Of a stretch of DNA of 64,000 bases, positions 1 to 64,000 are shown piece by piece. Positions within the stretch are counted from its first letter, which is position 1; each line of letters begins with the position of its first letter. The position numbers were made by a program, and so were the translations under genes. The notes under the pieces were generated by a model that worked only from the letters and a program-made list of their open reading frames with translations, did no database searches and was not told the origin of the DNA. The stretch lies in assembly GCA_030280995.1 (NCBI GenBank), contig JASXTE010000017.1, positions 26,702,998 to 26,766,997 of the forward strand, given 5' to 3'. The stretch comes from Hemileia vastatrix (Eukaryota; Basidiomycota; Pucciniomycetes; Pucciniales; Zaghouaniaceae).

Positions 1-1482
1 GCTTCTCTCATTAAAAGCACTTCAATGATTTTATCATCAGTTACAAAGGAGTTCCTATACTATCAGTGATGTTTATCAAGTGAAAATACACTTTCAACAG
101 TCCAATTCAAAATAATAATAGATGTCTACTTACTGATGTATCCACTGATTCAACAATTGAAAGTAAAATATGTAATGAAATAAAAAACTTACCTTTGTAT
201 CCAAAAGTCTTTAGCCTTGAGATCCCCAGTAAGTATCCAGAATTGAGAAAGAGAACTAAGGATGAAGAAAACATATATAACTGGCACTGCTTGCTTGGTC
301 ATGCAAGCCTCTGACAGATAAGGAAAATGTGCAAAGAAAATATGGTACAAGGACTACCCAAACACCTACATGCTGGAAACATAATCTGCAATTCTTGCCA
401 GATTTGTAAAAGCCAAAGACAATGCTTCCTAGAATCCACCAGCAGGAATCCTGATAAACTAGAAATTGTCACCATGGATTTAATAGGTCCCATTGAAGAG
501 GAATAAGTGGAACATGGTTTATATGCTCTAGCTTTCAGAGACTTGGCTACAAATTACACTGAGTGCCATATAATAAAAAATAAATCAGAAACAACAAAGA
601 CAATAATTGAAATCATTACTAGATTGTAAACCCAAACAGGCTTAAATGTAAAAATAATTAGATCTGACAATGGATGAGAATTCAACAATCAAAAAATGGA
701 CATGTTCACAACAAAGAAGGGCATAATTCATGAAAAATCTTTACCTTACTTCCACCAACAAAATGGCAATATTGAAAGATACAACCAAAAACTCACAGAG
801 ATGGGAAGAACAATATTATTTGATAGTCACCTTGGAAAATTCTTCTGGTCTTTTGCTTTCAAATGGGTGTCCTAACTCCTCAACAGAATACCCAATTCAA
901 TATGCAATAAACGTACCCCATATGAAGCACTCTTCAACATTAAACCTCAGATTGACATTCTCAGAAAGTTTAGGGAGACAGCATATGTACACATACCTGA
1001 AGAAAAATGTAAGAAACTGGACCTCTGCGCAAAAAGGTGTATACTTGTTGGCTTCCCTGCAGGTATCAAAGGCTGGATCTTCTGGGACCTGGTTGATAAG
1101 AAAACAATAACATCAGCATGCTCAACTTTCAAGGAAATCACACATAATTCAGAAGACAAAATGGCTATTGATTTCTTAATGAATACCACAGAAAATAATA
1201 TCAAAAATAGTTTAAAGCAAGGCAATTTCAGACTAGAGGAACAAATTGTAGAACAAGAACACTTATTAGATGACATCCAACAGAACTTTGGCTATTTTGC
1301 TACCCAATTACCCAAAACTTACAAGGAAGAATTTAAATCTGCAAGAAAAGATGAATGGAACAAAGCATGTCAACAAGAAATAAATAACTTAACAAATATG
1401 TGTGTATGGCAATGCACAATCCCACCTGATAATGCACACATCCTTGATGCACAATGGGTATTCACTGAAAAGAAAGATACAT
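1..1482 (+). pseudogene. Copia pol fragment: GAG-pre-integrase, integrase, start of RT
   Basis: The + strand near 280-430 reads as a GAG-pre-integrase domain (a WHCLLGHA-like start, then CxxC in a CNSCQIC-like context). The integrase core follows: MDLIGP near 475, RSDNG near 660 (second Asp) and an HQQNG-IERYN stretch near 750-780 (catalytic Glu region). From about 1300 the start of the copia RT is seen (EWNKACQQEI, then WVFTEKKD). Stops occur in integrase near 505, 627, 675 and 870. The frame runs into the solo LTR at 1483. Positions 1-270 should be the protease/linker part but carry no motif I can name. Confidence 0.8.
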
Positions 1483-3396
1483 TGTGGTCTTCCAACATTG
1501 GCAGAGCCCTTTGTTGGTCTATTTGGCGTTGTTTTGATATGTCTTAAATGGCATTGTTTAATAATTGGGTGTTTCCTGGATTTATTCAGCAAATATTGGG
1601 ACTGTGGAGATGTGAGTAATTCCATTGGATAGCCCCAGTTTTTCTCTATATTTTATGTATTGATGACATTTTTCAGATTTTAAGTATTTAAGGGATTATT
1701 TCTCATTTTTCATTTAAAATATAGCTGTTTAATTTTGTTTTTTGTATTTTACAGGCTAACTTTAAGTCTTGAGGTTAAGTGCTTAGTACCATTAGAACGA
1801 GCTAATTTTTCTCTACATTTTATGTCTCAAAGTTGTTATAGCCTAATTATGTGTTTTAAAGGTTTTAGAGCATCTACCTCCATGTTGGTAAATTGGTTCT
1901 GTAAGCATATTTTACTGCATTTTGATGTGAACCTTAACCCTTGTTACATTAAAAAGCCTCTATTAGCTAGTGAATTCAGAATGTACTTTAGCATGTCAAC
2001 TAAAGTTACTGAGATCCTTTTGACCTCATTTGGTAATTCAATATTCTGCCAGCCAATTCTTTTCACTCCACCTTGTAGCTGCTGAACACTTTCACGTTTC
2101 ACTACTTATTGAAACAAAACATTTTTTATTTTAATTCACAACTGTTACAACACAACACTTCCTATTAACAAAATCTCCCATTTAGCATCTTGCCCTACAA
2201 CCCCGAAATCCATATAAAGTGATCAACTTGTCTGATCCAACAAAAAGCAATCGCCTAATTGGAACCACCAAGTGTTAGGGTGTTACCATACTATGTACTT
2301 AGCTTGTCACCCATCAGTATATAGTGTAGATTCCTAGTGCACCAGAGATCTTTTCCTGGTCCTGCAAAGCATCAGTCTCTACACCAAGAATCTCTGTAAA
2401 ATTAAATCTTCTTCCATTGTGAGAAATTTGTCAATTATGATTTGTTCCATCTGAAAAGTTGATGAGAGTGAAATGAGTAGCAAAAATGCAAGAAGGAAAA
2501 CAGTAGAGTTCACCAAATGAGAAACTCAACACAAGGGTATGGAAATTTGCCCAACTCGTGTTCACTAACTGAATCTGCATATGAGGGTGTCAAACCCCAT
2601 TTCAGTAAAAATTGACAAAGCAATTATGCAATTATCTACTGAAATTCTACTGCAATGGAGGTAGATGCTCTTAGTGGTCGTAGTATATTTTTCTAAGTAT
2701 TTTGGGTATTTTTGGGGGTTTTTGGTGGTTTTTGGTGGTTTTCTGGCATCAGGGTGGTCCGGCCACCTCAGGCGGGCCTCCCGACGTTGGGCAGACCGCC
2801 CACATTGGTGCTAGAAGGCTGGGAAGCGTTTCTAGAGGGGTTTTACACAATTTGGCGCTCAAGAAAGCCAAATTTGTTGGTGTGCATGGGCTTTTAGATA
2901 GTGGTCTGTGTGTACATAGTGAATAAGACAGTTTGGGGCAACTTTAATCATCATACAACCATCCAGAGGTGATATCCTTGTTCCTCACTCAGTTTTCACT
3001 GTTTTTTGGCCACAATTGGCTGTGTTTGTTGCAAGGTGAGTTCTTCAGTTAACTTAACTTGGCAACTGGCTTCTATGGTGTAGTCTTGCAAGCTATATCA
3101 AGTATTATTTCTGACTCTGGTGTAGATTTGCAACCTACCTCAAGTATCATTGCTTTCTCTGGTGTGGACATTGGTCTACATTTCAGTTCTTTGGTTTGGT
3201 AGTCTGTCTGGAGACTAATTTCTTGGCTGATAAGGCAGTCAAGTGTGTTGGAAAGGGGGCTTTGGCAAACAGGAACCAATTTACTGTAGCAGGTAAATCT
3301 CACTTTATTTTTATAAAGTGAAAGGGGATTTTCTCTCTGGGTTTTCTCCAACTCCCTTGGTCAAGGCCTATAGCTAGTACTATAGGATTATCTACA
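1483..3396 (+). repeat. Solo LTR of the element B family, containing a MITE
   Basis: Begins TGTGGTCTTCCAAC and ends ATTATCTACA, matching the LTRs of element B (21032-22103, 32900-33990) along its length. Without the 803-bp insert at 1868-2670 it is about 1.1 kb, the same size as those LTRs. Flanks are ACAT (1479-1482) and AAAT (3397-3400), a 4-bp target duplication with one mismatch. It interrupts the copia RT, whose frame resumes soon after. No internal region is present, so LTR-LTR recombination probably removed it. Confidence 0.9.
1868..2670. mobile_element. Non-autonomous DNA transposon (MITE), PIF/Harbinger-like
   Basis: An 803-bp insert lies in the solo LTR at a point where the other LTR copies are continuous. 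It has perfect 16-bp terminal inverted repeats: GAGCATCTACCTCCAT at 1868-1883 and its reverse complement at 2655-2670. It is flanked by TTA on both sides (1865-1867, 2671-2673), a 3-bp duplication typical of PIF/Harbinger elements. No transposase ORF is present. The family assignment rests on TSD length only. Confidence 0.75.
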
Positions 3397-4662
3397 AAAT
3401 CTACTGGAAAAAAAAATTGAAAGCTAGATATGTTTCAAAGGGTTTTAAACAAGTAAAACGTATAGATTACTCATCCACCTTTGCACCAACAGCATTGTTT
3501 ACTTCCCAATGTATAATTCTCACCATTGCTGTGATGTTTAACTGGCCAGTTCATGCCTTTGACGTTACTTCAGCTTACCTACATAGCCCAATAGACAAAG
3601 AAGAATGGGTGAAAGACCCACCTGGTTTTGAACAAAATGATGGAAAAGTTTTCAAACTTTGTAAGGCATTATATGGCACATTTCAGGAAGCACGATGTTG
3701 GTGGCAACACTTTGGAAACCAACTTAAAAGTCTAGGTTAAAAAATGTCATCTTATGACAAAATTGTTAATTTTTTGAAAAATGATAAAACTAATGCAATG
3801 CTGTGGGCACATGTTGATGATGGAATAGTAATGGGAAACAGCAAAAAAGTCTTGATAAACCTCAAAAAATATCTCAGTAACTTGCTCATCATCAAGTGGC
3901 AAGATAAATTAGATGCAAATGTAGGAATTACAATAGAGAGGAACAAAAATGGTTTCCAACTTGGCCAACAAAGTCTTATAAACAAAATACTAACAACTCA
4001 TCACATAACAGAAATACCCCATCACCAACCTCTACCCACCAATGTAGATCTAGCAGCAGCACCACCAAATTACACAGCAAAAAATCCAAAAGATTACCTA
4101 TCAATAATTGGCTCCTTAACATACATAACCACAGCAACACAACCTGATTTACGTTTTTTGGTAAACCAATTAGAAAGACACTCAAAATGCCCAACAGAAG
4201 AACACTGGAGAGCACTAAGACACCTTCTTGGTTACCTATAATTCACTGCTAATAAAAAACTAAATCTTTATCCAGAAAAAATGTCTAACATCATTAAACT
4301 TGAAGTCTACTCAGACACAAACTGGGGCAGTGAATTTCCAAGATCAACAGGGGGCATGGTTATCAACATTCAAAAATATACAATATTCTTATCTTCAAAA
4401 CAAATTCCTTCAGTTGCATCATCAACATTTCACAAAGAATATATGGCACTTGGAAGCGCAACAAGAATGGGTCTGTGAATACAAAATCTTTTGAATGATT
4501 TAATTAATTTTACAGGCTCATTCCACCTTAAATGTGACAACCAAGCTTCTATTAAGGTTTCAAATGACAAAAGCTCAAACAAACAAACTAGACACAGTGA
4601 TAGGGAGTTCTTTTTTGTAAACAGACAAATACACAAGAAGAAAGCTACAATATCTTGGGTAC
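3397..4662 (+). pseudogene. Copia pol fragment: reverse transcriptase and RNase H
   Basis: RT resumes with KARYVSKGFKQ near 3420, DYSSTFAPTA near 3467, VTSAYLHSPI near 3562 and ALYGTFQEAR near 3667. The catalytic box reads HVDDG near 3811, where copia elements usually have YVDD. RNase H starts near 4300 with EVYSDTNWG and includes STGG, LSSKQ, EYMAL and CDNQASI (near 4535). Stops near 3738, 4239 and 4476 and frame changes make it non-functional. It is cut by element D at 4663 and continues at 13511. Confidence 0.85.
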
Positions 4663-5839
4663 TGTCAGCCTAAATATCCTTAGGACTGAGTATTTCTTAT
4701 GCTTAAAATAAGATAACCTTAACTAGATTAAGCTTATATCTTAAAAATAAGGTTAAAATAATAATATATATTATTTTATTATATATATATATAATTATTA
4801 TTCTATTATATAATTTATAATAGTTTAAATAGCTTATCCATAGCCTAATAATACTTATTAAAGTGTTAATGGAGTCATAATATACTTATCTTAAGTGATA
4901 TGAAGTAATTATTGACATACATAAGCTTATATGTATACATAAATCTCATATTCAGTGAAATATGCAGTATATTATGTATATTTAGGTATATAAGTGGGTT
5001 TTAGCCCCTTAATAGCCTATAACCTTTGTTTTTCTGCTTATTTTAGGTCATATGGACGAAATCAGTGGACTCACAACGCCTACAGAAGCATAGACATCTA
5101 TATCAGGCGCATACACCCAGTTTGGACAACTAAAATTACTTCCTTGGATGGTTATTCACGGATTTATGGGTTGGAAAGATGTTTTTGGGTTAATGTGGAT
5201 GCTTGGGGATGTTATTCAGGGCTTGGACATTTTATTTGTTTCCTTTATATGCTTTTAGTTTCATTAAATCTCTTTTTGATCATTTATTTTACCTGTTTCT
5301 TTATGGTATCCGCTTTTATCTGGGTTTTCTATTTATGGTATGACTCTGTGTTATTATTAATAGTGATGGAGGGTCCTTACTGGAGGTCTGGGTGTTGAAA
5401 CTGCTTGAAGTGGACGCCATGGGGAGGTGATGGGCCCTCACAGTGCTGTAATTGCCGGGGATAGCAGTGACATCATCTGGATTGAAGGTCTGTGCACTCC
5501 AGTGGATTTGGGTATAAGTAAGGAGGGATTTTGACGGTTTATTATCATCATTCAATTACTACACTTCAAACAAACACTACAATACAATTATTAACTTTCA
5601 GAAATATATTATAAAGCCCTTATAAATTGATATTATCTTTATAAAAGCTATAACTATATTTTATTCTTCTATTTTCCACCACTAGCACGCATTTAAATCC
5701 AAGTATTGTGAGTTTTATTTGAGTATAACTATTCTATTAGTCTTCCCCTGAGGTTTAATCACTAAATCATTTATTAATAAGTAGTAGGACTATAAAATAA
5801 TACTATTATATCATACTTACATACTAGACTATACTGACA
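4663..5839 (+). repeat. Element D 5' LTR
   Basis: 1177 bp with TGTCAG...CTGACA ends. It contains a TATA-like box at 4987-4994 and GC-richer transcribed sequence from about 5000 to 5500. It differs from the 3' LTR by scattered substitutions and a 4-base indel near 5150. Confidence 0.95.
4987..4994 (+). promoter_or_regulatory. Putative TATA box of element D LTR
   Basis: TATATAAG followed by a GC-richer stretch, duplicated at 12662-12669 in the 3' LTR. It is the best TATA candidate in this LTR. No transcription start can be shown from sequence. Confidence 0.45.
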
Positions 5840-5841
5840 AT

Positions 5842-5854
5842 TGGGGGTCTTTCC
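5842..5854 (+). other. Primer binding site of element D
   Basis: TGGGGGTCTTTCC follows the LTR end by two bases, starting with the TGG that pairs with tRNA 3' CCA. Element C has the similar TGGGGACCTTTCC in the equivalent place. The tRNA is not identified. Confidence 0.6.
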
Positions 5855-6353
5855 TTATATTTTACTTATTATTTAGTATAAGCCTTGGGACGTGATTTTT
5901 ACCTTAGTACAGCTCAAAATTAACCAAATATTTGGGTCTGCTGCATATTAGTGGGTCATCATAACTCATTGATTGCGGAAAAGAACCCTTATAATAATTG
6001 TACTAATTTTTTACCATAAAAATTAGATATTTACAGTAGTAACTGTACCCAATATAAACCCAATTTCACTTGGTATTTGGACACCAATATAACACCCAAT
6101 TAAATTGGTATTTGGCTAAAGATTGGTAAGCTAATTATTCACCCTTATAGAGGTCTAGTTAAACTTATTATTATATTTTTAACAGATTTTTTCGAATTTT
6201 TCTTATATTTTATTTAAATAAATAAAGATATAAATTCAGGGTAAGCTCCATTGCTTTTTTTTTATTAGTAATATAATTGCTAATATTATTTGTCTACTAA
6301 TTCCACAGAGTTTTTTCCTTTTGTAGATGTAAAATATTGTTATTCTGAACAAT

Positions 6354-7508
6354 ATGAGTGCTCCCCAGGATAGTGTAAGTGAACAGCCTGCTTTTAATAC
6401 CAGGTCTAAAGCTAACAAAAACTTTCCAGGACATCACCATGGAGGGACAACAGTACCCCCAGCCAGAAAGCATGAGTATAGATGAAAAGGACGCCCTCTT
6501 AAAAAAGATAACTATAAAAAAGAAGTCTCCTCCTCTTCAGGATCAACTGTCCCACCTGGCCAAACAGGTTCTGAAGTTGGAGGAATCAAAATCTCTCATG
6601 TTCAAAGAAGTAGAGCAGTTGCAAAACAATTGCAAGGTAGGATTTCAGCAGATGAATCAGGCAATGGCAGAATTAAAGGGAGGCCAGCCCAGTCAATCAA
6701 ATCAGCAACCCCCTACCCAAGGAGGGTCCACTCACTCCCAGGAGAAAATCCTGGTAGACAAATGGAAATGGGACTGGTTTCACCAACAGTGGACAATCCA
6801 CAGTTGCAACAGGGATCCACCCCCTCATCTGACTTCCTCAGCTCACCCTTACAAGGGAAAAAAGTGCCAAAAATCAGGACTGGAAACCATCCCTTGGTAA
6901 GTAACTTACCCTCTCAGATTAGACATAATACTGATAATTACAATATAGGTAATTCTATTGATGTTAAATCTGTACAAAAAAAAGAGGAGGATTTAAGAAA
7001 TTTAGGTTTTAGAGTAGATACACCTGACTTGTCTTTTGTCCATAATAACAGTACTATATACAATGATAATACAGTTAATCCTCAGTTGCAACCACCTACT
7101 AGTGAGATGAGAAGTTCACAGGAGAGTGAGAGAATTGAAAAGGAGGACATGGAATATTTTAACAATAATCCAACTGTCCATAGAATTGTTTCAGCATTGT
7201 GGAATAGAATGACTGATTGTGAGGAACAGACAGTTAAGCTCACTAGTGATACAATTTTATCCTTGACATTGAACATTTCTCAATTAGCAACATGTAATAA
7301 AGAATTAGAGAAAGAACATTTGTCTCTAACTCTTAAATATGATTCATTGAGTAATAAATATAATGACCTTTCAAACAAATTTTGTGATTCAGAAAAATTA
7401 TATGAAACACATTTATTAAAAACTGAATCAAGAACAAAGTTATCTTTTGCACAGACAAATCAAAGTGTCTCTGAGCTGCTACAAAGATTAACTAAAGTTG
7501 AGATTTAA
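6354..7508 (+). pseudogene. Element D gag-type ORF, coiled coil, one internal stop
   Basis: The frame opens at ATG 6354 and has a TGA at 6483-6485. It is then open to TAA 7506-7508, in phase with the pol ORF that begins at 7524. It is homologous in position and partly in sequence to the 535-residue gag of element C (60165-61772): shared MEMGL, VSN, and a C-terminal coiled-coil pattern (SExRxxLSxA, then NxxxSE). It is polar, without zinc knuckle; the knuckle is in the next ORF. It probably forms the particle-structural part. The overlapping +1 frame (6439-6900) is also open. Confidence 0.6.
6439..6900 (+). CDS. Element D overlapping +1-frame ORF (coiled coil, WKWD motif)
   Basis: Starts at ATG 6439 in the strong context ACCATGG and ends at TAA 6898-6900. 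The protein of 153 residues has a predicted coiled coil (LQDQLSHLAKQVLKLEES), a Q/P-rich middle and VDKWKWDWF near the C-terminus, ending in PW. Element C has a clearly related ORF in the same relative frame (61091-61681), with KKLPLPQQISNLSSHIKEL, VEQWKWDYL and a final PW. Conservation in this frame is as good as in the gag frame, so it is probably a true protein-coding segment. The stop overlaps GGTAAGTAA, a good 5' splice site. Confidence 0.55.
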   Translation: MEGQQYPQPESMSIDEKDALLKKITIKKKSPPLQDQLSHLAKQVLKLEESKSLMFKEVEQLQNNCKVGFQQMNQAMAELKGGQPSQSNQQPPTQGGSTHSQEKILVDKWKWDWFHQQWTIHSCNRDPPPHLTSSAHPYKGKKCQKSGLETIPW

Positions 7509-7523
7509 ACTGCCAATCTACTG

Positions 7524-10500
7524 ATGAGCCAGGATAATCATAAGTATAATCAATATAATAATAATCCTTTCATTGGCAAAAGTGAATCTCATTCCTTCCC
7601 TGTACCACCACAATTAAAACCATCTGGTGGTAGTGTCAAATCTGAAAATGTAAGTCACAAATCCGTGCAGGAAGAAATACAAGACCATTTATCAAAAGTG
7701 AATGAGTTGTTGAATTTACCTAAGATTAGTGAGATAAAATCCAATCAGAAGAACTGGCCTAAAATAGATCAGTACCCAACTTATGATGGGGAAGCCAGCT
7801 CTGATTGGCAACATTTTATTCAAAGAATTGACAACTTGAAATTCTCATATAAGTTACCAGATGAAGAGATAACATCAAAATTAATTTCTTTATTTAAGGA
7901 TGTTGCTTTATTATGGTTTGAAGCTGTCTTAAGTGAGGGTAGAGACTACTCTTGGGCTGAATGGAAACAACTTATTGAAAAACAATTTGGAGGTTCTAAA
8001 TTCAGGCTTACTCAGCAGAGACTGTATGAGAAGACTAGGTATAATCCGTTGAATGGTGACAAACCTATGGTATTTTTAATGAATTTAAACAAAATATTAA
8101 AAGCCATTGAGCCTCATATGGATTTTAACTTATGGAAAGATAAGATAATATACAAATTACCTATATCTGTCAGAGACATTGTTGTAGCTAGAACATTAAA
8201 TGTTACTGAATATTCTGACTTTATTAATATTTGCAATGAAATATTATTAAACCATAAGTATGAATCAAGGTATTCCACTTATAAGCAAAATGTTGAACCT
8301 GTAAAAACTCAGAATTCAAAAACACTTCAGGAGAAGCAGAAAAAACCTACTGCACCTGTAGTACCTAAAAAGTATGAAACAAATACTTGTTATAAGTGTA
8401 ACAAACCTTGGGTCAAAGGTCACAAATGTGAGAAAAACATAAATATTGTTGAAAATCAACGTGAATCTGAAACTGAAACTGAAAAAAGTAAAGAATCAAG
8501 TGATTATGACAGCAATATCTCATATAGTGATGAAAATGAAGTCTGTATGTTGGAAGATGATTTGTCCATCTTTGAAAATCCAATATTAAATATGGACTCA
8601 AATGAATCTTTAATGAATTTTGAGGATGCTGAAATCATTAAGGATATACAAGCTGATAACTTTAGAATGACACCTATCACGGTTCCAGCTATCATTTCTG
8701 GTGAAAATGTTAATATAGTATTGGACACAGGAGCTGCTGGTTCAGTTGTTTCCACTAATACATTACAGAAAATTGATAGTGAATATAAGTTTAAGCTTGA
8801 ACCACTTCAGAATAAAAATTGGAGAGGTTTTGGATCAGTACTACACCCCATTGGTAAATACAAAGCTGCTGTTTTCTTTAAACACCAACATGGTTATGCA
8901 AGGGTAACTTGTGACTTTGTAGTAATGGATAATACAAATTGTAGTAACTGTTTTATCATTGGAAATGATATTCTGACTAAATTTGGTGTAAAATTAGACC
9001 CTGCTAATAACAATTTTACAATTGGCATGAATGGTAAAAGGAAATTTAAAATAAATTCTTTTAACACAGTCTTACACATTGAGTCAGTAACAAATTCCCC
9101 GTCTAAAGGAAGAGAATCCAATGAGTTGGAACTTCTGGAAACGGAAATTTCAAAAGCATCATTCGGCACTCAGATAAGTGAAACTGAGAAAGATAATATT
9201 TTGGAATTAATTAAAGCTTTTCCAATGGCTTTTGCACATGGTACAAATGAACTTGGCCTTGTAAAAGATCATGAAATGAAGATTAGTTTAACCTGTGATT
9301 TGGATAATATTCCTGCTAGTCTTAAAAAGAAACCATACCCTGCTTCACCAATGAAGAGGAAAGACATAGAGGATAATATTAAGATGTTATTAAAAATGAA
9401 CATTCTTGAGAAGGTTAAAACTACACCAAAATATTGTGTAATATCACCAGTGCTGATTTCTTATGAACAAGATAAAGCAAGACTGTGCGGTGATTATAGA
9501 GCATTAAATACATTTACAGTAGATGATATTTATCCCTTTCCAAGGATTGCCTCTATACATGCTACCCTTAAAGGTGCTAAATATATAAGTTGCCTAGATG
9601 GAAATAAAGGGTACCATCAAATTCCTGTTGAAAAGAATTCACAGAACTTTTTGTTGATAACAACACACATGGGAATTTATAAGTATGTCAGAATGACATT
9701 TGGACCAAAGAATGCTCCATCAGTATTTCAAAAGTTAATGGATATAACATTCCATAATGAAATGATTGAGGGATGGTTAATGGTATACATTGATGACATC
9801 ATAGTGCTCTCTAAAACTTTTGATGAACACTTAATCCATTTAAGGAAAGTATTTCAGAAAATGGATGAAATAAAAATGACCCTTGCATTGAAAAAATTTA
9901 AATTTGGGTTTGAATCTTTAAAAGTGCTTGGTCATATTGTATCTGGCTTACAAATATGTGTAGACCAAAATAAAGTGGCTGCAATAAAGAATATTGGCAT
10001 TCCTCAAAATGTGAAGGATGTACAATCTTTTCTTGGAATGTGTGGTTATTATAGACAATATATAAAAAACTACCAATCAATTGCTGCACCACTGACCACA
10101 CTGATAAAGAAATCAGAAGCTTTCATTTGGAATAATGAAAGACAACAAGCTTTTAATAAGTTGAAAGAATGTTTAATGACAGCTCCTATCTTGGGATTAC
10201 CAGATTTCCAATTACCTTTTGTATTATATACAGATGCAAGTTTTATTGGACTGGGTGCTGCTTTGCATCAAAAACAACTTATTGAAGGTAAAATGTCAGA
10301 AGTAGTAATCTGCTATATTTCACGTACTCTGAGAAGTGGTGAATTGAAATATGGTGCTACTCAACTTGAATGTTTGGAAGTAGTATGGGCTCTTGAAAAG
10401 CTACATTATTACCTTGAAGACCAAAAATTTGAGTTAATAACTGACTGTAGTGCAGTTAAGTCACTCTTAAACATGAAAACTCCTAATAGACACATGTTTA

Positions 10501-11150
10501 AATGGAAATTAGCTGTACAAGAATACAGAGGACGGATGACTATTACACATAGAGCAGGAACCTTGCACTCTAATGTAGATCTGTTATCTAGAGTACCTCT
10601 GCCTAATAATGATGATAATCCTGCTTATGTTCCTGAGTCAGAGATTATTAACATTTATGGCATTTATATTTTAGATCTTGAGGATGAATTTATGCAATCA
10701 ATTCTTGATAATTATAATTCAGATCCTGACTTAAGTAAATTAACTACAATATTAAATGATCCATCTAATGCTTCAATGAATGTTTTAATAAAAACATTAC
10801 CAAATAAGTATAAAGAGGCATCAGAGAAAGGAAAATTTTCCATTGAGGATGGTTTTATATATTACAGGAAAAAATTAAGTAATGTAATTGTAATTCCCCC
10901 TTCAATGAAGGAGTTAATGTTAAGTATATGTCATGATGATATATTAGCAGGTCATTTTGACTACCATAAAACATTAACCAGAGTAAAAAACACAGCTTGG
11001 TGGATTAACATGTCTGAGGATGTTCAGAAATATGTTGAAACATGTGATTCTTGTCAAAAATCTAAAAGATTAACAGGAAAAGAGCTGGTTTATTACAACA
11101 AATTGAGCAACCAAAAGCTCCATGGGAAATCATTAACATGGACTTTGTAA
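7524..11150 (+). CDS. Element D pol: zinc knuckle, protease, RT, RNase H, integrase N-terminus
   Basis: A 1208-residue ORF. Residues about 80-250 match a retrotransposon Gag capsid-like domain (DWQHFIQRIDNL). A knuckle CYKCNKPWVKGHKC lies near residue 290. The protease active site VLDTGAAGS is near 402. RT carries the MVYIDDIIV box near 753, RNase H starts near LYTDAS (about 900), and the integrase HHCC zinc site is near 1135-1180 (HDDILAGHF, CDSCQKSKR). The ORF leaves the true frame by a one-base deletion near 11081, so its last 20 or so residues are out of frame. Integrase continues from 11138. It lies 15 bases after the gag stop, in the same frame. Confidence 0.9.
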   Translation: MSQDNHKYNQYNNNPFIGKSESHSFPVPPQLKPSGGSVKSENVSHKSVQEEIQDHLSKVNELLNLPKISEIKSNQKNWPKIDQYPTYDGEASSDWQHFIQRIDNLKFSYKLPDEEITSKLISLFKDVALLWFEAVLSEGRDYSWAEWKQLIEKQFGGSKFRLTQQRLYEKTRYNPLNGDKPMVFLMNLNKILKAIEPHMDFNLWKDKIIYKLPISVRDIVVARTLNVTEYSDFINICNEILLNHKYESRYSTYKQNVEPVKTQNSKTLQEKQKKPTAPVVPKKYETNTCYKCNKPWVKGHKCEKNINIVENQRESETETEKSKESSDYDSNISYSDENEVCMLEDDLSIFENPILNMDSNESLMNFEDAEIIKDIQADNFRMTPITVPAIISGENVNIVLDTGAAGSVVSTNTLQKIDSEYKFKLEPLQNKNWRGFGSVLHPIGKYKAAVFFKHQHGYARVTCDFVVMDNTNCSNCFIIGNDILTKFGVKLDPANNNFTIGMNGKRKFKINSFNTVLHIESVTNSPSKGRESNELELLETEISKASFGTQISETEKDNILELIKAFPMAFAHGTNELGLVKDHEMKISLTCDLDNIPASLKKKPYPASPMKRKDIEDNIKMLLKMNILEKVKTTPKYCVISPVLISYEQDKARLCGDYRALNTFTVDDIYPFPRIASIHATLKGAKYISCLDGNKGYHQIPVEKNSQNFLLITTHMGIYKYVRMTFGPKNAPSVFQKLMDITFHNEMIEGWLMVYIDDIIVLSKTFDEHLIHLRKVFQKMDEIKMTLALKKFKFGFESLKVLGHIVSGLQICVDQNKVAAIKNIGIPQNVKDVQSFLGMCGYYRQYIKNYQSIAAPLTTLIKKSEAFIWNNERQQAFNKLKECLMTAPILGLPDFQLPFVLYTDASFIGLGAALHQKQLIEGKMSEVVICYISRTLRSGELKYGATQLECLEVVWALEKLHYYLEDQKFELITDCSAVKSLLNMKTPNRHMFKWKLAVQEYRGRMTITHRAGTLHSNVDLLSRVPLPNNDDNPAYVPESEIINIYGIYILDLEDEFMQSILDNYNSDPDLSKLTTILNDPSNASMNVLIKTLPNKYKEASEKGKFSIEDGFIYYRKKLSNVIVIPPSMKELMLSICHDDILAGHFDYHKTLTRVKNTAWWINMSEDVQKYVETCDSCQKSKRLTGKELVYYNKLSNQKLHGKSLTWTL

Positions 11151-12220
11151 CAGGTTTGCCAATAGCAGGGCATAAGAGTTATAACTCCTGCTGGGTAATT
11201 GTAGATAGATTTACAAAGATGTGTAAATTTATTCCTACCCACAAAGAGGTTTCTGCAAAGGACTTAGCTTTTTTATGGTGGACACAAATGTTAAATACAG
11301 CAGGTTTCCCCAAAGCAATAGTTTCTGACAGAGATACTAAATTTACTTCTGAGTTCTGGACGTCACTTATGGATGTTTCAGGGTGTCAATTAAAACTTTC
11401 TACAGCACACCATCCACAAACTGATGGGCTAGCAGAAAGAATGATACAAACCTTAGAAGATATGATAAGAAGATACTGTGCTTTTGGTCTTAATTTTAAA
11501 GACAATGACAAATTCACGCATGATTGGGTAACCCTTATCCCAGGTTTAGAATTTGCATATAATAGTACAGTCCATTCTGTCACTGGCAAAAAGCCATTTG
11601 AGTTATGGTTGGGTTATGTACCTAATACCCCTGCTAAAACTCTTAATAAGTTACCTAGATTGGATATTCATCCAGGTACTAAATCTTTTCTTCAGATGCA
11701 GGAATTATGCAGAAAACATGCTCAAGAATGTATAAATAAGGCTTTTGAGTATGAAAAGAAAAGATGGGATAAAGCCCATAAAGAACAAATGTTCAAAGAG
11801 GGTGATGAAGTCCTTATTTCAACGCTACATTTCAATTTAAATGGTAATGTTAAATTGAAGGATCCATTCATTGGACCATTTGTAGTTAAAAAGATGGTTG
11901 GTAATAATGCTGTTGAGGTTATTCTATATGCACCTTATGATAGAAAACATCCAGTATTTCCTATTTCTCTTATAAAACCATACCATTCTAATGATACTGC
12001 TCTCTTTCCAAGAAGATCAGGAAGGCATAAACAGCAACCTGAAGAAATAGTGGAAAAAGCAGAAATTGAAAAGATACTTAAAAAGAGACACCTTACTAAA
12101 GAAAAGGGAGTTGAGTATCTATTAAGATTTAAAAATAAATCAAGTGAATATGACCAGTGGATTCCAGAAAATGAAATCTCTGATCTTAAAAATCTCTTGA
12201 AAAAATTTAAATCTAAATAA
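11138..12220 (+). CDS. Element D pol continuation: integrase core and chromodomain
   Basis: This 360-residue frame is the C-terminal part of pol, displaced by the upstream one-base deletion; its ATG is not an independent start. The integrase DDE core is complete: Asp in NMDFVTG/VIVDRF near 11140-11210, Asp in VSDRDTKF near 11320, and Glu in HPQTDGLAERMIQ near 11415-11445. The last 55 residues (IEKIL, then VEYLLRFK and WIPENEISDL) match a chromodomain, a module that targets chromoviruses to chromatin. The ORF ends just before the polypurine tract. Confidence 0.9.
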   Translation: MDFVTGLPIAGHKSYNSCWVIVDRFTKMCKFIPTHKEVSAKDLAFLWWTQMLNTAGFPKAIVSDRDTKFTSEFWTSLMDVSGCQLKLSTAHHPQTDGLAERMIQTLEDMIRRYCAFGLNFKDNDKFTHDWVTLIPGLEFAYNSTVHSVTGKKPFELWLGYVPNTPAKTLNKLPRLDIHPGTKSFLQMQELCRKHAQECINKAFEYEKKRWDKAHKEQMFKEGDEVLISTLHFNLNGNVKLKDPFIGPFVVKKMVGNNAVEVILYAPYDRKHPVFPISLIKPYHSNDTALFPRRSGRHKQQPEEIVEKAEIEKILKKRHLTKEKGVEYLLRFKNKSSEYDQWIPENEISDLKNLLKKFKSK

Positions 12221-12325
12221 TACTGTTCATTCAGTATATGTATTATAAATTTTTTTTTTTATTTTATTATTTCATTCCTTAAGATTAATTAAAATGTCTT
12301 AACATTTTTTTTTATTGTTTTTTTT

Positions 12326-12337
12326 GGGGTGAGGGAG
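12326..12337 (+). other. Polypurine tract of element D
   Basis: GGGGTGAGGGAG directly precedes the 3' LTR, the expected primer site for plus-strand DNA. Elements C and G have GTGAGGGAG in the same place. Confidence 0.75.
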
Positions 12338-13510
12338 TGTCAGCCTGAATATCCTTAGGACTGAGTATTTCTGATGCTTAAAATAAGATAACCTTAAGTA
12401 GATTAAGCTTATATCTTAAAAATAAGGTTAAAATAATAATATATATTATTTTATTATATATATATATAATTATTATTCTATTATATAATTTATAATAGTT
12501 TAAATAGCTTATCCATGGCCTAATAATACTTATTAAGGTGTTAATGGAGTCATAATATACTTATCTTAAGTGATATGAAGTAATTATTGACATACATAAG
12601 CTTATATGTATACATAAATCTCATATTCAGTGAAATATGCAGTATATTATGTATATTTAGGTATATAAGTGGGTTTTAGCCCCTTAAGAGCCTATAACCT
12701 TTGTTTTTCTGCTTATTTTAGGTCATATGGACGAAATCAGTGGACTCTCAATGCCTACAGAAGCATAGACACCTATATCAGGCGCATACACCCAGTTTGG
12801 ACAACTAAAATTACTTGGATGGTTATTCACGGATTTATGGGTTGGAAAGATGTTTTTGGGTTAATGTGGATGCTTGGGGATGTTATTGGGGGCTTGGACA
12901 TTTTATTTGTTTCCTTTATATGCTTTTAGTTTCATTAAATCTCTTTTTGATTATTTATTTTACCTGTTTCTTTATGGTATCCGCTTTTATCTGGGTTTTC
13001 TATTTATGGTATGACTCTGTGTTATTATTAATAGTGATGGAGGGTCCTTACTGGAGGTCTGGGTGTTGAAACTGCTTGAAGTGGACGCCATGGGGAGGTG
13101 ATGGGCCCTCACAGTGCTGTAATTGCCGGGGATAGCAGTGACATCATCTGGATTGAAGGTCTGTGCACTCCAGTGGATTTGGGTATAAGTAAGGAGGGAT
13201 TTTGATGGTTTATTATCATCATTCAATTACTACACTTCAAACAAACACTACAATACAATTATTAACTTTCAGAAATATATTATAAAGCCCTTATAAATTG
13301 ATATTATCTTTATAAAAGCTATAACTATATTTTATTCTTCTATTTTCCACCACTAGCACGCATTTAAATCCAAGTATTGTGAGTTTTATTTGAGTATAAC
13401 TATTCTATTATTCTTCCCCTGAGGTTTAATCACTAAATCATTTATTAATAAGTAGTAGGACCATAAAATAATACTATTATATCATACTTACATACTAGAC
13501 TATACTGACA
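12338..13510 (+). repeat. Element D 3' LTR
   Basis: 1173 bp, TGTCAG...CTGACA. It differs from the 5' LTR at roughly 15-20 positions by eye, suggesting a recent insertion. It is followed by the target duplication GGTAC and then the rest of the copia RNase H. Confidence 0.95.
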
Positions 13511-13604
13511 GGTACCAACATCAGAACAATTAGCGGATATCATGACAAGGCAACTGAACAGACAATTGCATGAAATAGGATGCATTAACATAGGTGATAA
13601 ATGA
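13511..13604 (+). pseudogene. Copia pol C-terminus (RNase H tail)
   Basis: After the GGTAC duplication the frame reads VPTSEQLADIMTRQL and stops with TGA at 13602-13604. This is the usual end of copia Pol, and it completes the RNase H cut at 4662. It proves that element D is nested in the copia relic. Confidence 0.85.
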
Positions 13605-13742
13605 TTACAATTCTTATTTTTTTTCTTTTTTTTCTTTTTTTTCTTTTTTCTTTCTTTTTATCCTTATAATTATATATAAATTAAAAAAATGTAATACACT
13701 CCTTTATATACTTTAAAAATTTCCCAGTATCAGCATCTTGTT
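13605..13742 (+). other. Copia 3' untranslated stretch, pyrimidine-rich
   Basis: Contains a run of T-rich TTTTTTTTC units (13613-13662) and an AT-rich segment before the polypurine tract. No gene seen. Confidence 0.6.
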
Positions 13743-13753
13743 GATGGGGCGGG

Positions 13754-13962
13754 TGTTAGGTCTCAACTACACCACAGACCAATATATATAGATAGAGACA
13801 AAACAATAGTAATGATAAATCCTTTTGAATATACTTAACCACTAAGTCATTCTGCTGCAACAATAAGGAGAACATGTTCTTGAGCTTCCAGGGCTCAAAG
13901 ATGCCACATTGAGCAAAGGAGCAACTCAGCCGCTTTGAATTTGAAAAGATAATGATTTAGGG
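13754..13962 (+). repeat. Start of copia 3' LTR (interrupted by LINE)
   Basis: TGTTAGGTCTC follows the purine tract GATGGGGCGGG (13743-13753), the position and form expected of a copia 3' LTR start. It is interrupted by the LINE at about 13963. Continuation after 18974 is likely, but the LTR end cannot be defined without the 5' copy. Confidence 0.5.
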
Positions 13963-14044
13963 GGGAGTGGCCTGATTGGAACTAGGAAAAAGCTGTAGCC
14001 TGAGCCCTGGGGAGGTAAGAGAGAAACTTAAAGAGGGCAACCAG

Positions 14045-14967
14045 TTAAAATTTGCCTCTAAGCTTCTTTAGAGTGCCTGGAGGGGGAAAGAGAAACAGGA
14101 GTGAGGCTTTGTGTGACTTAATAAAAGATTTCAAAAAGGAAATTGAGGGAGGGGGCAAGTAGGAAGAAAAACACTCAGAAGAAGAGCCAAAGGGGTGAGA
14201 GCCATTGGCTAAGGCACCAACCAATACATTTCCAGGGATTCCTTTATAGCCAGGGCACCATAGTAGCAAGATCTTCAAAGAGGGGTTGTGGCTGAGGATA
14301 AGTAAGGTAGTCTGAATGATGACTCAAAGGATAGAAACATTAGGAAAAGGAGAGGAAAGGCACAAAAGGCAACAGATCACCAATTGGCTGTCTTTGACAA
14401 TGGTGAGGGAGGGAATCAAGAAGTTAAATGGGTTGGAGAGAAATAGGTAGAGCCCTAGGAGAATTCCAACCAGCTCAGCTTCAAATACAGAGAAGAGGGA
14501 GGTGTCACCTAGGCAAGAAATTGTGGGAAGAAAGAGGCCTGTATCAAAGGCAGCTACATAAACTCCCTCTTTAGATTTTGAACCATCTGAGTATATAAAA
14601 TGAGAGATTGAAGGTTGATAATTAATGGTGGAAAGACATTGGGAGAGAGCCTCCTGTTAAGAGGGGGCAATATACAGGCTAAAAAGAGGGGGGCCCAGGG
14701 AGGCCACAGAGCAAGGGAGCAAATATCCAAATTATTGAGAGAGAGTTGGGGAGAGAAAAGGCAGTAAGAGGTGAGGAAATGAAGCAGGTAGAGATGAAGT
14801 TTTGGTGTGACAACATTGAGAATTGATTTGTCTAATCTGGCCATTGGATTGGATAATGGGATGGTGAGAAGGCAATCCCAGGCTTGACATACTGCCATAT
14901 CAAGGCGTTTCTTGCATGAGAGAGAAGATGAGTTGTGAAGTAAGATGCACACAGGAGTGTATCTCAA
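14045..14967 (-). pseudogene. LINE C-terminus with RNase H-like domain
   Basis: Near 14590 the - strand reads YSDGSKSKEGVYVAAF in one frame, an RNase H first-Asp motif (DGSK...G). Downstream is a C-terminal piece with a WCPGYKGIPGN stretch near 14250, like the WVPGHxGIxGN motif of RNase H. The two are in different frames, so the domain is broken. Confidence 0.55.
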
Positions 14968-15253
14968 GCACCCAAGGGCACCTCCGATTTCCCTATTATA
15001 AACAAACTGAAGTATTCTTGCAGTGCAGATGGTTTTCTTTGGGGAATACCAAACTATGGCAGCATAGTCTGTGCCTGAGTGAATGAGAGAATTGATGAGG
15101 AGTTTATATTTTTAGAGAGGAATTCCTCAACAAATGGAGGCAGCTTGGAGTCCGCATGCAACTCTTTTGATTCTTTTAGGCTTGAAAGAGAGAGTGGGGT
15201 CCAACAGAATGCCCAGCCATTTAAGGGAGGGGGAAGAGGTGAGAGTACAATTG

Positions 15254-16305
15254 TCAAAGGAAAGGGTGGGAGGGGACTTGAGGATGGCTGATCTTTTGGC
15301 GAATAACATCCATTTTTTTGGCCTTATCAAAGACTGCAGCATGAGAATGAACCCAGTCAAGAGCTTCCACCCCAAGGCGGGACAAGTGTTGGGAAACTTT
15401 AACAGGATCTTTATCCGCTGCAAGGAAAATAACATCATCAATAATGCATAGGGAAAAACTGGAAGGGGAAAGAGAGGGGAGGGTGAGCAATCCAGAATTT
15501 CATATAATGTATAAAAGAGGAGATAGAGGTGATCCCTGGGGGAGGCCTTTGGGGAAAATGGAGTAAGGTGACTCATATGAAGAGAAGGAAGTGCTTGTGA
15601 TGCAATTAGTAAGTGAATTTGTGATGAGTGAGATGAGGTCACGAGGGGGAGGGAGGGAAGGTAAAGTGTGAGAAAGACGGAGGAGGTTGACTGAGTGAAA
15701 AGTGCCCTTGACATCCAATGATAGGGTCCAACCACCTTTCCAGAGGGCCATTGGTCCTTGGTCCAAGTGGTGAAATGCAGAAGAGCATCAGAGGTGCTTC
15801 CAAGAGGGTGACCACCATAATGATTAGCAGGGAGAAGAGAAGATGATTCCATATAAAATGAGAGGCAATTGGTGAGAAGTGAATCTAAGAGTTTCCCCAT
15901 AGTATTGAGGAGAGTGATAGGGTGGTAGGCACCAGTGACTGTGTAATCTGGCCTGCCTGGTTTAGGGATGATAAATGTTTTTTCTCTTTTCCAAATATCT
16001 GGATAATGGCCTGACTTGAGGCACTTCTGGAAAATAGGAAGCAAAAGATCAGTGATAGCCTTGGGATTGCAATGTAAAGGAGAATTAGGAATGGAATCCG
16101 GGCCAGGAGCCCTTCTTCTCTTAGTTTTGAGCAAGGTTGAAAGAACTTCATTCTTGGTGAAGGGGGGAGAGTGAGAAGGGGGAGAAGGCCACGGGGGAGG
16201 GAAAACCCTCAGGTCACATGGGATAGAAGCAACAAAGGTAACTTCAAAAAGAGAAGATGACTTTAAAAAATCATCAGGGATTAAGTTTCCACTACCATCA
16301 GTCAA
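15254..16305 (-). pseudogene. LINE reverse transcriptase, frameshifted
   Basis: From 16305 the frame shows RRRAPGPDSIPN, FIIPKPGRPD and YHPITLLNTMGKLL, which are fingers motifs of LINE RT. Near 15750 it shifts to the frame with LDVKGTFHSV and GLPQGSPLSPLL (15500-15766). Then a third frame carries CIIDDVIF, the YxDD-type box (about 15440). At least two frameshifts separate the blocks, so the enzyme is dead. Confidence 0.8.
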
Positions 16306-16817
16306 AGGAGGGTTAGTTTTTAGTATGTGAGATTGGGAAAGATACTTAGCTGGCTTATAGAGAGAAGTAGGGGTGAAGGAGGAAAGGAAGGAGCCCCAAT
16401 GTTATATTTTAAGAAACTAGATTTTAGCGCGGAAAGTTTTGTGGGCTGACAGAAACTTGGAAGTGTTGTGAGGGGTAGGGGAAGAATGCATGGCCCTTTG
16501 AGCTTGATAACATGACTTCTTGAGGGGATACAAGATGTCTCTATTCCACCATATGAAGCAAAACAAGCCATGCTACTGCAGCAGGAGAAAAAATACATTA
16601 GTTTGATAAAAAGGGAAGTAATTGATTCAGCAGCCTCAGTGATAGAGGAGGGAATAGGAGAGGGAGTAGGAGGGGAAAGAGAAGCAATAGATGAATGAAG
16701 AGAAGACTTATTAAGCTTATTCTAGTTATGGAAAGGCTTAATGGGGGATAGGAGAGAAGTGAGGAGGAGGCATGTGGAGATTGACAGATGATCAGATATA
16801 TGAGAGTAAGACCCTTT

Positions 16818-17258
16818 TCAGACCGTTACACAACTGATAACCAAAAATAGTTCCCTACCATTTGCAAACACCAGATCTATAACCAAAGTAAAGTTCCTGG
16901 TTTTGCAAAAAGTGGGAACACCGGGTTGAGAAACTAAAGTCATATTCAGGTCTGAGAGCAAGTCCAGAGAAGGGGAAGCAGCAGGATGGTTGGAAGAATG
17001 GCGTTCAGCACTAGCCCACATGTCATGGTGAAGATTGGAGTCAGAAAATAAGTAGATGGGGCAGTTAGAAAATTGAGAAAGAGTAGGAAAAAGAAAAGGA
17101 GTAGTGGTAAAAGTTTGAGGAGGATTGTAGATGTTAATTAATGAAATAGAGGAGTAGTTGAGTTGAACATTAAGGAGAGTTAGGTCAAAAAATGGACTTG
17201 GAAGAGAGGAAAAGAGATGAAGAGAATGCTTAGCGTTGGCATAAAAGAAGCATCTCAT
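16818..17258 (-). pseudogene. LINE AP-like endonuclease fragment
   Basis: A 146-residue frame with SLINIYNPP, YLFSDSNLHHDMW (the GDFN-like box) and a TRNFTLVIDLVFA segment resembling the IDL-type end of endonuclease/exonuclease/phosphatase domains. It lies between the zinc-knuckle ORF1 and RT, as expected. Confidence 0.65.
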
Positions 17259-17487
17259 AGGGGAGAGAAGAGGTGTGGGTGAGGGGCAGAGAGGAGTGAT
17301 TAGATGCCATCCCTTTGCAGGGGCAGGAGAGATGTGATCCGGTGAGATGAAGGGCTCTTGAAGAGCAAGGATGTCAAAAGATGGGGTATCAGAGTTGTTA
17401 AAAACGGAGTGGAAACCTAAAAATATTAATGAAAATTCAACTGGTAGATGGAGAAAGGGACTTTAGGCAATTTCTCAAAGGGGCCCT

Positions 17488-17778
17488 TCATATCAACCTA
17501 TTAAGAGGGAAAGTGGGCATGTAGGGGAGGTGAGAAATGGATGGAGGGTTGGGGTTGTCTAAAAGTGATTGGAATGAGGAGTGAGATATTTTGACAGGGT
17601 GATCATGAGGGAGTGCCTCCACGCATCTGAAGCAGACTAGAGTGGAGAGTTCAGGATGCTTGCAATTTTTTGAATTTTGATGACCAGAACAGTTTAAGCA
17701 TTGGGGAGGGAAAGTGCAATGAATTGAGAGGTGACACTTTCCCCAGCACTGAAAGCAGGTGCTCTGTTCATGGTTCAC
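17488..17778 (-). pseudogene. LINE ORF1 C-terminus with CCHC zinc knuckles
   Basis: A canonical knuckle CFQCWGKCHLSIHC (CX2CX4HX4C) is followed by CLNCSGHQNSKNC and CFRC, giving two or three knuckles as in LINE ORF1 proteins. It continues the upstream ORF1 (17977-18711) in a shifted frame. Confidence 0.7.
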
Positions 17779-17976
17779 CTCCTCAGTGCGTCAGACCTGA
17801 CCTTCAACATAAAGAGGAAAAGGAGGGGAAGGGGAAGAAAGGTTATCAGCTATATTTTTGTCAATTAAGTGGAGAACAACAAAGGAATTATTTTTGCCCT
17901 CTCTAGCAGCAGGTTTGCATATCCAGGTAATCTTGTAAAGTGATTTGAGAACAAAGGGATTATCATCAATGAGGGT

Positions 17977-18711
17977 TTAAGTATCTGCTTGGTTTTCAAG
18001 TTCCAAATAAGTCAGGATACCATGGGCAACCACCGGGAATGAGGGGGATCTATAGATGAAGCCCTGAGGGATCCATGACTTCAAGGAACTTGTGAGAGAA
18101 TGGAGGTTTCTAGAATTGGTGGTAATAATTTTAAGATCATTAGATTTGTGTCTGACAACACCTTGAATGTGGATAGGGGGGTTGTTGTCCAGGTTGACCA
18201 TTTTCTTGGTGTTGATTTTGTTATTCAGCATATTGAGGATTTGAGGGTTGAAAATTTCAGCTAGGACAGGGGAGGAGGGATTAGCTTGTTTTAGAGTAAA
18301 ATGTGGGAGGCCCAAAGAGTTATGAACTGGGCGGAAAGAAGTAGGGGAGGTTTGAGATGAGCCAGAGGCAGCTGCCTGGGTAAAAGAAGGGTGTGAGGGG
18401 GAAGAATTAGGATTAGCTAGAGGGGATGGGGAGGAGGTAGGAAAAGGCAAAGTTGATGGGGGAAGGAGTTTAAGCATTTCATCCATCTTCTTGTCAAGGG
18501 AGGTAATATACGGAGGGGTGAAGGATGAGGAGGATTGATAGAAATTGGATTGCCCAAGGTGGTGAGCAATAGAAGCCTCCAAGGCTATGATGTCAGATAA
18601 AGTAGCCATGTGTATGGTGAACTTTAACCATTTCCTAGGTGGTTCCCTTACTGTGTCTATAAGATTGACAAGACATGAAGAAAGGGCAGCAGCATCTGTG
18701 GCACTCGCCAT
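17977..18711 (-). pseudogene. LINE ORF1 N-terminal part
   Basis: A 244-residue frame starting at ATG 18711. It is S/P-rich in the middle with a more ordered C-terminal part (QGVVRHKSNDLKIITTNS, ESWIPQG-like), typical of the esterase/RRM-less gag of fungal LINEs. No specific domain is recognised. It is read as ORF1 from its position before the CCHC knuckles. Confidence 0.5.
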
Positions 18712-18974
18712 GCCTACCAGGAGTACTACATGAGCAGCAGGTTATCCAGGATTGACGGCAGATTGGAAGGGGAAACACGGGGAACCTGTGAGCCCAAAAT
18801 CTGCAAAAAGTGTGGTATGCACATCGCAGGTAAATTATCTTTTGGACCAATCAGCTTGTGTATCCAAGGAGGAACAAAGGAAAAGCATAGCCCAGAGGAT
18901 AGCACTATTATAAATATGTAATTATGGTTTTAAAAGAAAAAAAGCAAAAGAAAAGCACAGAAGGGGATTTAGGG

Positions 18975-20277
18975 TCTGTGCGCTTGGATCTTGAAGTGGG
19001 ATGTTCTGCATAAAGGAATTATTAGCTTAGGAGTGCAATCACTGAACATTATGGATTTGGATTTTCCAATAATTGTGTGTTATGCATTAAGGAAGGAATT
19101 ATAGCACAAGGAAGGCCTTAAGTACATAGTATACTGCACCGCAGCTAGTGTGGTAACTTACTGAAATAGATAATGTAAATTGCAAAGGCTAATTAGTTAA
19201 GTCAATTGTCAGAACTATGTAATGAAACAAGGAGAATGGGGACTCAATCACAAAATTACCCAAGAGTCAAAGAGACTAGGATCAGCACTGAAAGGTGACA
19301 ACACGGGAAGTAGCGCTGAAAAAATGCAAAGGTACAATCATAAGAGCGCATGTGAAAAATGAGTGAAACAAGTAAATACTAGTTTTAGTAGGCATAGGGT
19401 ATGTTTAGGCACTGTAGTTGTTACAAGCGGTGTATTTAGTTTACTAATGAATTAGTTAGCGTTTTGCTAATGTGGTGCTAGAAACAGCACTGGAGATCTA
19501 CTAGGAAACTGTGTCTGGAGTGCTGAAAAATATAAGAAGGAAAGGCTATCTTATAGGGGTAGAAAAAGAGTGAGGTAAAGAATTATTATTGAGATCAGTC
19601 ATTTTAATTACAAACATTAGAGCTTCATATTATATACTTTTGAAATATATTGTGATATATAGAAATTTTGTCTATTTTGTGATTACTCTGAAAAAAAGTT
19701 TGTGCATCTGTGTGTGTATTTCATATAGTTTAGTGAAAAAGCGCAACCCAGAAGGAATATATAGATTCAGTAGGATAAACTATTATTAGAGTTATTTTAT
19801 TGCTATAATAAGGCATATTAAAAGAGAGTGCTTCAAGAGGGGGTAGCTGTGGATTTTAGCTCTTATTAAGAATAGAAATATCCAGATAGTAATATTTATT
19901 TTTCCTTATCTTTTAACTCATCTCTCAACTTATAAACTATCTAGTCAGACACTAGTATTACACATTATTGTGCAGTCTTTAAAATAAGAGTGGCAGGCGC
20001 TTCTTTTTAGAAATTGAAAAGAAGAACCAACCCATCTCACATTGTTCCTACTGCTTAGTACTTTAGAACTTTCTACAATTGTTCTCCCAACAGTGGCCTA
20101 ATTGTAACTAGTGCTTGGATTAGATTTTTTGCTTTTCAGAGTTTTGTCAATAAGGTGTAATCAAGCCAGTGCTTCAGTGGAAGAGTTGTAGGGTCTACAA
20201 CAAATGGATCAATAGCCGTTATCAGAGGATAGCGTAGGACTGTATGGTGAATATAGTCAGGTTAAATTATCAAGTGT
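18975..20277. other. No gene seen; probable decayed LTR sequence
   Basis: About 1.3 kb without a convincing ORF. Its first part may be the remaining copia 3' LTR (after the GATTTAGGG repeat at 18966). The later part may be the LTR or leader of the gag relic at 20278. I found no paired repeat in the window to prove either. Confidence 0.4.
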
Positions 20278-21031
20278 GTGTTTATTTTTGGATTTTGCTT
20301 CAATTCATTTATTTTAAAGATAGAACCTACTGCAACTACAAATAGGGGATGTCAGGAGAGGGTTAAAATTTCCCAATCAACAGCATCATTTCCGCAGAGG
20401 GTGACTAAAATTATCAGGTGTAAAGATGAAAGCTTGGGTTTTGTGGGCATTAACACCAAGAAGTTCTTACTTGGGTTTGAACAAGCAGCTGAAGTTCATG
20501 AAGCTACCAAATATGATATGGTGCACCAAGTATTGTTCTTTGTATCAAATGAGTGCAAGGATGATCTGGAGGATCTAAAGGGTCACAAAGAGCATGATTG
20601 GTCAGTGCTAAAAGAACAGGCGCTTAAGAGATGGCCAAATATTACTAAGGAAACTAGGTACACAATTAAGAATCTAGATGTCTTGGTTAAGAAGGCCGAA
20701 TCTGGAGGGGGTGTTTGGGACCCTAAAGAATTTAAAAGTTTCAGGGAAGAGTTTGATTGAATGGTTGAGTATTTGGTCAGTAATAAAGATTTTGGTGATA
20801 ATAATGCATCTTAACCTTGGTTTTGTGAAGCGTTAGCTCCAGAAGAAGAAGACTGGGCAAAGAGGTGCTTGGATAACAAAGGGAAATTAGTTAAGAAGAG
20901 GGATGGTAATTATAAGTACCCTTAATTAGAGGAAGTAGAGACAGAAATTTCAGCAGAAATGAAGTTGCCTTGAGTTGAGCACCACACAGTTAGAGTCCCT
21001 TTGGATAATGAGGAAATGGACAAGGATGCGT
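20278..21031 (+). pseudogene. Relic gypsy gag (element F), truncated by element B
   Basis: The reading frame from about 20390 resembles the gag of A and B: a FLLGFEQAAEV segment (A: FLHRYETAAAI), DMVHQVLFFV (A: DMVKQIRFFI), HDWSVLKEQALKRWP (A: QDWRKLKMEMEKRWP) and SGGGVWDP (A: KGGVTSLHQ). Stops occur at 20758-20760, near 20812 and near 20922, and the frame ends at the element B LTR. After B (33991) no gag continuation is evident. It is a third, more diverged and older member of the A/B lineage. Confidence 0.6.
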
Positions 21032-22103
21032 TGTGGTCTTCCAACATTGGCAGGGGCCTTTGTTGTGTGATTTGGCGCTGTTTGTGCATGTCTTAATTGA
21101 CATCTGTTAAGAATTGGGTATTTTTCTGGTTTTATTCTGTGGATATTGGGTCTACATGTATGTGGGTACTATCACTGGATAGCCCTGGTTTTTCTCTATA
21201 TTTTATGTCTTGAAGACATTTTTCATATTCTGAGTTTTAAGGGGTCATTTCCTCATTTTTCATTTATAAAAGATTGCTGTTTAATTTTGTTTTTTGTGTT
21301 TTATGGGCTAACCTTAAGTTTTAGGGTTAAGTGCTTAGTACCATTGGATAGAGCTAATTTTTCTCTATATTTCATGTCCCAATGTTGTTATAGTGAAATT
21401 CCGTGTTTTAAAGGTTTTAGTAGTTGTAGCTAATTTTTCTAAGTAGATTAGTAGTTTTTATTGGTTTTCTGGCTTCAGGGAGGCCGGGCCGCTTCAGGCG
21501 GCATCTCCGACGTTGGGCGGTCCGCCCGCCTCTGTTTTAGGAGGTTGGGGAGCGCTCCAGGAGGGTTTTTTATGCAATTTGGCAGGTACAGGCGCCAGAT
21601 TGGTGGGTGCGCATGGGCTCTTAGTTAGTGGTCTGTGTGTACATAGTGAATAAGACAGTTTGGGGCAACTTTGATTATCATACAACCATCCAGAGGGGAT
21701 ATCCTTGTTCCTCACTCAGTTTTCACTGATTTTTGACCACAATTGGCTGTGTTTGTTGCAAGGTTAGTTCTTCATTTAACTCAACTTTAGCAACAGGTTC
21801 TCTGGTATAGTCTTGCAAGCTATATCAAGTATTATTGCTGTCTCTGGTGTGGATTTGCAGCCTACATCAAGTATCTTTGCTTTCTCTGGTGTTGACATTG
21901 GTCTACATTTCAGTTCTTTGGTCTGGTAGTCTATCTGGGGACTACTTTCTTGGCTCATCAAGCTGTCAAGTGTGTTAAACAGGAGCTTTAGCAAAACAGG
22001 AACCAACTTACTTTAGCAAGTAAATCTCACTTTTTTTTTCTAAATGGTTTTTCTCCAACTCCCTTGGTCAAGGCATATAGATAGTACTATAGGATTGTCT
22101 ACA
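21032..22103 (+). repeat. Element B 5' LTR
   Basis: 1072 bp, TGTGGTCTTCC...GATTGTCTACA. It contains a GC-rich central segment (about 21475-21560) rich in CCGCC/GGCGG. Related copies are at 1483-3396, 32900-33990 and 42925-63896 (split). Confidence 0.93.
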
Positions 22104-22107
22104 TTTC

Positions 22108-22124
22108 TGGCACCCAACGTGGGG
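22108..22124 (+). other. Primer binding site of element B
   Basis: TGGCACCCAACGTGGGG lies four bases after the LTR end. Element A has TGGCGCCCAACGTGGGG in the same place on its strand. The TGG start pairs with a tRNA 3' CCA; the tRNA is not identified. Confidence 0.8.
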
Positions 22125-22194
22125 AGGAACTTGCTAGTTCTTTGGAATCTCTGTTTGCTTTGGTTGGCTCTTTTTGGTGTTTTGGACTGGAAGA

Positions 22195-24504
22195 ATGGCT
22201 TCTGGTTCTGCTATTCCTGTGGTGACTGTCAGTGGGGGGGATGGTCCTCCTTCTGTGATGGTTAGGGAGTGTGTGAGAATTAAAACTTGGGATGGTACCA
22301 AGTTTAATGGGGAGGATGTCAAGTGGTTTCTAGAGAAGTATGAAACTGCTGCTGGAGTGGATGGTGCTTCCTACCTGGACATGGTGAAGCAGATTATCTT
22401 CTTCATTGGTGATAGGTCAGTGGAGAAGGAGATTGTGGCCATGTCTGGCTACAAGAAGAGGGATTGGAAATTGTTGTGTAGGGAAATGGTGGATAGATGG
22501 GGTGTCAGGTTCACCATGGTGGATCTGAACAAGGTTGTCAGTGAATGGCAATCTTATGGTGGTGTTGGTAACTTACATAGTTACAGGAAGTTTCTGCTAA
22601 AGTTTGATCCTGTGGTGGAATACTTGGTGGAAGTGGAGGAGCTGGCACATGAAAATGCTGCCAAAGATGTTTTTTGGTCTGACCTGGCTAGAGATGTCAG
22701 GATGGATGTGTTGAAGGAGTTGTCAAGAAAGGAATTGATAAAGACTCTTTCTAATGGGGATCAGAAGTTGCCTGCCTTGGATAAGGTGAAGGAGGCTGTT
22801 GAGGCCCATTTGAAGTTATTGGCTGTGGACACCTATCAGGAGGGGTGTGCCAAGTATGTCAGAAAAGTCAGTGAGGCTTTGGCTGAAGAGGAAGTTAGGG
22901 AGAAGAAGGAGGAGAAGAATTTGGTGCAGGTTCCCAAACAGGAGAGGGACCCAATGGTGGAGAAGTTGGCTGATCTGACAAAACAGCTGCACATTTTTGT
23001 CCAGGAGGCCAAGAAGGTTAATAAGGCACCTTCTCAGCCTAGAGAGTTTGAAAGGAGGGCTGGTAGGAGTGATCCTTGGGTTTGCTCTTATTGCAGTAGG
23101 AGGGGGCACAGGTCCAATGATTGTTGGGCACTGAAAAGAGATGTGTCTGAAGGAAAAGTGGAGTTTGATGGCAGGGTTTTTAAGTTCCCTGACGGTTCTT
23201 TTGTGAAGCTCAGTGAGGGGCAGGCTCCTGTTGATTTGGTCAGGAGAAGGGGTGGTCTCAATCAAAGGAGGCCAAGGTCTGAGGAGATTCCTGATCAGGG
23301 GAAGTCTTCTGTTAAGGTAGATGAGGACGTCAAGGGAAAGGGGAAGGAGGTCAATAAGGTCTCTTTTTCTACTTCCTTTGGTGGTTTGGAATTGTATTCT
23401 TGTGGTGGACAGTCAAGTGGTGAATGCTTGGCTGGTGTTTATGATGTGGAAGCAGGGAAGGTGGGTAGGCCTAAGAGCAGTTCTCAGGCCCAACCAAAGC
23501 CAAATGCTTCAAAGGGTGATCCTAAGCTGAGTGCAGCTAGGAAAAGGTACAGCAAAGAGGAGCTGTACAAGATGCAGAAAGGTATGGCTGACATGGGCCC
23601 CCCTAGTTTTGGTGCACTGGACCTGAATGGTGAGCCAATGCCAATGGAGGTGGATTCTGACTCCGAGGAGGATGTCCCTTTGGCTTCATTGCCAAAGCCT
23701 GTTGGAGTCAGAGGTTCTGGTGAGGGATCTGGTTTGGTTCCTGTTAATGGTAAATCTGTTGGTGGTGCTGGTCCTCAAGAATCTTCTAGGACCAAGGTGG
23801 TGAAGCAAAGAGCTCACTTTGAGAGGCCAGTAGTGTCTGGTCAAGTTAATGTTATGGACTCTGTCCTGGAAAGGATGAACCAGGGTCAGGTTTCCCTATC
23901 TTATGGGGAATTGTATGCTATCAGTCCAGGGTTGGCTGATAGGCAGAAGAAGTTGTTGACCAGGAGAAGGGTTTCTTCTGGTGAGGTAGAATACATTTGT
24001 GATTCTGCTGAAAAGTTTGGTGAGGGGTTGGAAACTCATTTTTCTGCTCCTCTGGGATATGTCAATGTCACTCTGAATGGCAGGGAGGCAAGGGCATTGG
24101 TGAATTCAGGTTCTCAGATAAACCTGATTTCTTTGTTTGAGGCCACTCATATGGGCCTCCCCATCAAAACTGGTATTGGTGGGAATTTGAGAGGGATCAG
24201 TGGCCATGTCACTGAATTTGTTGGAACTTCAGAGTTTGTGAAGTTAGATGTTGGAGGAGCCTCAGGGAAGGCTCATTTTTACATTGCTAAAGGTAATGTA
24301 AAAGCAGTTTTGGGTGGGCCATTCTTGATGGATTTTCAGGCAAGAATTGGTTATCAATTTGATTTGGGAATCAGTTTGGAGTTGACCGGTGAAGACGAAA
24401 GGAGGCTTCACATGAGGTTGTCATCCCCTGGAGAGGATGGTTGGGAGACTAGGCCTGGTTTATCTTCAATGTGCCAGTGCATGGACTGCTGCAGGAGAAG
24501 GTAG
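22195..24504 (+). CDS. Element B Gag with zinc knuckle and protease-like domain
   Basis: ATG 22195 (MASGSAIPVV) is preferred over the upstream ATG 22174 because element A gag starts similarly (MSSTSG...). The N-terminal 210 residues are capsid-like (WFLEKYETAAGVD, DMVKQIIFFI). A CCHC knuckle CSYCSRRGHRSNDC is near residue 297. A linker rich in K, E and S follows. Near residue 630-720 is a retropepsin-like fold with ALVNSGSQINLIS and VLGGPFLMDF. The expected catalytic Asp of D(S/T)G is Asn (AAT, 24103-24105), so the protease is probably inactive. The ORF is otherwise intact, and its codon use is GC-richer than elements C and D. Confidence 0.85.
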   Translation: MASGSAIPVVTVSGGDGPPSVMVRECVRIKTWDGTKFNGEDVKWFLEKYETAAGVDGASYLDMVKQIIFFIGDRSVEKEIVAMSGYKKRDWKLLCREMVDRWGVRFTMVDLNKVVSEWQSYGGVGNLHSYRKFLLKFDPVVEYLVEVEELAHENAAKDVFWSDLARDVRMDVLKELSRKELIKTLSNGDQKLPALDKVKEAVEAHLKLLAVDTYQEGCAKYVRKVSEALAEEEVREKKEEKNLVQVPKQERDPMVEKLADLTKQLHIFVQEAKKVNKAPSQPREFERRAGRSDPWVCSYCSRRGHRSNDCWALKRDVSEGKVEFDGRVFKFPDGSFVKLSEGQAPVDLVRRRGGLNQRRPRSEEIPDQGKSSVKVDEDVKGKGKEVNKVSFSTSFGGLELYSCGGQSSGECLAGVYDVEAGKVGRPKSSSQAQPKPNASKGDPKLSAARKRYSKEELYKMQKGMADMGPPSFGALDLNGEPMPMEVDSDSEEDVPLASLPKPVGVRGSGEGSGLVPVNGKSVGGAGPQESSRTKVVKQRAHFERPVVSGQVNVMDSVLERMNQGQVSLSYGELYAISPGLADRQKKLLTRRRVSSGEVEYICDSAEKFGEGLETHFSAPLGYVNVTLNGREARALVNSGSQINLISLFEATHMGLPIKTGIGGNLRGISGHVTEFVGTSEFVKLDVGGASGKAHFYIAKGNVKAVLGGPFLMDFQARIGYQFDLGISLELTGEDERRLHMRLSSPGEDGWETRPGLSSMCQCMDCCRRR

Positions 24505-24816
24505 GAAGTGGGTGCTGCCTCTGGTTTTTTGGAGTGCGGCTCAGGCTCTATTGAGAGTCTGTCTTTTTTAGAGTAATGAGGGCTGATCACCCTAGTGCTA
24601 CAACCTCTCCCCGAGATGAGGAAATCCCAGGTTGTAGTAGGTCAGCTCCCTTGGAGATATACCAAGTGGATTTTCAACTTTCTCTTTTTAATGTTTCTCT
24701 TCTCTGCAAGTATTCATCAAGTTTTTTATCAAGTCTCTGTTTTCTCTCAAGATTCTTAATTACTTTTAATTCAAGTTCAAAGAAGAAGATTGGTTATATA
24801 TCTTTATTGAAAGATA

Positions 24817-24961
24817 TGCGGAAACTTTTTGGGGCGGTGAGATTGGGGTCTAAAAGTAAGTCCTCCCAATTGTGCACAGCTAGGGTTTCTTCTACACCTT
24901 TCAAAAACATTACCTGGGCCACACCTGTGAGCATTGGGGAAACCCCTGGTTATTTTTGTAG
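24817..24961 (+). repeat. 145-bp direct repeat, copy 1, with intron-like GT...AG part
   Basis: Nearly the same as 25199-25343. Its last 106 bases begin GTAAGTCC (24856) and end TTTTTGTAG (24961). Deleting these 106 bases would bring the frame upstream (pol start) into the frame used downstream, which matches element A pol. It may be a real intron or an inserted duplicate. Confidence 0.7.
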
Positions 24962-25198
24962 GACAGAAGAAAACTCAAGAAAAGAAGATAAAAATTTCAA
25001 GATAATTCAAGAAAATCAAGAAAAAAAATCTGAAGATAATGAAGAAAGAAGATGCAAAATATTTTTGTGAAGATTGTCAAGATCTATTTTTGGACCTCCA
25101 GCATGAGGATAAACTGCACAATTTTAGAAGATTTGATTCAGAAGATGAATCAAGATTTGAAGATTTGGAAGTTGGAAGTGAGGATGAAGATGTGGAAT

Positions 25199-25343
25199 TG
25201 CGGAAAAGTTTTGGAGTGGTGGGATTGGGGTGTAAAAGTAAGTCCTCCCAATTGTGCACCGCTAGGGTTTCTTCTACACCTTTCAAAAACATTACCTTGG
25301 CCACGTATGTGAGCAATGGGGAAACCCTTGGTTTTTGTTCCAG
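25199..25343 (+). repeat. 145-bp direct repeat, copy 2, with intron-like GT...AG part
   Basis: Second copy of the 24817-24961 unit, with the same internal 106-base GTAAGT...CCAG segment (25238-25343). Here the pol frame is open through the segment, and deleting it would lose the downstream frame, unlike copy 1. Confidence 0.7.
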
Positions 25344-28300
25344 GTCTGGTGGTGAAGATTTCCTGAAGATCCCTCAAGTTGAAGGTGGAGCGCCAAAGTA
25401 TAAGAAGGTAGCGCAGAAGATTAGGCCTGTCAATGAGCCTATGCCTGTGGGCTTGAATCCGCCTTTGAAGAGACCTCCTTTGTCAAGAGATCCGTACTGT
25501 ACTCCTTTGGTGAAGAATCCTCCAGAATTTGTAGAGACGGCTAGGGTGACCGTGGAAAGGTTGAAGGTTGTTAATTTTAGTCCTGAAGGGTGGTTGTCTG
25601 AAGAAGAAAAGAAGTTGTTGTTGCACGTTATTGTGCTAAGGGAATAGGCTGTGGTGTTTGTTGAGGAGGAAAGGGGTGTATTGAAGCACTCTTATGGGGA
25701 ACCTTACTTGATTCTGGTGGTTTGTGATGAACCTTGGTAAATAAAACCTATTCCGATTCCAGCTGCTATAAGAGAGGATTTTGTGGAGATTGTTAGGGAA
25801 AGAGTCAGGACTGGGTTATACGAACAATCGACATCCAGCTACTCAAGTCCGGTTTTCTGTGTAAAGAAGCAGAATGGGAAGTTGAGGGTGGTTCATGATC
25901 TTAGAGCCTTGAATAGAGTCACCATCAAGGACACTGGTATACCACCAAGTGCAGAGGATTTTGTTGAAGCTCTTGCTGGAAGGGTGTGTTATGGTTTGGG
26001 TGATATTATGGGTGGTTATGATGAAAGGGAACTCCATACGGATTCAAGGCCTCTCACAACTTTTGAGACTCCTTTGGGAAGAATTCAGCTCACTAGGTTG
26101 CCTCAGGGAGCAACTAATTCAGTGGTGGTATATCAAGCACAGATGGCTTGGATTTTACAGGATGAGGTTCCTACTCATGCTGGTATTTTTATTGATGATG
26201 GTGGAATTGAAGGACCATCCACTGATTACGGTAATGAGGTGTTAGCGGAGAACCCTGGCATAAGGAGGTTTGTGTGGGAATATGCAATAACTCTAGAGAG
26301 AGTGTTGTTTAGGATTGAAGAGGCTGGTTTGACCATTTCGGGGTCAAAATTCTGTTGTTGTGTTCCTGCTTTGGAAATTCTGGGTCATGTGGTATGTAAA
26401 GAGGGAATGATTATGGCAAAGAAGAAGATTAATAAAATTCAGTCATGGCCAAGGCCTAAAAATACTACTGAAGTCTAGGGATTTTTGGGTGTATGTATAT
26501 ATGTCAGGATTTTTATTAAGGATTTTTCATTGTTGGATTCACCTTTAAGGAGGTTGACCAAAAAAGATTCAGATTGGGAATGGACTGAAGAGTGTGAAGA
26601 GGCTTTTCAGAAGTTGAAAAAGGTTGTTGGTGAAGATATGGTTCTTCACAAGTTGGATTATGGTGTTGGTGCTGGAAAAATTTATCTGGCAGTGGACTCA
26701 AGTTATATTGCTGCTGGTGTTGTTTTTTCTCAGGAAGATAAAACTGGGAGGGTCAGGCCAGTAAGATATGAGTCTGTGGTGTTTAATGAGGTGGAATCTA
26801 GGTATTCTCAACCTAAGTTGGAATTGTGTGGTCTAGCTAAAAGTTTAAAGAAGCTGCAGAAGGTTTTGTGGGGGTAGCATTTTGAGCTGGAGGTGGATGC
26901 AAAATATTTGGTTCAGATGATCAATACGCCTAGTCTTCCAAATGCTCCAATGACTAGGTGGGTGGCATTTATTCAACTTTTTTTCTTTTGACCTGGTACA
27001 CAAACCAGGAAAAACTTTTACTATTCCTGATGGATTATCAAGGAGGCCACCTACAGATGAAGATTCTGAGGCTGAAGAGTTTGATGAAGATGTTCCAGTG
27101 GTTAGGGCCAGCACAAAGGGTGCTGAAGATTTTTCTGACCTCCCCCAAGAGGCTAAACTGGCTGGATCTGATCTTGATTCTGGTTATCGGGATGTTTTTG
27201 TTGATGAAGATGGAGTTGTTGTTTGGGACAGCTCAAATTTGGTAAAGGGTGTTTTTGTTAGTGAACTGGATTCTCACAAGGTTCAGTGGAAAGAGATGGA
27301 CGTGCCAAAATTTAAGGATTGGTGTCCTGGTTGCGCTTCTCAATTGGCTCATGTTCATACTGGTGATTTTGATGACAGAATTGTGTCCTTAGACGTTGTT
27401 TTGTTGGATTTTGAAGATGAGACCTGGGGTCAGTCTGGGTTTTATTTTATTTTGGTGGAATATCTGTTGACCTTGGAGAGGCCAGACAGTTGTGATGATG
27501 ATACTTGGTTGGAAATCAAGAAGAAGAGCCCTGGATTTTATGTGTCAGGAAGGCGGTTGATGAGGAGGAGACATCCTAATCCTCAAGTGGTGGTGACTCA
27601 GAAGAATGGTCAAGAATTGGTTTTGAAGTCTTTGCATGAAGACCTTGGTCATGGAGGTTTTGGGGAGACTTATAGAAGAGTAGCAGACAGATTTTGGTGG
27701 CCAGGTATGAAGTTGGCTGTGCAGGGTTGGGTTCAATCTTGTGAAGAATGTCAAAGAAGAAGTCACTTGAAACCTAAAGAAGTTGGCCGTGATACTGGCG
27801 AATCAACTTTTTTGGATGGGTCAGTCTGGATGCTGTCCATATTAAAGAGGGCAGGTATAAATACTTGATTGTTGCTAGGGATGATTTATCTGGTTGGGTT
27901 GAGGCAGTGCCTCTGGTTAATTTGACTTCCAAGAATGTGGCAGAGTTTTTGAAGAAGGAGTGGATTTATAGGTATGGGTTGATGAAGTTGGTGACTGTTG
28001 ATGGTGGTCCAGAGTTTGGTGCCAAATTTAAAGAAGCTGTGGCTAGTGTTGGTTCTAAAGTTAGAGTGGCTACACCTTATTATCCTGAAGCTGAAGGCAT
28101 GGTTGAAAGAGGCCATCAAGTTATTAAGAACGCTTTGGTGTAGATGTGCGGAGATTGTGCTGAAAAGTGGAGGCATTATTTACCCTTGGTGTTATTTTCT
28201 GATAGGGTCACTGTGAAGAGGACAACTGGCTATTCTCCTTATGAGTTAATGTTTGGACAGAAAGCCGTTCTACCAGTGGACTTGGAAGCTGTCTCTTATC

Positions 28301-28786
28301 TTGGAATTGATTGGGATGATGTGCACTCAACAGAAGAATTGCTCTGTGCCAGGATGCAACAGTTGGAATTTAGAGAGGAATGTCAAGAGAAGGAATACTC
28401 TAGAATTATGAAGATTAGGAATCAATCAGTCAGATACTGGGACAAGAAGTTGGCTCATAAACTTACAAATCCCTTGAAACCTGGTTGTTTGGTTTTGGTG
28501 TATAATAGAAGTTTGGAGAGTCAGTGGGGAAAAATGTTTGCTGACAGATGGAATGGACCTTACAGAGTCAGATCTCAGGTGTCTGGAGGTTCTTATGTTT
28601 TGGAAGAGTTGGATGGTGCAGTCTTGAAAAAGAGAGTGGCTGCAGACCAGGTGAAGAGGTTTTATCCCAGAGGCACTAGGCATGCAGAAGATTGACTCCA
28701 CAATGAGGATAAACTATGGAATGTTATTTTTGTTTTAGAATTTTTTTGGTGTTGCAGAGAAACTTTTGTGTTGGAAACTTTTTGTT

Positions 28787-28876
28787 AGAAGCTACCCATG
28801 GGTGGGGCTTCTAGATTTGATCTTGGCAAGTGTAGGGGTGACTGATGGGCTGGCTGCTCTATCAACAGTTACCCCA
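28787..28876 (+). repeat. Hairpin module 1, copy a (element B)
   Basis: Two consecutive hairpins. The first is AGAAG (28787) with CTTCT (28808). The linker TTGGCAAGTG follows. The second pairs GGGGTGACTG (28835-28844) with CAGTTACCCC (28866-28875) around GGGCTGGCTGCTC. Other copies are at 29047 and 31910, and in element A at 46857-46942 on the opposite strand. Confidence 0.8.
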
Positions 28877-29046
28877 GATTGTCTGTTTCAACCCTTTCTC
28901 TTAATTTGGTAGAACCCTAGTACTGGTTTTTTTCACAGGTTTTAGTCCTCTATGACTTTAAACTGGAATTTCCTCTGGTTTTCATGTGCTGGTCTCTTCA
29001 CTCTTATTGGTTTTGGTTTTTTTGTGTTGGATGTTGTGTTTTTTTT

Positions 29047-29135
29047 AGAAGGTACCCAGGGGGGGCTTCTAGATTTTATTTTGGCAAGTGTGGGGGTAAC
29101 TGATGAGCTGGCTGCTCTGTAGAACAGTTACCCCA
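29047..29135 (+). repeat. Hairpin module 1, copy b (element B)
   Basis: AGAAG (29047) pairs with CTTCT (29066). GGGGTAACTG (29093-29102) pairs perfectly with CAGTTACCCC (29125-29134), with an inner GAGC/GCTC stem. It shares the TTGGCAAGTG linker with the other copies. Confidence 0.8.
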
Positions 29136-29273
29136 GAATGTCTGTCTCAAGTCTTTTGTTTTTCCTAATTGAATTCTAGTTCTGTTGTTTATTATTCAGG
29201 TTTCAAGTCCACTATGACTCTAAACTGGTTTGGGACTGGCTTCTTTATCTTTGGTTTTTCTGGGTTGGTGGTG

Positions 29274-29336
29274 GATCACTGGTGGTCTCCCATCATTTTT
29301 ACTTATTGGAGGGAGCCCACCCAGTGATCATTTCTA
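29274..29336 (+). repeat. Hairpin module 4 (element B)
   Basis: GATCACTGGTGG near 29274 can pair with CCCACCCAGTGATC near 29318-29332, enclosing a conserved TTGGAGGGAG stretch. The same module is in element A at about 46579-46647, opposite strand. Confidence 0.7.
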
Positions 29337-29506
29337 TGGACCGGACTTTCCCTTATTGGGCCATCTATGGAGCTGGACTTTCTTTGATTTTTCAGTTATG
29401 ATTTTGCTAGATAGTAGTTTTAGATTATTTTCTTTTTTCTCTTTTTTTCTTTTAATTTTTTTATGGGGGTTGTTTAAAATTATAAAATCAAAAATATAGG
29501 GTGTTA

Positions 29507-29576
29507 CCACATCAGGGTTACCTGGATGTGGGCAAGCATTGGTGGGGAAAGGGTCATCAATTGCCCAGGCAATGCT
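29507..29576 (+). repeat. Hairpin module 3, copy a (element B)
   Basis: CCACATC (29507-29513) pairs with GATGTGG (29525-29531). The next hairpin pairs AGCATTG (29535-29541) with CAATGCT (29570-29576). A related copy follows at 29703. Confidence 0.75.
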
Positions 29577-29702
29577 ATTTTCTTTTTTATTTATTATTTA
29601 TTTCATGTGTTTCTGTGTTTCATTATTTTTTATTATCTTCTGAATTTCTAAATTTTTTGATGTTTGTTTTCTGTTAATCATTTAAAATATTTAATTGTGT
29701 AT

Positions 29703-29772
29703 CCACATCAAGGTGCACTTGGATGTGGGTAAGGTATCAGGGGATCATCTCATCAATTGGCTGGGGGATACC
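29703..29772 (+). repeat. Hairpin module 3, copy b (element B)
   Basis: CCACATC (29703) pairs with GATGTGG (29722), and GGTATC (29733) pairs with GATACC (29767). The second stem differs from copy a in both arms, keeping the pairing. It is followed by AT-rich low-complexity sequence to about 29940. Confidence 0.75.
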
Positions 29773-29779
29773 ATTTGTA

Positions 29780-29960
29780 TTATTTTTTATATTTTATTTT
29801 ATTTCATTTATGTTATTTCATTTCATTTTATTTATTAATTTTTAAATTTAGTATATTAGTAGATAAGATAACTAAAATAAAATAAAAATAAATAAAATAA
29901 AAAAAAATAAAATAAAAATTCTGAAATTATTTTTATTAATTGTTTTATATTATTATTATG
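29780..29960. other. AT-rich low-complexity tract (TTTTATTT units)
   Basis: Runs of TTTATTTTATTTCAT and AAATAAAATAAAA. A similar tract occupies the corresponding place in element A (46140-46430). Confidence 0.75.
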
Positions 29961-29982
29961 TTTCTAATATTTTTTCAGGAGC

Positions 29983-31532
29983 TCATTGTCTGGATGAGGA
30001 AGCTTCTGGAGGCTGGTCCGGATTTTGATGTCGTTTTTGTTTTTTGTTGGGATTGTGGGAAGCACTGTGTTCTTTGAAGTGCATCCTGCTGGAGAAATTA
30101 TAGGGATTGTAATGGTCAGGAATTGGATTAGAGGGAAGTTCAGAGGAGGAAGAAGAAGAGGCAGGAATGGAGTGCTGGAGGGTGTGCTTAATAATCCTAG
30201 ACATTTTCCGGTGGTCGTCCAACAGGCGCTTTCTCAGGGATTTCTCAAAGTCATTCAAAGGTCAATGTAGGGCAAAGGCTTTTAGCATGTTGGAACACAT
30301 GGTGCTTAGGTGTTTCTTTATGTCTCCATAAACCAGGGTCAAGGAAGTTTCAAGAGGTTGGCCAACTCCAATAATAGATTCAGGAGGAGGGGTGCCAACT
30401 AGACAAGAAGAATTGGATCAGTAATTATTTTTGTTGAAGAAATGGGATAAATTAATTTGGTACTTACAGATTAAAAGCTCATAAAATTTGTAAGCAGCTG
30501 GAATTTGGATCTCTGAAGATTTTGTAATAGTCATAGTGGGTGGATCAACCAGGGAAAGATATGGATTCTCTTGTTCTTCCTCTGAAAGATTTTGAGAAGG
30601 TGAACTAGGAGGCTGATGTTCCTGGGGCTTAGTTGGAACAGTGGTATTGTTGTTGTTGTTGTGGTTGTTATTTCTGTTGGATTCAGCTGGAGTAGGTGCT
30701 GGTGATGGAGTACCAGGGTTGTTAAAAGATGGAGCAGAAGAGGGTGATTTGGAAGCAGATTGATCTCTTCTGTATGGAGCCTTTGAAGAGATGGAACTGT
30801 CAGAAGAATAGTTGGCTGACAGAGGAGAGGTGTAGTCTCTTTGTCTTAGCTGGGGACGAGTTGTTGCTTGGGTGCAGTGTTGGGTGTTCTGGTTTCTGCT
30901 TGGAGTTCTCTGGCAGCTCTCCTAGAAGTTTGGGAAAATTTGGAGTTTTTGGACCTTGGAAGGGTTGGCTGCATTGCTCTGGGAGCAGTGGGAGGTGATT
31001 GTGTAGAGTTGCTTTTGTTGATTGATAAAATTTGGCTGTTTTCCGGTTGTTTTTAGAGGTTTGAGCCGGATTTTCACTGTCTAGTGAGGCGGGTGGGCCG
31101 CCTGGACGCGGTCTAGAAGCCTGGGAGCTGATCTTGAAGCTTTTGGAGCTAATTTGGCAGAGATAAAAGCAGTTTCTTGGGAAGCTAAGGCTGGTCTTTT
31201 GGGAAGAGTTCTGGAAGCTGAGCTTCTGGATCTTCTGGAAGGTGCTGAAGATAAAGAGGAAGAGGAAGGACCAAGCTCTGGGTATCTCGTAGGGGATCTG
31301 GAGTGTATTTATGAGAAGGTGAAGGAGGAGGAATAGGTTAGTTGGCATCTCTGTCACATCTTTTCTTTTTGGAATAGCAAGAATCACAAGCCCTGTTGTA
31401 GAATTTGGCTTCAGGAATTGGAAGAGTGAATGTGCAAGGTCTGCACATGTGGATGCACTGTTTGCAGGCATAGTCCTTGGGAGCAGTGAAGCAATGGAGA
31501 GTAGAAGGGTTAACATCAGGAGATACAGCCAT
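29983..31532 (-). pseudogene. Antisense ORF relic in element B: cysteine-cluster, proline/serine-rich protein
   Basis: Reading against gag-pol, it starts at ATG 31532. The first 65 residues hold a cysteine array: YACKQCIHMCRPCTF, then RACDSCYSKKKRC. This resembles zinc-cluster or zinc-knuckle-like arrays (CX2C...CX2CX6C). After a stop the frame continues proline/serine-rich, changes frame several times, and ends in a basic, serine-rich piece (29983-30258). I do not recognise a family with certainty. It could be a DNA- or RNA-binding accessory protein captured by the element. Paralogous to the relic at 32165-32851. Confidence 0.5.
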
Positions 31533-31909
31533 GATCTGTGGTGAGAAAAGATGATGGAAAGGGATACGATGAGATTTTTGTCAGTGATGGGTAGATGATG
31601 AAGTGAAGGTGGAAGTTCAGCAGTTTGGCTGTAGAGGTGTTCTGTATGAAATTGGCTGCGTCTATTTTATGCAAAATTCCGTCAGTCCATCAAGACTTTA
31701 AACTAAAATCTGGTTTCTGTCAGTCCTCCAAGACTTTAAACTGGCTGGTTTCAATATTTTTTATCAAGACTAGTCCGTCAAGACTTTAAACTGAACACTG
31801 TGTTAGTCCCCCAAGACTTTAAACTGAGGAATGTTGTTGGTTCAGTCCCCCAAGACTATAAACTGAGGAATGGGTTTTTTGTTGTTGGAGTTGTTTTTGA
31901 AAGATTGGT

Positions 31910-31999
31910 GGAGGGTATCCACAGGGGGAACCTCCGAGTTTAGCAAAGGCAAGTTTGGGGGTAATTGATGGGCTGGTTGCTCTATTCACAATTACCCCA
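31910..31999 (+). repeat. Hairpin module 1, copy c (element B)
   Basis: Here the first stem is GGAGG (31910) with CCTCC (31931), and the second is GGGGTAATTG (31958-31967) with CAATTACCCC (31989-31998). Both differ from copies a and b by paired changes. Confidence 0.8.
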
Positions 32000-32164
32000 G
32001 AATGTTAGTTTTTTCTCTGTGTCTTAATGTGGTTGATCTCTGGTTCTGGGTTTATGATTTAGGTTTTTGAGTCCCCCAAGACTTTAAACTGAGGGTTTTT
32101 GAGTCCCCCAAGACTATAAAATGAGGATGGTCCCCCAAGACTTAAAACTGAGGGTTGTTGGTGG

Positions 32165-32851
32165 TTACATCCTATAGAGGGTGGGGTCAATCTTTCTTTC
32201 TGAATCAAACTCAAGTACTAGTGGAATTACAGAGGGAATCAAGAGATGAAATGAAGTGTTCAGAATTAGCCTTGAACTGGTGAATGAGGTGTCTTCTGTT
32301 CTCAATGTCCTGTGGATCTCTAGCAGGAGTGGATTGGAAGTAGTGAAGCAGAAGTTGTTTCTGTTGAGATGTGTGTTGTTGGAACTTGGCCTTGATAGTG
32401 GGAAAGTGGTTTGGCGTTGGTGGTGCAATGGATCCTACATTGTTATCACTACTATCAGAAGATGGAGGAACTGAGAAGTCATCATTTTTAAAGTTGAAGG
32501 AAGAAATGAAAGTTCTTTACCATCAGATGGACCAGGGATGGTGGAACTAGTTGTTTTATGGGTTGTGGCACTCTTCTGGGAAGGGTGAAGCTTTTTGATT
32601 AATCTGGGTATCAGGATGGATGGCCTAGATCTTTTGGTGCTGGCAGAAGATGGACCAGGTTGAGGGGGAGGTGAATCTGTTGCAGAAGATAATGGACCAG
32701 GTCTGTAGCAGGTCTTCTTTCTAGATTGGAAGACATTGCAGGACATTCTGTATGGATGGACAGGTGGTGTCATGGGTCAGATTAAATTATTGTCGATGCA
32801 GTATTGGCAAGGACCCATTTCAGAGGCAGATTTGGGAAGAAGGTTGAACAT
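32165..32851 (-). pseudogene. Second antisense cysteine-cluster ORF relic in element B
   Basis: Opens at ATG 32851. The cysteine array CQYC...SCNVFQSRKKTC aligns with that of the 31338-31532 ORF (CKQC...ACDSCYSKKKRC), followed by a P/S-rich middle. One frame is kept from 32851 to 32165 with only two stops (near 32777 and 32435). Its 5' end is about 10 bases from the purine tract. Preserved cysteine spacing in two copies argues that the antisense frame was once translated. Confidence 0.45.
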
Positions 32852-32899
32852 GGTGGTGTGATGAAGAAAGAATTTGGACATTCTTAATTGGAGGGAGGA

Positions 32900-33990
32900 T
32901 TTGGTCTTCCAACATTGGCAGGGGCCTTTGTTGCGTGATTTGGCGCTGTTTGTGCATGTCTTAATTGACATCTGTTAAGGAATTGGGTATTTTTCTGGTT
33001 TTATTCGGTGGATATTGGGTCTGCCGATATGTGGGTAATATCATTGGATAGCCCCATGTTTTATCTATATTTTATGTCTTGTAGACATTTTTCATATTCT
33101 AAGTTTTAAGGGGTCATTTCCTCATTTTTCATTTATAAAAGATAGCTGTTTAATTTTTTTTTGTGTTATACAGGCTAAACTTAAGTCTTAGGGTTAAGTG
33201 CTTAGTACCATTGGATAGAGCTAATTTTTCTCTATATTTCATGTCACAATGTTGTTATAGTGAAATTCCGTGTTTTAAAGGTTTTAGTAGTTGTAGCTAA
33301 TTTTTCTAAGTAGATTAGTTGTTTTTATTGGTGTTATGGCTTCAGGGAGGCCGGGCTGCTTTGGGCGGCACCTCTGACGTTGGGCGGCCCGCCCGCCTCT
33401 GTTTTAGGAGGTTGGGGAGCGCTTCAGGAGGGTTTTTTATTCGATTTGGTGGGTACAGGTGCCAGATTTTTGGGTGCGCATGGGCTCTTAGATAGTGGTC
33501 TGTGTGTACATAGTGAATAAGACAGTTTGGGGCAACCTTAATTATCATACAACCATCCGGAGGTGATATCATTGTTCCTCACTCAGTTTTCACTGTTTTC
33601 TGGCCACAATTTGGCTGTGTTTGTTGCAAGTGAGTTCTTCATTTTACTTAACTTTGGCAACTGTTTCTCTGTTATAGTCTTGCAAGCTATAGCAAGTATT
33701 ATTGCTGTCTCTGGTGTGGATTTTCAGCCTACATCAAGTATCTTTGCTTTCTGTGGTGTGGACATTGTTCTACATTTCATTTCTTTGGTCTGGTAGTCTA
33801 TCTGGGGACTACTTTCTTAACTCATCAAGCAGTCAAGTGTGTTGAAAAGGGGCTTTAGCAAAACAGGAACCAACTTACTTTAGCAAGTAAATCTCACTCT
33901 ATTTTTCTAAAGGGACAGGGGATTTTCTCTCTGGTTTTTCTCCAACTCCCTTGGTCAAGGCCTATAGCTAGTACTATAGGATTCTCTACA
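32900..33990 (+). repeat. Element B 3' LTR
   Basis: 1091 bp, preceded by the purine tract TTGGAGGGAGGA. It starts TTTGGTCTTCC and ends TTCTCTACA. It has more differences from the 5' LTR than the LTR pairs of A or D do, so B is an older insertion. Confidence 0.93.
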
Positions 33991-34315
33991 GCGGATAAAA
34001 ATCCTTATACCCCAATTATCTTCTGCAATTATTTTTGCTAATAATTGGGTTATTAGACATTTTACATGTCAAAGTTGACCTCTTATCTGTATTTTTTCTA
34101 CTCAATTTTTCATAACCACATATCAGACAAATTTCTTTCATAACCACATCTTGGCCTACTTTCATTCATAGCCACATCTTTTACTACTCTCTCAATATGC
34201 CTTATACCTTTCTGCGCACTCCCATTCTCATCTCATCCTGTCTATTCTCTCCATTCAGAAAACCTTGCTATCTCATCTACTTTTTTTTCTCCTTTTCATA
34301 TTCAATAATCTTAAC
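33991..34315. other. Short intergenic stretch, no gene
   Basis: AT-rich sequence upstream of the Myb/SANT-like relic. It contains three copies of TTTCATARCCACATCT near 34106, 34136 and 34161. They may be promoter elements of that gene, but there is no further evidence. Confidence 0.4.
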
Positions 34316-35704
34316 ATGCCCCATCATCATAGATCTTCTCAAAGGCAGCCTTCCCCCAATTGTTCTTGAAATTGCACTACTCGCTCTTTCCCCTGCTCAG
34401 CCAAGAAATCAAACACCTCTCAATTAAAAAAAGATGATCATCTCATTCTTATAAACTGGATGAAAACTAAATCTAACTATGATTCTTGTTTTGGTACTGA
34501 AAATGCAACTAAAGTAAGAAGGCCCCCAGCATCAAAAGTTAATGGTTACCTTCTAATGGCCAAAAAATTATGGAATAAGACCAAGGGAAGGATAGATCTT
34601 TTACCTAAACAGATGTCTGAATGCTTCAAGCATTATTGAGCCAAATACAAGAAGGCAAAGACTCTTTCATCTTCTACTGGTTTTGGTATTACTGACCTCA
34701 ATATCAGTAAGGGCATCAAATCCATAGACAATAAACTTGATTTTTATGTCCTTACTTTAAAGAGATGGATGCTTTTTTTGGAGAGCAAGCTGATTTTAAT
34801 CCTGCAAACATGTTGGATGGTGAAAATTCTATCTCCAAACATTATGTCAAAAGAAATCTTTTTCCTTCTTCTTCTACTCAAGCCTCCCCTCATTCAACTT
34901 CAACAAATCAAGATATCTTTTCCATAGATTCTTATGGCAATATAAAACAACCTACTCTAACTCAAGTATGTTTTTTTTCTTTTATCTTACCTATTCTTTT
35001 TTTGTTTATATTTTCTTATTTCTAAAAAGGCTGAAGAACAAATTCAGGAGCCACAATTAACTGAGTCAGAAGCCAGAAACAATGATGAGGAGGAAAATGT
35101 GACCTTGAACAAAAAGCAAAGAGCTTCAAGTAGTCTAACTTTTCACTCTCAAAGAAGAAGAAAAAGTAATACTTCATCTCAAACCCCTTTTTCTTCTATT
35201 GAAATTTTTTTGGTGAAATGTGATGCTGGTAAGTGATACCATACCTCTTAATACTTTACTCTTCTTTTCTTCTACTTTTTGTTAATATTTATTATCACTC
35301 TAGAACAAGTGGAAGTATCTAAAGAGATTCTAAAGTTTTAAAATCAAAAATATGAGCTCTCTTCAAAGAGGTATGACAGGGTACATGATTTGGAAGAGAG
35401 GAAGTTCAAACTCTCCTTATGAAAGGATGATAGGGCACAAGTCTTGGAGGAGAGGAAGTATGAACTCTCTTTACAGAAGGATGATAGGACACAAGACTTG
35501 GAGAAGAAATTCTAGTTATCTCTACATATTGAATCATCAAAGAAAGAGGAGAAAACACTCAAGCATCAAAACATCATGAAAAAGATAAAATATAAGCATG
35601 ATTGTGAAGAAAATTCCTAAAAGGAAAATTTCTTGATAGAATTTGTTAAAACTCAAAAATCTGTTAAGGAAATTGAATGTTTAAAGAAATTGTTTAATGA
35701 CTAG
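34316..35704 (+). pseudogene. Intron-containing Myb/SANT-like gene relic
   Basis: From ATG 34316 the frame has an alpha-helical DNA-binding-like domain (LILINWMKTKSNYDSC, VNGYLLMAKKLWN, KQMSECFKHY, then TGFGITDLNISKGI and FKEMDAFFG after a frameshift). I know this arrangement from expanded Myb/SANT-like families of rust fungi. Two introns look sound: 34966-35029 (GTATGT...AAAAAG) and 35229-35303 (GTAAGT...CTCTAG); removing them keeps the frame. Exon 3 has repeated coiled-coil units (LEERKFKLSL, LEERKYELSL). Stops near 34368, 34637, 35340, 35418 and 35510 make it a pseudogene. Confidence 0.6.
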
Positions 35705-35929
35705 TTTGTTTTATTTCTCTCACACTTTGACTGTTCATATTTAATTGTACATAAAGTTTTATCTTAATTTCCTGTATTTCTTTACTCTATCCATCATTAG
35801 TTGAGTTTTCATATTTTAATGTTATAAATTCTTTTTTAAACAAAATATTCAAGAATTCTAAATGTTAAAAATTCTTTTTTAGTTAAAATTTTCAAGTCAC
35901 ATTTGAAAATTTCACAATCCCACCCCTGC

Positions 35930-36235
35930 ATTTGATTGAACTAAGGGGCAGGTATCACCAAAATTCTTTCAAGTAAATAATTTTTCATGTCTTATAAGAA
36001 ATTTTGGAAATACTCCTCCCTCCATTTTTTTGAAGTAAGGGATGGGTATCGCCAAAATTTCAAGTCAATTTTTTTTTTGCAAGTCTCATATGAAAATTTG
36101 GCAATACCCCACCCCCCTGTATTTTATTGAATTAAGGGAAGGTTATCACCAAATTTTCAAGTCAAAAGTTTTTTTAAAGTCTGATATGAAAATTTGGCAA
36201 TACCCCCCTGTTGTTGTAATTTATTGAATTAAAGA
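35930..36235. repeat. Tandem palindromic repeat, unit about 96 bp, three copies
   Basis: Units start TTGAANTAAGGG near 35936, 36030 and 36127. Each is an imperfect palindrome: GGTATCRCCAAAATTTCA in the left arm against TGAAAATTTGGCAATACC in the right. It could fold as a hairpin array or derive from foldback transposons. Confidence 0.7.
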
Positions 36236-36248
36236 AATCAAATGGAAA

Positions 36249-36610
36249 AAAAAATTAAAAATGAAAATTTCATCAACCAATTATTTTCACCAGTCCGAAT
36301 CAAGTTTTCCAATTTTATATAATAGCCAGTAGAACAACCTAAGGTCAGATGCACCATCATATAAAACCAGAAAACTATCTTGAAGTAACTTTAAAAAATA
36401 ATTGGAAGAAAAAAATCCATATTTAATTGAAAAATGAAAATTTCATCAGCAAATGATTTTTTCCAGTCCAAATCAAGTTTTCCAATTTTATATAATAGCC
36501 AGTAGAACAACCTAAGGCCAGATGTATTATCATATAAAACAAGAAAATTTTTTTGATGTAAATTTAAAAAGTAATTTGAAGAGAAAAATCCAAATTGAAA
36601 TGCAAAAAAA
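36249..36610. repeat. Direct tandem duplication, period 173 bp
   Basis: CAGTCCRAATCAAGTTTTCC starts at 36291 and again at 36464, with the following 120 bases well conserved. An A-rich tract (36600-36760) follows. Confidence 0.75.
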
Positions 36611-36834
36611 ATTTATAAGGAAAAATAAAATTGTAAAAAATAAAAATAAAAAGGAAAATTCAAAAAAGTTAAAAAAGATAAAAAATAAAATAAAAAAATT
36701 TAATAAATGAGAAAAAAAAAGAAAAAAAAATAGATGAAAATATTTAATGATAGAAAAAAATTTATAATATTTTAGTTAGCATACTTGACAGATCTACTAA
36801 GAACAATTTTTTATCTAATTTTTTTTTATTATTA

Positions 36835-37191
36835 ATACAATTAATAAGACCTTCATTTATTTGGAATGAACAGCCAAAATAGGTAAATTATTGAAAAGAA
36901 ACTAAAGATGGAGGTGCTTAAGTTGTTTGATGCCAATGTTGAGAAGAATTCCATATAGCCTCAACTATTCCATTGGCACCACCAGAATCAATAATACATT
37001 TACAGTCAGGAAAATAAAGGCCATCTCCCTCATCAGAAGAGGGTTATGGAATAAGAACACCATTCTCTGTTTAAAATAAGAAAAAATTCCAACTGTTGGA
37101 AAATTCTTATCATGTTTATCTAGATGAACATTATGGTAGAATCCTTTATAAGTGATGATAACATTAGAGCAGAAAACATAAGAATTTATTG
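36835..37191 (-). pseudogene. TET/JBP-like 2-oxoglutarate/Fe(II) dioxygenase fragment
   Basis: The - strand reads a C-terminal dioxygenase piece in two frames: NVHLDKHD (an HxD iron-binding motif), GLYFPDCKCIIDSGGANGIV, IWNSSQHWHQT (candidate third iron ligand His) and FTYFGCSFQI. The last corresponds to a TRxGxSxQI motif, so the 2-oxoglutarate-binding Arg would be replaced. The pattern fits TET/JBP-like proteins expanded in rusts and other basidiomycetes, often near KDZ transposons. A frameshift near 37075, a stop and the LTR at 37192 truncate it. Confidence 0.5.
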
Positions 37192-38411
37192 TGTTGGCCG
37201 GCTTGTCTAGAAGAAGGTGAAAAGGAAAGGAAGAAGAAGAATGACAAGGAGAAGAATAAGGGAAAGAAGAAGATAGAGGAAAAGAAAGAACTGGACAATA
37301 AATTTATGGGACTAGTAGACAAAAAAATATGATGAGGGGTGAATGGGTTATACTAGTAAGTCTTTTATCTTTCTCTCTGCTCAATTATCAACTAAAATTA
37401 ATTAAATATTCTTAGAGAAACCTTTTAAATTTTATTTAATATTTAAGGGAACTGACGCGCCACTACAAATAATAAAATATAATATATTATTTAACAATAA
37501 GTTGAGTAAGTAAGTGATTTGGAAAAAGGGTTTTACCAAGGCCTTTTTATAGGCAATGGGACCTCTGAAGCACTACAAATGCGTATATACAAAATAGTAA
37601 TTAGATAAAACAAGACTATAAAAGAAAAGAATTGTAACATAGTAATTGAGAGAAAAATATGAAAAAAATAATTAATTCCCAATTAAGAAAATAATTTTCC
37701 CACCATAAATCCCCAAATCAGTTAATTTATATAATGAGTAACTAAACAACCCTATGACATAAGAACTATGGGAAAGAATAATTCAAAACAGGTATTACAA
37801 TTTGTTTTCAGAGTTTTTAAGTGAAACAAATAAAATGTTTTAAGGCAACAAATTATGTAATCAAATTTAATTCAGTGTAAAGCAAAAATTAATTATTTGT
37901 TTTAACTATTTAATTAAATAACTAGTTTAACTGAAACAAAAAATTAATTTAAATTGAGAATTGGAATACTATTTTATTAAATAAGTTATTTTCATTTATT
38001 TAATATTTCATTGACACAATTAAGGGTCAAAAAAAGCGCCACTAATTATGGATAATAGTTTATATGAAAATGCTTAGTTACATATTTAAATTAAATAACT
38101 AATGTAATTACAATATAATATAATTAAAAGGATGTAATTATATTATTAAAATGTAATTAATTATTTATTTATTAAATACATAAAAATGAATCCCTTTATA
38201 TGGAATATGATAATTAAATTAATGTATACTTAATTTATATGATAATAAAATTAATATAAAACTCATTATACTTATAAAATTAAATATTTATATAATATAT
38301 TATGTAATATAAATTTAATGTAAATACATAAGTTGCAATTATTATGTCCTCTTTTAATTTCAATAAATTTTTATGTATATTTACTGGGCTCCTGGAACAG
38401 CCTGGCTGACA
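37192..38411 (-). repeat. Element G 3' LTR (C family)
   Basis: On the + strand it starts TGTTGGCCGGC and ends CCTGGCTGACA, matching the C LTR layout (TGTYGGTCAGTCG...GGCTGACA). The purine tract complement CTCCCTCAC (38412-38420) marks it as the 3' LTR of a - strand element. It truncates the TET/JBP-like relic. Confidence 0.85.
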
Positions 38412-38445
38412 CTCCCTCACTCTAAAAAAACAATATAAAAAAATG

Positions 38446-40881
38446 CTATGATTTTTTCTTTTTATACTTTTTTAACAGAGTAGGAAGGTTTGAAATTTCT
38501 TTACCAGGTATCCATGCATCATATTTAGATGACTTATATTTATATCTAAGCAAATACTCAACACCTTTTTTAGAAGTGACAATTCTATCATTCAGAATTT
38601 TATCAATTTCAGCAGTTTCAGTGATTTCTTGAGGATCTTTCTTAGGTCTTCCTCTTCTTTTAGGGAATAAATCACTGTTGGAAGTATAAGGTTTCAGCAG
38701 GGAAATGGGGAAAACAGGATGTTTTCTATCATATGGAGAGTATAACACAAATTCAACTGCATTATCTCCAATCATTCTTTTAACAACAAAAGGCCCTACA
38801 AAAGGATCTTTCAATTTGTTGTTACCCTGTAAATTGAAATGGACAGTAGATATCAACACTTCATCACCTTCATTAAATGTGTGCTCCTTATGGGATTTAT
38901 CCCATATTTTCTTTTCATATTCAAATGCTTTATCAATACAATTCTGAGTATGTTTCCTGCACAGTTGTTGCATTTGAACAAAAGATTTGACACTGGGGTG
39001 TAATTCCAATTTAGGTAATTTACTATTGAGTATTTGAGCAGGAGTATTAGGGACATAACCTAGCCAAAGCTAAAAAGGCTTCTTTTGAGTAACAGAGTGA
39101 ACAGTGCTATTTTAAGAAAATTCAAGACCTAGGAGCAAAGTAACCCAGTCATGAGTAAATCTGTCATTATCTTTATATTCCAAGCCAAAGGCACAATACC
39201 TTCTAATCATATCCTCTAGAGTTTGAATCATTCTTTCAGCTAAATCATCAGTCTGGGGATGGTGAGCAGTTGATAATTTTAATTCAAAACCACATATATC
39301 CATTAAAGACATCCGGAATTCAGATGTAAATTTGGGATCTCTGTCAGATATAATGGCTCAAGGGAATCCAACTATATTGAAAATATAAGACCACCATAAG
39401 AAAGCTAAGTCTTTGGTGGAGACATCCTTGTGTGTGGGAATAAATTTGCACATTTTAGTAAATCTATCCAGTATTACCCAACAAGAATTGTAACTGTCCT
39501 TACCTTCTACAGGAAGACCAGTGACAAAATCCATATTAACGATTTTCCAGGGAGCATCAGGTGCTTCAATATGTTGTAATAACACTGCTCTTTTACCTTT
39601 CAACCTTCTATATTTCTGGCAGGAATCACAAGATTCAACATATAATTTTGTATCTTCAGACATATTAGCCAACCAAGCAGGGTTTTTGATTCTAATCATT
39701 GTTTTTTCAAGATCAAAATGACCAGCTAATATGTCATCATGACAAAGTTTGAGGATAGTTTCTTTCATAGATGGAGGAATTACAATTACATTAGTAAGCT
39801 TTCTTCTATAATATATATAACCATCTTCAATAGAAAACTTTCCCTTAATCAAAGCATTTTGATACTTTTCAGGAAGAGTTTTTATTAATGCTTGAATTGA
39901 AGCATTCTTAGGATCATTTAAGATAGTAACTAATTTATTTAAATCAGAATCTTTATCATATTAATCCAGAATTAATTGTAATAACTCTTCTTCCATATCA
40001 ACTATAAGTAAACCATGTATTTGAACAGTATCATCTTCAGGTACATAAGCAGGATTGGAGTCATTATTTGGCATAGGCAATCTGGACAGCATAACAAAAT
40101 TGGAGTGAAAATTTCCAGCCCTATGGATAATTGTCATTCTTCCTCTGTATTCTTGAACAGCAAGTTGCCACCTAAACATATGTCTATTAGGTGTTTTCAG
40201 GTTTAAGAGGGACTTCACAGCACTACAGTCAGCTACCAATTCAAACTTTTGGTCATCCAGATAGTAATGAAGCTTCTCAAGAGCCCAAACAACTGCTAAG
40301 CACTCTAATTGAGTGGCACAATATTTCAATTCACTATTTCTCAAGGTTCTTGAAATATAACAAATTAAAACTTCTGAGGATTTATCATTAATAATTTATT
40401 TCTGGTGGAGGGCAGCACCCAGACCAAAAAAGCTAGCATCTGTATACAGGAAAAATGGTTTGTTAAAATCTGGAAGAGCTAAGATAGGGGCTGTCATTAA
40501 GCAAAATTTTAATGTATCAAAAGCTTTTTGACAGTAAATATTCCAGATGAATGCAAAATCTTTCCTGGTTAGTTTGGTAAGAGGCAAGGCTATGACCTGA
40601 TAATTTTTAATATATTGTCTATAATAGCCACACATACCCAAAAAACTTTGGATTTCTCTTACAGAAGTTGGTGCTTTCACATTTTGAATTGCAGCAGCTT
40701 TGTTGTGGTCTACACAAATTTGTAGGCCTGACATAACATGGCCAAGGACCTTCAAAGATTGAAAACCAAATTTTCACTTTTTCAAGGACAAGGTCATATT
40801 GATTTCATCCATTTTTTGGAAAACCCTATTTAAATGAACCATATGTTCATCAAAAGTTTTAGAAAAAACTATGATATCATC
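38446..40881 (-). pseudogene. Element G pol fragment: RT end, RNase H, integrase, chromodomain
   Basis: Reads like element C pol. RT begins just after the YIDD box (DDIIVFSKTFDEH near 40880). RNase H has LYTDAS near 40440. Integrase HHCC is near 39650-39760, DDE residues lie around 39250-39550, and the chromodomain is near 38460-38620. It is broken into at least five open stretches by stops and frameshifts (near 40400, 39960, 39357 and 39110). The upstream gag, protease and 5' part of RT are missing; the sequence stops exactly at an oppositely oriented LTR. Confidence 0.9.
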
Positions 40882-42146
40882 TGCCATCCAGGCTACAACA
40901 GGAGCCCAGAAAATTACATGTTAATTTATTGGACCTGAAAGAGGGCGTAAGAATTGTATTTTATGTATATAAATTAATATTTTATTGCATAATAAAACTA
41001 TATAAGTATCTTATTAATAATAAGTGTTATATTAATTTTATTGTTATATAAATTTTTATACATTTAAATTAAGCATAATATATTTTATATTCTACAAATA
41101 ATGGCACATTTTTATAATTATAAATTAATAATTAATTAATTACAAAACATATATTATAATTATATATGTAAAATTGGCTTATAATGTAATTAAGTTAATT
41201 AATTAATTTTATATATTAAATAAAACTTCATATATTATTAAACAATAATATTGGGCGCTTCTTTTGACCCTTAATTGTTTCAGAAAAATATTATTAAATA
41301 AATTATAATACTTATTTAATAACATAGTATTAAAATCCCCACTTTAAATTACAAATATCACTAAATTAATTATATGTTTCATTTAAACTAATGATTGAAT
41401 TAATTACATAATTAAAACAACTAATTAAAATTGCTTTAAACTGGATTGAATTTATTATATGAATTTTTGGCATGAAAATAATTTTATTTGTTTTACTTAA
41501 AACCTTTACATGTCACTATAATGTCTGATTTTGATTATTTTACTCATTGTTCTCATGTTTCAGACTTACTTGGTTAATAATTATATTAATTAAGTGTGTT
41601 GGGAAGTTGTGGTGGGAAAATGGTTAATTACTCACAGGTTTTAGTCAATTGTTTCATATTTTTCTCTTAATAGTCATGTTTCATTTCTACTTTTTTATCT
41701 TTTTGTTTTAGCTTATTTCTATTTTGTATTTACTAATTTGTGACGCTTCAGGGGTCTCTTGGTCTATAAAAGGGCCTTGGGTAATCCCCTTTAACGGCAT
41801 CACTTATTACACTCACCTTTTTATTACATATTTAAATATTATACAAATTATTATTATTGTTATTAGTTTCATAGTTCTAATATAAATTTTAATGAATTTC
41901 TACGGTTGCTCTAAGTCTAATAATACATATAAGTGTTTCTGTGCATTGAAAAAAACTACTAGTAAAATAATTATATTATAATTTAAAAAACCTTACTATT
42001 TTGTCAAAGTTCTCAATCAAGTCTCGTCGCCTTCTCTTTTAAAATACATATATTTTTATTATTATTATTTTACCTTTCCACTTTGTCTCGCCTTCCTCCC
42101 TTCTATTTTCCTTCTCCTTCTCCTCCTTCTAGAAGACTGGCTGACA
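40882..42146 (+). repeat. C-family LTR in + orientation (H)
   Basis: Starts TGCCATCCAGGCT and ends TCTAGAAGACTGGCTGACA, homologous along its length to LTRs of C and G but in the opposite orientation to G. It contains TATAAAAGGGCC (41765-41776). It abuts the truncated G pol. No matching target duplication was found. Confidence 0.8.
41765..41776 (+). promoter_or_regulatory. TATA box of C-family LTR
   Basis: TATAAAAGGGCC is conserved in the LTRs of C (54781-54792 and 62834-62845, - strand), and in G in a slightly changed form. Its conservation and position about two thirds into the LTR support a core promoter. Confidence 0.6.
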
Positions 42147-42924
42147 GAAGAGTTATTAATCTATTCACAGGTTTAATTTGTTTCATTCTTTTTCCCTCAA
42201 ACATGTATGTTTTAATTTAGTTCTTTTGGTCTTTTATTTCAAATACTGTCATTTTTTGTATATACATTTAAAGCACCTCAGAATGTATTCTTTCCTATAA
42301 AAGGTAATGTAATTCCTCTCTTTTAACTATCACTTATTACACTCATAGTTTATTATATTTTTAAATATTACCCAACTTATTACTATTACTATTAGTCTTA
42401 TAACTCTAATATAAATCTTAATAAATTCCAAGGTCGCCATAAGTTTATTAATAATAATCACCATGCAATATGGGGGGCGGACTTGTTAGCAAGTCCGCAA
42501 CCTTGGACTCAAGTTCACCACAGATTGAACACACATTGAGCTATTGACAAAGGAACCATACAATCAGGGATAAACACCACTCAGCAGAACAGTTTTAGGT
42601 GGGTCTTCAAGTAGAGTTCAATATGAGTTCAGTATGAGTTCAGTCTGAGTTCCATCTGAGTTGTGCCTGAGTTCAGGTTGGGGACTTGCTAGCAAGTCCA
42701 CCCCCTATATTGCGTAGTGAATAATTGATTGTCATGCATTGAGTACAAACTTATAAAAATTATTAAAAATCAATTAAATCAAATAAAGTGTCATTACTCA
42801 TCAAATATTGTTGTATTACTATCAATAAATCCAATTAATATCTACTTGTCAATCACTAAATACACATTACTCCTTACCATCCTATTCTATATCTTCTTTT
42901 TCCTATTCCCTCTAGAGGACCCAC
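42147..42924 (+). repeat. Second, diverged C-family LTR fragment (I)
   Basis: Aligns with the latter half of LTR H: YTCACAGGTTT, CCTATAAAAGG, CACTTATTACACTC, then TCTAATATAAAT. It is interrupted by a TIR element (42468-42714) and ends at the solo LTR at 42925. Its last bases probably lie at 63897-63903. Confidence 0.6.
42468..42714. mobile_element. Short TIR element with internal GAGTTCA repeats
   Basis: About 247 bp bounded by inverted repeats of about 30 bp: GCAATATGGGGGGCGGACTT at the left and a near reverse complement ending CCCCCTATATTGC at the right. Each arm holds its own palindrome (GGACTTGYTAGCAAGTCC). The interior has about six GAGTTCARTMTG-type units (42605-42675). No ORF. It is absent from LTR H at the equivalent place. 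No clear target duplication. Confidence 0.6.
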
Positions 42925-43423
42925 TATGGTCTTCCAACATTGGCAGGGGCCTTTGTTGTGTGATTTGGCGCGGTTTGTGCATGTCTTAATTGACATCTGT
43001 TAAATAATTGGGTATTTTTCTGGTTTTATTACGTGGATATTGGGTCTGCCCGTATGTGGGTACTATCATTGGATAGCCCTGGTTTTTCTCTATATTTTAT
43101 GTCTTGTAGACATTTTTCATATTCTGAGTTTTAAGGGGTCATTTCCTCATTTTTCATTTATAAAAGATTACTGTTTAATTTTGTTTTTTGTGTTTTACAG
43201 GCTAACCTTAAGTCTTAGGGTTAAGTGCTTAGTACCATTGGATAGAGCTAATTTTTCTCTATATTTCATGTCACAATGTTGTTATAGTGAAATTCCGTGT
43301 TTTAAAGGTTTTAGTAGTTGTAGCTAATTTTTCTAAGTAGATTAGTGGTTTTTATTGGTTTTCTGGCTTCAGGGAGGCCGGGCCGCTTCAGGCGGCATCT
43401 CCGACGTCGGGCGGCCCGCCCGC

Positions 43424-44559
43424 TATGGTAAGGTAAACTCTTACAGTCGCCTTGCTGTAAGCAGAATCCGGAGGAGATATATGGATTTAGCTGAAAACCC
43501 CGTCCTTCCAATAAAAATAACAAAGTAGGTGTTCTAAATCACTAAGCTAACCAATCTACTTAGATCTGATTGATAAAAATAATGAAACTCTAAAATAATT
43601 AACGCTTATTGAGATTAAATGATCGTGGCTGTTGATAAAGAAATACTGATAACAACAATTAAGGTGTACCAGTGAAAGATCTGAAAAGATTGACTTTTAG
43701 GTTTTTATAATAATTTGAATTTTTATGAGACAGCAATAATCAAGTCACAGGGACGAAGACCTTTCTAAAGATACCCTGTATGAAGTGTTATTTAAACTGT
43801 TGAATTGTATTTCTAAGATGTTATGTAAAAAAAATAATAATGTTATAAGGGTATTACAAGTTATTTTAATTTGTTGAGTAATAAAAAATGAGACTGTGGT
43901 GGTCAATGATTAAGCTGTATGATGTGTCCCCCCCTCTCAATTTCGAGTTTGAGAAGCGCTTAAGTATTCCTAGTCACGTGCCTAAGTTTTCCCCTCCAGA
44001 GCTCTTCCAGAGTCAATCCGGAGCCCGTACGGAGTCCGTACGGAGCCGGAACGGAGTCCGTACGGAGTCGAAACGGAGTCCGTCCGGACTTCCGGACTCA
44101 ATTTAGAACCTTAAAACCATAATAAAAAATCTAGAAAAATTACACATAATAGAGCTACTTCCCCTTTACCTACCAAACTAATTTTAGTATTCTGCGCAGC
44201 TCTAATTACCCCGTGAAAATTCATCAAAGTTAAGTAATTTTTGAAACGTAAATATTTCTATAAAACTTTAAAATTCATTTAAAAATTTAAGAAAAATAGT
44301 AAAAATTCTGGGAAAATTTCCCAAGGTTCTTGAGTGACTTGACTTGATACTTATAAATTTTTTAGACCATAAAAATAAGTTTTCTCCACAAAATAAATTG
44401 TATTTGTGTAGGCATTTGCTCGTGACCAATTTCTTCTTATTTTAAACTCCAATAAATTAAATAAAACCCTTTTATATAAAAAATAATAACACCAATCTTG
44501 CACGCCGTAATAACTCCATTTACATATTTAGGTGCCGTACTAAACTTTAGGCTACCACA
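43424..44559 (-). repeat. Element A 3' LTR
   Basis: 1136 bp; in element sense it runs TGTGGTAGCC...TTACCATA. It contains a CpG-rich array of TCCGTACGGAG-type units (44010-44095), one unit fewer than the 5' LTR. Confidence 0.95.
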
Positions 44560-44571
44560 TCCTCCCTCCAA
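44560..44571 (-). other. Polypurine tract of element A
   Basis: In element sense TTGGAGGGAGGA directly precedes the 3' LTR, identical to the tract of element B. Confidence 0.8.
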
Positions 44572-45230
44572 TCGAGAATGTCCCCATTCTTAAAACTTTG
44601 CATAAGTGGTTGAACAATTCCAAAAGAATTATCTTTTCTAATAAAATAATTTGATAAATTTGTTTTAGCTGGTCTTCTTTTAAATCTTTATAATAAAAAA
44701 GTTCTTTCTTCTTCTCTGGCTTGATATAACATAAAATAATATAAATATAAATCTTGTGATGATTCCACTACTGAGAGCAAGGTTTGAATCCCTTCAGACT
44801 CCCATATACCAGTCTTCCTTCTTGTCACAGCATTGAGAGAGTGGATCTTCCTATGAGCCGAATACTCCTGATTCCAACCTCATAGGGCCCCCCACTGAGC
44901 CGAATTCTATGATTCCAATCTCGCCATAAGGTCCTCCAAGCTTCACACCAAAAAAAAATGGCCTAACTATGAGGCACTAAAAAAAATCATTCCCTAAAAT
45001 CCAACTACCATCCTAACTTCTGATTCCTTCATCACAATTTTCAAACTTTGCTATACAGCAAACCCATAAAATACTTTTGCCAGGCTTCCAATAATAATTT
45101 TAACTTTAGACCATGTTAAAGCGCCACAAATTTCACCTAATTAACCATTATGCTTTCTTTAGCATCATCACCACCTAAAGTTTTAACCTCCTAAAGCTTT
45201 CAGCACCCAATTCCAGAAATAATTGAATAA
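44572..45230 (-). other. Element A distal 3' region without ORF
   Basis: AT-rich sequence with no convincing ORF on either strand. It corresponds in place to the second antisense ORF of element B, but nothing similar is recognisable. Confidence 0.5.
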
Positions 45231-46139
45231 CCAGTTTAGAGTCTTAGTGGACAGTGATAAATTAAAAGATTGAATTGAGTTATCCAAACAAGATTGACAT
45301 TCCAGTTTAAAGTCTTGGTGGACCAAACATATAATCGATTTCCAGTTTATGGTCTTGGTGGACCAAAGATCGTTTAAGTGCATAAATATCTTGATATATT
45401 CCTAAGTAAGGCCTAGGCTTGACCAAAGATTGAATAAATTTGATAATCCAGTTTAATGTCATAGTGGACCAAACATTTGATCGACAATTAATCCAGTATA
45501 AGGCCATAGTGGTCCAATGAATGTTGAATTATCCTGCAGATATTAATTTTCCAGTTTAAAGTCATAGTGGACTAAACAATGAATGAACTACCAGTTTAAA
45601 GTCATGGTGAACCAAACATTTAATCGATAAGAAATCCAGTTTAAGGTCATGGTGGACCCAACAGCTTGATAACAGTCCAGTTTAAGGTCTTGGTGGACCT
45701 AACATTTAATTGATAAAAATAAAAAAATCCGTCTCCCATAAATATCCATAAAATCTTGAACATTCTTGAAATTCAGTTTAAAGTCTTGAAGGACTAATAG
45801 CTCCAATATAAAATCTTTAATGACAGTCTTGAAAATTAGCCAGTTTAAAGTCTTGGAGGACTAACAGCTCCAAAATTCGTATAAAAAAAAACCTTAAAGA
45901 ACGTCTTGAACAGTAGCCAGTTTAAAGTCTTGGAGGACTAACAGCTCTAAAATTCGTATAAAAAACCTTAAAGAACGTCTTGAACAGTAGCCAGTTTAAA
46001 GTCTTGGAGGACTAACAGATGTCTTGAAGTAAAATCCCATAGGTATTGAGTTTCCCTAGACCCTGTTTCCTGTCTAAACTATATGAATAAACTAAAAAGA
46101 ATAGTGACTGAAAAATAAATCTTAGAAATATAATAATAA

Positions 46140-46291
46140 TTTTGATTTAATTAATTAATTTTAATTTTAATTTTTTTTATTTTTTTATTATTTTTATTAT
46201 TTTTTTTTATTTTATTATTTTATTTTATTTTTATTTTATTTTTATTATTTATTTAATTTTTATTTTATTTTTATTATTATTATTATTATTA

Positions 46292-46324
<33 letters not shown>

Positions 46325-46430
46325 AAATAAAAGATTTTAGAAAAGATAGTTTTGAAATAAAAGTTAAAATTTAATTTTAAAGAAAGATAAATGAATGTAA
46401 AAAAAAAGATAAAAAAGTACTAAAAAAATT
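46140..46430. other. AT-rich low-complexity tract in element A
   Basis: TTTTATTTTATT and ATT repeats with a T run of about 25 (46293-46318). Its place matches the AT-rich tract of element B (29780-29960). Confidence 0.8.
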
Positions 46431-46437
46431 TTTAAAA

Positions 46438-46507
46438 GATGCCCCCCGGCCATTTGATGAGCCGTACCCTCGACATCATACCCACATCCAAGTGCAACTT
46501 GATGTGG
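46438..46507 (-). repeat. Hairpin module 3 (element A)
   Basis: Complementary arms CCACATC (46482-46488) and GATGTGG (46501-46507), then GACATC (46472-46477) with GATGCC (46438-46443, one wobble). It corresponds to 29507 and 29703 in element B. Confidence 0.75.
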
Positions 46508-46578
46508 TTACACAATTTTAAGAAATTGAAAAGAAAAGAAAATAAATGAAAGTTTTTAGCAGATAATTTTTTTTTATA

Positions 46579-46647
46579 ATGATGATCACTGGGTGGGCTC
46601 CCTCCAATTTATAAAAATGATTATAGACCACCAGTGAGCATCACCTT
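46579..46647 (-). repeat. Hairpin module 4 (element A)
   Basis: GATGATCACTGGGTGGGCTC (46581 on) faces GACCACCAGTGAGCATC (46627 on), enclosing the conserved CCCTCCAA. It is the same module as 29274-29336 in element B. Confidence 0.7.
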
Positions 46648-46856
46648 TACATTAATTCATAATATATATTTAAAGAAAAGAAATCACAATCTAACATAAA
46701 AAAATCAAAAACAAAATAAAAAAAATCTTGAATCCGGCGTTGAGAGCGGTGTCTCTTGATTCGTTCCAGTTTATAGTCTTAGTGGACTTCCTATAATTAA
46801 AAGACAAAGCCAGGATTCAACTAGAAACAGGGAAAATTTTGGAAACAAACATTATG

Positions 46857-46942
46857 GGGTAATTGTGTATAGAGCAGCCAGCCCATCAATTACCCCCACA
46901 CTTGCCAATATTAAATTAAGAAGGTTCCCCTGTGAACACTTC
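46857..46942 (-). repeat. Hairpin module 1 (element A)
   Basis: GGGGTAATTG (46857-46866) pairs perfectly with CAATTACCCC (46887-46896) around AGAGCAGCCAGCCC. The neighbouring stem is GAAG (46920) with CTTC (46939). It matches the three copies in element B. Confidence 0.8.
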
Positions 46943-47351
46943 TTCCAATAAATTTTAAAATTTTTCCAACACTATCTTCACCCATATTTTAAGAATTTTT
47001 AATTTTGAAAATTTTCAATGAAGGTTTTCTTGCATTTCGTTATGTTTCATCACAGTTTCGTCCCCCATATGCAGTGTAATGATAGTAAAGTATTTTTTTT
47101 TGATAAAAATAAGAAGATAGTTTATACTCGTTGCGGAGGAATCCATAAAATTTGGTAGATATCATAGTTTATCCTCGTTGCGGAGGTATAAAATTTGATA
47201 AATGTCATTAAAATTGTAGTTTATCCTCATTTCAGAGTTATCCGTAAAATTTCATCAATATCATAGTTTATCCTCATTTCGGAGTTGATAAAATTTAAGA
47301 AATTTCATAGTTTATCCTCATTGCGGAGGAATCCATAAAGTTTCATTGATA

Positions 47352-50300
47352 TCATAGTTTATCCTCATTTCGGAGGTAGACTTCGGCACTCCTGGTGCCT
47401 CTAGGATAGAACCGTTTCACTTGATTGGCCGCTACCCTCTTCTTCAATACTACTCCATCCAACTCTTCTAGCACATATGAACCGCCAGAAACTTGCTCCT
47501 TGATTTTATACGGTCCATTCCACCTATCTGCAAACATTTTTCCCCACTGACTTTCCAAACTCCTATTATACACCAGGACCATATCTCCTGGGTTCAAAGG
47601 TTTCCTTAATCGATGTGCCAACCGCTCATCCCAATATCTAACTGATTGATTTCGGATCTTCATCATCCGCGAATATGCCTTTTCTAAATATTCTTCTTTC
47701 TTTTCTAGCTGCATCATTCTTGCACACAATAATTCTTCAGTAGTTTTGACCGTGTCCCAGTCAACTCCAAGATATGATTCAGCTTCTAAATCAACCGGTA
47801 AAACTTCTTTCTGTCCAAAAACAAGTTCATAAGGTGAAAATCTGGTCGTCCTTTTGGCAGTGATTCGATCAGCAAATAAAACTAAAGGTAAATAGTGCCT
47901 CCATTTTTCGGCACTTGTCCCACACATTTTAACTAAAGCATCCTTGATAACTTGATGCCCTCTTTCAACCATGCCTTCAGCTTCAGGATAATATGGGGTT
48001 GCTACCCTAACCTTTGATCCAACTTTCAATACGGCCTCTTTAAACTCTGTCCCAAATTCAGGACCTCCATCTACCGTCACCAACTTCATCACTCCATATT
48101 GATACACCCAATTATTCAAAAAAAATTCTGCCACATTTTTGGCAGTTAAATTAATAAGAGGCGCTGCCTCTACCCAACCAGATAAATCATCTCTGGCCAC
48201 AATTAAATATTTATACCGTCCCTCTTTTATATGAACGGCATCTAAACTAACTCTCCCAAAGAGTGTATATTCAGTGGTTGTGTGTCCAGGTTCTTTTGGC
48301 CTTAAATAACTTCGTCTTTGACATTCTTCGCATGACTGAACCCACTGTTTAACAGCCATCTTCATGCCAGGCCACCAAAATTGATCAGAAATTCTTCTAA
48401 ACGTTTCTCCAACGCCTCTATGCCCGAGATCTTCATGCAGTGATTTCAAAACTAATTCTTGCCCCTTCTGTTGAGTTATAACTACTTGAGGATTTGGATA
48501 CCTCCTCCTCATTAAACGTCGACCAGATAGGTAAAACGTAGATGACTTCCTCTTGATAGCCACCCATTCATCGTCTTCACAATCTTCTGGCCTCTCTAAA
48601 GTCAACAAATATTTGACTAACAAAAAATAAAAACCAGTCTGACCCCAGACTTCATCTTGAAAATCGATTAATATAACATCAATAGGGACTTCTCTATCAC
48701 CAATATCACCTGCACATGAATGAGCCAATAATCGTTGACCCCTAAATAAATCTTTAATCGAGCTATGTCGACGTTGTTCTTCTGAACCTTTGGATCCTTC
48801 AAAAACCGTATTTGAAAATACCTCTTTCTCTTTATCCTCCTTTTTATTTAAGTTCTCTAATTCTCCAACATATACACCATTCCTTAATTTACTACTATCC
48901 CACACTACCAATCCATCTTCCTCTACATACACCACATCTTCTTCTACCTCCTCTCTGCCGAATTTATCTACACCTTTTCCAACACCTTTATTAACATAAA
49001 AACTATTTTCCAGTTTATCCTCTTGGTGGAGGTCATCATCATCATAATCTAAACACAATAGTCCTGCCAGTTTAACCTCATGGGGGAGGTACGGAAAGTC
49101 TTCAGCTCCTTTAGTGCTGGCTTTGATAATAGGTATATCTTCATCGAACTCTTCTGAGTCTGAATCTTCTTCAGTGGGTGGTCTCCTTGATAAACCATCT
49201 GGCATAGTAAAAGTCTTGCCAGGCTTATGAACTAAATCAAATGAAAAATGTTGAATAAAAGCTACCCATCTCGTCATGGGTGCGTTTGGTAAACTTGGGG
49301 AATTAATCATCTGGATTAACGATTTCGCATCCACTTGCAACTCAAAATGTTGCCCCCACAAAATATGCTGAAGTTTCTTCAGTATTTTCGCCACACCACA
49401 TAATTCCAATTTTGGTTGAGAATATCTTGATTTGACCTCAGTAAATACTACAGATTCATACCTAACTGGCCTGATGTAACCAGCTTTATCCGTCTGAGAC
49501 AAAACCGCCCCAGCTGCAACCTGACTTGAATCAACTGCTAAATAAATTCTACCAGCATCTTTTCCATAATCTAACTTGTGCAGGACTAAATCCTTCCCCA
49601 CAACCTCCTTCAACTTCACAAACGCCTTCTCACACTCTTCACCCCACTCCCAGTCTGCATCCTTTCTCGTTAACCGTCTCAATGGAGCTGCCAATGAAGA
49701 AAAGTCCTTGATAAACATTCTAACATATACGCAAACGCCTAAAAACCCTCTAACTTTGGTCGTATTCTTGGGTCTTGGCCAGGACTGAATTTTGTTAACT
49801 TTCTTCTTGGACATAATCCTACCCTCTCTACATACCACATGGCCTAATATTTCTAAGGCTGGCACACAACATGAAAATTTTGAACCTGAAATAGTTAAAC
49901 CAGCCTCTTCAATTTGAAACAAGATTCTTTCTAAAGTAATTGCAAACTCCCAAATGAATTTGCGTATCCCGGGATTCTCTTCCAACACCTGGTTATCATA
50001 GTCGGTTGTTGGTCCCTTAATTCCTCCATCATCTATAAAGATTCCAGCATATTGTGGAATTTCATCTTGAAGGATCCAAGCCATCTGAGCTTGATAAACT
50101 GCAACCGAATTTGTTGCTCCTTGAGGTAATCTTGTTAACTGTAAACGTCCTAGTGGCGTATCGAATGTAGTGAGTGGCCTTGAGTCCGGATGTAACTCTC
50201 TCTCATCATATCCACCCATAATATCTCCCAAACCGTAACACACTCTCCCTGCAAACGCTTCAACAAACTCCTCAGCACTAGGCGGTATCCCAGCATCCTT

Positions 50301-51506
50301 TATTGTAACCCTATTTAAGTCCCTAAGATCATGAACAACTCTAAGCTTGCCATTCGGTTTCTTGATACAAAATACAGGACTAGAATAACTTGACGTTGAT
50401 TGCTCATACAGTCCAGTGCGTATCCGTTCTCTGACAACTTCGATATAAGCTTCTTTTAATGCAGCTGGAATAGGAATCGGTTTCTGCTGCCACGGTTCAT
50501 GACATACCACAGGAATCTTGTAAGGCTCCCCATAGGAATGCTTCAACGCACCCCTCTCCTCTTCTACAAAAGCAATGGCCTTCTCTCGCTTGACCATCAC
50601 ATCCAACAACAACTTCTTCTCTTCACCAGACAACCAACCATCAGGTCCAAAATTAACAACACCCAGTCTCTCAAAAGTGATTCTTGACGTCTCAGAAAAT
50701 TCAGGCGGATTCTTTACCAAGGGACTTTCATAAGGATCTCTTGATAACCTTGGTAATCTCAAAGGTGGATTTAATTCAGCAGGTAGCGGTTCATTAATAG
50801 GTCGAACTTTATTTGCTACTTTCTTATATTTGGCTGCGTCCACATCTAAATTAACTTGAGGTAAAACATCGCCGTTAAAACTTTCATCAAATGAATCTTC
50901 TTCATCATCAGAATCGGAATAAGAAAAATTAGAAAAATATTTTATTTCATTTTTAAATTTTATGCTTTTCTCCTTTCCCTCGTCTAATTTATAAACAGAT
51001 TTTCCAACACCTTTTCTTCCCTTATCCAACATTAAATCACCTGTAAAGAAAGTCGGCAGTTTAACCTCTTGCTGGAGGACTGGAATTGAATTTTCACAAA
51101 AATTATTTTTTTGTGTTTTAATTATACTGAGATTTTTTATCGGATTTTGATGTGATATTCGCAGTTTACCCTCTTGCTGGAGGTCCATAATAGAAGGAGA
51201 TACTTGCAGTTTAACCTCTTGCTGGAGGCCACAAAACATACCCTTCCAATTTTTATCCAACCTAATTTGGCCCATTTTGCCTTTTTCACCATTTTTAAAT
51301 TTAATAGAAAAACCGGGTAAATCCAATAAACATATAGAAAAGTCCATAACATATTTGCACTCCAAAGTAATATTAACAGAAAATAATTGAGAATCCACTT
51401 GAATTATCTCCAAGTGAGCTGACCTATTGCAATCCGGGATCTCATCCTGAGGAGAGATTACAACATTAGAGTGATCAGCCCCTGCTACCCCAAAAAATGA
51501 GGGCAT
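47352..51506 (-). CDS. Element A Pol: RT, RNase H, integrase (intact)
   Basis: 1384 residues, starting MPSFFGVAGADHSN at ATG 51506. The N-terminal 250 residues are acidic, with three LQQEVKL-type repeats (residues about 92-150) coded by the stem-loop repeat, and show no protease motif. RT spans about 345-560 with GIFIDDGG near 487-490. RNase H starts near LAVDSS (654). The integrase HHCC site is about 1022-1065 (HEDLGH, CEECQRRS). The DDE core has VSLDAVHI (about 1088), VDGGPEFG (about 1142) and EAEGMVERGHQ (about 1178). It ends RNEDKL, over a stem-loop repeat, with no chromodomain. It is 146 bases downstream of gag. Confidence 0.93.
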   Translation of the reverse strand: MPSFFGVAGADHSNVVISPQDEIPDCNRSAHLEIIQVDSQLFSVNITLECKYVMDFSICLLDLPGFSIKFKNGEKGKMGQIRLDKNWKGMFCGLQQEVKLQVSPSIMDLQQEGKLRISHQNPIKNLSIIKTQKNNFCENSIPVLQQEVKLPTFFTGDLMLDKGRKGVGKSVYKLDEGKEKSIKFKNEIKYFSNFSYSDSDDEEDSFDESFNGDVLPQVNLDVDAAKYKKVANKVRPINEPLPAELNPPLRLPRLSRDPYESPLVKNPPEFSETSRITFERLGVVNFGPDGWLSGEEKKLLLDVMVKREKAIAFVEEERGALKHSYGEPYKIPVVCHEPWQQKPIPIPAALKEAYIEVVRERIRTGLYEQSTSSYSSPVFCIKKPNGKLRVVHDLRDLNRVTIKDAGIPPSAEEFVEAFAGRVCYGLGDIMGGYDERELHPDSRPLTTFDTPLGRLQLTRLPQGATNSVAVYQAQMAWILQDEIPQYAGIFIDDGGIKGPTTDYDNQVLEENPGIRKFIWEFAITLERILFQIEEAGLTISGSKFSCCVPALEILGHVVCREGRIMSKKKVNKIQSWPRPKNTTKVRGFLGVCVYVRMFIKDFSSLAAPLRRLTRKDADWEWGEECEKAFVKLKEVVGKDLVLHKLDYGKDAGRIYLAVDSSQVAAGAVLSQTDKAGYIRPVRYESVVFTEVKSRYSQPKLELCGVAKILKKLQHILWGQHFELQVDAKSLIQMINSPSLPNAPMTRWVAFIQHFSFDLVHKPGKTFTMPDGLSRRPPTEEDSDSEEFDEDIPIIKASTKGAEDFPYLPHEVKLAGLLCLDYDDDDLHQEDKLENSFYVNKGVGKGVDKFGREEVEEDVVYVEEDGLVVWDSSKLRNGVYVGELENLNKKEDKEKEVFSNTVFEGSKGSEEQRRHSSIKDLFRGQRLLAHSCAGDIGDREVPIDVILIDFQDEVWGQTGFYFLLVKYLLTLERPEDCEDDEWVAIKRKSSTFYLSGRRLMRRRYPNPQVVITQQKGQELVLKSLHEDLGHRGVGETFRRISDQFWWPGMKMAVKQWVQSCEECQRRSYLRPKEPGHTTTEYTLFGRVSLDAVHIKEGRYKYLIVARDDLSGWVEAAPLINLTAKNVAEFFLNNWVYQYGVMKLVTVDGGPEFGTEFKEAVLKVGSKVRVATPYYPEAEGMVERGHQVIKDALVKMCGTSAEKWRHYLPLVLFADRITAKRTTRFSPYELVFGQKEVLPVDLEAESYLGVDWDTVKTTEELLCARMMQLEKKEEYLEKAYSRMMKIRNQSVRYWDERLAHRLRKPLNPGDMVLVYNRSLESQWGKMFADRWNGPYKIKEQVSGGSYVLEELDGVVLKKRVAANQVKRFYPRGTRSAEVYLRNEDKL

Positions 51507-51652
51507 TCATAATAATTTGAATCCTGAATAAATTGAAGACATAACGATAAAAGAAAATTTCAGCCGAGTTTAGGTAGTTTATCCTCATTTCGGAGGAATT
51601 AAATTCTTGATATCCCCTGGAGATAATCCATAATTTTGCCCCAAGGGCTTAT

Positions 51653-52780
51653 TCACCGATTCCATAAAACCCAAAAATAAACCCCCATAATTTGTCCTGC
51701 CATTGGACATAAAAAATAAACAACCCTTTTCCAAAACATGAGTGCATCCAATTTATGCACTCTATTAACAAATGCCACTACACTCTTTATTAGTGCAGGG
51801 AAAACCATATCCTCCTTAATAATCTCTCCCTGAGATTGTAACAAATCCACCATATCCATATCTTCATTGCAGACAGTCTCTGCTTCTGAAGACAAAACCT
51901 GAGGCAAAAAATCCTCTAAATCCGATTTCAAATCATTCAACAAAAAATTATCCCCATCATCCAAAATTTTGTCATTAATGACAACAATATCTTCATCTTC
52001 AAAAATCTCTTCTTTCCAAACAGAAGAGTCAACAAAAATAATATCTTCAGGCTGGACAAAATCTTCAGGAATGGCTGAATCCGGAATTTCATCAGTAACT
52101 AGTTCTTTTACACCATCCTCTTCTATCTCTTGAGCGACCTCGGTGTCTTCTCCAGAGTCCAAATCAACAGAGTTATGAGTATCCAGATGTTCCAAAATAA
52201 CCTTCTTTAGCACCTCCATACCAGGAATCCTAGTTTCTCCATCTGGAAGATCCTTCATTAAATTTGCTTTAATAAGCACCATCAAAACATCTTTCTTAAC
52301 CTTTTCCCCCATAGCATCCCAAAAAACATACTTTGATGCATTATCATGAAATAAAATTTCATACTCCAACAAATAATCCAGAACCACCTGAAATTCAACC
52401 ACAAACTGATGATACTGATGCAGAGATGTTACACCACCTTTTGATTGCCATTTCCTAGCTATATCCTTTAGATCCTCAAATGAATAAACTTTTGGCCACC
52501 TTTTTTCCATTTCCATCTTGAGCTTTCTCCAATCTTGACCTTTATAACCATCCATAGAAATAACCTCCTTTTCCACCTCTCTGTCCAAAATAAAGAACCT
52601 AATCTGCTTCACCATATCCAAAGGTAAGGCACCATCAATCGCAGCTGCAGTTTCATACCTATGTAAAAATCCTTCTAAATCATCTCCAGAAAACTTGGGC
52701 CCAATCAAAGATACAATCCTTACTGATGCCCTAAAAGGTACACCAGCAGCCAACACAGCAGTTCCACTAGTAGAAGACAT
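51653..52780 (-). CDS. Element A Gag (no zinc knuckle, no protease)
   Basis: About 375 residues from MSSTSGTAVL (ATG 52780; an upstream ATG at 52807 adds nine hydrophobic residues and is less likely by comparison with B). The capsid-like half matches element B gag (FLHRYETAAAIDG, DMVKQIRFFI, GQDWRKLKMEMEKRWP). The second half is acidic (D/E-rich), unlike the basic knuckle-containing B linker, and ends with a hydrophobic tail. It probably forms particles, but nucleic-acid-binding and protease functions would have to come from elsewhere. Confidence 0.8.
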   Translation of the reverse strand: MSSTSGTAVLAAGVPFRASVRIVSLIGPKFSGDDLEGFLHRYETAAAIDGALPLDMVKQIRFFILDREVEKEVISMDGYKGQDWRKLKMEMEKRWPKVYSFEDLKDIARKWQSKGGVTSLHQYHQFVVEFQVVLDYLLEYEILFHDNASKYVFWDAMGEKVKKDVLMVLIKANLMKDLPDGETRIPGMEVLKKVILEHLDTHNSVDLDSGEDTEVAQEIEEDGVKELVTDEIPDSAIPEDFVQPEDIIFVDSSVWKEEIFEDEDIVVINDKILDDGDNFLLNDLKSDLEDFLPQVLSSEAETVCNEDMDMVDLLQSQGEIIKEDMVFPALIKSVVAFVNRVHKLDALMFWKRVVYFLCPMAGQIMGVYFWVLWNR

Positions 52781-52936
52781 CCCAAAACATAAGAAAAGCG
52801 TTAACAACCGTTAAAATAACAAGCCTCTTGCAGGCCAATAACAAAAATCCAATTAGAGTTCCAGAAAATAAGCCTCTTGCAGGCTAATAACGTTCTTGAT
52901 CCAACTAAGTCTTTAAAGAAAGCTAGAGAAATCGAA

Positions 52937-52954
52937 CCCCCACGTTGGGCGCCA
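52937..52954 (-). other. Primer binding site of element A
   Basis: In element sense TGGCGCCCAACGTGGGG, two bases after the 5' LTR end. It is the same as in element B except one base. Confidence 0.85.
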
Positions 52955-52956
52955 AC

Positions 52957-54103
52957 TATGGTAAGGTAAACTCTTACAGTCGCCTTGCTGTAAGCAGAAT
53001 CCGGAGGAGATATATGGATTTAGCTGAAAACCCCGTCCTTCCAATAAAAATAACAAAGTAGGTGTTCTAAATCACTAAGCTAACCAATCTACTTAGATCT
53101 GATTGATAAAAATAATGAAACTCTAAAATAATTAACGCTTATTGAGATTAAATGATCATGGCTGTTGATAAAGAAATACTGATAACAACAATTAAGGTGT
53201 ACCAGTGAAAGATCTGAAAAGATTGACTTTTATGTTTTTATAATAATTTGAATTTTTATGAGACAGCAATAATCAAGTCACAGGGACGAAGACCTTTCTA
53301 AAGATACCCTGTATGAAGTGTTATTTAAACTGTTGAATTGTATTTCTAAGATGTTATGTAAAAAAAAATAATAATGTTATAAGGGTATTACAAGTTATTT
53401 TAATTTGTTGAGTAATAAAAAATGAGACTGTGGTGGTCAATGATTAAGCTGTATGATGTGTCCCCCCTCTCAATTTCGAGTTTGAGAAGCGCTTAAGTAT
53501 TCCTAGTCACGTGCCTAAGTTTTCCCCTCCAGAGCTCTTCCAGAGTCAATCCGGAGCCCGTACGGAGTCCGTACGGAGCCGGAACGGAGTCCGTACGGAG
53601 TCCGTACGGAGTCGAAAGGGAGTCCTTCCGGACTTCCGGACTCAATTTAGAACCTTAAAACCATAATAAAAAATCTAGAAAAATTACACAGAATAGAGCT
53701 ACTTCCCCTTTACCTACCAAACTAATTTTCGTAGTCTGCGCAGCTCTAATTACCCCGTGAAAATTCATCAAAGTTAAGTAATTTTTGAAACGTAAATATT
53801 TCTATAAAACTTTAAAATTCATTTAAAAATTTAAGAAAAATAGTAAAAATTCTGGGAAAATTTCCCAAGGTTCTTGAGTGACTTGACTTGATACTTATAA
53901 ATTTTTTAGACCATAAAAATAAGTTTTCTCCGCAAAATAAATTGTATTTGTGTAGGCATTCGCTCGTGACCAATTTCTTCTTATTTTAAACTCCAATAAA
54001 TTAAATAAAACCCTTTTATATAAAAAATAATAACGCCAATCTTGCACGCCGTAATAACTCCATTTACATATTTAGGTGCCGTACTAAACTTTAGGCTACC
54101 ACA
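52957..54103 (-). repeat. Element A 5' LTR
   Basis: 1147 bp. It differs from the 3' LTR by about a dozen substitutions and one extra 11-bp TCCGTACGGAG unit (near 53590-53610). Confidence 0.95.
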
Positions 54104-54416
54104 CCGCCTCTGTTTTAGGAGGTTGGGGAGCGCTCCAGGAGGGTTTTTTATGCAATTTGGCGGGTACAGACGCCAGATTGGTGGGTGCGCATGGGCTCTT
54201 AGTTAGTGGTCTGTGTGTACATAGTGAATAAGACAGTTTGGGGCAACCTTAATCATCATAAAACCATCCGGAGGTGATATCATTGTTCCTCACTCAGTTT
54301 TCACTGTTTTCTGGCCACAATTGGCTGTGTTTATTGCAAGTAAGTTCTTCATTTAACTTAACTTTGGCAACTGTTTTCTCTGTTATAGTCTTGCAAGCTA
54401 TAGCAAGTATTATTGC

Positions 54417-55553
54417 TGTCGGTCAGTCGTCTAGAAGAAGGTAAGGAAAAGAGGAGAAAAGGAGGAGAAAAGGAGGAGGACAAGGGAAAAAATAAAAGAA
54501 ATAAACTATAATAGAGTATTTAATTTATTTAAAAGGAAAACAACGGCGAGTAACTTGAGAGATGACAAAAACTTAGGCTTTATTAATAATAATATTATTT
54601 AAGGTAAGGGTTCTGCGCGGCAAACACTTTTAATTACTATCAGACTTAAAGCAACCTTTAAATTGTTATATAGAATTTTAATTATAATTTTATTACTAAT
54701 AAAAAGAATATAAACGTAATAAAATTGTATTTAATTTGTGGAGTGTATAATAAGTGATGATGCTACAGGGGATTATCCAAGGCCCTTTTATAGGCAATGG
54801 GTCCTCTGAAGCGCCACTATATTTATAAATACAATAATTAGAATAGAATAAAACAAATATATCAAATAGTAAATGAAACATAACAATGTAGAGAAAAATA
54901 TGAAACAAATAATTTAAACTCCAATTAAGAATCCAACTTTCCCGCCATTAATTCCCAAATCAGTAAGTAAAAATGGTGAATAACTAAACAAGATTGGAAC
55001 ATAGGAACTATGAGAAAAATAATTCCAAACAGATGGTACAGTCTGATTTAAGGATATTTTAAGTGAAAAAAAAAATACTTTGACACAACAAAACATGTAA
55101 TTAATCTCAATTTAGTATAAATTAATTAATTGGTTTTTCCTGACACAATTAAGGGTCAAAAGAAGCGTCATTAATTATTGTTTAGTATTATATGAAAGGT
55201 TTTATTTAATATATAAATTTAAATAATTAATTTACATATATTATAAGTCAATTTTACACTTATAATTATAATATATGTTTTTCAATTAATTAAATATAAA
55301 TTTATAATTATTAAATAACATAATAATGCGCCATTATTTGTAGAATATATTATATTATGTTCAATTTAAATGTATATAAAAATTTATATAACCAATAAAA
55401 TTAATATAACACTTGTATATAATAAAATTCTTATATAATTTCACTATGCAATAAAATATTAATTTATATTCATTAAATACAATTCTTACCCACTCTTTCA
55501 GGTTATATAAGTTACATATCATTTACTGGACTCCTGGAATAGCCTGGCTGATA
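54417..55553 (-). repeat. Element C 3' LTR
   Basis: 1137 bp, + strand TGTCGGTCAGTCG...GGCTGATA. The complement of a TATA box TATAAAAGGGCC lies at 54781-54792. Confidence 0.93.
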
Positions 55554-55587
55554 CTCCCTCACTCTAAAAAAACAATAAAAAAAAATG

Positions 55588-57402
55588 CTAAGATTTTTTC
55601 TTTTTGTATTTTTTCAACAGAGTAGGCAGATTTGAAATTTCCTTGCCAGGTATCCATGCATCATGTTCAGATGATTTGTTCTTATATCTCAATAAATATT
55701 CAGTACCTCTTTCAGAAGTGATAATTCTATCATTGAGAATTTTATCAATTTCTGCTGTTTCTGTGACTTCCTGAGGGTTCTTCTTAGGTCTTCCTCTTCT
55801 TTTTGGAAATAAGTCACTGTTGGAAGTATAAGGCTTAAGCAAAGAAATGGGAAAGACAGGATGTTTCCTATCATATGGAGAATACAATACAACTTCTACT
55901 GCATTATCACCAACCATTCTTTTAACAACAAATGGTCCTACAAAAGGATCTTTTAATTTGTGGTTACCTTGTAAATTGAAATGGACAGTAGAGATAAACA
56001 CTTCATCACCCTTGTTAAATGTGTATTCTTTATGGGATTTATCCCATCTTTTCTTTTCATATTCAAATGCTTTATCAATACAACTCTGAGCATGTTTTCT
56101 GCATAGCTGTTGCATTTGCATAAAAGATTTTACACCAGGGTGTAGCTCCAACTTAGGTAATTTATTATTGAGAATCTGAGCAGGAGTGTTTGGGACATAA
56201 CCTAACCAAAGCTCAAAAGGCTTTTTCTCAGTGACAGAATGAACAGTGCTATTATATGCAAATTCAAGACCAGGCAAAAGAGTGACCCAATCATGAGTAA
56301 ATCTGTCATTGTCTTTATATTCTAAACCAAAGGCACAATACCTTCTAATCATATCTTCCAGAGTTTGAATCATTCTTTCAGCTAGACCATCAGTCTGAGG
56401 ATGGTGAGCTGTAGACAATTTCAACTCACAGCCACAAATATCCATCAAAGAGGTCCAAAACTCAGAAGTGAATTTTGGATCCCTATCAGAGATAATGGCT
56501 TTTGGAAAACCAATAATATTAAACATGTAAGACCACCATAAGAAAGCTAATTCTTTGGTGGATACATCTTCGTGGGTTGGAATAAATTTGCACATTTTTG
56601 TGAATCTATCTACTATTACCCAACAAGAGTTAAAGGTGTCTTTACCTGCAACAGGAAGACAAGTGACAAAAGCCATATTAATGATTTGCCAGGGAGCACT
56701 AGGTGCTTCAATATGTTGTAATAACCCTGCTCTCTTACCTGTTAACCTTTTAGATTTTTGGCAGGAATCACAAGATTCAACATATAATTTTGTGTCTTCA
56801 GACATATTAGCCCACCATGCAGTGTTTTTGATTCTAATCAATGTTTTTTCAAGATCAAAATGAACAGCTAATATGTCATCATGACAAAGTTTGAGGATAG
56901 TTTCTTTCATTGAAGGAGGAATAACAATTACATTGGTAAGCTTCCTTCTATAATATATATAACCATCTTCAATAGAGAACTTTCCTTTATTTAAAGCATT
57001 TTGGTACTTTGCAGGAAGAGTTTTTATTAATGCTTGAATTGAAGCATTCTTAGGATCATTTAAGATAGTAACCAATTTATTTAAATCAGAATCTTTATCA
57101 TATGAATCCAGTATTAACTGTAATAACTCCTCTTTCATATCAACTATAAATATACCATGGATATGAACAGTATCATCTTCAGGTACATAAGCAGGATTTG
57201 AGTCATTATTTGGCAGAGACAAATTGGAGAGCATATCAACATTAGAGTGAACATTTCCAGCTCTATGGATAATTGTCATCCTTCCTCTGTATTCTTGAAC
57301 AGCAAGTTGCCACCTGAACATATGTCTGTTAGGTGTCTTTAGGTTTAAGAGAGATTTCACAGCACTACAGTCAGTTACCAACTCAAATTTTTGGTCATCC
57401 AA
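55588..57402 (-). pseudogene. Element C pol, 3' part: RNase H end, integrase, chromodomain
   Basis: 604 residues without a stop. It starts within RNase H (DDQKFELVTDCSAVKSLL), then the HHCC site (HDDILAVHF, CDSCQKSKR), DDE core (VIVDRFTK, ISDRDPKF, HPQTDGLAERM) and a chromodomain (IDKILNDRI, TEYLLRYKNK, WIPGKEI). An in-frame TAA at 57437-57439 separates it from the RNase H start (57439-57783). Confidence 0.9.
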
Positions 57403-57438
57403 ATAGTAATGAAGTTTCTCAAGAGCCCAAACAACTGC

Positions 57439-57783
57439 TTAGCACTCCAATTGAGTGGCACCATATTTCAATTCACTATTTCTTAAGGTTCTTGAAATAT
57501 AACAAATTACAACATCTGAGGATTTATCATTAATAATTTGCATTTGGTGAAGGGCAGCACCCAGACCAATAAAGCTAGCATCTGTATAAAGGACAAATGG
57601 CTTGTTAAAATCTGGAAGAGCCAATATAGGGGCTGTCATTAAGCAACTTTTTAATGTATCAAAAGCTTTTTGACAGTCATTATTCCAGAGAAAAGCAACA
57701 TCTTTTCTGGTCAGTTTTGTAAGAGGCAAGGCTATGACCTGATAATTTTTAATATATTGTCTATAATAGCCACACATACCCAA
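57439..57783 (-). pseudogene. Element C pol, RT end and RNase H start
   Basis: A 114-residue piece with GMCGYYRQYIKNYQ and LYTDASFIGLGAALHQ. It continues the RT ORF after a frameshift near 57850 and leads into the 55588-57402 ORF past one TAA. Confidence 0.88.
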
Positions 57784-57851
57784 AAAACTTTGGATTTCTC
57801 TTACAGAAGTTGGTGCTTTTACATTTTGAATGGCAGCAACTTTATTATGGT

Positions 57852-59282
57852 CTACACAATATTATGGTCTACACAAATTTGTAAGCCTGACACAACATGG
57901 CCAAGGACTTTCAAAGATTGAAAACCAAATTTACACTTTTTTAAAGATAAGGTCATATTGATTTCATCCATTTTTTGGAAAACTCTATTCAAGTGAATCA
58001 AATGTTCATCAAAAGTTTTAGAAAAAACAATAATATCATCAATATAAACCATGAGCCAACCTTCAATAATTTCTTGATGGAAAGTGTTATCCATGACTTT
58101 CTGGAAAACTGAAGGAGCATTTTTAGGGCCAAATGGCATCCTAACATACTTATATATTCCCATATGAGTAGCAATAAGCAAAAAATTTTGAGAATTTTTC
58201 TCAACTGGAACTTGATGATAACCTTTATTACCATCCAGACAACTAATAAATTTTGCACCTTGCAAGGTAGCATGTATTGAATTAATTCTGGGTAAAGGAT
58301 AAATATCATCAACAGTATAAGTATTTAAAGCTCTGTAATCTCCACATAATCTAGCTTTATCTTTTTCATAAGAAATCAAGACTGGGGAGATGACACAATA
58401 TTTGGGGGTGACATCCACTTTCTCAATGATATTCATTTTCAATAATGTTTCAATATTATCTTCAATATCTTTTCTTTTTGATGGAGAAGCAGGATATGGT
58501 TTTTTCTTAAGGGTAGGAGGAATATCACTCAAATTACAGGATAAGGTAATTTTCATCTCTTCCTGAACAATTCCCAAGACATGAAACCCATGAGCAAAAG
58601 CCATAGGGAATGAGGTAATAGAGGCAACAATAGAATCCTTTTGTTCACTAGTCAACTGATCACCAAAAGAAGCGGTATTTATTTCATGTAATAAATCATC
58701 CATTTCAGTTGTTGTTCTACCTTTACACTGGATCAGTGAGTTACAAGATTTCAACAAATGCCCAGAAGTTCTAGGAGAGGAAATTTTGAATTTCCTTTTC
58801 CCATTCATTCCTAAGGTAAAGCAATTATTTGCTGGGTCCAGTTTCACACCAAACATGGTTAAAATATCATTTCCCATAATAAACCAATTGCTTAAATTAT
58901 CATTTTTCATGACAAGAAACTCACAAACAGCTCTGACAAAACCACCATTATATTTGAAGAATACAGAGGTTTTGTATTTGCCAATAGGAAATAAGGTAGA
59001 ACCATACCCTCTCCATTTTTCAGAAGTTATAGGTAATAATTTACTCAAATATTCCTTATCCACTGAAGCCAAAGCTTTTTCAGATACTACACTTCCTCCA
59101 GCACCAGAATCAAGAACTACATCAACATTTTTACCATTAATGATAACAGGTGCCTTTAAAGGGGATATAGGAATAGAATTGTCAGTAATATCTTTAATTA
59201 TCTCAGCATTTTCTACTGAAGATAAATTCAATACACAATCCTCAGATATATTATTTAAATAATGGACATCATGTTCCAACAT
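57852..59282 (-). pseudogene. Element C pol, protease and reverse transcriptase
   Basis: 476 residues: protease VVLDSGAGGSVVS near residue 55, then RT with KARLCGDYRALNTYTVDD, YHQVPV, PFGPKNAPSVF and MVYIDDIIVFS near 420. The end of the ORF falls in a 17-bp tandem duplication that shifts the frame. Confidence 0.9.
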
Positions 59283-60125
59283 TAAAACATCTTTAACAGA
59301 TTCATTGTCATAGGAGATATTACTCTCACAGTCACTGGAAGAATTATTGACATCAAGTTCAACTTCATCAGTGTCTTCATTTTGTTCAACAAGATGAATT
59401 TTCTTGTCACAAACATGACCCTTCTGCTACAGTTTGTTACATTTATAACAAGTATTTGTTGCATATTTTTTAGGTGCAACTGGGGCAGAGGGTTTACCAG
59501 ATTTTTCTGGGAGCTTTATAGAAGGTTTATTCTGATCATTATAAGATTTACCAAGGTAATTCTTTGGTTCATATCTATGGTTGAGCAGTACTTCATTTCA
59601 GATATTAATGAATGAAGAATTTTCCCTTACATGTTCAGTTCTAGCCACAATCAAATCCCTAAGAGAATTTGGTAAGTTATACAAGATTTTATCTCTCCAA
59701 ATATCATAATCCATCTTTGGATCAATTGCTCTAAGGATTTTAGTTATTTTAATCAGAAAAACAATGGGCTTTTCAACAGAGGAGGATACATATCTATTAT
59801 TTTCATACAGTCTTTGTTGAGATAACCTGAATTTTGAACCACCAAACTGATTCTCAATCAAGGATTTCCAATCATTCCATGTATAATGATTGTTGTCTAA
59901 AAGAACAGATTCATACCACATCAAGGCTACATTGGAAAATAAAGAAATTAGCTTAAAAACAATTTCCTCATCAGGTAGTATATAAGATCTCTTTAAATTA
60001 TCAATTCTCTGGATAAAGTGTTGCCAATCAGAGGAAGAATCACCATCAAAGGTAGGATATTGGTCTAACTTAGGCCAATTTTTCTGACTACTGGGATGGT
60101 CCACTTTTTGGTTTGAATTATTCAT
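59283..60125 (-). pseudogene. Element C pol N-terminus: capsid-like domain and zinc knuckle
   Basis: The frame starts MNNSNQKVDH at ATG 60125, with DWQHFIQRIDNLKRSY as in element D, and is open to TGA at 59598-59600. Element D has Cys there, a TGC to TGA change. It then continues with CYKCNKL-stop-QKGHVC, the zinc knuckle, where Trp has become a stop. Both breaks are point changes relative to D. Confidence 0.8.
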
Positions 60126-60164
60126 TATTAATAATTCCTGAAGTTTAGCCAGGTGTTCAGAAAT

Positions 60165-61772
60165 TTAATTATTTACAGAAACAGCTGGTGCATGACCATC
60201 ACAAGATTTTTTGCTAGTAGCAAAAGATTTTACAGACTCATTGTCAGTTTGTTTAATGGTTGAAATATGAGGAAGAAAGGATGAACTTTGCTCAGGTTTT
60301 TTTCCTTTATTTTTATGCAGCTTATTGACAGAAATCTCATTTAATTCATTATTGATTGTTAAGGTTGAGAACTTTTCCTGCAGGTCAGACACATAGTTTC
60401 TTATTCTTGGAATTTCAGACATCTGGTCATTTACTTTTGCAAGAGATAGAACATTTCTGTCCTCAGAAACTGAGTGTTTGGTACTTAGTGCATGGAAATC
60501 ATTTTTTAGCTTTTTAAACTCATTTTGCAGAGATTTTATTTCATTTTTGAATGAATAATTTTCTTCAATAAGGGGTTTCAATTCACTCAAGGTCTTATGT
60601 AGATTGATATTTCTATCTGAGATAGCTCTATGGTCACTTCTTATTTGTTTTTGTTGACTAAGAACAATCTTCAAGGTTTCTTTGATTTTTAAATAAGCTG
60701 TATCTTGTACAGAAGAACTCACTTTACATTGCAAGTGTAAATTATTTAATCTATCATTTTCATGGATTAGCACATCTCTCACATGTTTGTCTTTCACAAT
60801 ATTAAAATCAAGGGTATCTTTCAATATTTCCTCAGAAGTTTTTTCAATTAAGGTATAGATTTCAGGGGGAACAGAATCATTTTTAATTGCAAGAGAGGGA
60901 TTAATTAAAGATGTAGAAGTTAAATGTAAAGGTTCATCAAATGACAATTTGCTAATTACATCAATAGGGCTACTAGTTACAGGAAGCTGTCTTTTAACAG
61001 GTTTAACTGTTCTTTCACCATGTTCAATAATATTACCTGCAGAAGAAGATTTATTAGAAAACATACCCAAGTGACTATCAACCAAATTACTTACCATGGC
61101 AGAGGAGGAAACTTCCCCTGAGACTGGGTTTGGGATTGTGCTTGGGCCTTCTTTCTCCTGCCTTGTTGGTAGGGATGAGGAGGTGGATGGAAATTGGGTG
61201 TTCTGGATGGGCCAGGCTGATGATGAGGAGGGTGTTGCACATTCTGTTGGTAGTGACTCATTAGATAATCCCATTTCCATTGCTCTACTTCTATAGTATT
61301 TGGATTTTGGATGGTTGAGCTGGGTGGCTCTGAAGGTTGAGCCTGAAACTGAGGCTGATTGGGAGGCAACTGAGGAGGGGCCTGGGCCTGAATCTGGTTC
61401 CTGAGTTCTTGGACCTGATCCCACAAGGTGTCTACCTTTGCTTTTTACGTCATATTTTCTGTCTTCAACTCTTTTATATGACTGGACAGGTTGCTGATTT
61501 GTTGTGGCAGAGGAAGCTTTTTTATTTTGAAGCCTTTTGGAAGACCTTCTTGAGGTACTAGAGGCTTTACTTCCTTCTGTGGTGCTGGGGGAAGGGGGTT
61601 TGGTTTGTTTACATTTCCTGTCATTTCCACATCCTGCAGTATGTGAATTCTTTGTGTTAGCATAAGATTTTTTATGTCCAACTTTAGAAGAACTTACAGT
61701 GTCAGCATCATAGTCAATTTCAATTTCATCCACTTGCATGTTATCCATTTTGTCAGCCAAATTGTTGGACAT
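60165..61772 (-). CDS. Element C Gag-type coiled-coil protein
   Basis: 535 residues, ATG 61772 to TAA 60165. The N-terminal half is S/T/P-rich and low-complexity. The C-terminal half (residues about 320-480) is a long predicted coiled coil (FKNEIKSLQNEFKKLKNDF). It shares patterns with element D gag (MEMGL, MVSNL, LSLAKVNDQMSE). The TAA is in phase with the next ORF, and codons after the stop (ISEHLAKLQELL) still match element D coding (IQDHLSKVNELL), so the stop may be a mutation or a readthrough site. Confidence 0.7.
   Translation of the reverse strand: MSNNLADKMDNMQVDEIEIDYDADTVSSSKVGHKKSYANTKNSHTAGCGNDRKCKQTKPPSPSTTEGSKASSTSRRSSKRLQNKKASSATTNQQPVQSYKRVEDRKYDVKSKGRHLVGSGPRTQEPDSGPGPSSVASQSASVSGSTFRATQLNHPKSKYYRSRAMEMGLSNESLPTECATPSSSSAWPIQNTQFPSTSSSLPTRQEKEGPSTIPNPVSGEVSSSAMVSNLVDSHLGMFSNKSSSAGNIIEHGERTVKPVKRQLPVTSSPIDVISKLSFDEPLHLTSTSLINPSLAIKNDSVPPEIYTLIEKTSEEILKDTLDFNIVKDKHVRDVLIHENDRLNNLHLQCKVSSSVQDTAYLKIKETLKIVLSQQKQIRSDHRAISDRNINLHKTLSELKPLIEENYSFKNEIKSLQNEFKKLKNDFHALSTKHSVSEDRNVLSLAKVNDQMSEIPRIRNYVSDLQEKFSTLTINNELNEISVNKLHKNKGKKPEQSSSFLPHISTIKQTDNESVKSFATSKKSCDGHAPAVSVNN
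61091..61681 (-). CDS. Element C overlapping +1-frame ORF (WKWD motif)
   Basis: Same relative frame as 6439-6900 of element D. It has a KLPLPQQISNLSSHIKEL coiled coil, one TAA near 61445, then a Q/P-rich stretch, IEVEQWKWDYL and a final PW before TAA. The stop overlaps ATGGTAAGTAA, a conserved 5' splice-like site also present in D. Confidence 0.5.
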
Positions 61773-62454
61773 ACTAGTGGGAAGATTTTAATTTACTTCT
61801 TATTTTTTTAAAAAAAATAATAAAAGTTAGTTAATAATTGCTCCAAATAATAAAAAAAACATTTTATTAATTAAATTATAGAAAAAAAATTTTCAATATA
61901 AAGTAATAATTATAAAAAATTAATTTTTTTTTAAAAAAAAAATGGATTGCAAGGTTAAATTGGGAATAAACAATCAAGTTAATTCAACCAACTAATTACC
62001 AATATTAAATATGGCAATATATTTGGGACTAAGCACAAAGTACTTTTAAGTCAACCAAAATTAACAATAATTAATAATAATAATAAAATTAAATTAATAA
62101 TTCAATTTGTATTAATAAAAAATGTCAATTCTTCTAGGACTAAGAGGATTTAACACTCTATAATGGTCAACTAGGAAAAAAAATTTTAATAATTGAACAC
62201 TTACACTCAGTGAATCAGCAATTAAGCCACAATCACTGTTATTGCAGTAAAAATATAGTAATATGAGTGAGAGGTGCAAAGGTGAACTTACTATAGTGAT
62301 CGAAAAATCACTTCAAAATAATATAAGAATTAATATAATATAAACCTAAGAGATTGAACCCAATTTCAAAACACAGTCGCGGAAAAAGTTTGTTTTTGCT
62401 AGGTGGTCCGTGCGTTTTGTCGTTCGTCGCCAGGCTCGATCGTCGTCGTCGTTT
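61773..62454 (-). other. Element C 5' leader
   Basis: AT-rich untranslated leader between primer site and gag. The part near the LTR (62400-62454) is GC-rich with GTCGTCGTCGTTT repeats. No ORF. Confidence 0.6.
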
Positions 62455-62467
62455 GGAAAGGTCCCCA
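62455..62467 (-). other. Primer binding site of element C
   Basis: In element sense TGGGGACCTTTCC, two bases from the 5' LTR end. Compare TGGGGGTCTTTCC in element D. Confidence 0.6.
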
Positions 62468-62469
62468 GT

Positions 62470-63606
62470 TGTTGGTCAGTCGTCTAGAAGAAGGTAAGGA
62501 AAAGAGGAGAAAAGGAGGAGAAAAGGAGGAGGACAAGGGAAAAAATAAAAGAAATAAACTATAATAGAGTATTTAATTTATTTAAAAGGAAAACAATGGC
62601 GAGTAACTTGAGAGATGACAAAAACTTAGGCTTTATTAATAATAATATTATTTAAGGTAAGGGTTCTGCGTGGCAAACACTTTTAATTACTATCAGACTT
62701 AAAGAAACCTTTAAATTGTTATATAGAATTTTAATTAGAATTTTATTACTAATAAAAAGAATATAAACGTAATAAAATTGTATTTAATTTGTGGAGTGTA
62801 TAATAAGTGATGATGCTACAGGGGATTATCCAAGGCCCTTTTATAGGCAATGGGTCTTCTGAAGCGCCACTATATTTGTAAATACAATAATTAGAATAGA
62901 ATAAAACAAATATATCAAATAGTAAATGAAACATAACAATGTAGAGAAAAATATGAAACAAATAATTTAAACCCCAATTAAGAATCCAATTTTCCCGCCA
63001 TTAATTCCCAAATCAGTAAGTAAAAATAGTGAATAACTAAACAAGATTGGAACATAGGAACTATGTGAAAAATAATTCCAAACAGATGGTACAGTCTGAT
63101 TTAAGGATATTTTAAGTGAAACAAAAAATACTTTGACGCAACAAAACATGTAATTATTCTCAATTTAGTATAAATTAATTAATTGGTTTTTCCTGACACA
63201 ATTAAGGGTCAAAAGAAGCGTCATTAATTATTTTTTAGTATTATATGAAAGGTGTTATTTAATATATAAATTTAAATAATTAATTTACATATATTATAAG
63301 TCAATTTTACACTTATAATTATAATATATGTTTTTCAATTAATTAAATATAAATTTATTATTATTAAATAACATAATAATACACCATTATTTGTAGAATA
63401 TATTATATTATGTTCAATTTAAATGTATATAAAAATTTATATAACCAATAAAATTAATATAACACTTGTATATAATAAAATACTTATATAATTTTATTAT
63501 TCAATAAAATATTAATTTATATTCATTAAGTACAATTCTTACCCACTCTTTCTGGTTTTATAAGTTACATATAATTTACTGGACTCCTGGAATAGCCTGG
63601 CTGACA
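62470..63606 (-). repeat. Element C 5' LTR
   Basis: 1137 bp, + strand TGTTGGTCAGTCG...GGCTGACA, a few percent different from the 3' LTR. TATA box complement at 62834-62845. Confidence 0.93.
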
Positions 63607-63896
63607 ATTGCTGTCTCTGGTGTGGATTTGCAGCCTACATCAAGTATCTTTGCTGTCTCTGGTGTGGACTTTGTTCTACATTTCAGTTCTTTGGTCTGGT
63701 AGTCTATCTGGTGACTACTTTCTTGGCTCATCAAGCAGTCAAGTGTGTTGAAAAGGAGCTTTAGCAAAACAGGAACCAACTTACTTTAGCAAGTAAATCT
63801 CACTCTATTTTTCTAAAGGGACAGGGGATTTTCTCTCTGGTTTTTCTCCAACTCCCTTGGTCAAGGCCTATAGCTAGTACTATAGGATTGTCTACA

Positions 63897-64000
63897 CCGC
63901 CAATATTTATTTTCTATTTTATATTTTATATTTTATATTTTATATTTTTTTTTATTTTATATTTTTTTATTGATTTTTTATGTTTATTCTTATTTATTCT
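63897..64000. other. LTR remnant end and AT-rich low complexity
   Basis: CCGCCAATA may be the last bases of the LTR fragment split at 42924. After it come TATTTTATATTTTA repeats to the window end. Confidence 0.5.

What the first reader, a model, noticed from the sequence alone, without database searches (positions are those of the whole stretch)
45233..51597. A short stem-loop with compensatory stem changes recurs about 26 times in element A and 13 times in element B
The unit is a 4-bp stem, a 6-base loop (C....AA or C....AT), the closing stem, then WTAAACTG(G). Stems vary on both arms together: AGTC/GACT (for example 45551, 45840, 28944), GGTC/GACC (45341, 45636, 45678), CCTC/GAGG (51057, 47309, 25095, 27139). 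Paired changes with a constant 3' tail and loop pattern are hard to explain by simple repeat spread. They suggest selection for a folded RNA (or DNA cruciform) plus a single-stranded TAAACTG tag. Possible roles: Gag binding or packaging, RNA localisation, or a small-RNA target. Function is not shown by the sequence.
Basis: partly seen in the sequence, partly recalled or inferred. Interest (0 to 1): 0.92.

Follow-up and report, generated by a model that had tools for sequence, protein, structure and literature searches.

The report
Repeated mini RNA fold in retrotransposons
Two related jumping genes in what looks like a rust-fungus genome carry 39 copies of one tiny folding RNA motif, probably in most copies a small knot rather than a plain hairpin, always on the coding strand; this suggests a many-site docking signal for the element's RNA, but no function is shown.

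Summary
In detail: 26 units in element A and 13 in element B, all on the element's sense strand. A covariance model finds these 39, then only two matches at E 2.5 and 4.5. Flanks do not align between A and B (core identity 0.71, flanks 0.30/0.29). The 4-bp stem is real: 149 of 156 cells pair, the outer two pairs change on both sides, and a tree-aware null is beaten (p 0.0007-0.0043); no single column pair is family-wise significant.

In 25 of 31 'class 1' units, 19 of 19 in A, loop bases 3-5 can pair with tail bases 7-9, making a minimal H-type pseudoknot. Support is moderate (tree-null p 0.025-0.045 for double changes, 0.26-0.29 for paired cells). Eight 'class 2' units cannot form it.

A and B are Ty3/Gypsy elements with rust-fungus relatives. 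A lacks a detectable zinc knuckle and protease, yet its LTRs are 97.8% identical, so it was probably moved in trans. Best guess: dispersed Gag/particle recognition sites. The host genome could not be searched.

The parts
45231..46013 (-). A, 3' untranslated array: 13 class 1 units, first stem base at 46013, 45939, 45862, 45795, 45699, 45658, 45613, 45573, 45515, 45470, 45364, 45324, 45253 (each runs 23 nt downwards); stems mostly AGTC/GACT and GGTC/GACC
   Evidence: all 13 have the full 3-bp loop-tail pairing
46766..46788 (-). A, class 1 unit, counterpart of B 29206-29228
47117..47376 (-). A, array of 6 class 2 units of about 47-bp period (first bases 47376, 47329, 47285, 47238, 47186, 47139); loop YGNAAY, tail ATAAACTAT or ATAAACTAC; the last base of the first one is the first base of the pol stop codon
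49010..49032 (-). A, class 1 unit inside the pol frame (LHQEDKL), RNase H-integrase linker
49067..49089 (-). A, class 1 unit inside the pol frame (LPHEVKL); counterpart of B 27139-27161
51056..51078 (-). A, class 1 unit in pol frame (LQQEVKL), loop GCA with tail TGC
51161..51183 (-). A, class 1 unit in pol frame (LQQEGKL), loop GCA with tail TGC
51206..51228 (-). A, class 1 unit in pol frame (LQQEVKL), loop GCA with tail TGC; counterpart by position of B 25095
51574..51596 (-). A, class 2 unit between gag and pol frames
25095..25117 (+). B, class 1 unit, loop GCA with tail TGC
27139..27161 (+). B, class 1 unit in a pol frame
28695..28717 (+). B, class 2 unit at the end of pol
28944..28966 (+). 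B, class 1 unit
29206..29228 (+). B, class 1 unit
31684..31866 (+). B, 3' array, 5 class 1 units (31684, 31722, 31772, 31805, 31844); S2 complete in 2 of 5
32070..32151 (+). B, 3' array, 3 class 1 units (32070, 32102, 32129); S2 complete in none
47352..51506 (-). A pol frame, 1384 aa (RT, RNase H, integrase; no protease or chromodomain model matched)
   Evidence: Pfam
51653..52810 (-). A gag-like frame, 385 aa, no CCHC knuckle
22138..24504 (+). B gag-protease frame, 788 aa, with CCHC knuckle and protease-like domain
52950..54103 (-). A 5' LTR (pair 97.8% identical to 43417-44559); PBS-like TGGCGCCCAACGTGGGG follows it
43417..44559 (-). A 3' LTR
21034..22044 (+). B 5' LTR (pair 92.7% identical to 32902-33911)
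32902..33911 (+). B 3' LTR

Best explanation
The unit is a selected RNA fold of the retrotransposon transcript. In most copies it is a minimal H-type pseudoknot: S1 of 4 bp (NNUC/GANN), L1 of 2 nt (CN), S2 of 3 bp between loop bases 3-5 and tail bases 7-9, L2 of 1 nt, L3 of 6 nt (WUAAAC). It is repeated along the internal part of the genomic RNA where sequence is free: the 3' untranslated region, linkers between Pol domains, and the ends of the pol frame. It most likely works as a set of dispersed recognition sites that a protein, most plausibly an autonomous relative's Gag, uses to tell this RNA from host mRNA and to nucleate particle assembly. Shown: 39 units, sense only, stem kept with change on both sides, flanks free. 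Moderately supported: the pseudoknot. Inferred: protein binding, Gag as the protein, packaging. My probabilities: selected RNA structure about 0.85, pseudoknot in class 1 about 0.6, Gag/packaging role about 0.35. The confidence below is for pseudoknot-type RNA sites with a Gag/packaging role.
For: Stem: 149 of 156 cells paired over 39 units, tree-null p 0.0007, 0.0010, 0.0043 on three trees. Unbiased column scan over unit plus 10-nt flanks: the seven highest pairs by corrected mutual information are n2-m3, n2-m4, m3-m4, l4-t8, the flank pair d1-d2, l3-t9, n1-m4. Of 666 possible 3-bp helices in class 1, l3-l5:t7-t9 comes next after the two S1 registers, and first of all in element A, 19 of 19 units. 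l3:t9 in class 1 is C:G 19, G:C 4, U:A 3, C.A 5. Unit 45795 and unit 45862, in an internal duplication 85% identical, differ at two core positions only, exactly l3 (C/U) and t9 (G/A). In the three class 1 A/B counterpart pairs all 6 differences fall on l6 and t1, unpaired in the model. Sense only, 39 of 39. None in elements C and D. A has no CCHC knuckle or protease match but near-identical LTRs, so its RNA was probably packaged by another element's Gag. Published parallels: dispersed packaging signals sharing a motif (PMC6281560, passages); Ty1 Gag prefers RNA with its 5' pseudoknot (PMC8396678, passages).
Against: 8 of 39 units (class 2) cannot form S2, and over all 39 the tail-internal helix t1-3:t7-9 is possible in more units (28) than S2 (25). 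6 of 12 class 1 units in B lack one S2 pair. S2 paired cells do not exceed the tree null (p 0.22-0.29), and the double-change test (p 0.025 and 0.045) was restricted after the fact to class 1. No column pair is family-wise significant. About half of the units belong to tandem or longer duplications. In 123-nt context ViennaRNA (no pseudoknots) gives S1 a mean probability of only 0.31, against 0.26 for the complementary strand. No binding data. Retroviral and Ty1 packaging signals lie near the 5' end (PMC8396678, passages), whereas no unit lies in A's gag frame or its leader. No relative outside this window was shown to have units, so independent conservation is untested.
Confidence: 0.3

Rival explanations
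1. Folded RNA sites recognised by a host protein rather than Gag, acting in export of unspliced RNA, stability, translation or localisation. Same fold, different reader.
For: Densest in the 3' untranslated region (13 of 26 in A at 45231-46013, 8 of 13 in B at 31684-32151), where host regulatory sites often sit. Multi-copy arrangement and sense-only orientation fit equally well.
Against: Units also sit in pol linkers and between gag and pol. Elements C and D in the same window do without them. No reader is known.
Confidence: 0.3
2. A plain hairpin with a sequence-specific single-stranded tail: loop YA and tail TG are conserved because a protein reads them, not because they pair.
For: Class 2 (8 units) has stem and tail but no S2. 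S2 paired cells do not exceed the tree null.
Against: l3 and t9 occur as C:G, G:C and U:A; 45795 against 45862; S2 is the best helix in A.
Confidence: 0.25
3. Neutral or selfish short repeat, spread by template switching and tandem duplication during reverse transcription; paired stems reflect few ancestral types (AGTC, GGTC, CCTC) and not continuing selection.
For: Few independent stem events on the trees. 16 of 39 units in tandem arrays and 3 more in longer duplications.
Against: Stem and tail are held while flanks are lost. Tree-null p for S1 is 0.0007-0.0043. Class 1 counterpart A/B units change only at l6 and t1. All on one strand.
Confidence: 0.1
4. Selection on the peptide: all 6 A units in the pol frame, and the 2 B units in open pol frames, are read in the same phase, giving L..E.KL.
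For: LQQEVKL, LQQEGKL, LQQEVKL, LPHEVKL, LHQEDKL, LRNEDKL in the A pol frame; B phase reckoned from the ORF coordinates.
Against: Twenty of the 26 A units lie outside the pol frame, 19 of them 3' of it. One of the three reading phases is closed by the TAA of the unit. Residues vary where nucleotides are unpaired.
Confidence: 0.03
5. Frameshift-stimulating pseudoknots.
For: Geometry resembles luteovirus-type pseudoknots (sizes recalled; S1-L3 triplex in PMC7618472, passages).
Against: A slippery X XXY YYZ within 18 nt upstream of only 7 of 39 units, none of the units in the pol frame. Most units are untranslated.
Confidence: 0.02

Closest known systems
Dispersed RNA packaging signals of ssRNA viruses and of hepatitis B pregenomic RNA (PMC6281560 passages; PMC7793301, PMC7612645 search listing only)
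   Same: Many short folded sites spread over a genomic RNA, sharing a recognition motif. The MS2 loop motif (x)xYA resembles the NYA of class 1 loops, perhaps by chance.
   Different: Those are stem-loops with reported coat- or core-protein recognition; here most fit a pseudoknot with a near-constant 3' strand, in an LTR retrotransposon, and binding is unknown.
Ty1 5' pseudoknot / Psi (PMC8396678, passages)
   Same: Pseudoknot in an LTR-retrotransposon RNA, preferred by its Gag in vitro.
   Different: Long-range, at the 5' end of a Ty1/Copia element; here up to 26 local 23-nt copies in a Ty3/Gypsy element, none in A's gag frame or leader.
Luteovirus-type minimal H-type pseudoknot, e.g. beet western yellows virus (sizes recalled; triplex from PMC7618472, passages)
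   Same: Very short S1 and S2, 2-nt L1 starting with C, A-rich L3 crossing S1.
   Different: No slippery site before the units in the pol frame; repeated many times; mostly untranslated.
VANDAL anti-silencing motifs bound by VANC (recalled, no call)
   Same: Short motif repeated many times in the free parts of a mobile element.
   Different: VANC sites are double-stranded DNA motifs (recalled); here the stem keeps pairing and one strand is used.

Membership tests
Dispersed viral packaging signals | Several dispersed folded sites with a shared motif in one genomic RNA | tested here: met
   39 units in two elements, 26 in one; the fold itself is inferred from sequence
Dispersed viral packaging signals | Contact with the coat or Gag protein and effect on assembly | not testable with these tools
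   Needs binding and packaging assays
H-type pseudoknot | Loop bases of a hairpin pair with a strand outside it | tested here: inconclusive
   25 of 31 class 1, 19 of 19 in A, 0 of 8 class 2; tree-null p 0.025 and 0.045 for double changes but 0.26-0.29 for paired cells
Frameshift pseudoknot (luteovirus type) | Slippery heptamer a few nt upstream, in frame | tested here: not met
   7 of 39 have such a heptamer within 18 nt, none of the units in the pol frame
Any Rfam family | Match at the family's gathering score | tested here: not met
   0 in 64 kb. At E <= 1 in 45200-47400 two sub-threshold matches, snoR639 E 0.059 (22.4 bits against 42 needed) and leu-phe leader E 0.39 (24.5 against 70)
Ty3/Gypsy LTR retrotransposon (host element A) | RT, RNase H, integrase in this order in one frame, between LTRs, with a PBS | tested here: met
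   integrase core model at 28.5 bits is below Pfam's own cut-off of 32.6, the H2C2 domain well above its own
Autonomous Ty3/Gypsy | Protease and nucleocapsid knuckle in A | tested here: not met
   No CCHC in the three sense frames of 51301-52960; residues 270-930 of P0006 and 238-1061 of P0012 have no match in A; no protease model in the gag or pol frame

The most novel reading that the evidence does not exclude
A Ty3/Gypsy lineage of rust fungi marks its genomic RNA with dozens of dispersed 23-nt mini-pseudoknots that act together as Gag docking/assembly sites: a multi-site packaging code in an LTR retrotransposon, which lets a derivative without zinc knuckle and protease (A) ride in another element's particles.
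Probability: 0.2. Interest if true: 0.85.

Novelty: new variant of a known kind. Interest (0 to 1): 0.6.

Why it matters
How LTR retrotransposon RNA is chosen for packaging is poorly known; for Ty1, Gag affinity measured in vitro only partly explains it (PMC8396678 abstract). A compact, countable, repeated RNA fold in an element that has apparently lost its own nucleocapsid knuckle would make multi-site recognition directly testable outside viruses. Six full-text searches of the held open-access library listed no paper whose title or abstract start describes such units in fungal Gypsy elements; I saw only the listed rows (4 of 4, 6 of 6, 10 of 139, 8 of 5706, 8 of 13, 8 of 43), and subscription journals are mostly not held.

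Tried and rejected
DNA cruciform: does not explain loop-tail pairing, and the stem tolerates G.U (4 cells) and not A.C. Tail-internal hairpin t1-3:t7-9: 28 of 39 units could pair, but it costs energy in all four units evaluated and leans on U.G pairs. Pairing of one unit's loop with another unit's tail (multimer network): own-unit pairing 25 of 31 against 525 of 930 for others, so own pairing is favoured but a network is not excluded.

A peptide motif in relatives: of the 120 listed homologous proteins (of 1043 found), 7 match the in-frame peptide pattern or its alternative frame and 44 match a looser pattern with one substitution. I take these as mostly chance; P0008 and P0012, which are close relatives, have a match that cannot be judged without DNA. 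A protein search from the unit-bearing linker gave 327 candidates, none at E <= 10.

Search for more copies: pattern scans of prokaryote genome contigs (113 stretches, the 80 listed with one match each, taken as chance) and of viral contigs (3 and 12 stretches, one match each). RT-based search of viral contigs: 7 stretches, none a relative. The window's own genome could not be searched.

Results against my reading: no family-wise significant pair under the tree null; S2 paired cells not above the null; class 2; B's 3' array; weak stem in context. No rows were dropped from the 39; class 1 (31) and class 2 (8) were split on l4 after seeing the data.
Full report
Setting. The window (35.5% G+C) is rich in LTR retrotransposons. 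Self-comparison shows element A on the minus strand (LTRs 43417-44559 and 52950-54103, 97.8% identical), element B on the plus strand (LTRs 21034-22044 and 32902-33911, 92.7%), element C (LTRs 4663-5839 and 12338-13510) and element D (LTRs 54417-55551 and 62470-63604). A and B are Ty3/Gypsy elements. A's pol frame matches RT, RNase H, H2C2 and (below Pfam's own cut-off) integrase core models. Its RT region is closest to unnamed metagenome proteins and to Puccinia proteins. By tblastn with a Puccinia striiformis polyprotein, A and B are each about 70% identical over the RT region. The host is therefore probably a rust fungus; the species was not identified.

The units. Scanning both strands gives 39 units: 26 in A (first stem base 51596 down to 45253) and 13 in B (25095 to 32129). 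Writing the unit n1-n4, l1-l6, m1-m4, t1-t9, the consensus is NNTC CNNNAW GANN WTAAACTRN. A covariance model of the 39 finds them at E <= 0.013, then two matches of 10.3 and 9.2 bits at E 2.5 and 4.5. Fifty simulated windows give 4 such sites in total. All units are on the sense strand of their element. Elements C and D hold none, and the repeat families listed in their interiors have 2-3 copies each (20 of 21 shown for D).

How far it is copying. Over all 338 A-B unit pairs the 23-nt core is 71% identical, the 23 nt on either side 30% and 29%, random interior 23-mers 27%. Within an element copying is common: 16 of 39 units lie in tandem arrays (periods 41, 74, 47 and 32) and 3 more in longer internal duplications, leaving 20 outside any listed one. 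Four units have a counterpart in the other element: three lie in or at the edge of A-B alignments, one (51228/25095) is matched by position only. In the three class 1 pairs all six differences are at l6 and t1; the class 2 pair differs at n1, l2, l3.

Stem. S1 pairs in 149 of 156 cells; 32 of 39 units have all four pairs (28 of 31 class 1, 4 of 8 class 2). The outermost pair carries A:U, C:G, G:C and G.U, the second G:C and C:G; at each of them 14 of 34 distinct rows have a change on both sides. Against sequences evolved on three trees of the units with the observed column rates, the S1 count has p 0.0007, 0.0010 and 0.0043. The number of events is small, and in a test of every column pair none is family-wise significant (best 0.06-0.13, for n2-m3). 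So stem selection is well supported as a whole, not pair by pair.

Pseudoknot. Among the seven highest column pairs are l4-t8 and l3-t9, two neighbouring pairs of an antiparallel helix l3-l5:t7-t9; one flank pair, d1-d2, ranks between them. Counting every 3-bp helix in unit plus flanks (666), it is third in class 1 after the two S1 registers and first in element A, where 19 of 19 class 1 units have all three pairs; over all 39 units it is fourth, behind the tail-internal helix. Loops GCA go with tail UGC (4 units), loops UCA with UGA (2 complete, a third with a broken middle pair), loops CCA or CUA with UGG (19). Exceptions in class 1 are six units of the B 3' array (31684, 31805, 31844, 32070, 32102, 32129). 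Unit 45795 and its neighbour 45862 differ only at l3 and t9. Tests with the tree null are mixed: double changes at l3:t9 p 0.025 and 0.045; S2 paired cells p 0.26-0.29 in class 1 and 0.22-0.29 over all units. The class 1 restriction was made after seeing the data. Class 2 (8 units, l4 = A, t8 = A) cannot form S2; 7 of its 8 loops contain a GNRA-type tetranucleotide (GCAA or GAAA) between pyrimidines (read), which might stabilise the stem in another way (inference).

Stability. S1 alone is weak, -1.9 to -4.7 kcal/mol in six units examined, and in 123-nt context its mean probability is 0.31, against 0.26 for the complementary strand. ViennaRNA cannot score the pseudoknot. Either S2 or a bound protein would be needed for a stable fold (inference).

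Position. In A: 13 units in the 3' untranslated region (45231-46013), one at 46788, six class 2 units from the pol stop onward (the first still in frame), two in the RNase H-integrase linker, three near the start of the pol frame ahead of RT, one between gag and pol. None lies in the LTRs. All six in the pol frame share one phase. The coding units thus sit in linkers and at ends of the frame, as expected if the protein tolerates but does not require them.

Function. A lacks a CCHC knuckle and a protease match, while B's gag-protease frame has both. With LTRs 97.8% identical, A moved fairly recently, presumably with proteins of another element (inference). A cis signal that lets foreign Gag pick this RNA is then the economical explanation, and a repeated dispersed fold resembles packaging-signal-mediated assembly described for ssRNA viruses and for hepatitis B pregenomic RNA (PMC6281560, passages read). 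Ty1 Gag's preference for RNA with its pseudoknot (PMC8396678, passages) is a precedent within LTR elements. None of this shows binding; a host reader (export, stability, translation) is nearly as likely. Frameshifting is rejected for lack of slippery sites before the coding units. No Rfam family matches at its cut-off (sub-threshold matches).

Limits. Every count rests on two related elements. The host genome tool did not complete, and no collection at hand gave another copy at DNA level or a relative of the linker at protein level.

Noticed in passing
43417-63896: Nested insertions: A and D both sit inside one B-type LTR; its pieces at 42927-43423, 54104-54420 and 63607-63896 match successive parts of 21034-22103, with four bases overlapping at the A junction as expected of a target-site duplication.
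   Followed up: partly
51507-52810: A carries a gag-like frame without zinc knuckle or protease although its LTRs are 97.8% identical: probably a trans-mobilised deletion derivative.
   Followed up: partly
47117-47376, 51574-51596, 28695-28717: Class 2 units: same stem and UAAACU but loop YGNAAY (28695: CACAAT) and tail ending UAU/UAC; t8 and l4 are both A without forming a pair. Unexplained.
   Followed up: partly
22138-24504: The protease-like domain of B reads NSG where the Puccinia relative P0006 has DSG, and B's pol is split over several frames: B looks decayed.
   Followed up: no
20407-20787: A further gag-like fragment of the same lineage just upstream of the B 5' LTR; the nearest unit is at 25095.
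   Followed up: no
44010-44088 and 53552-53632: Tandem 11-bp repeat CGGAGTCCGTA inside both A LTRs.
   Followed up: no
55588-57402: Element D integrase frame ends in a chromodomain (Pfam PF00385, E 1e-7): a chromovirus-type element without units.
   Followed up: no
35889-36614: Tandem repeats of about 94 and 173 bp near a D-like fragment at 38012-40881.
   Followed up: no
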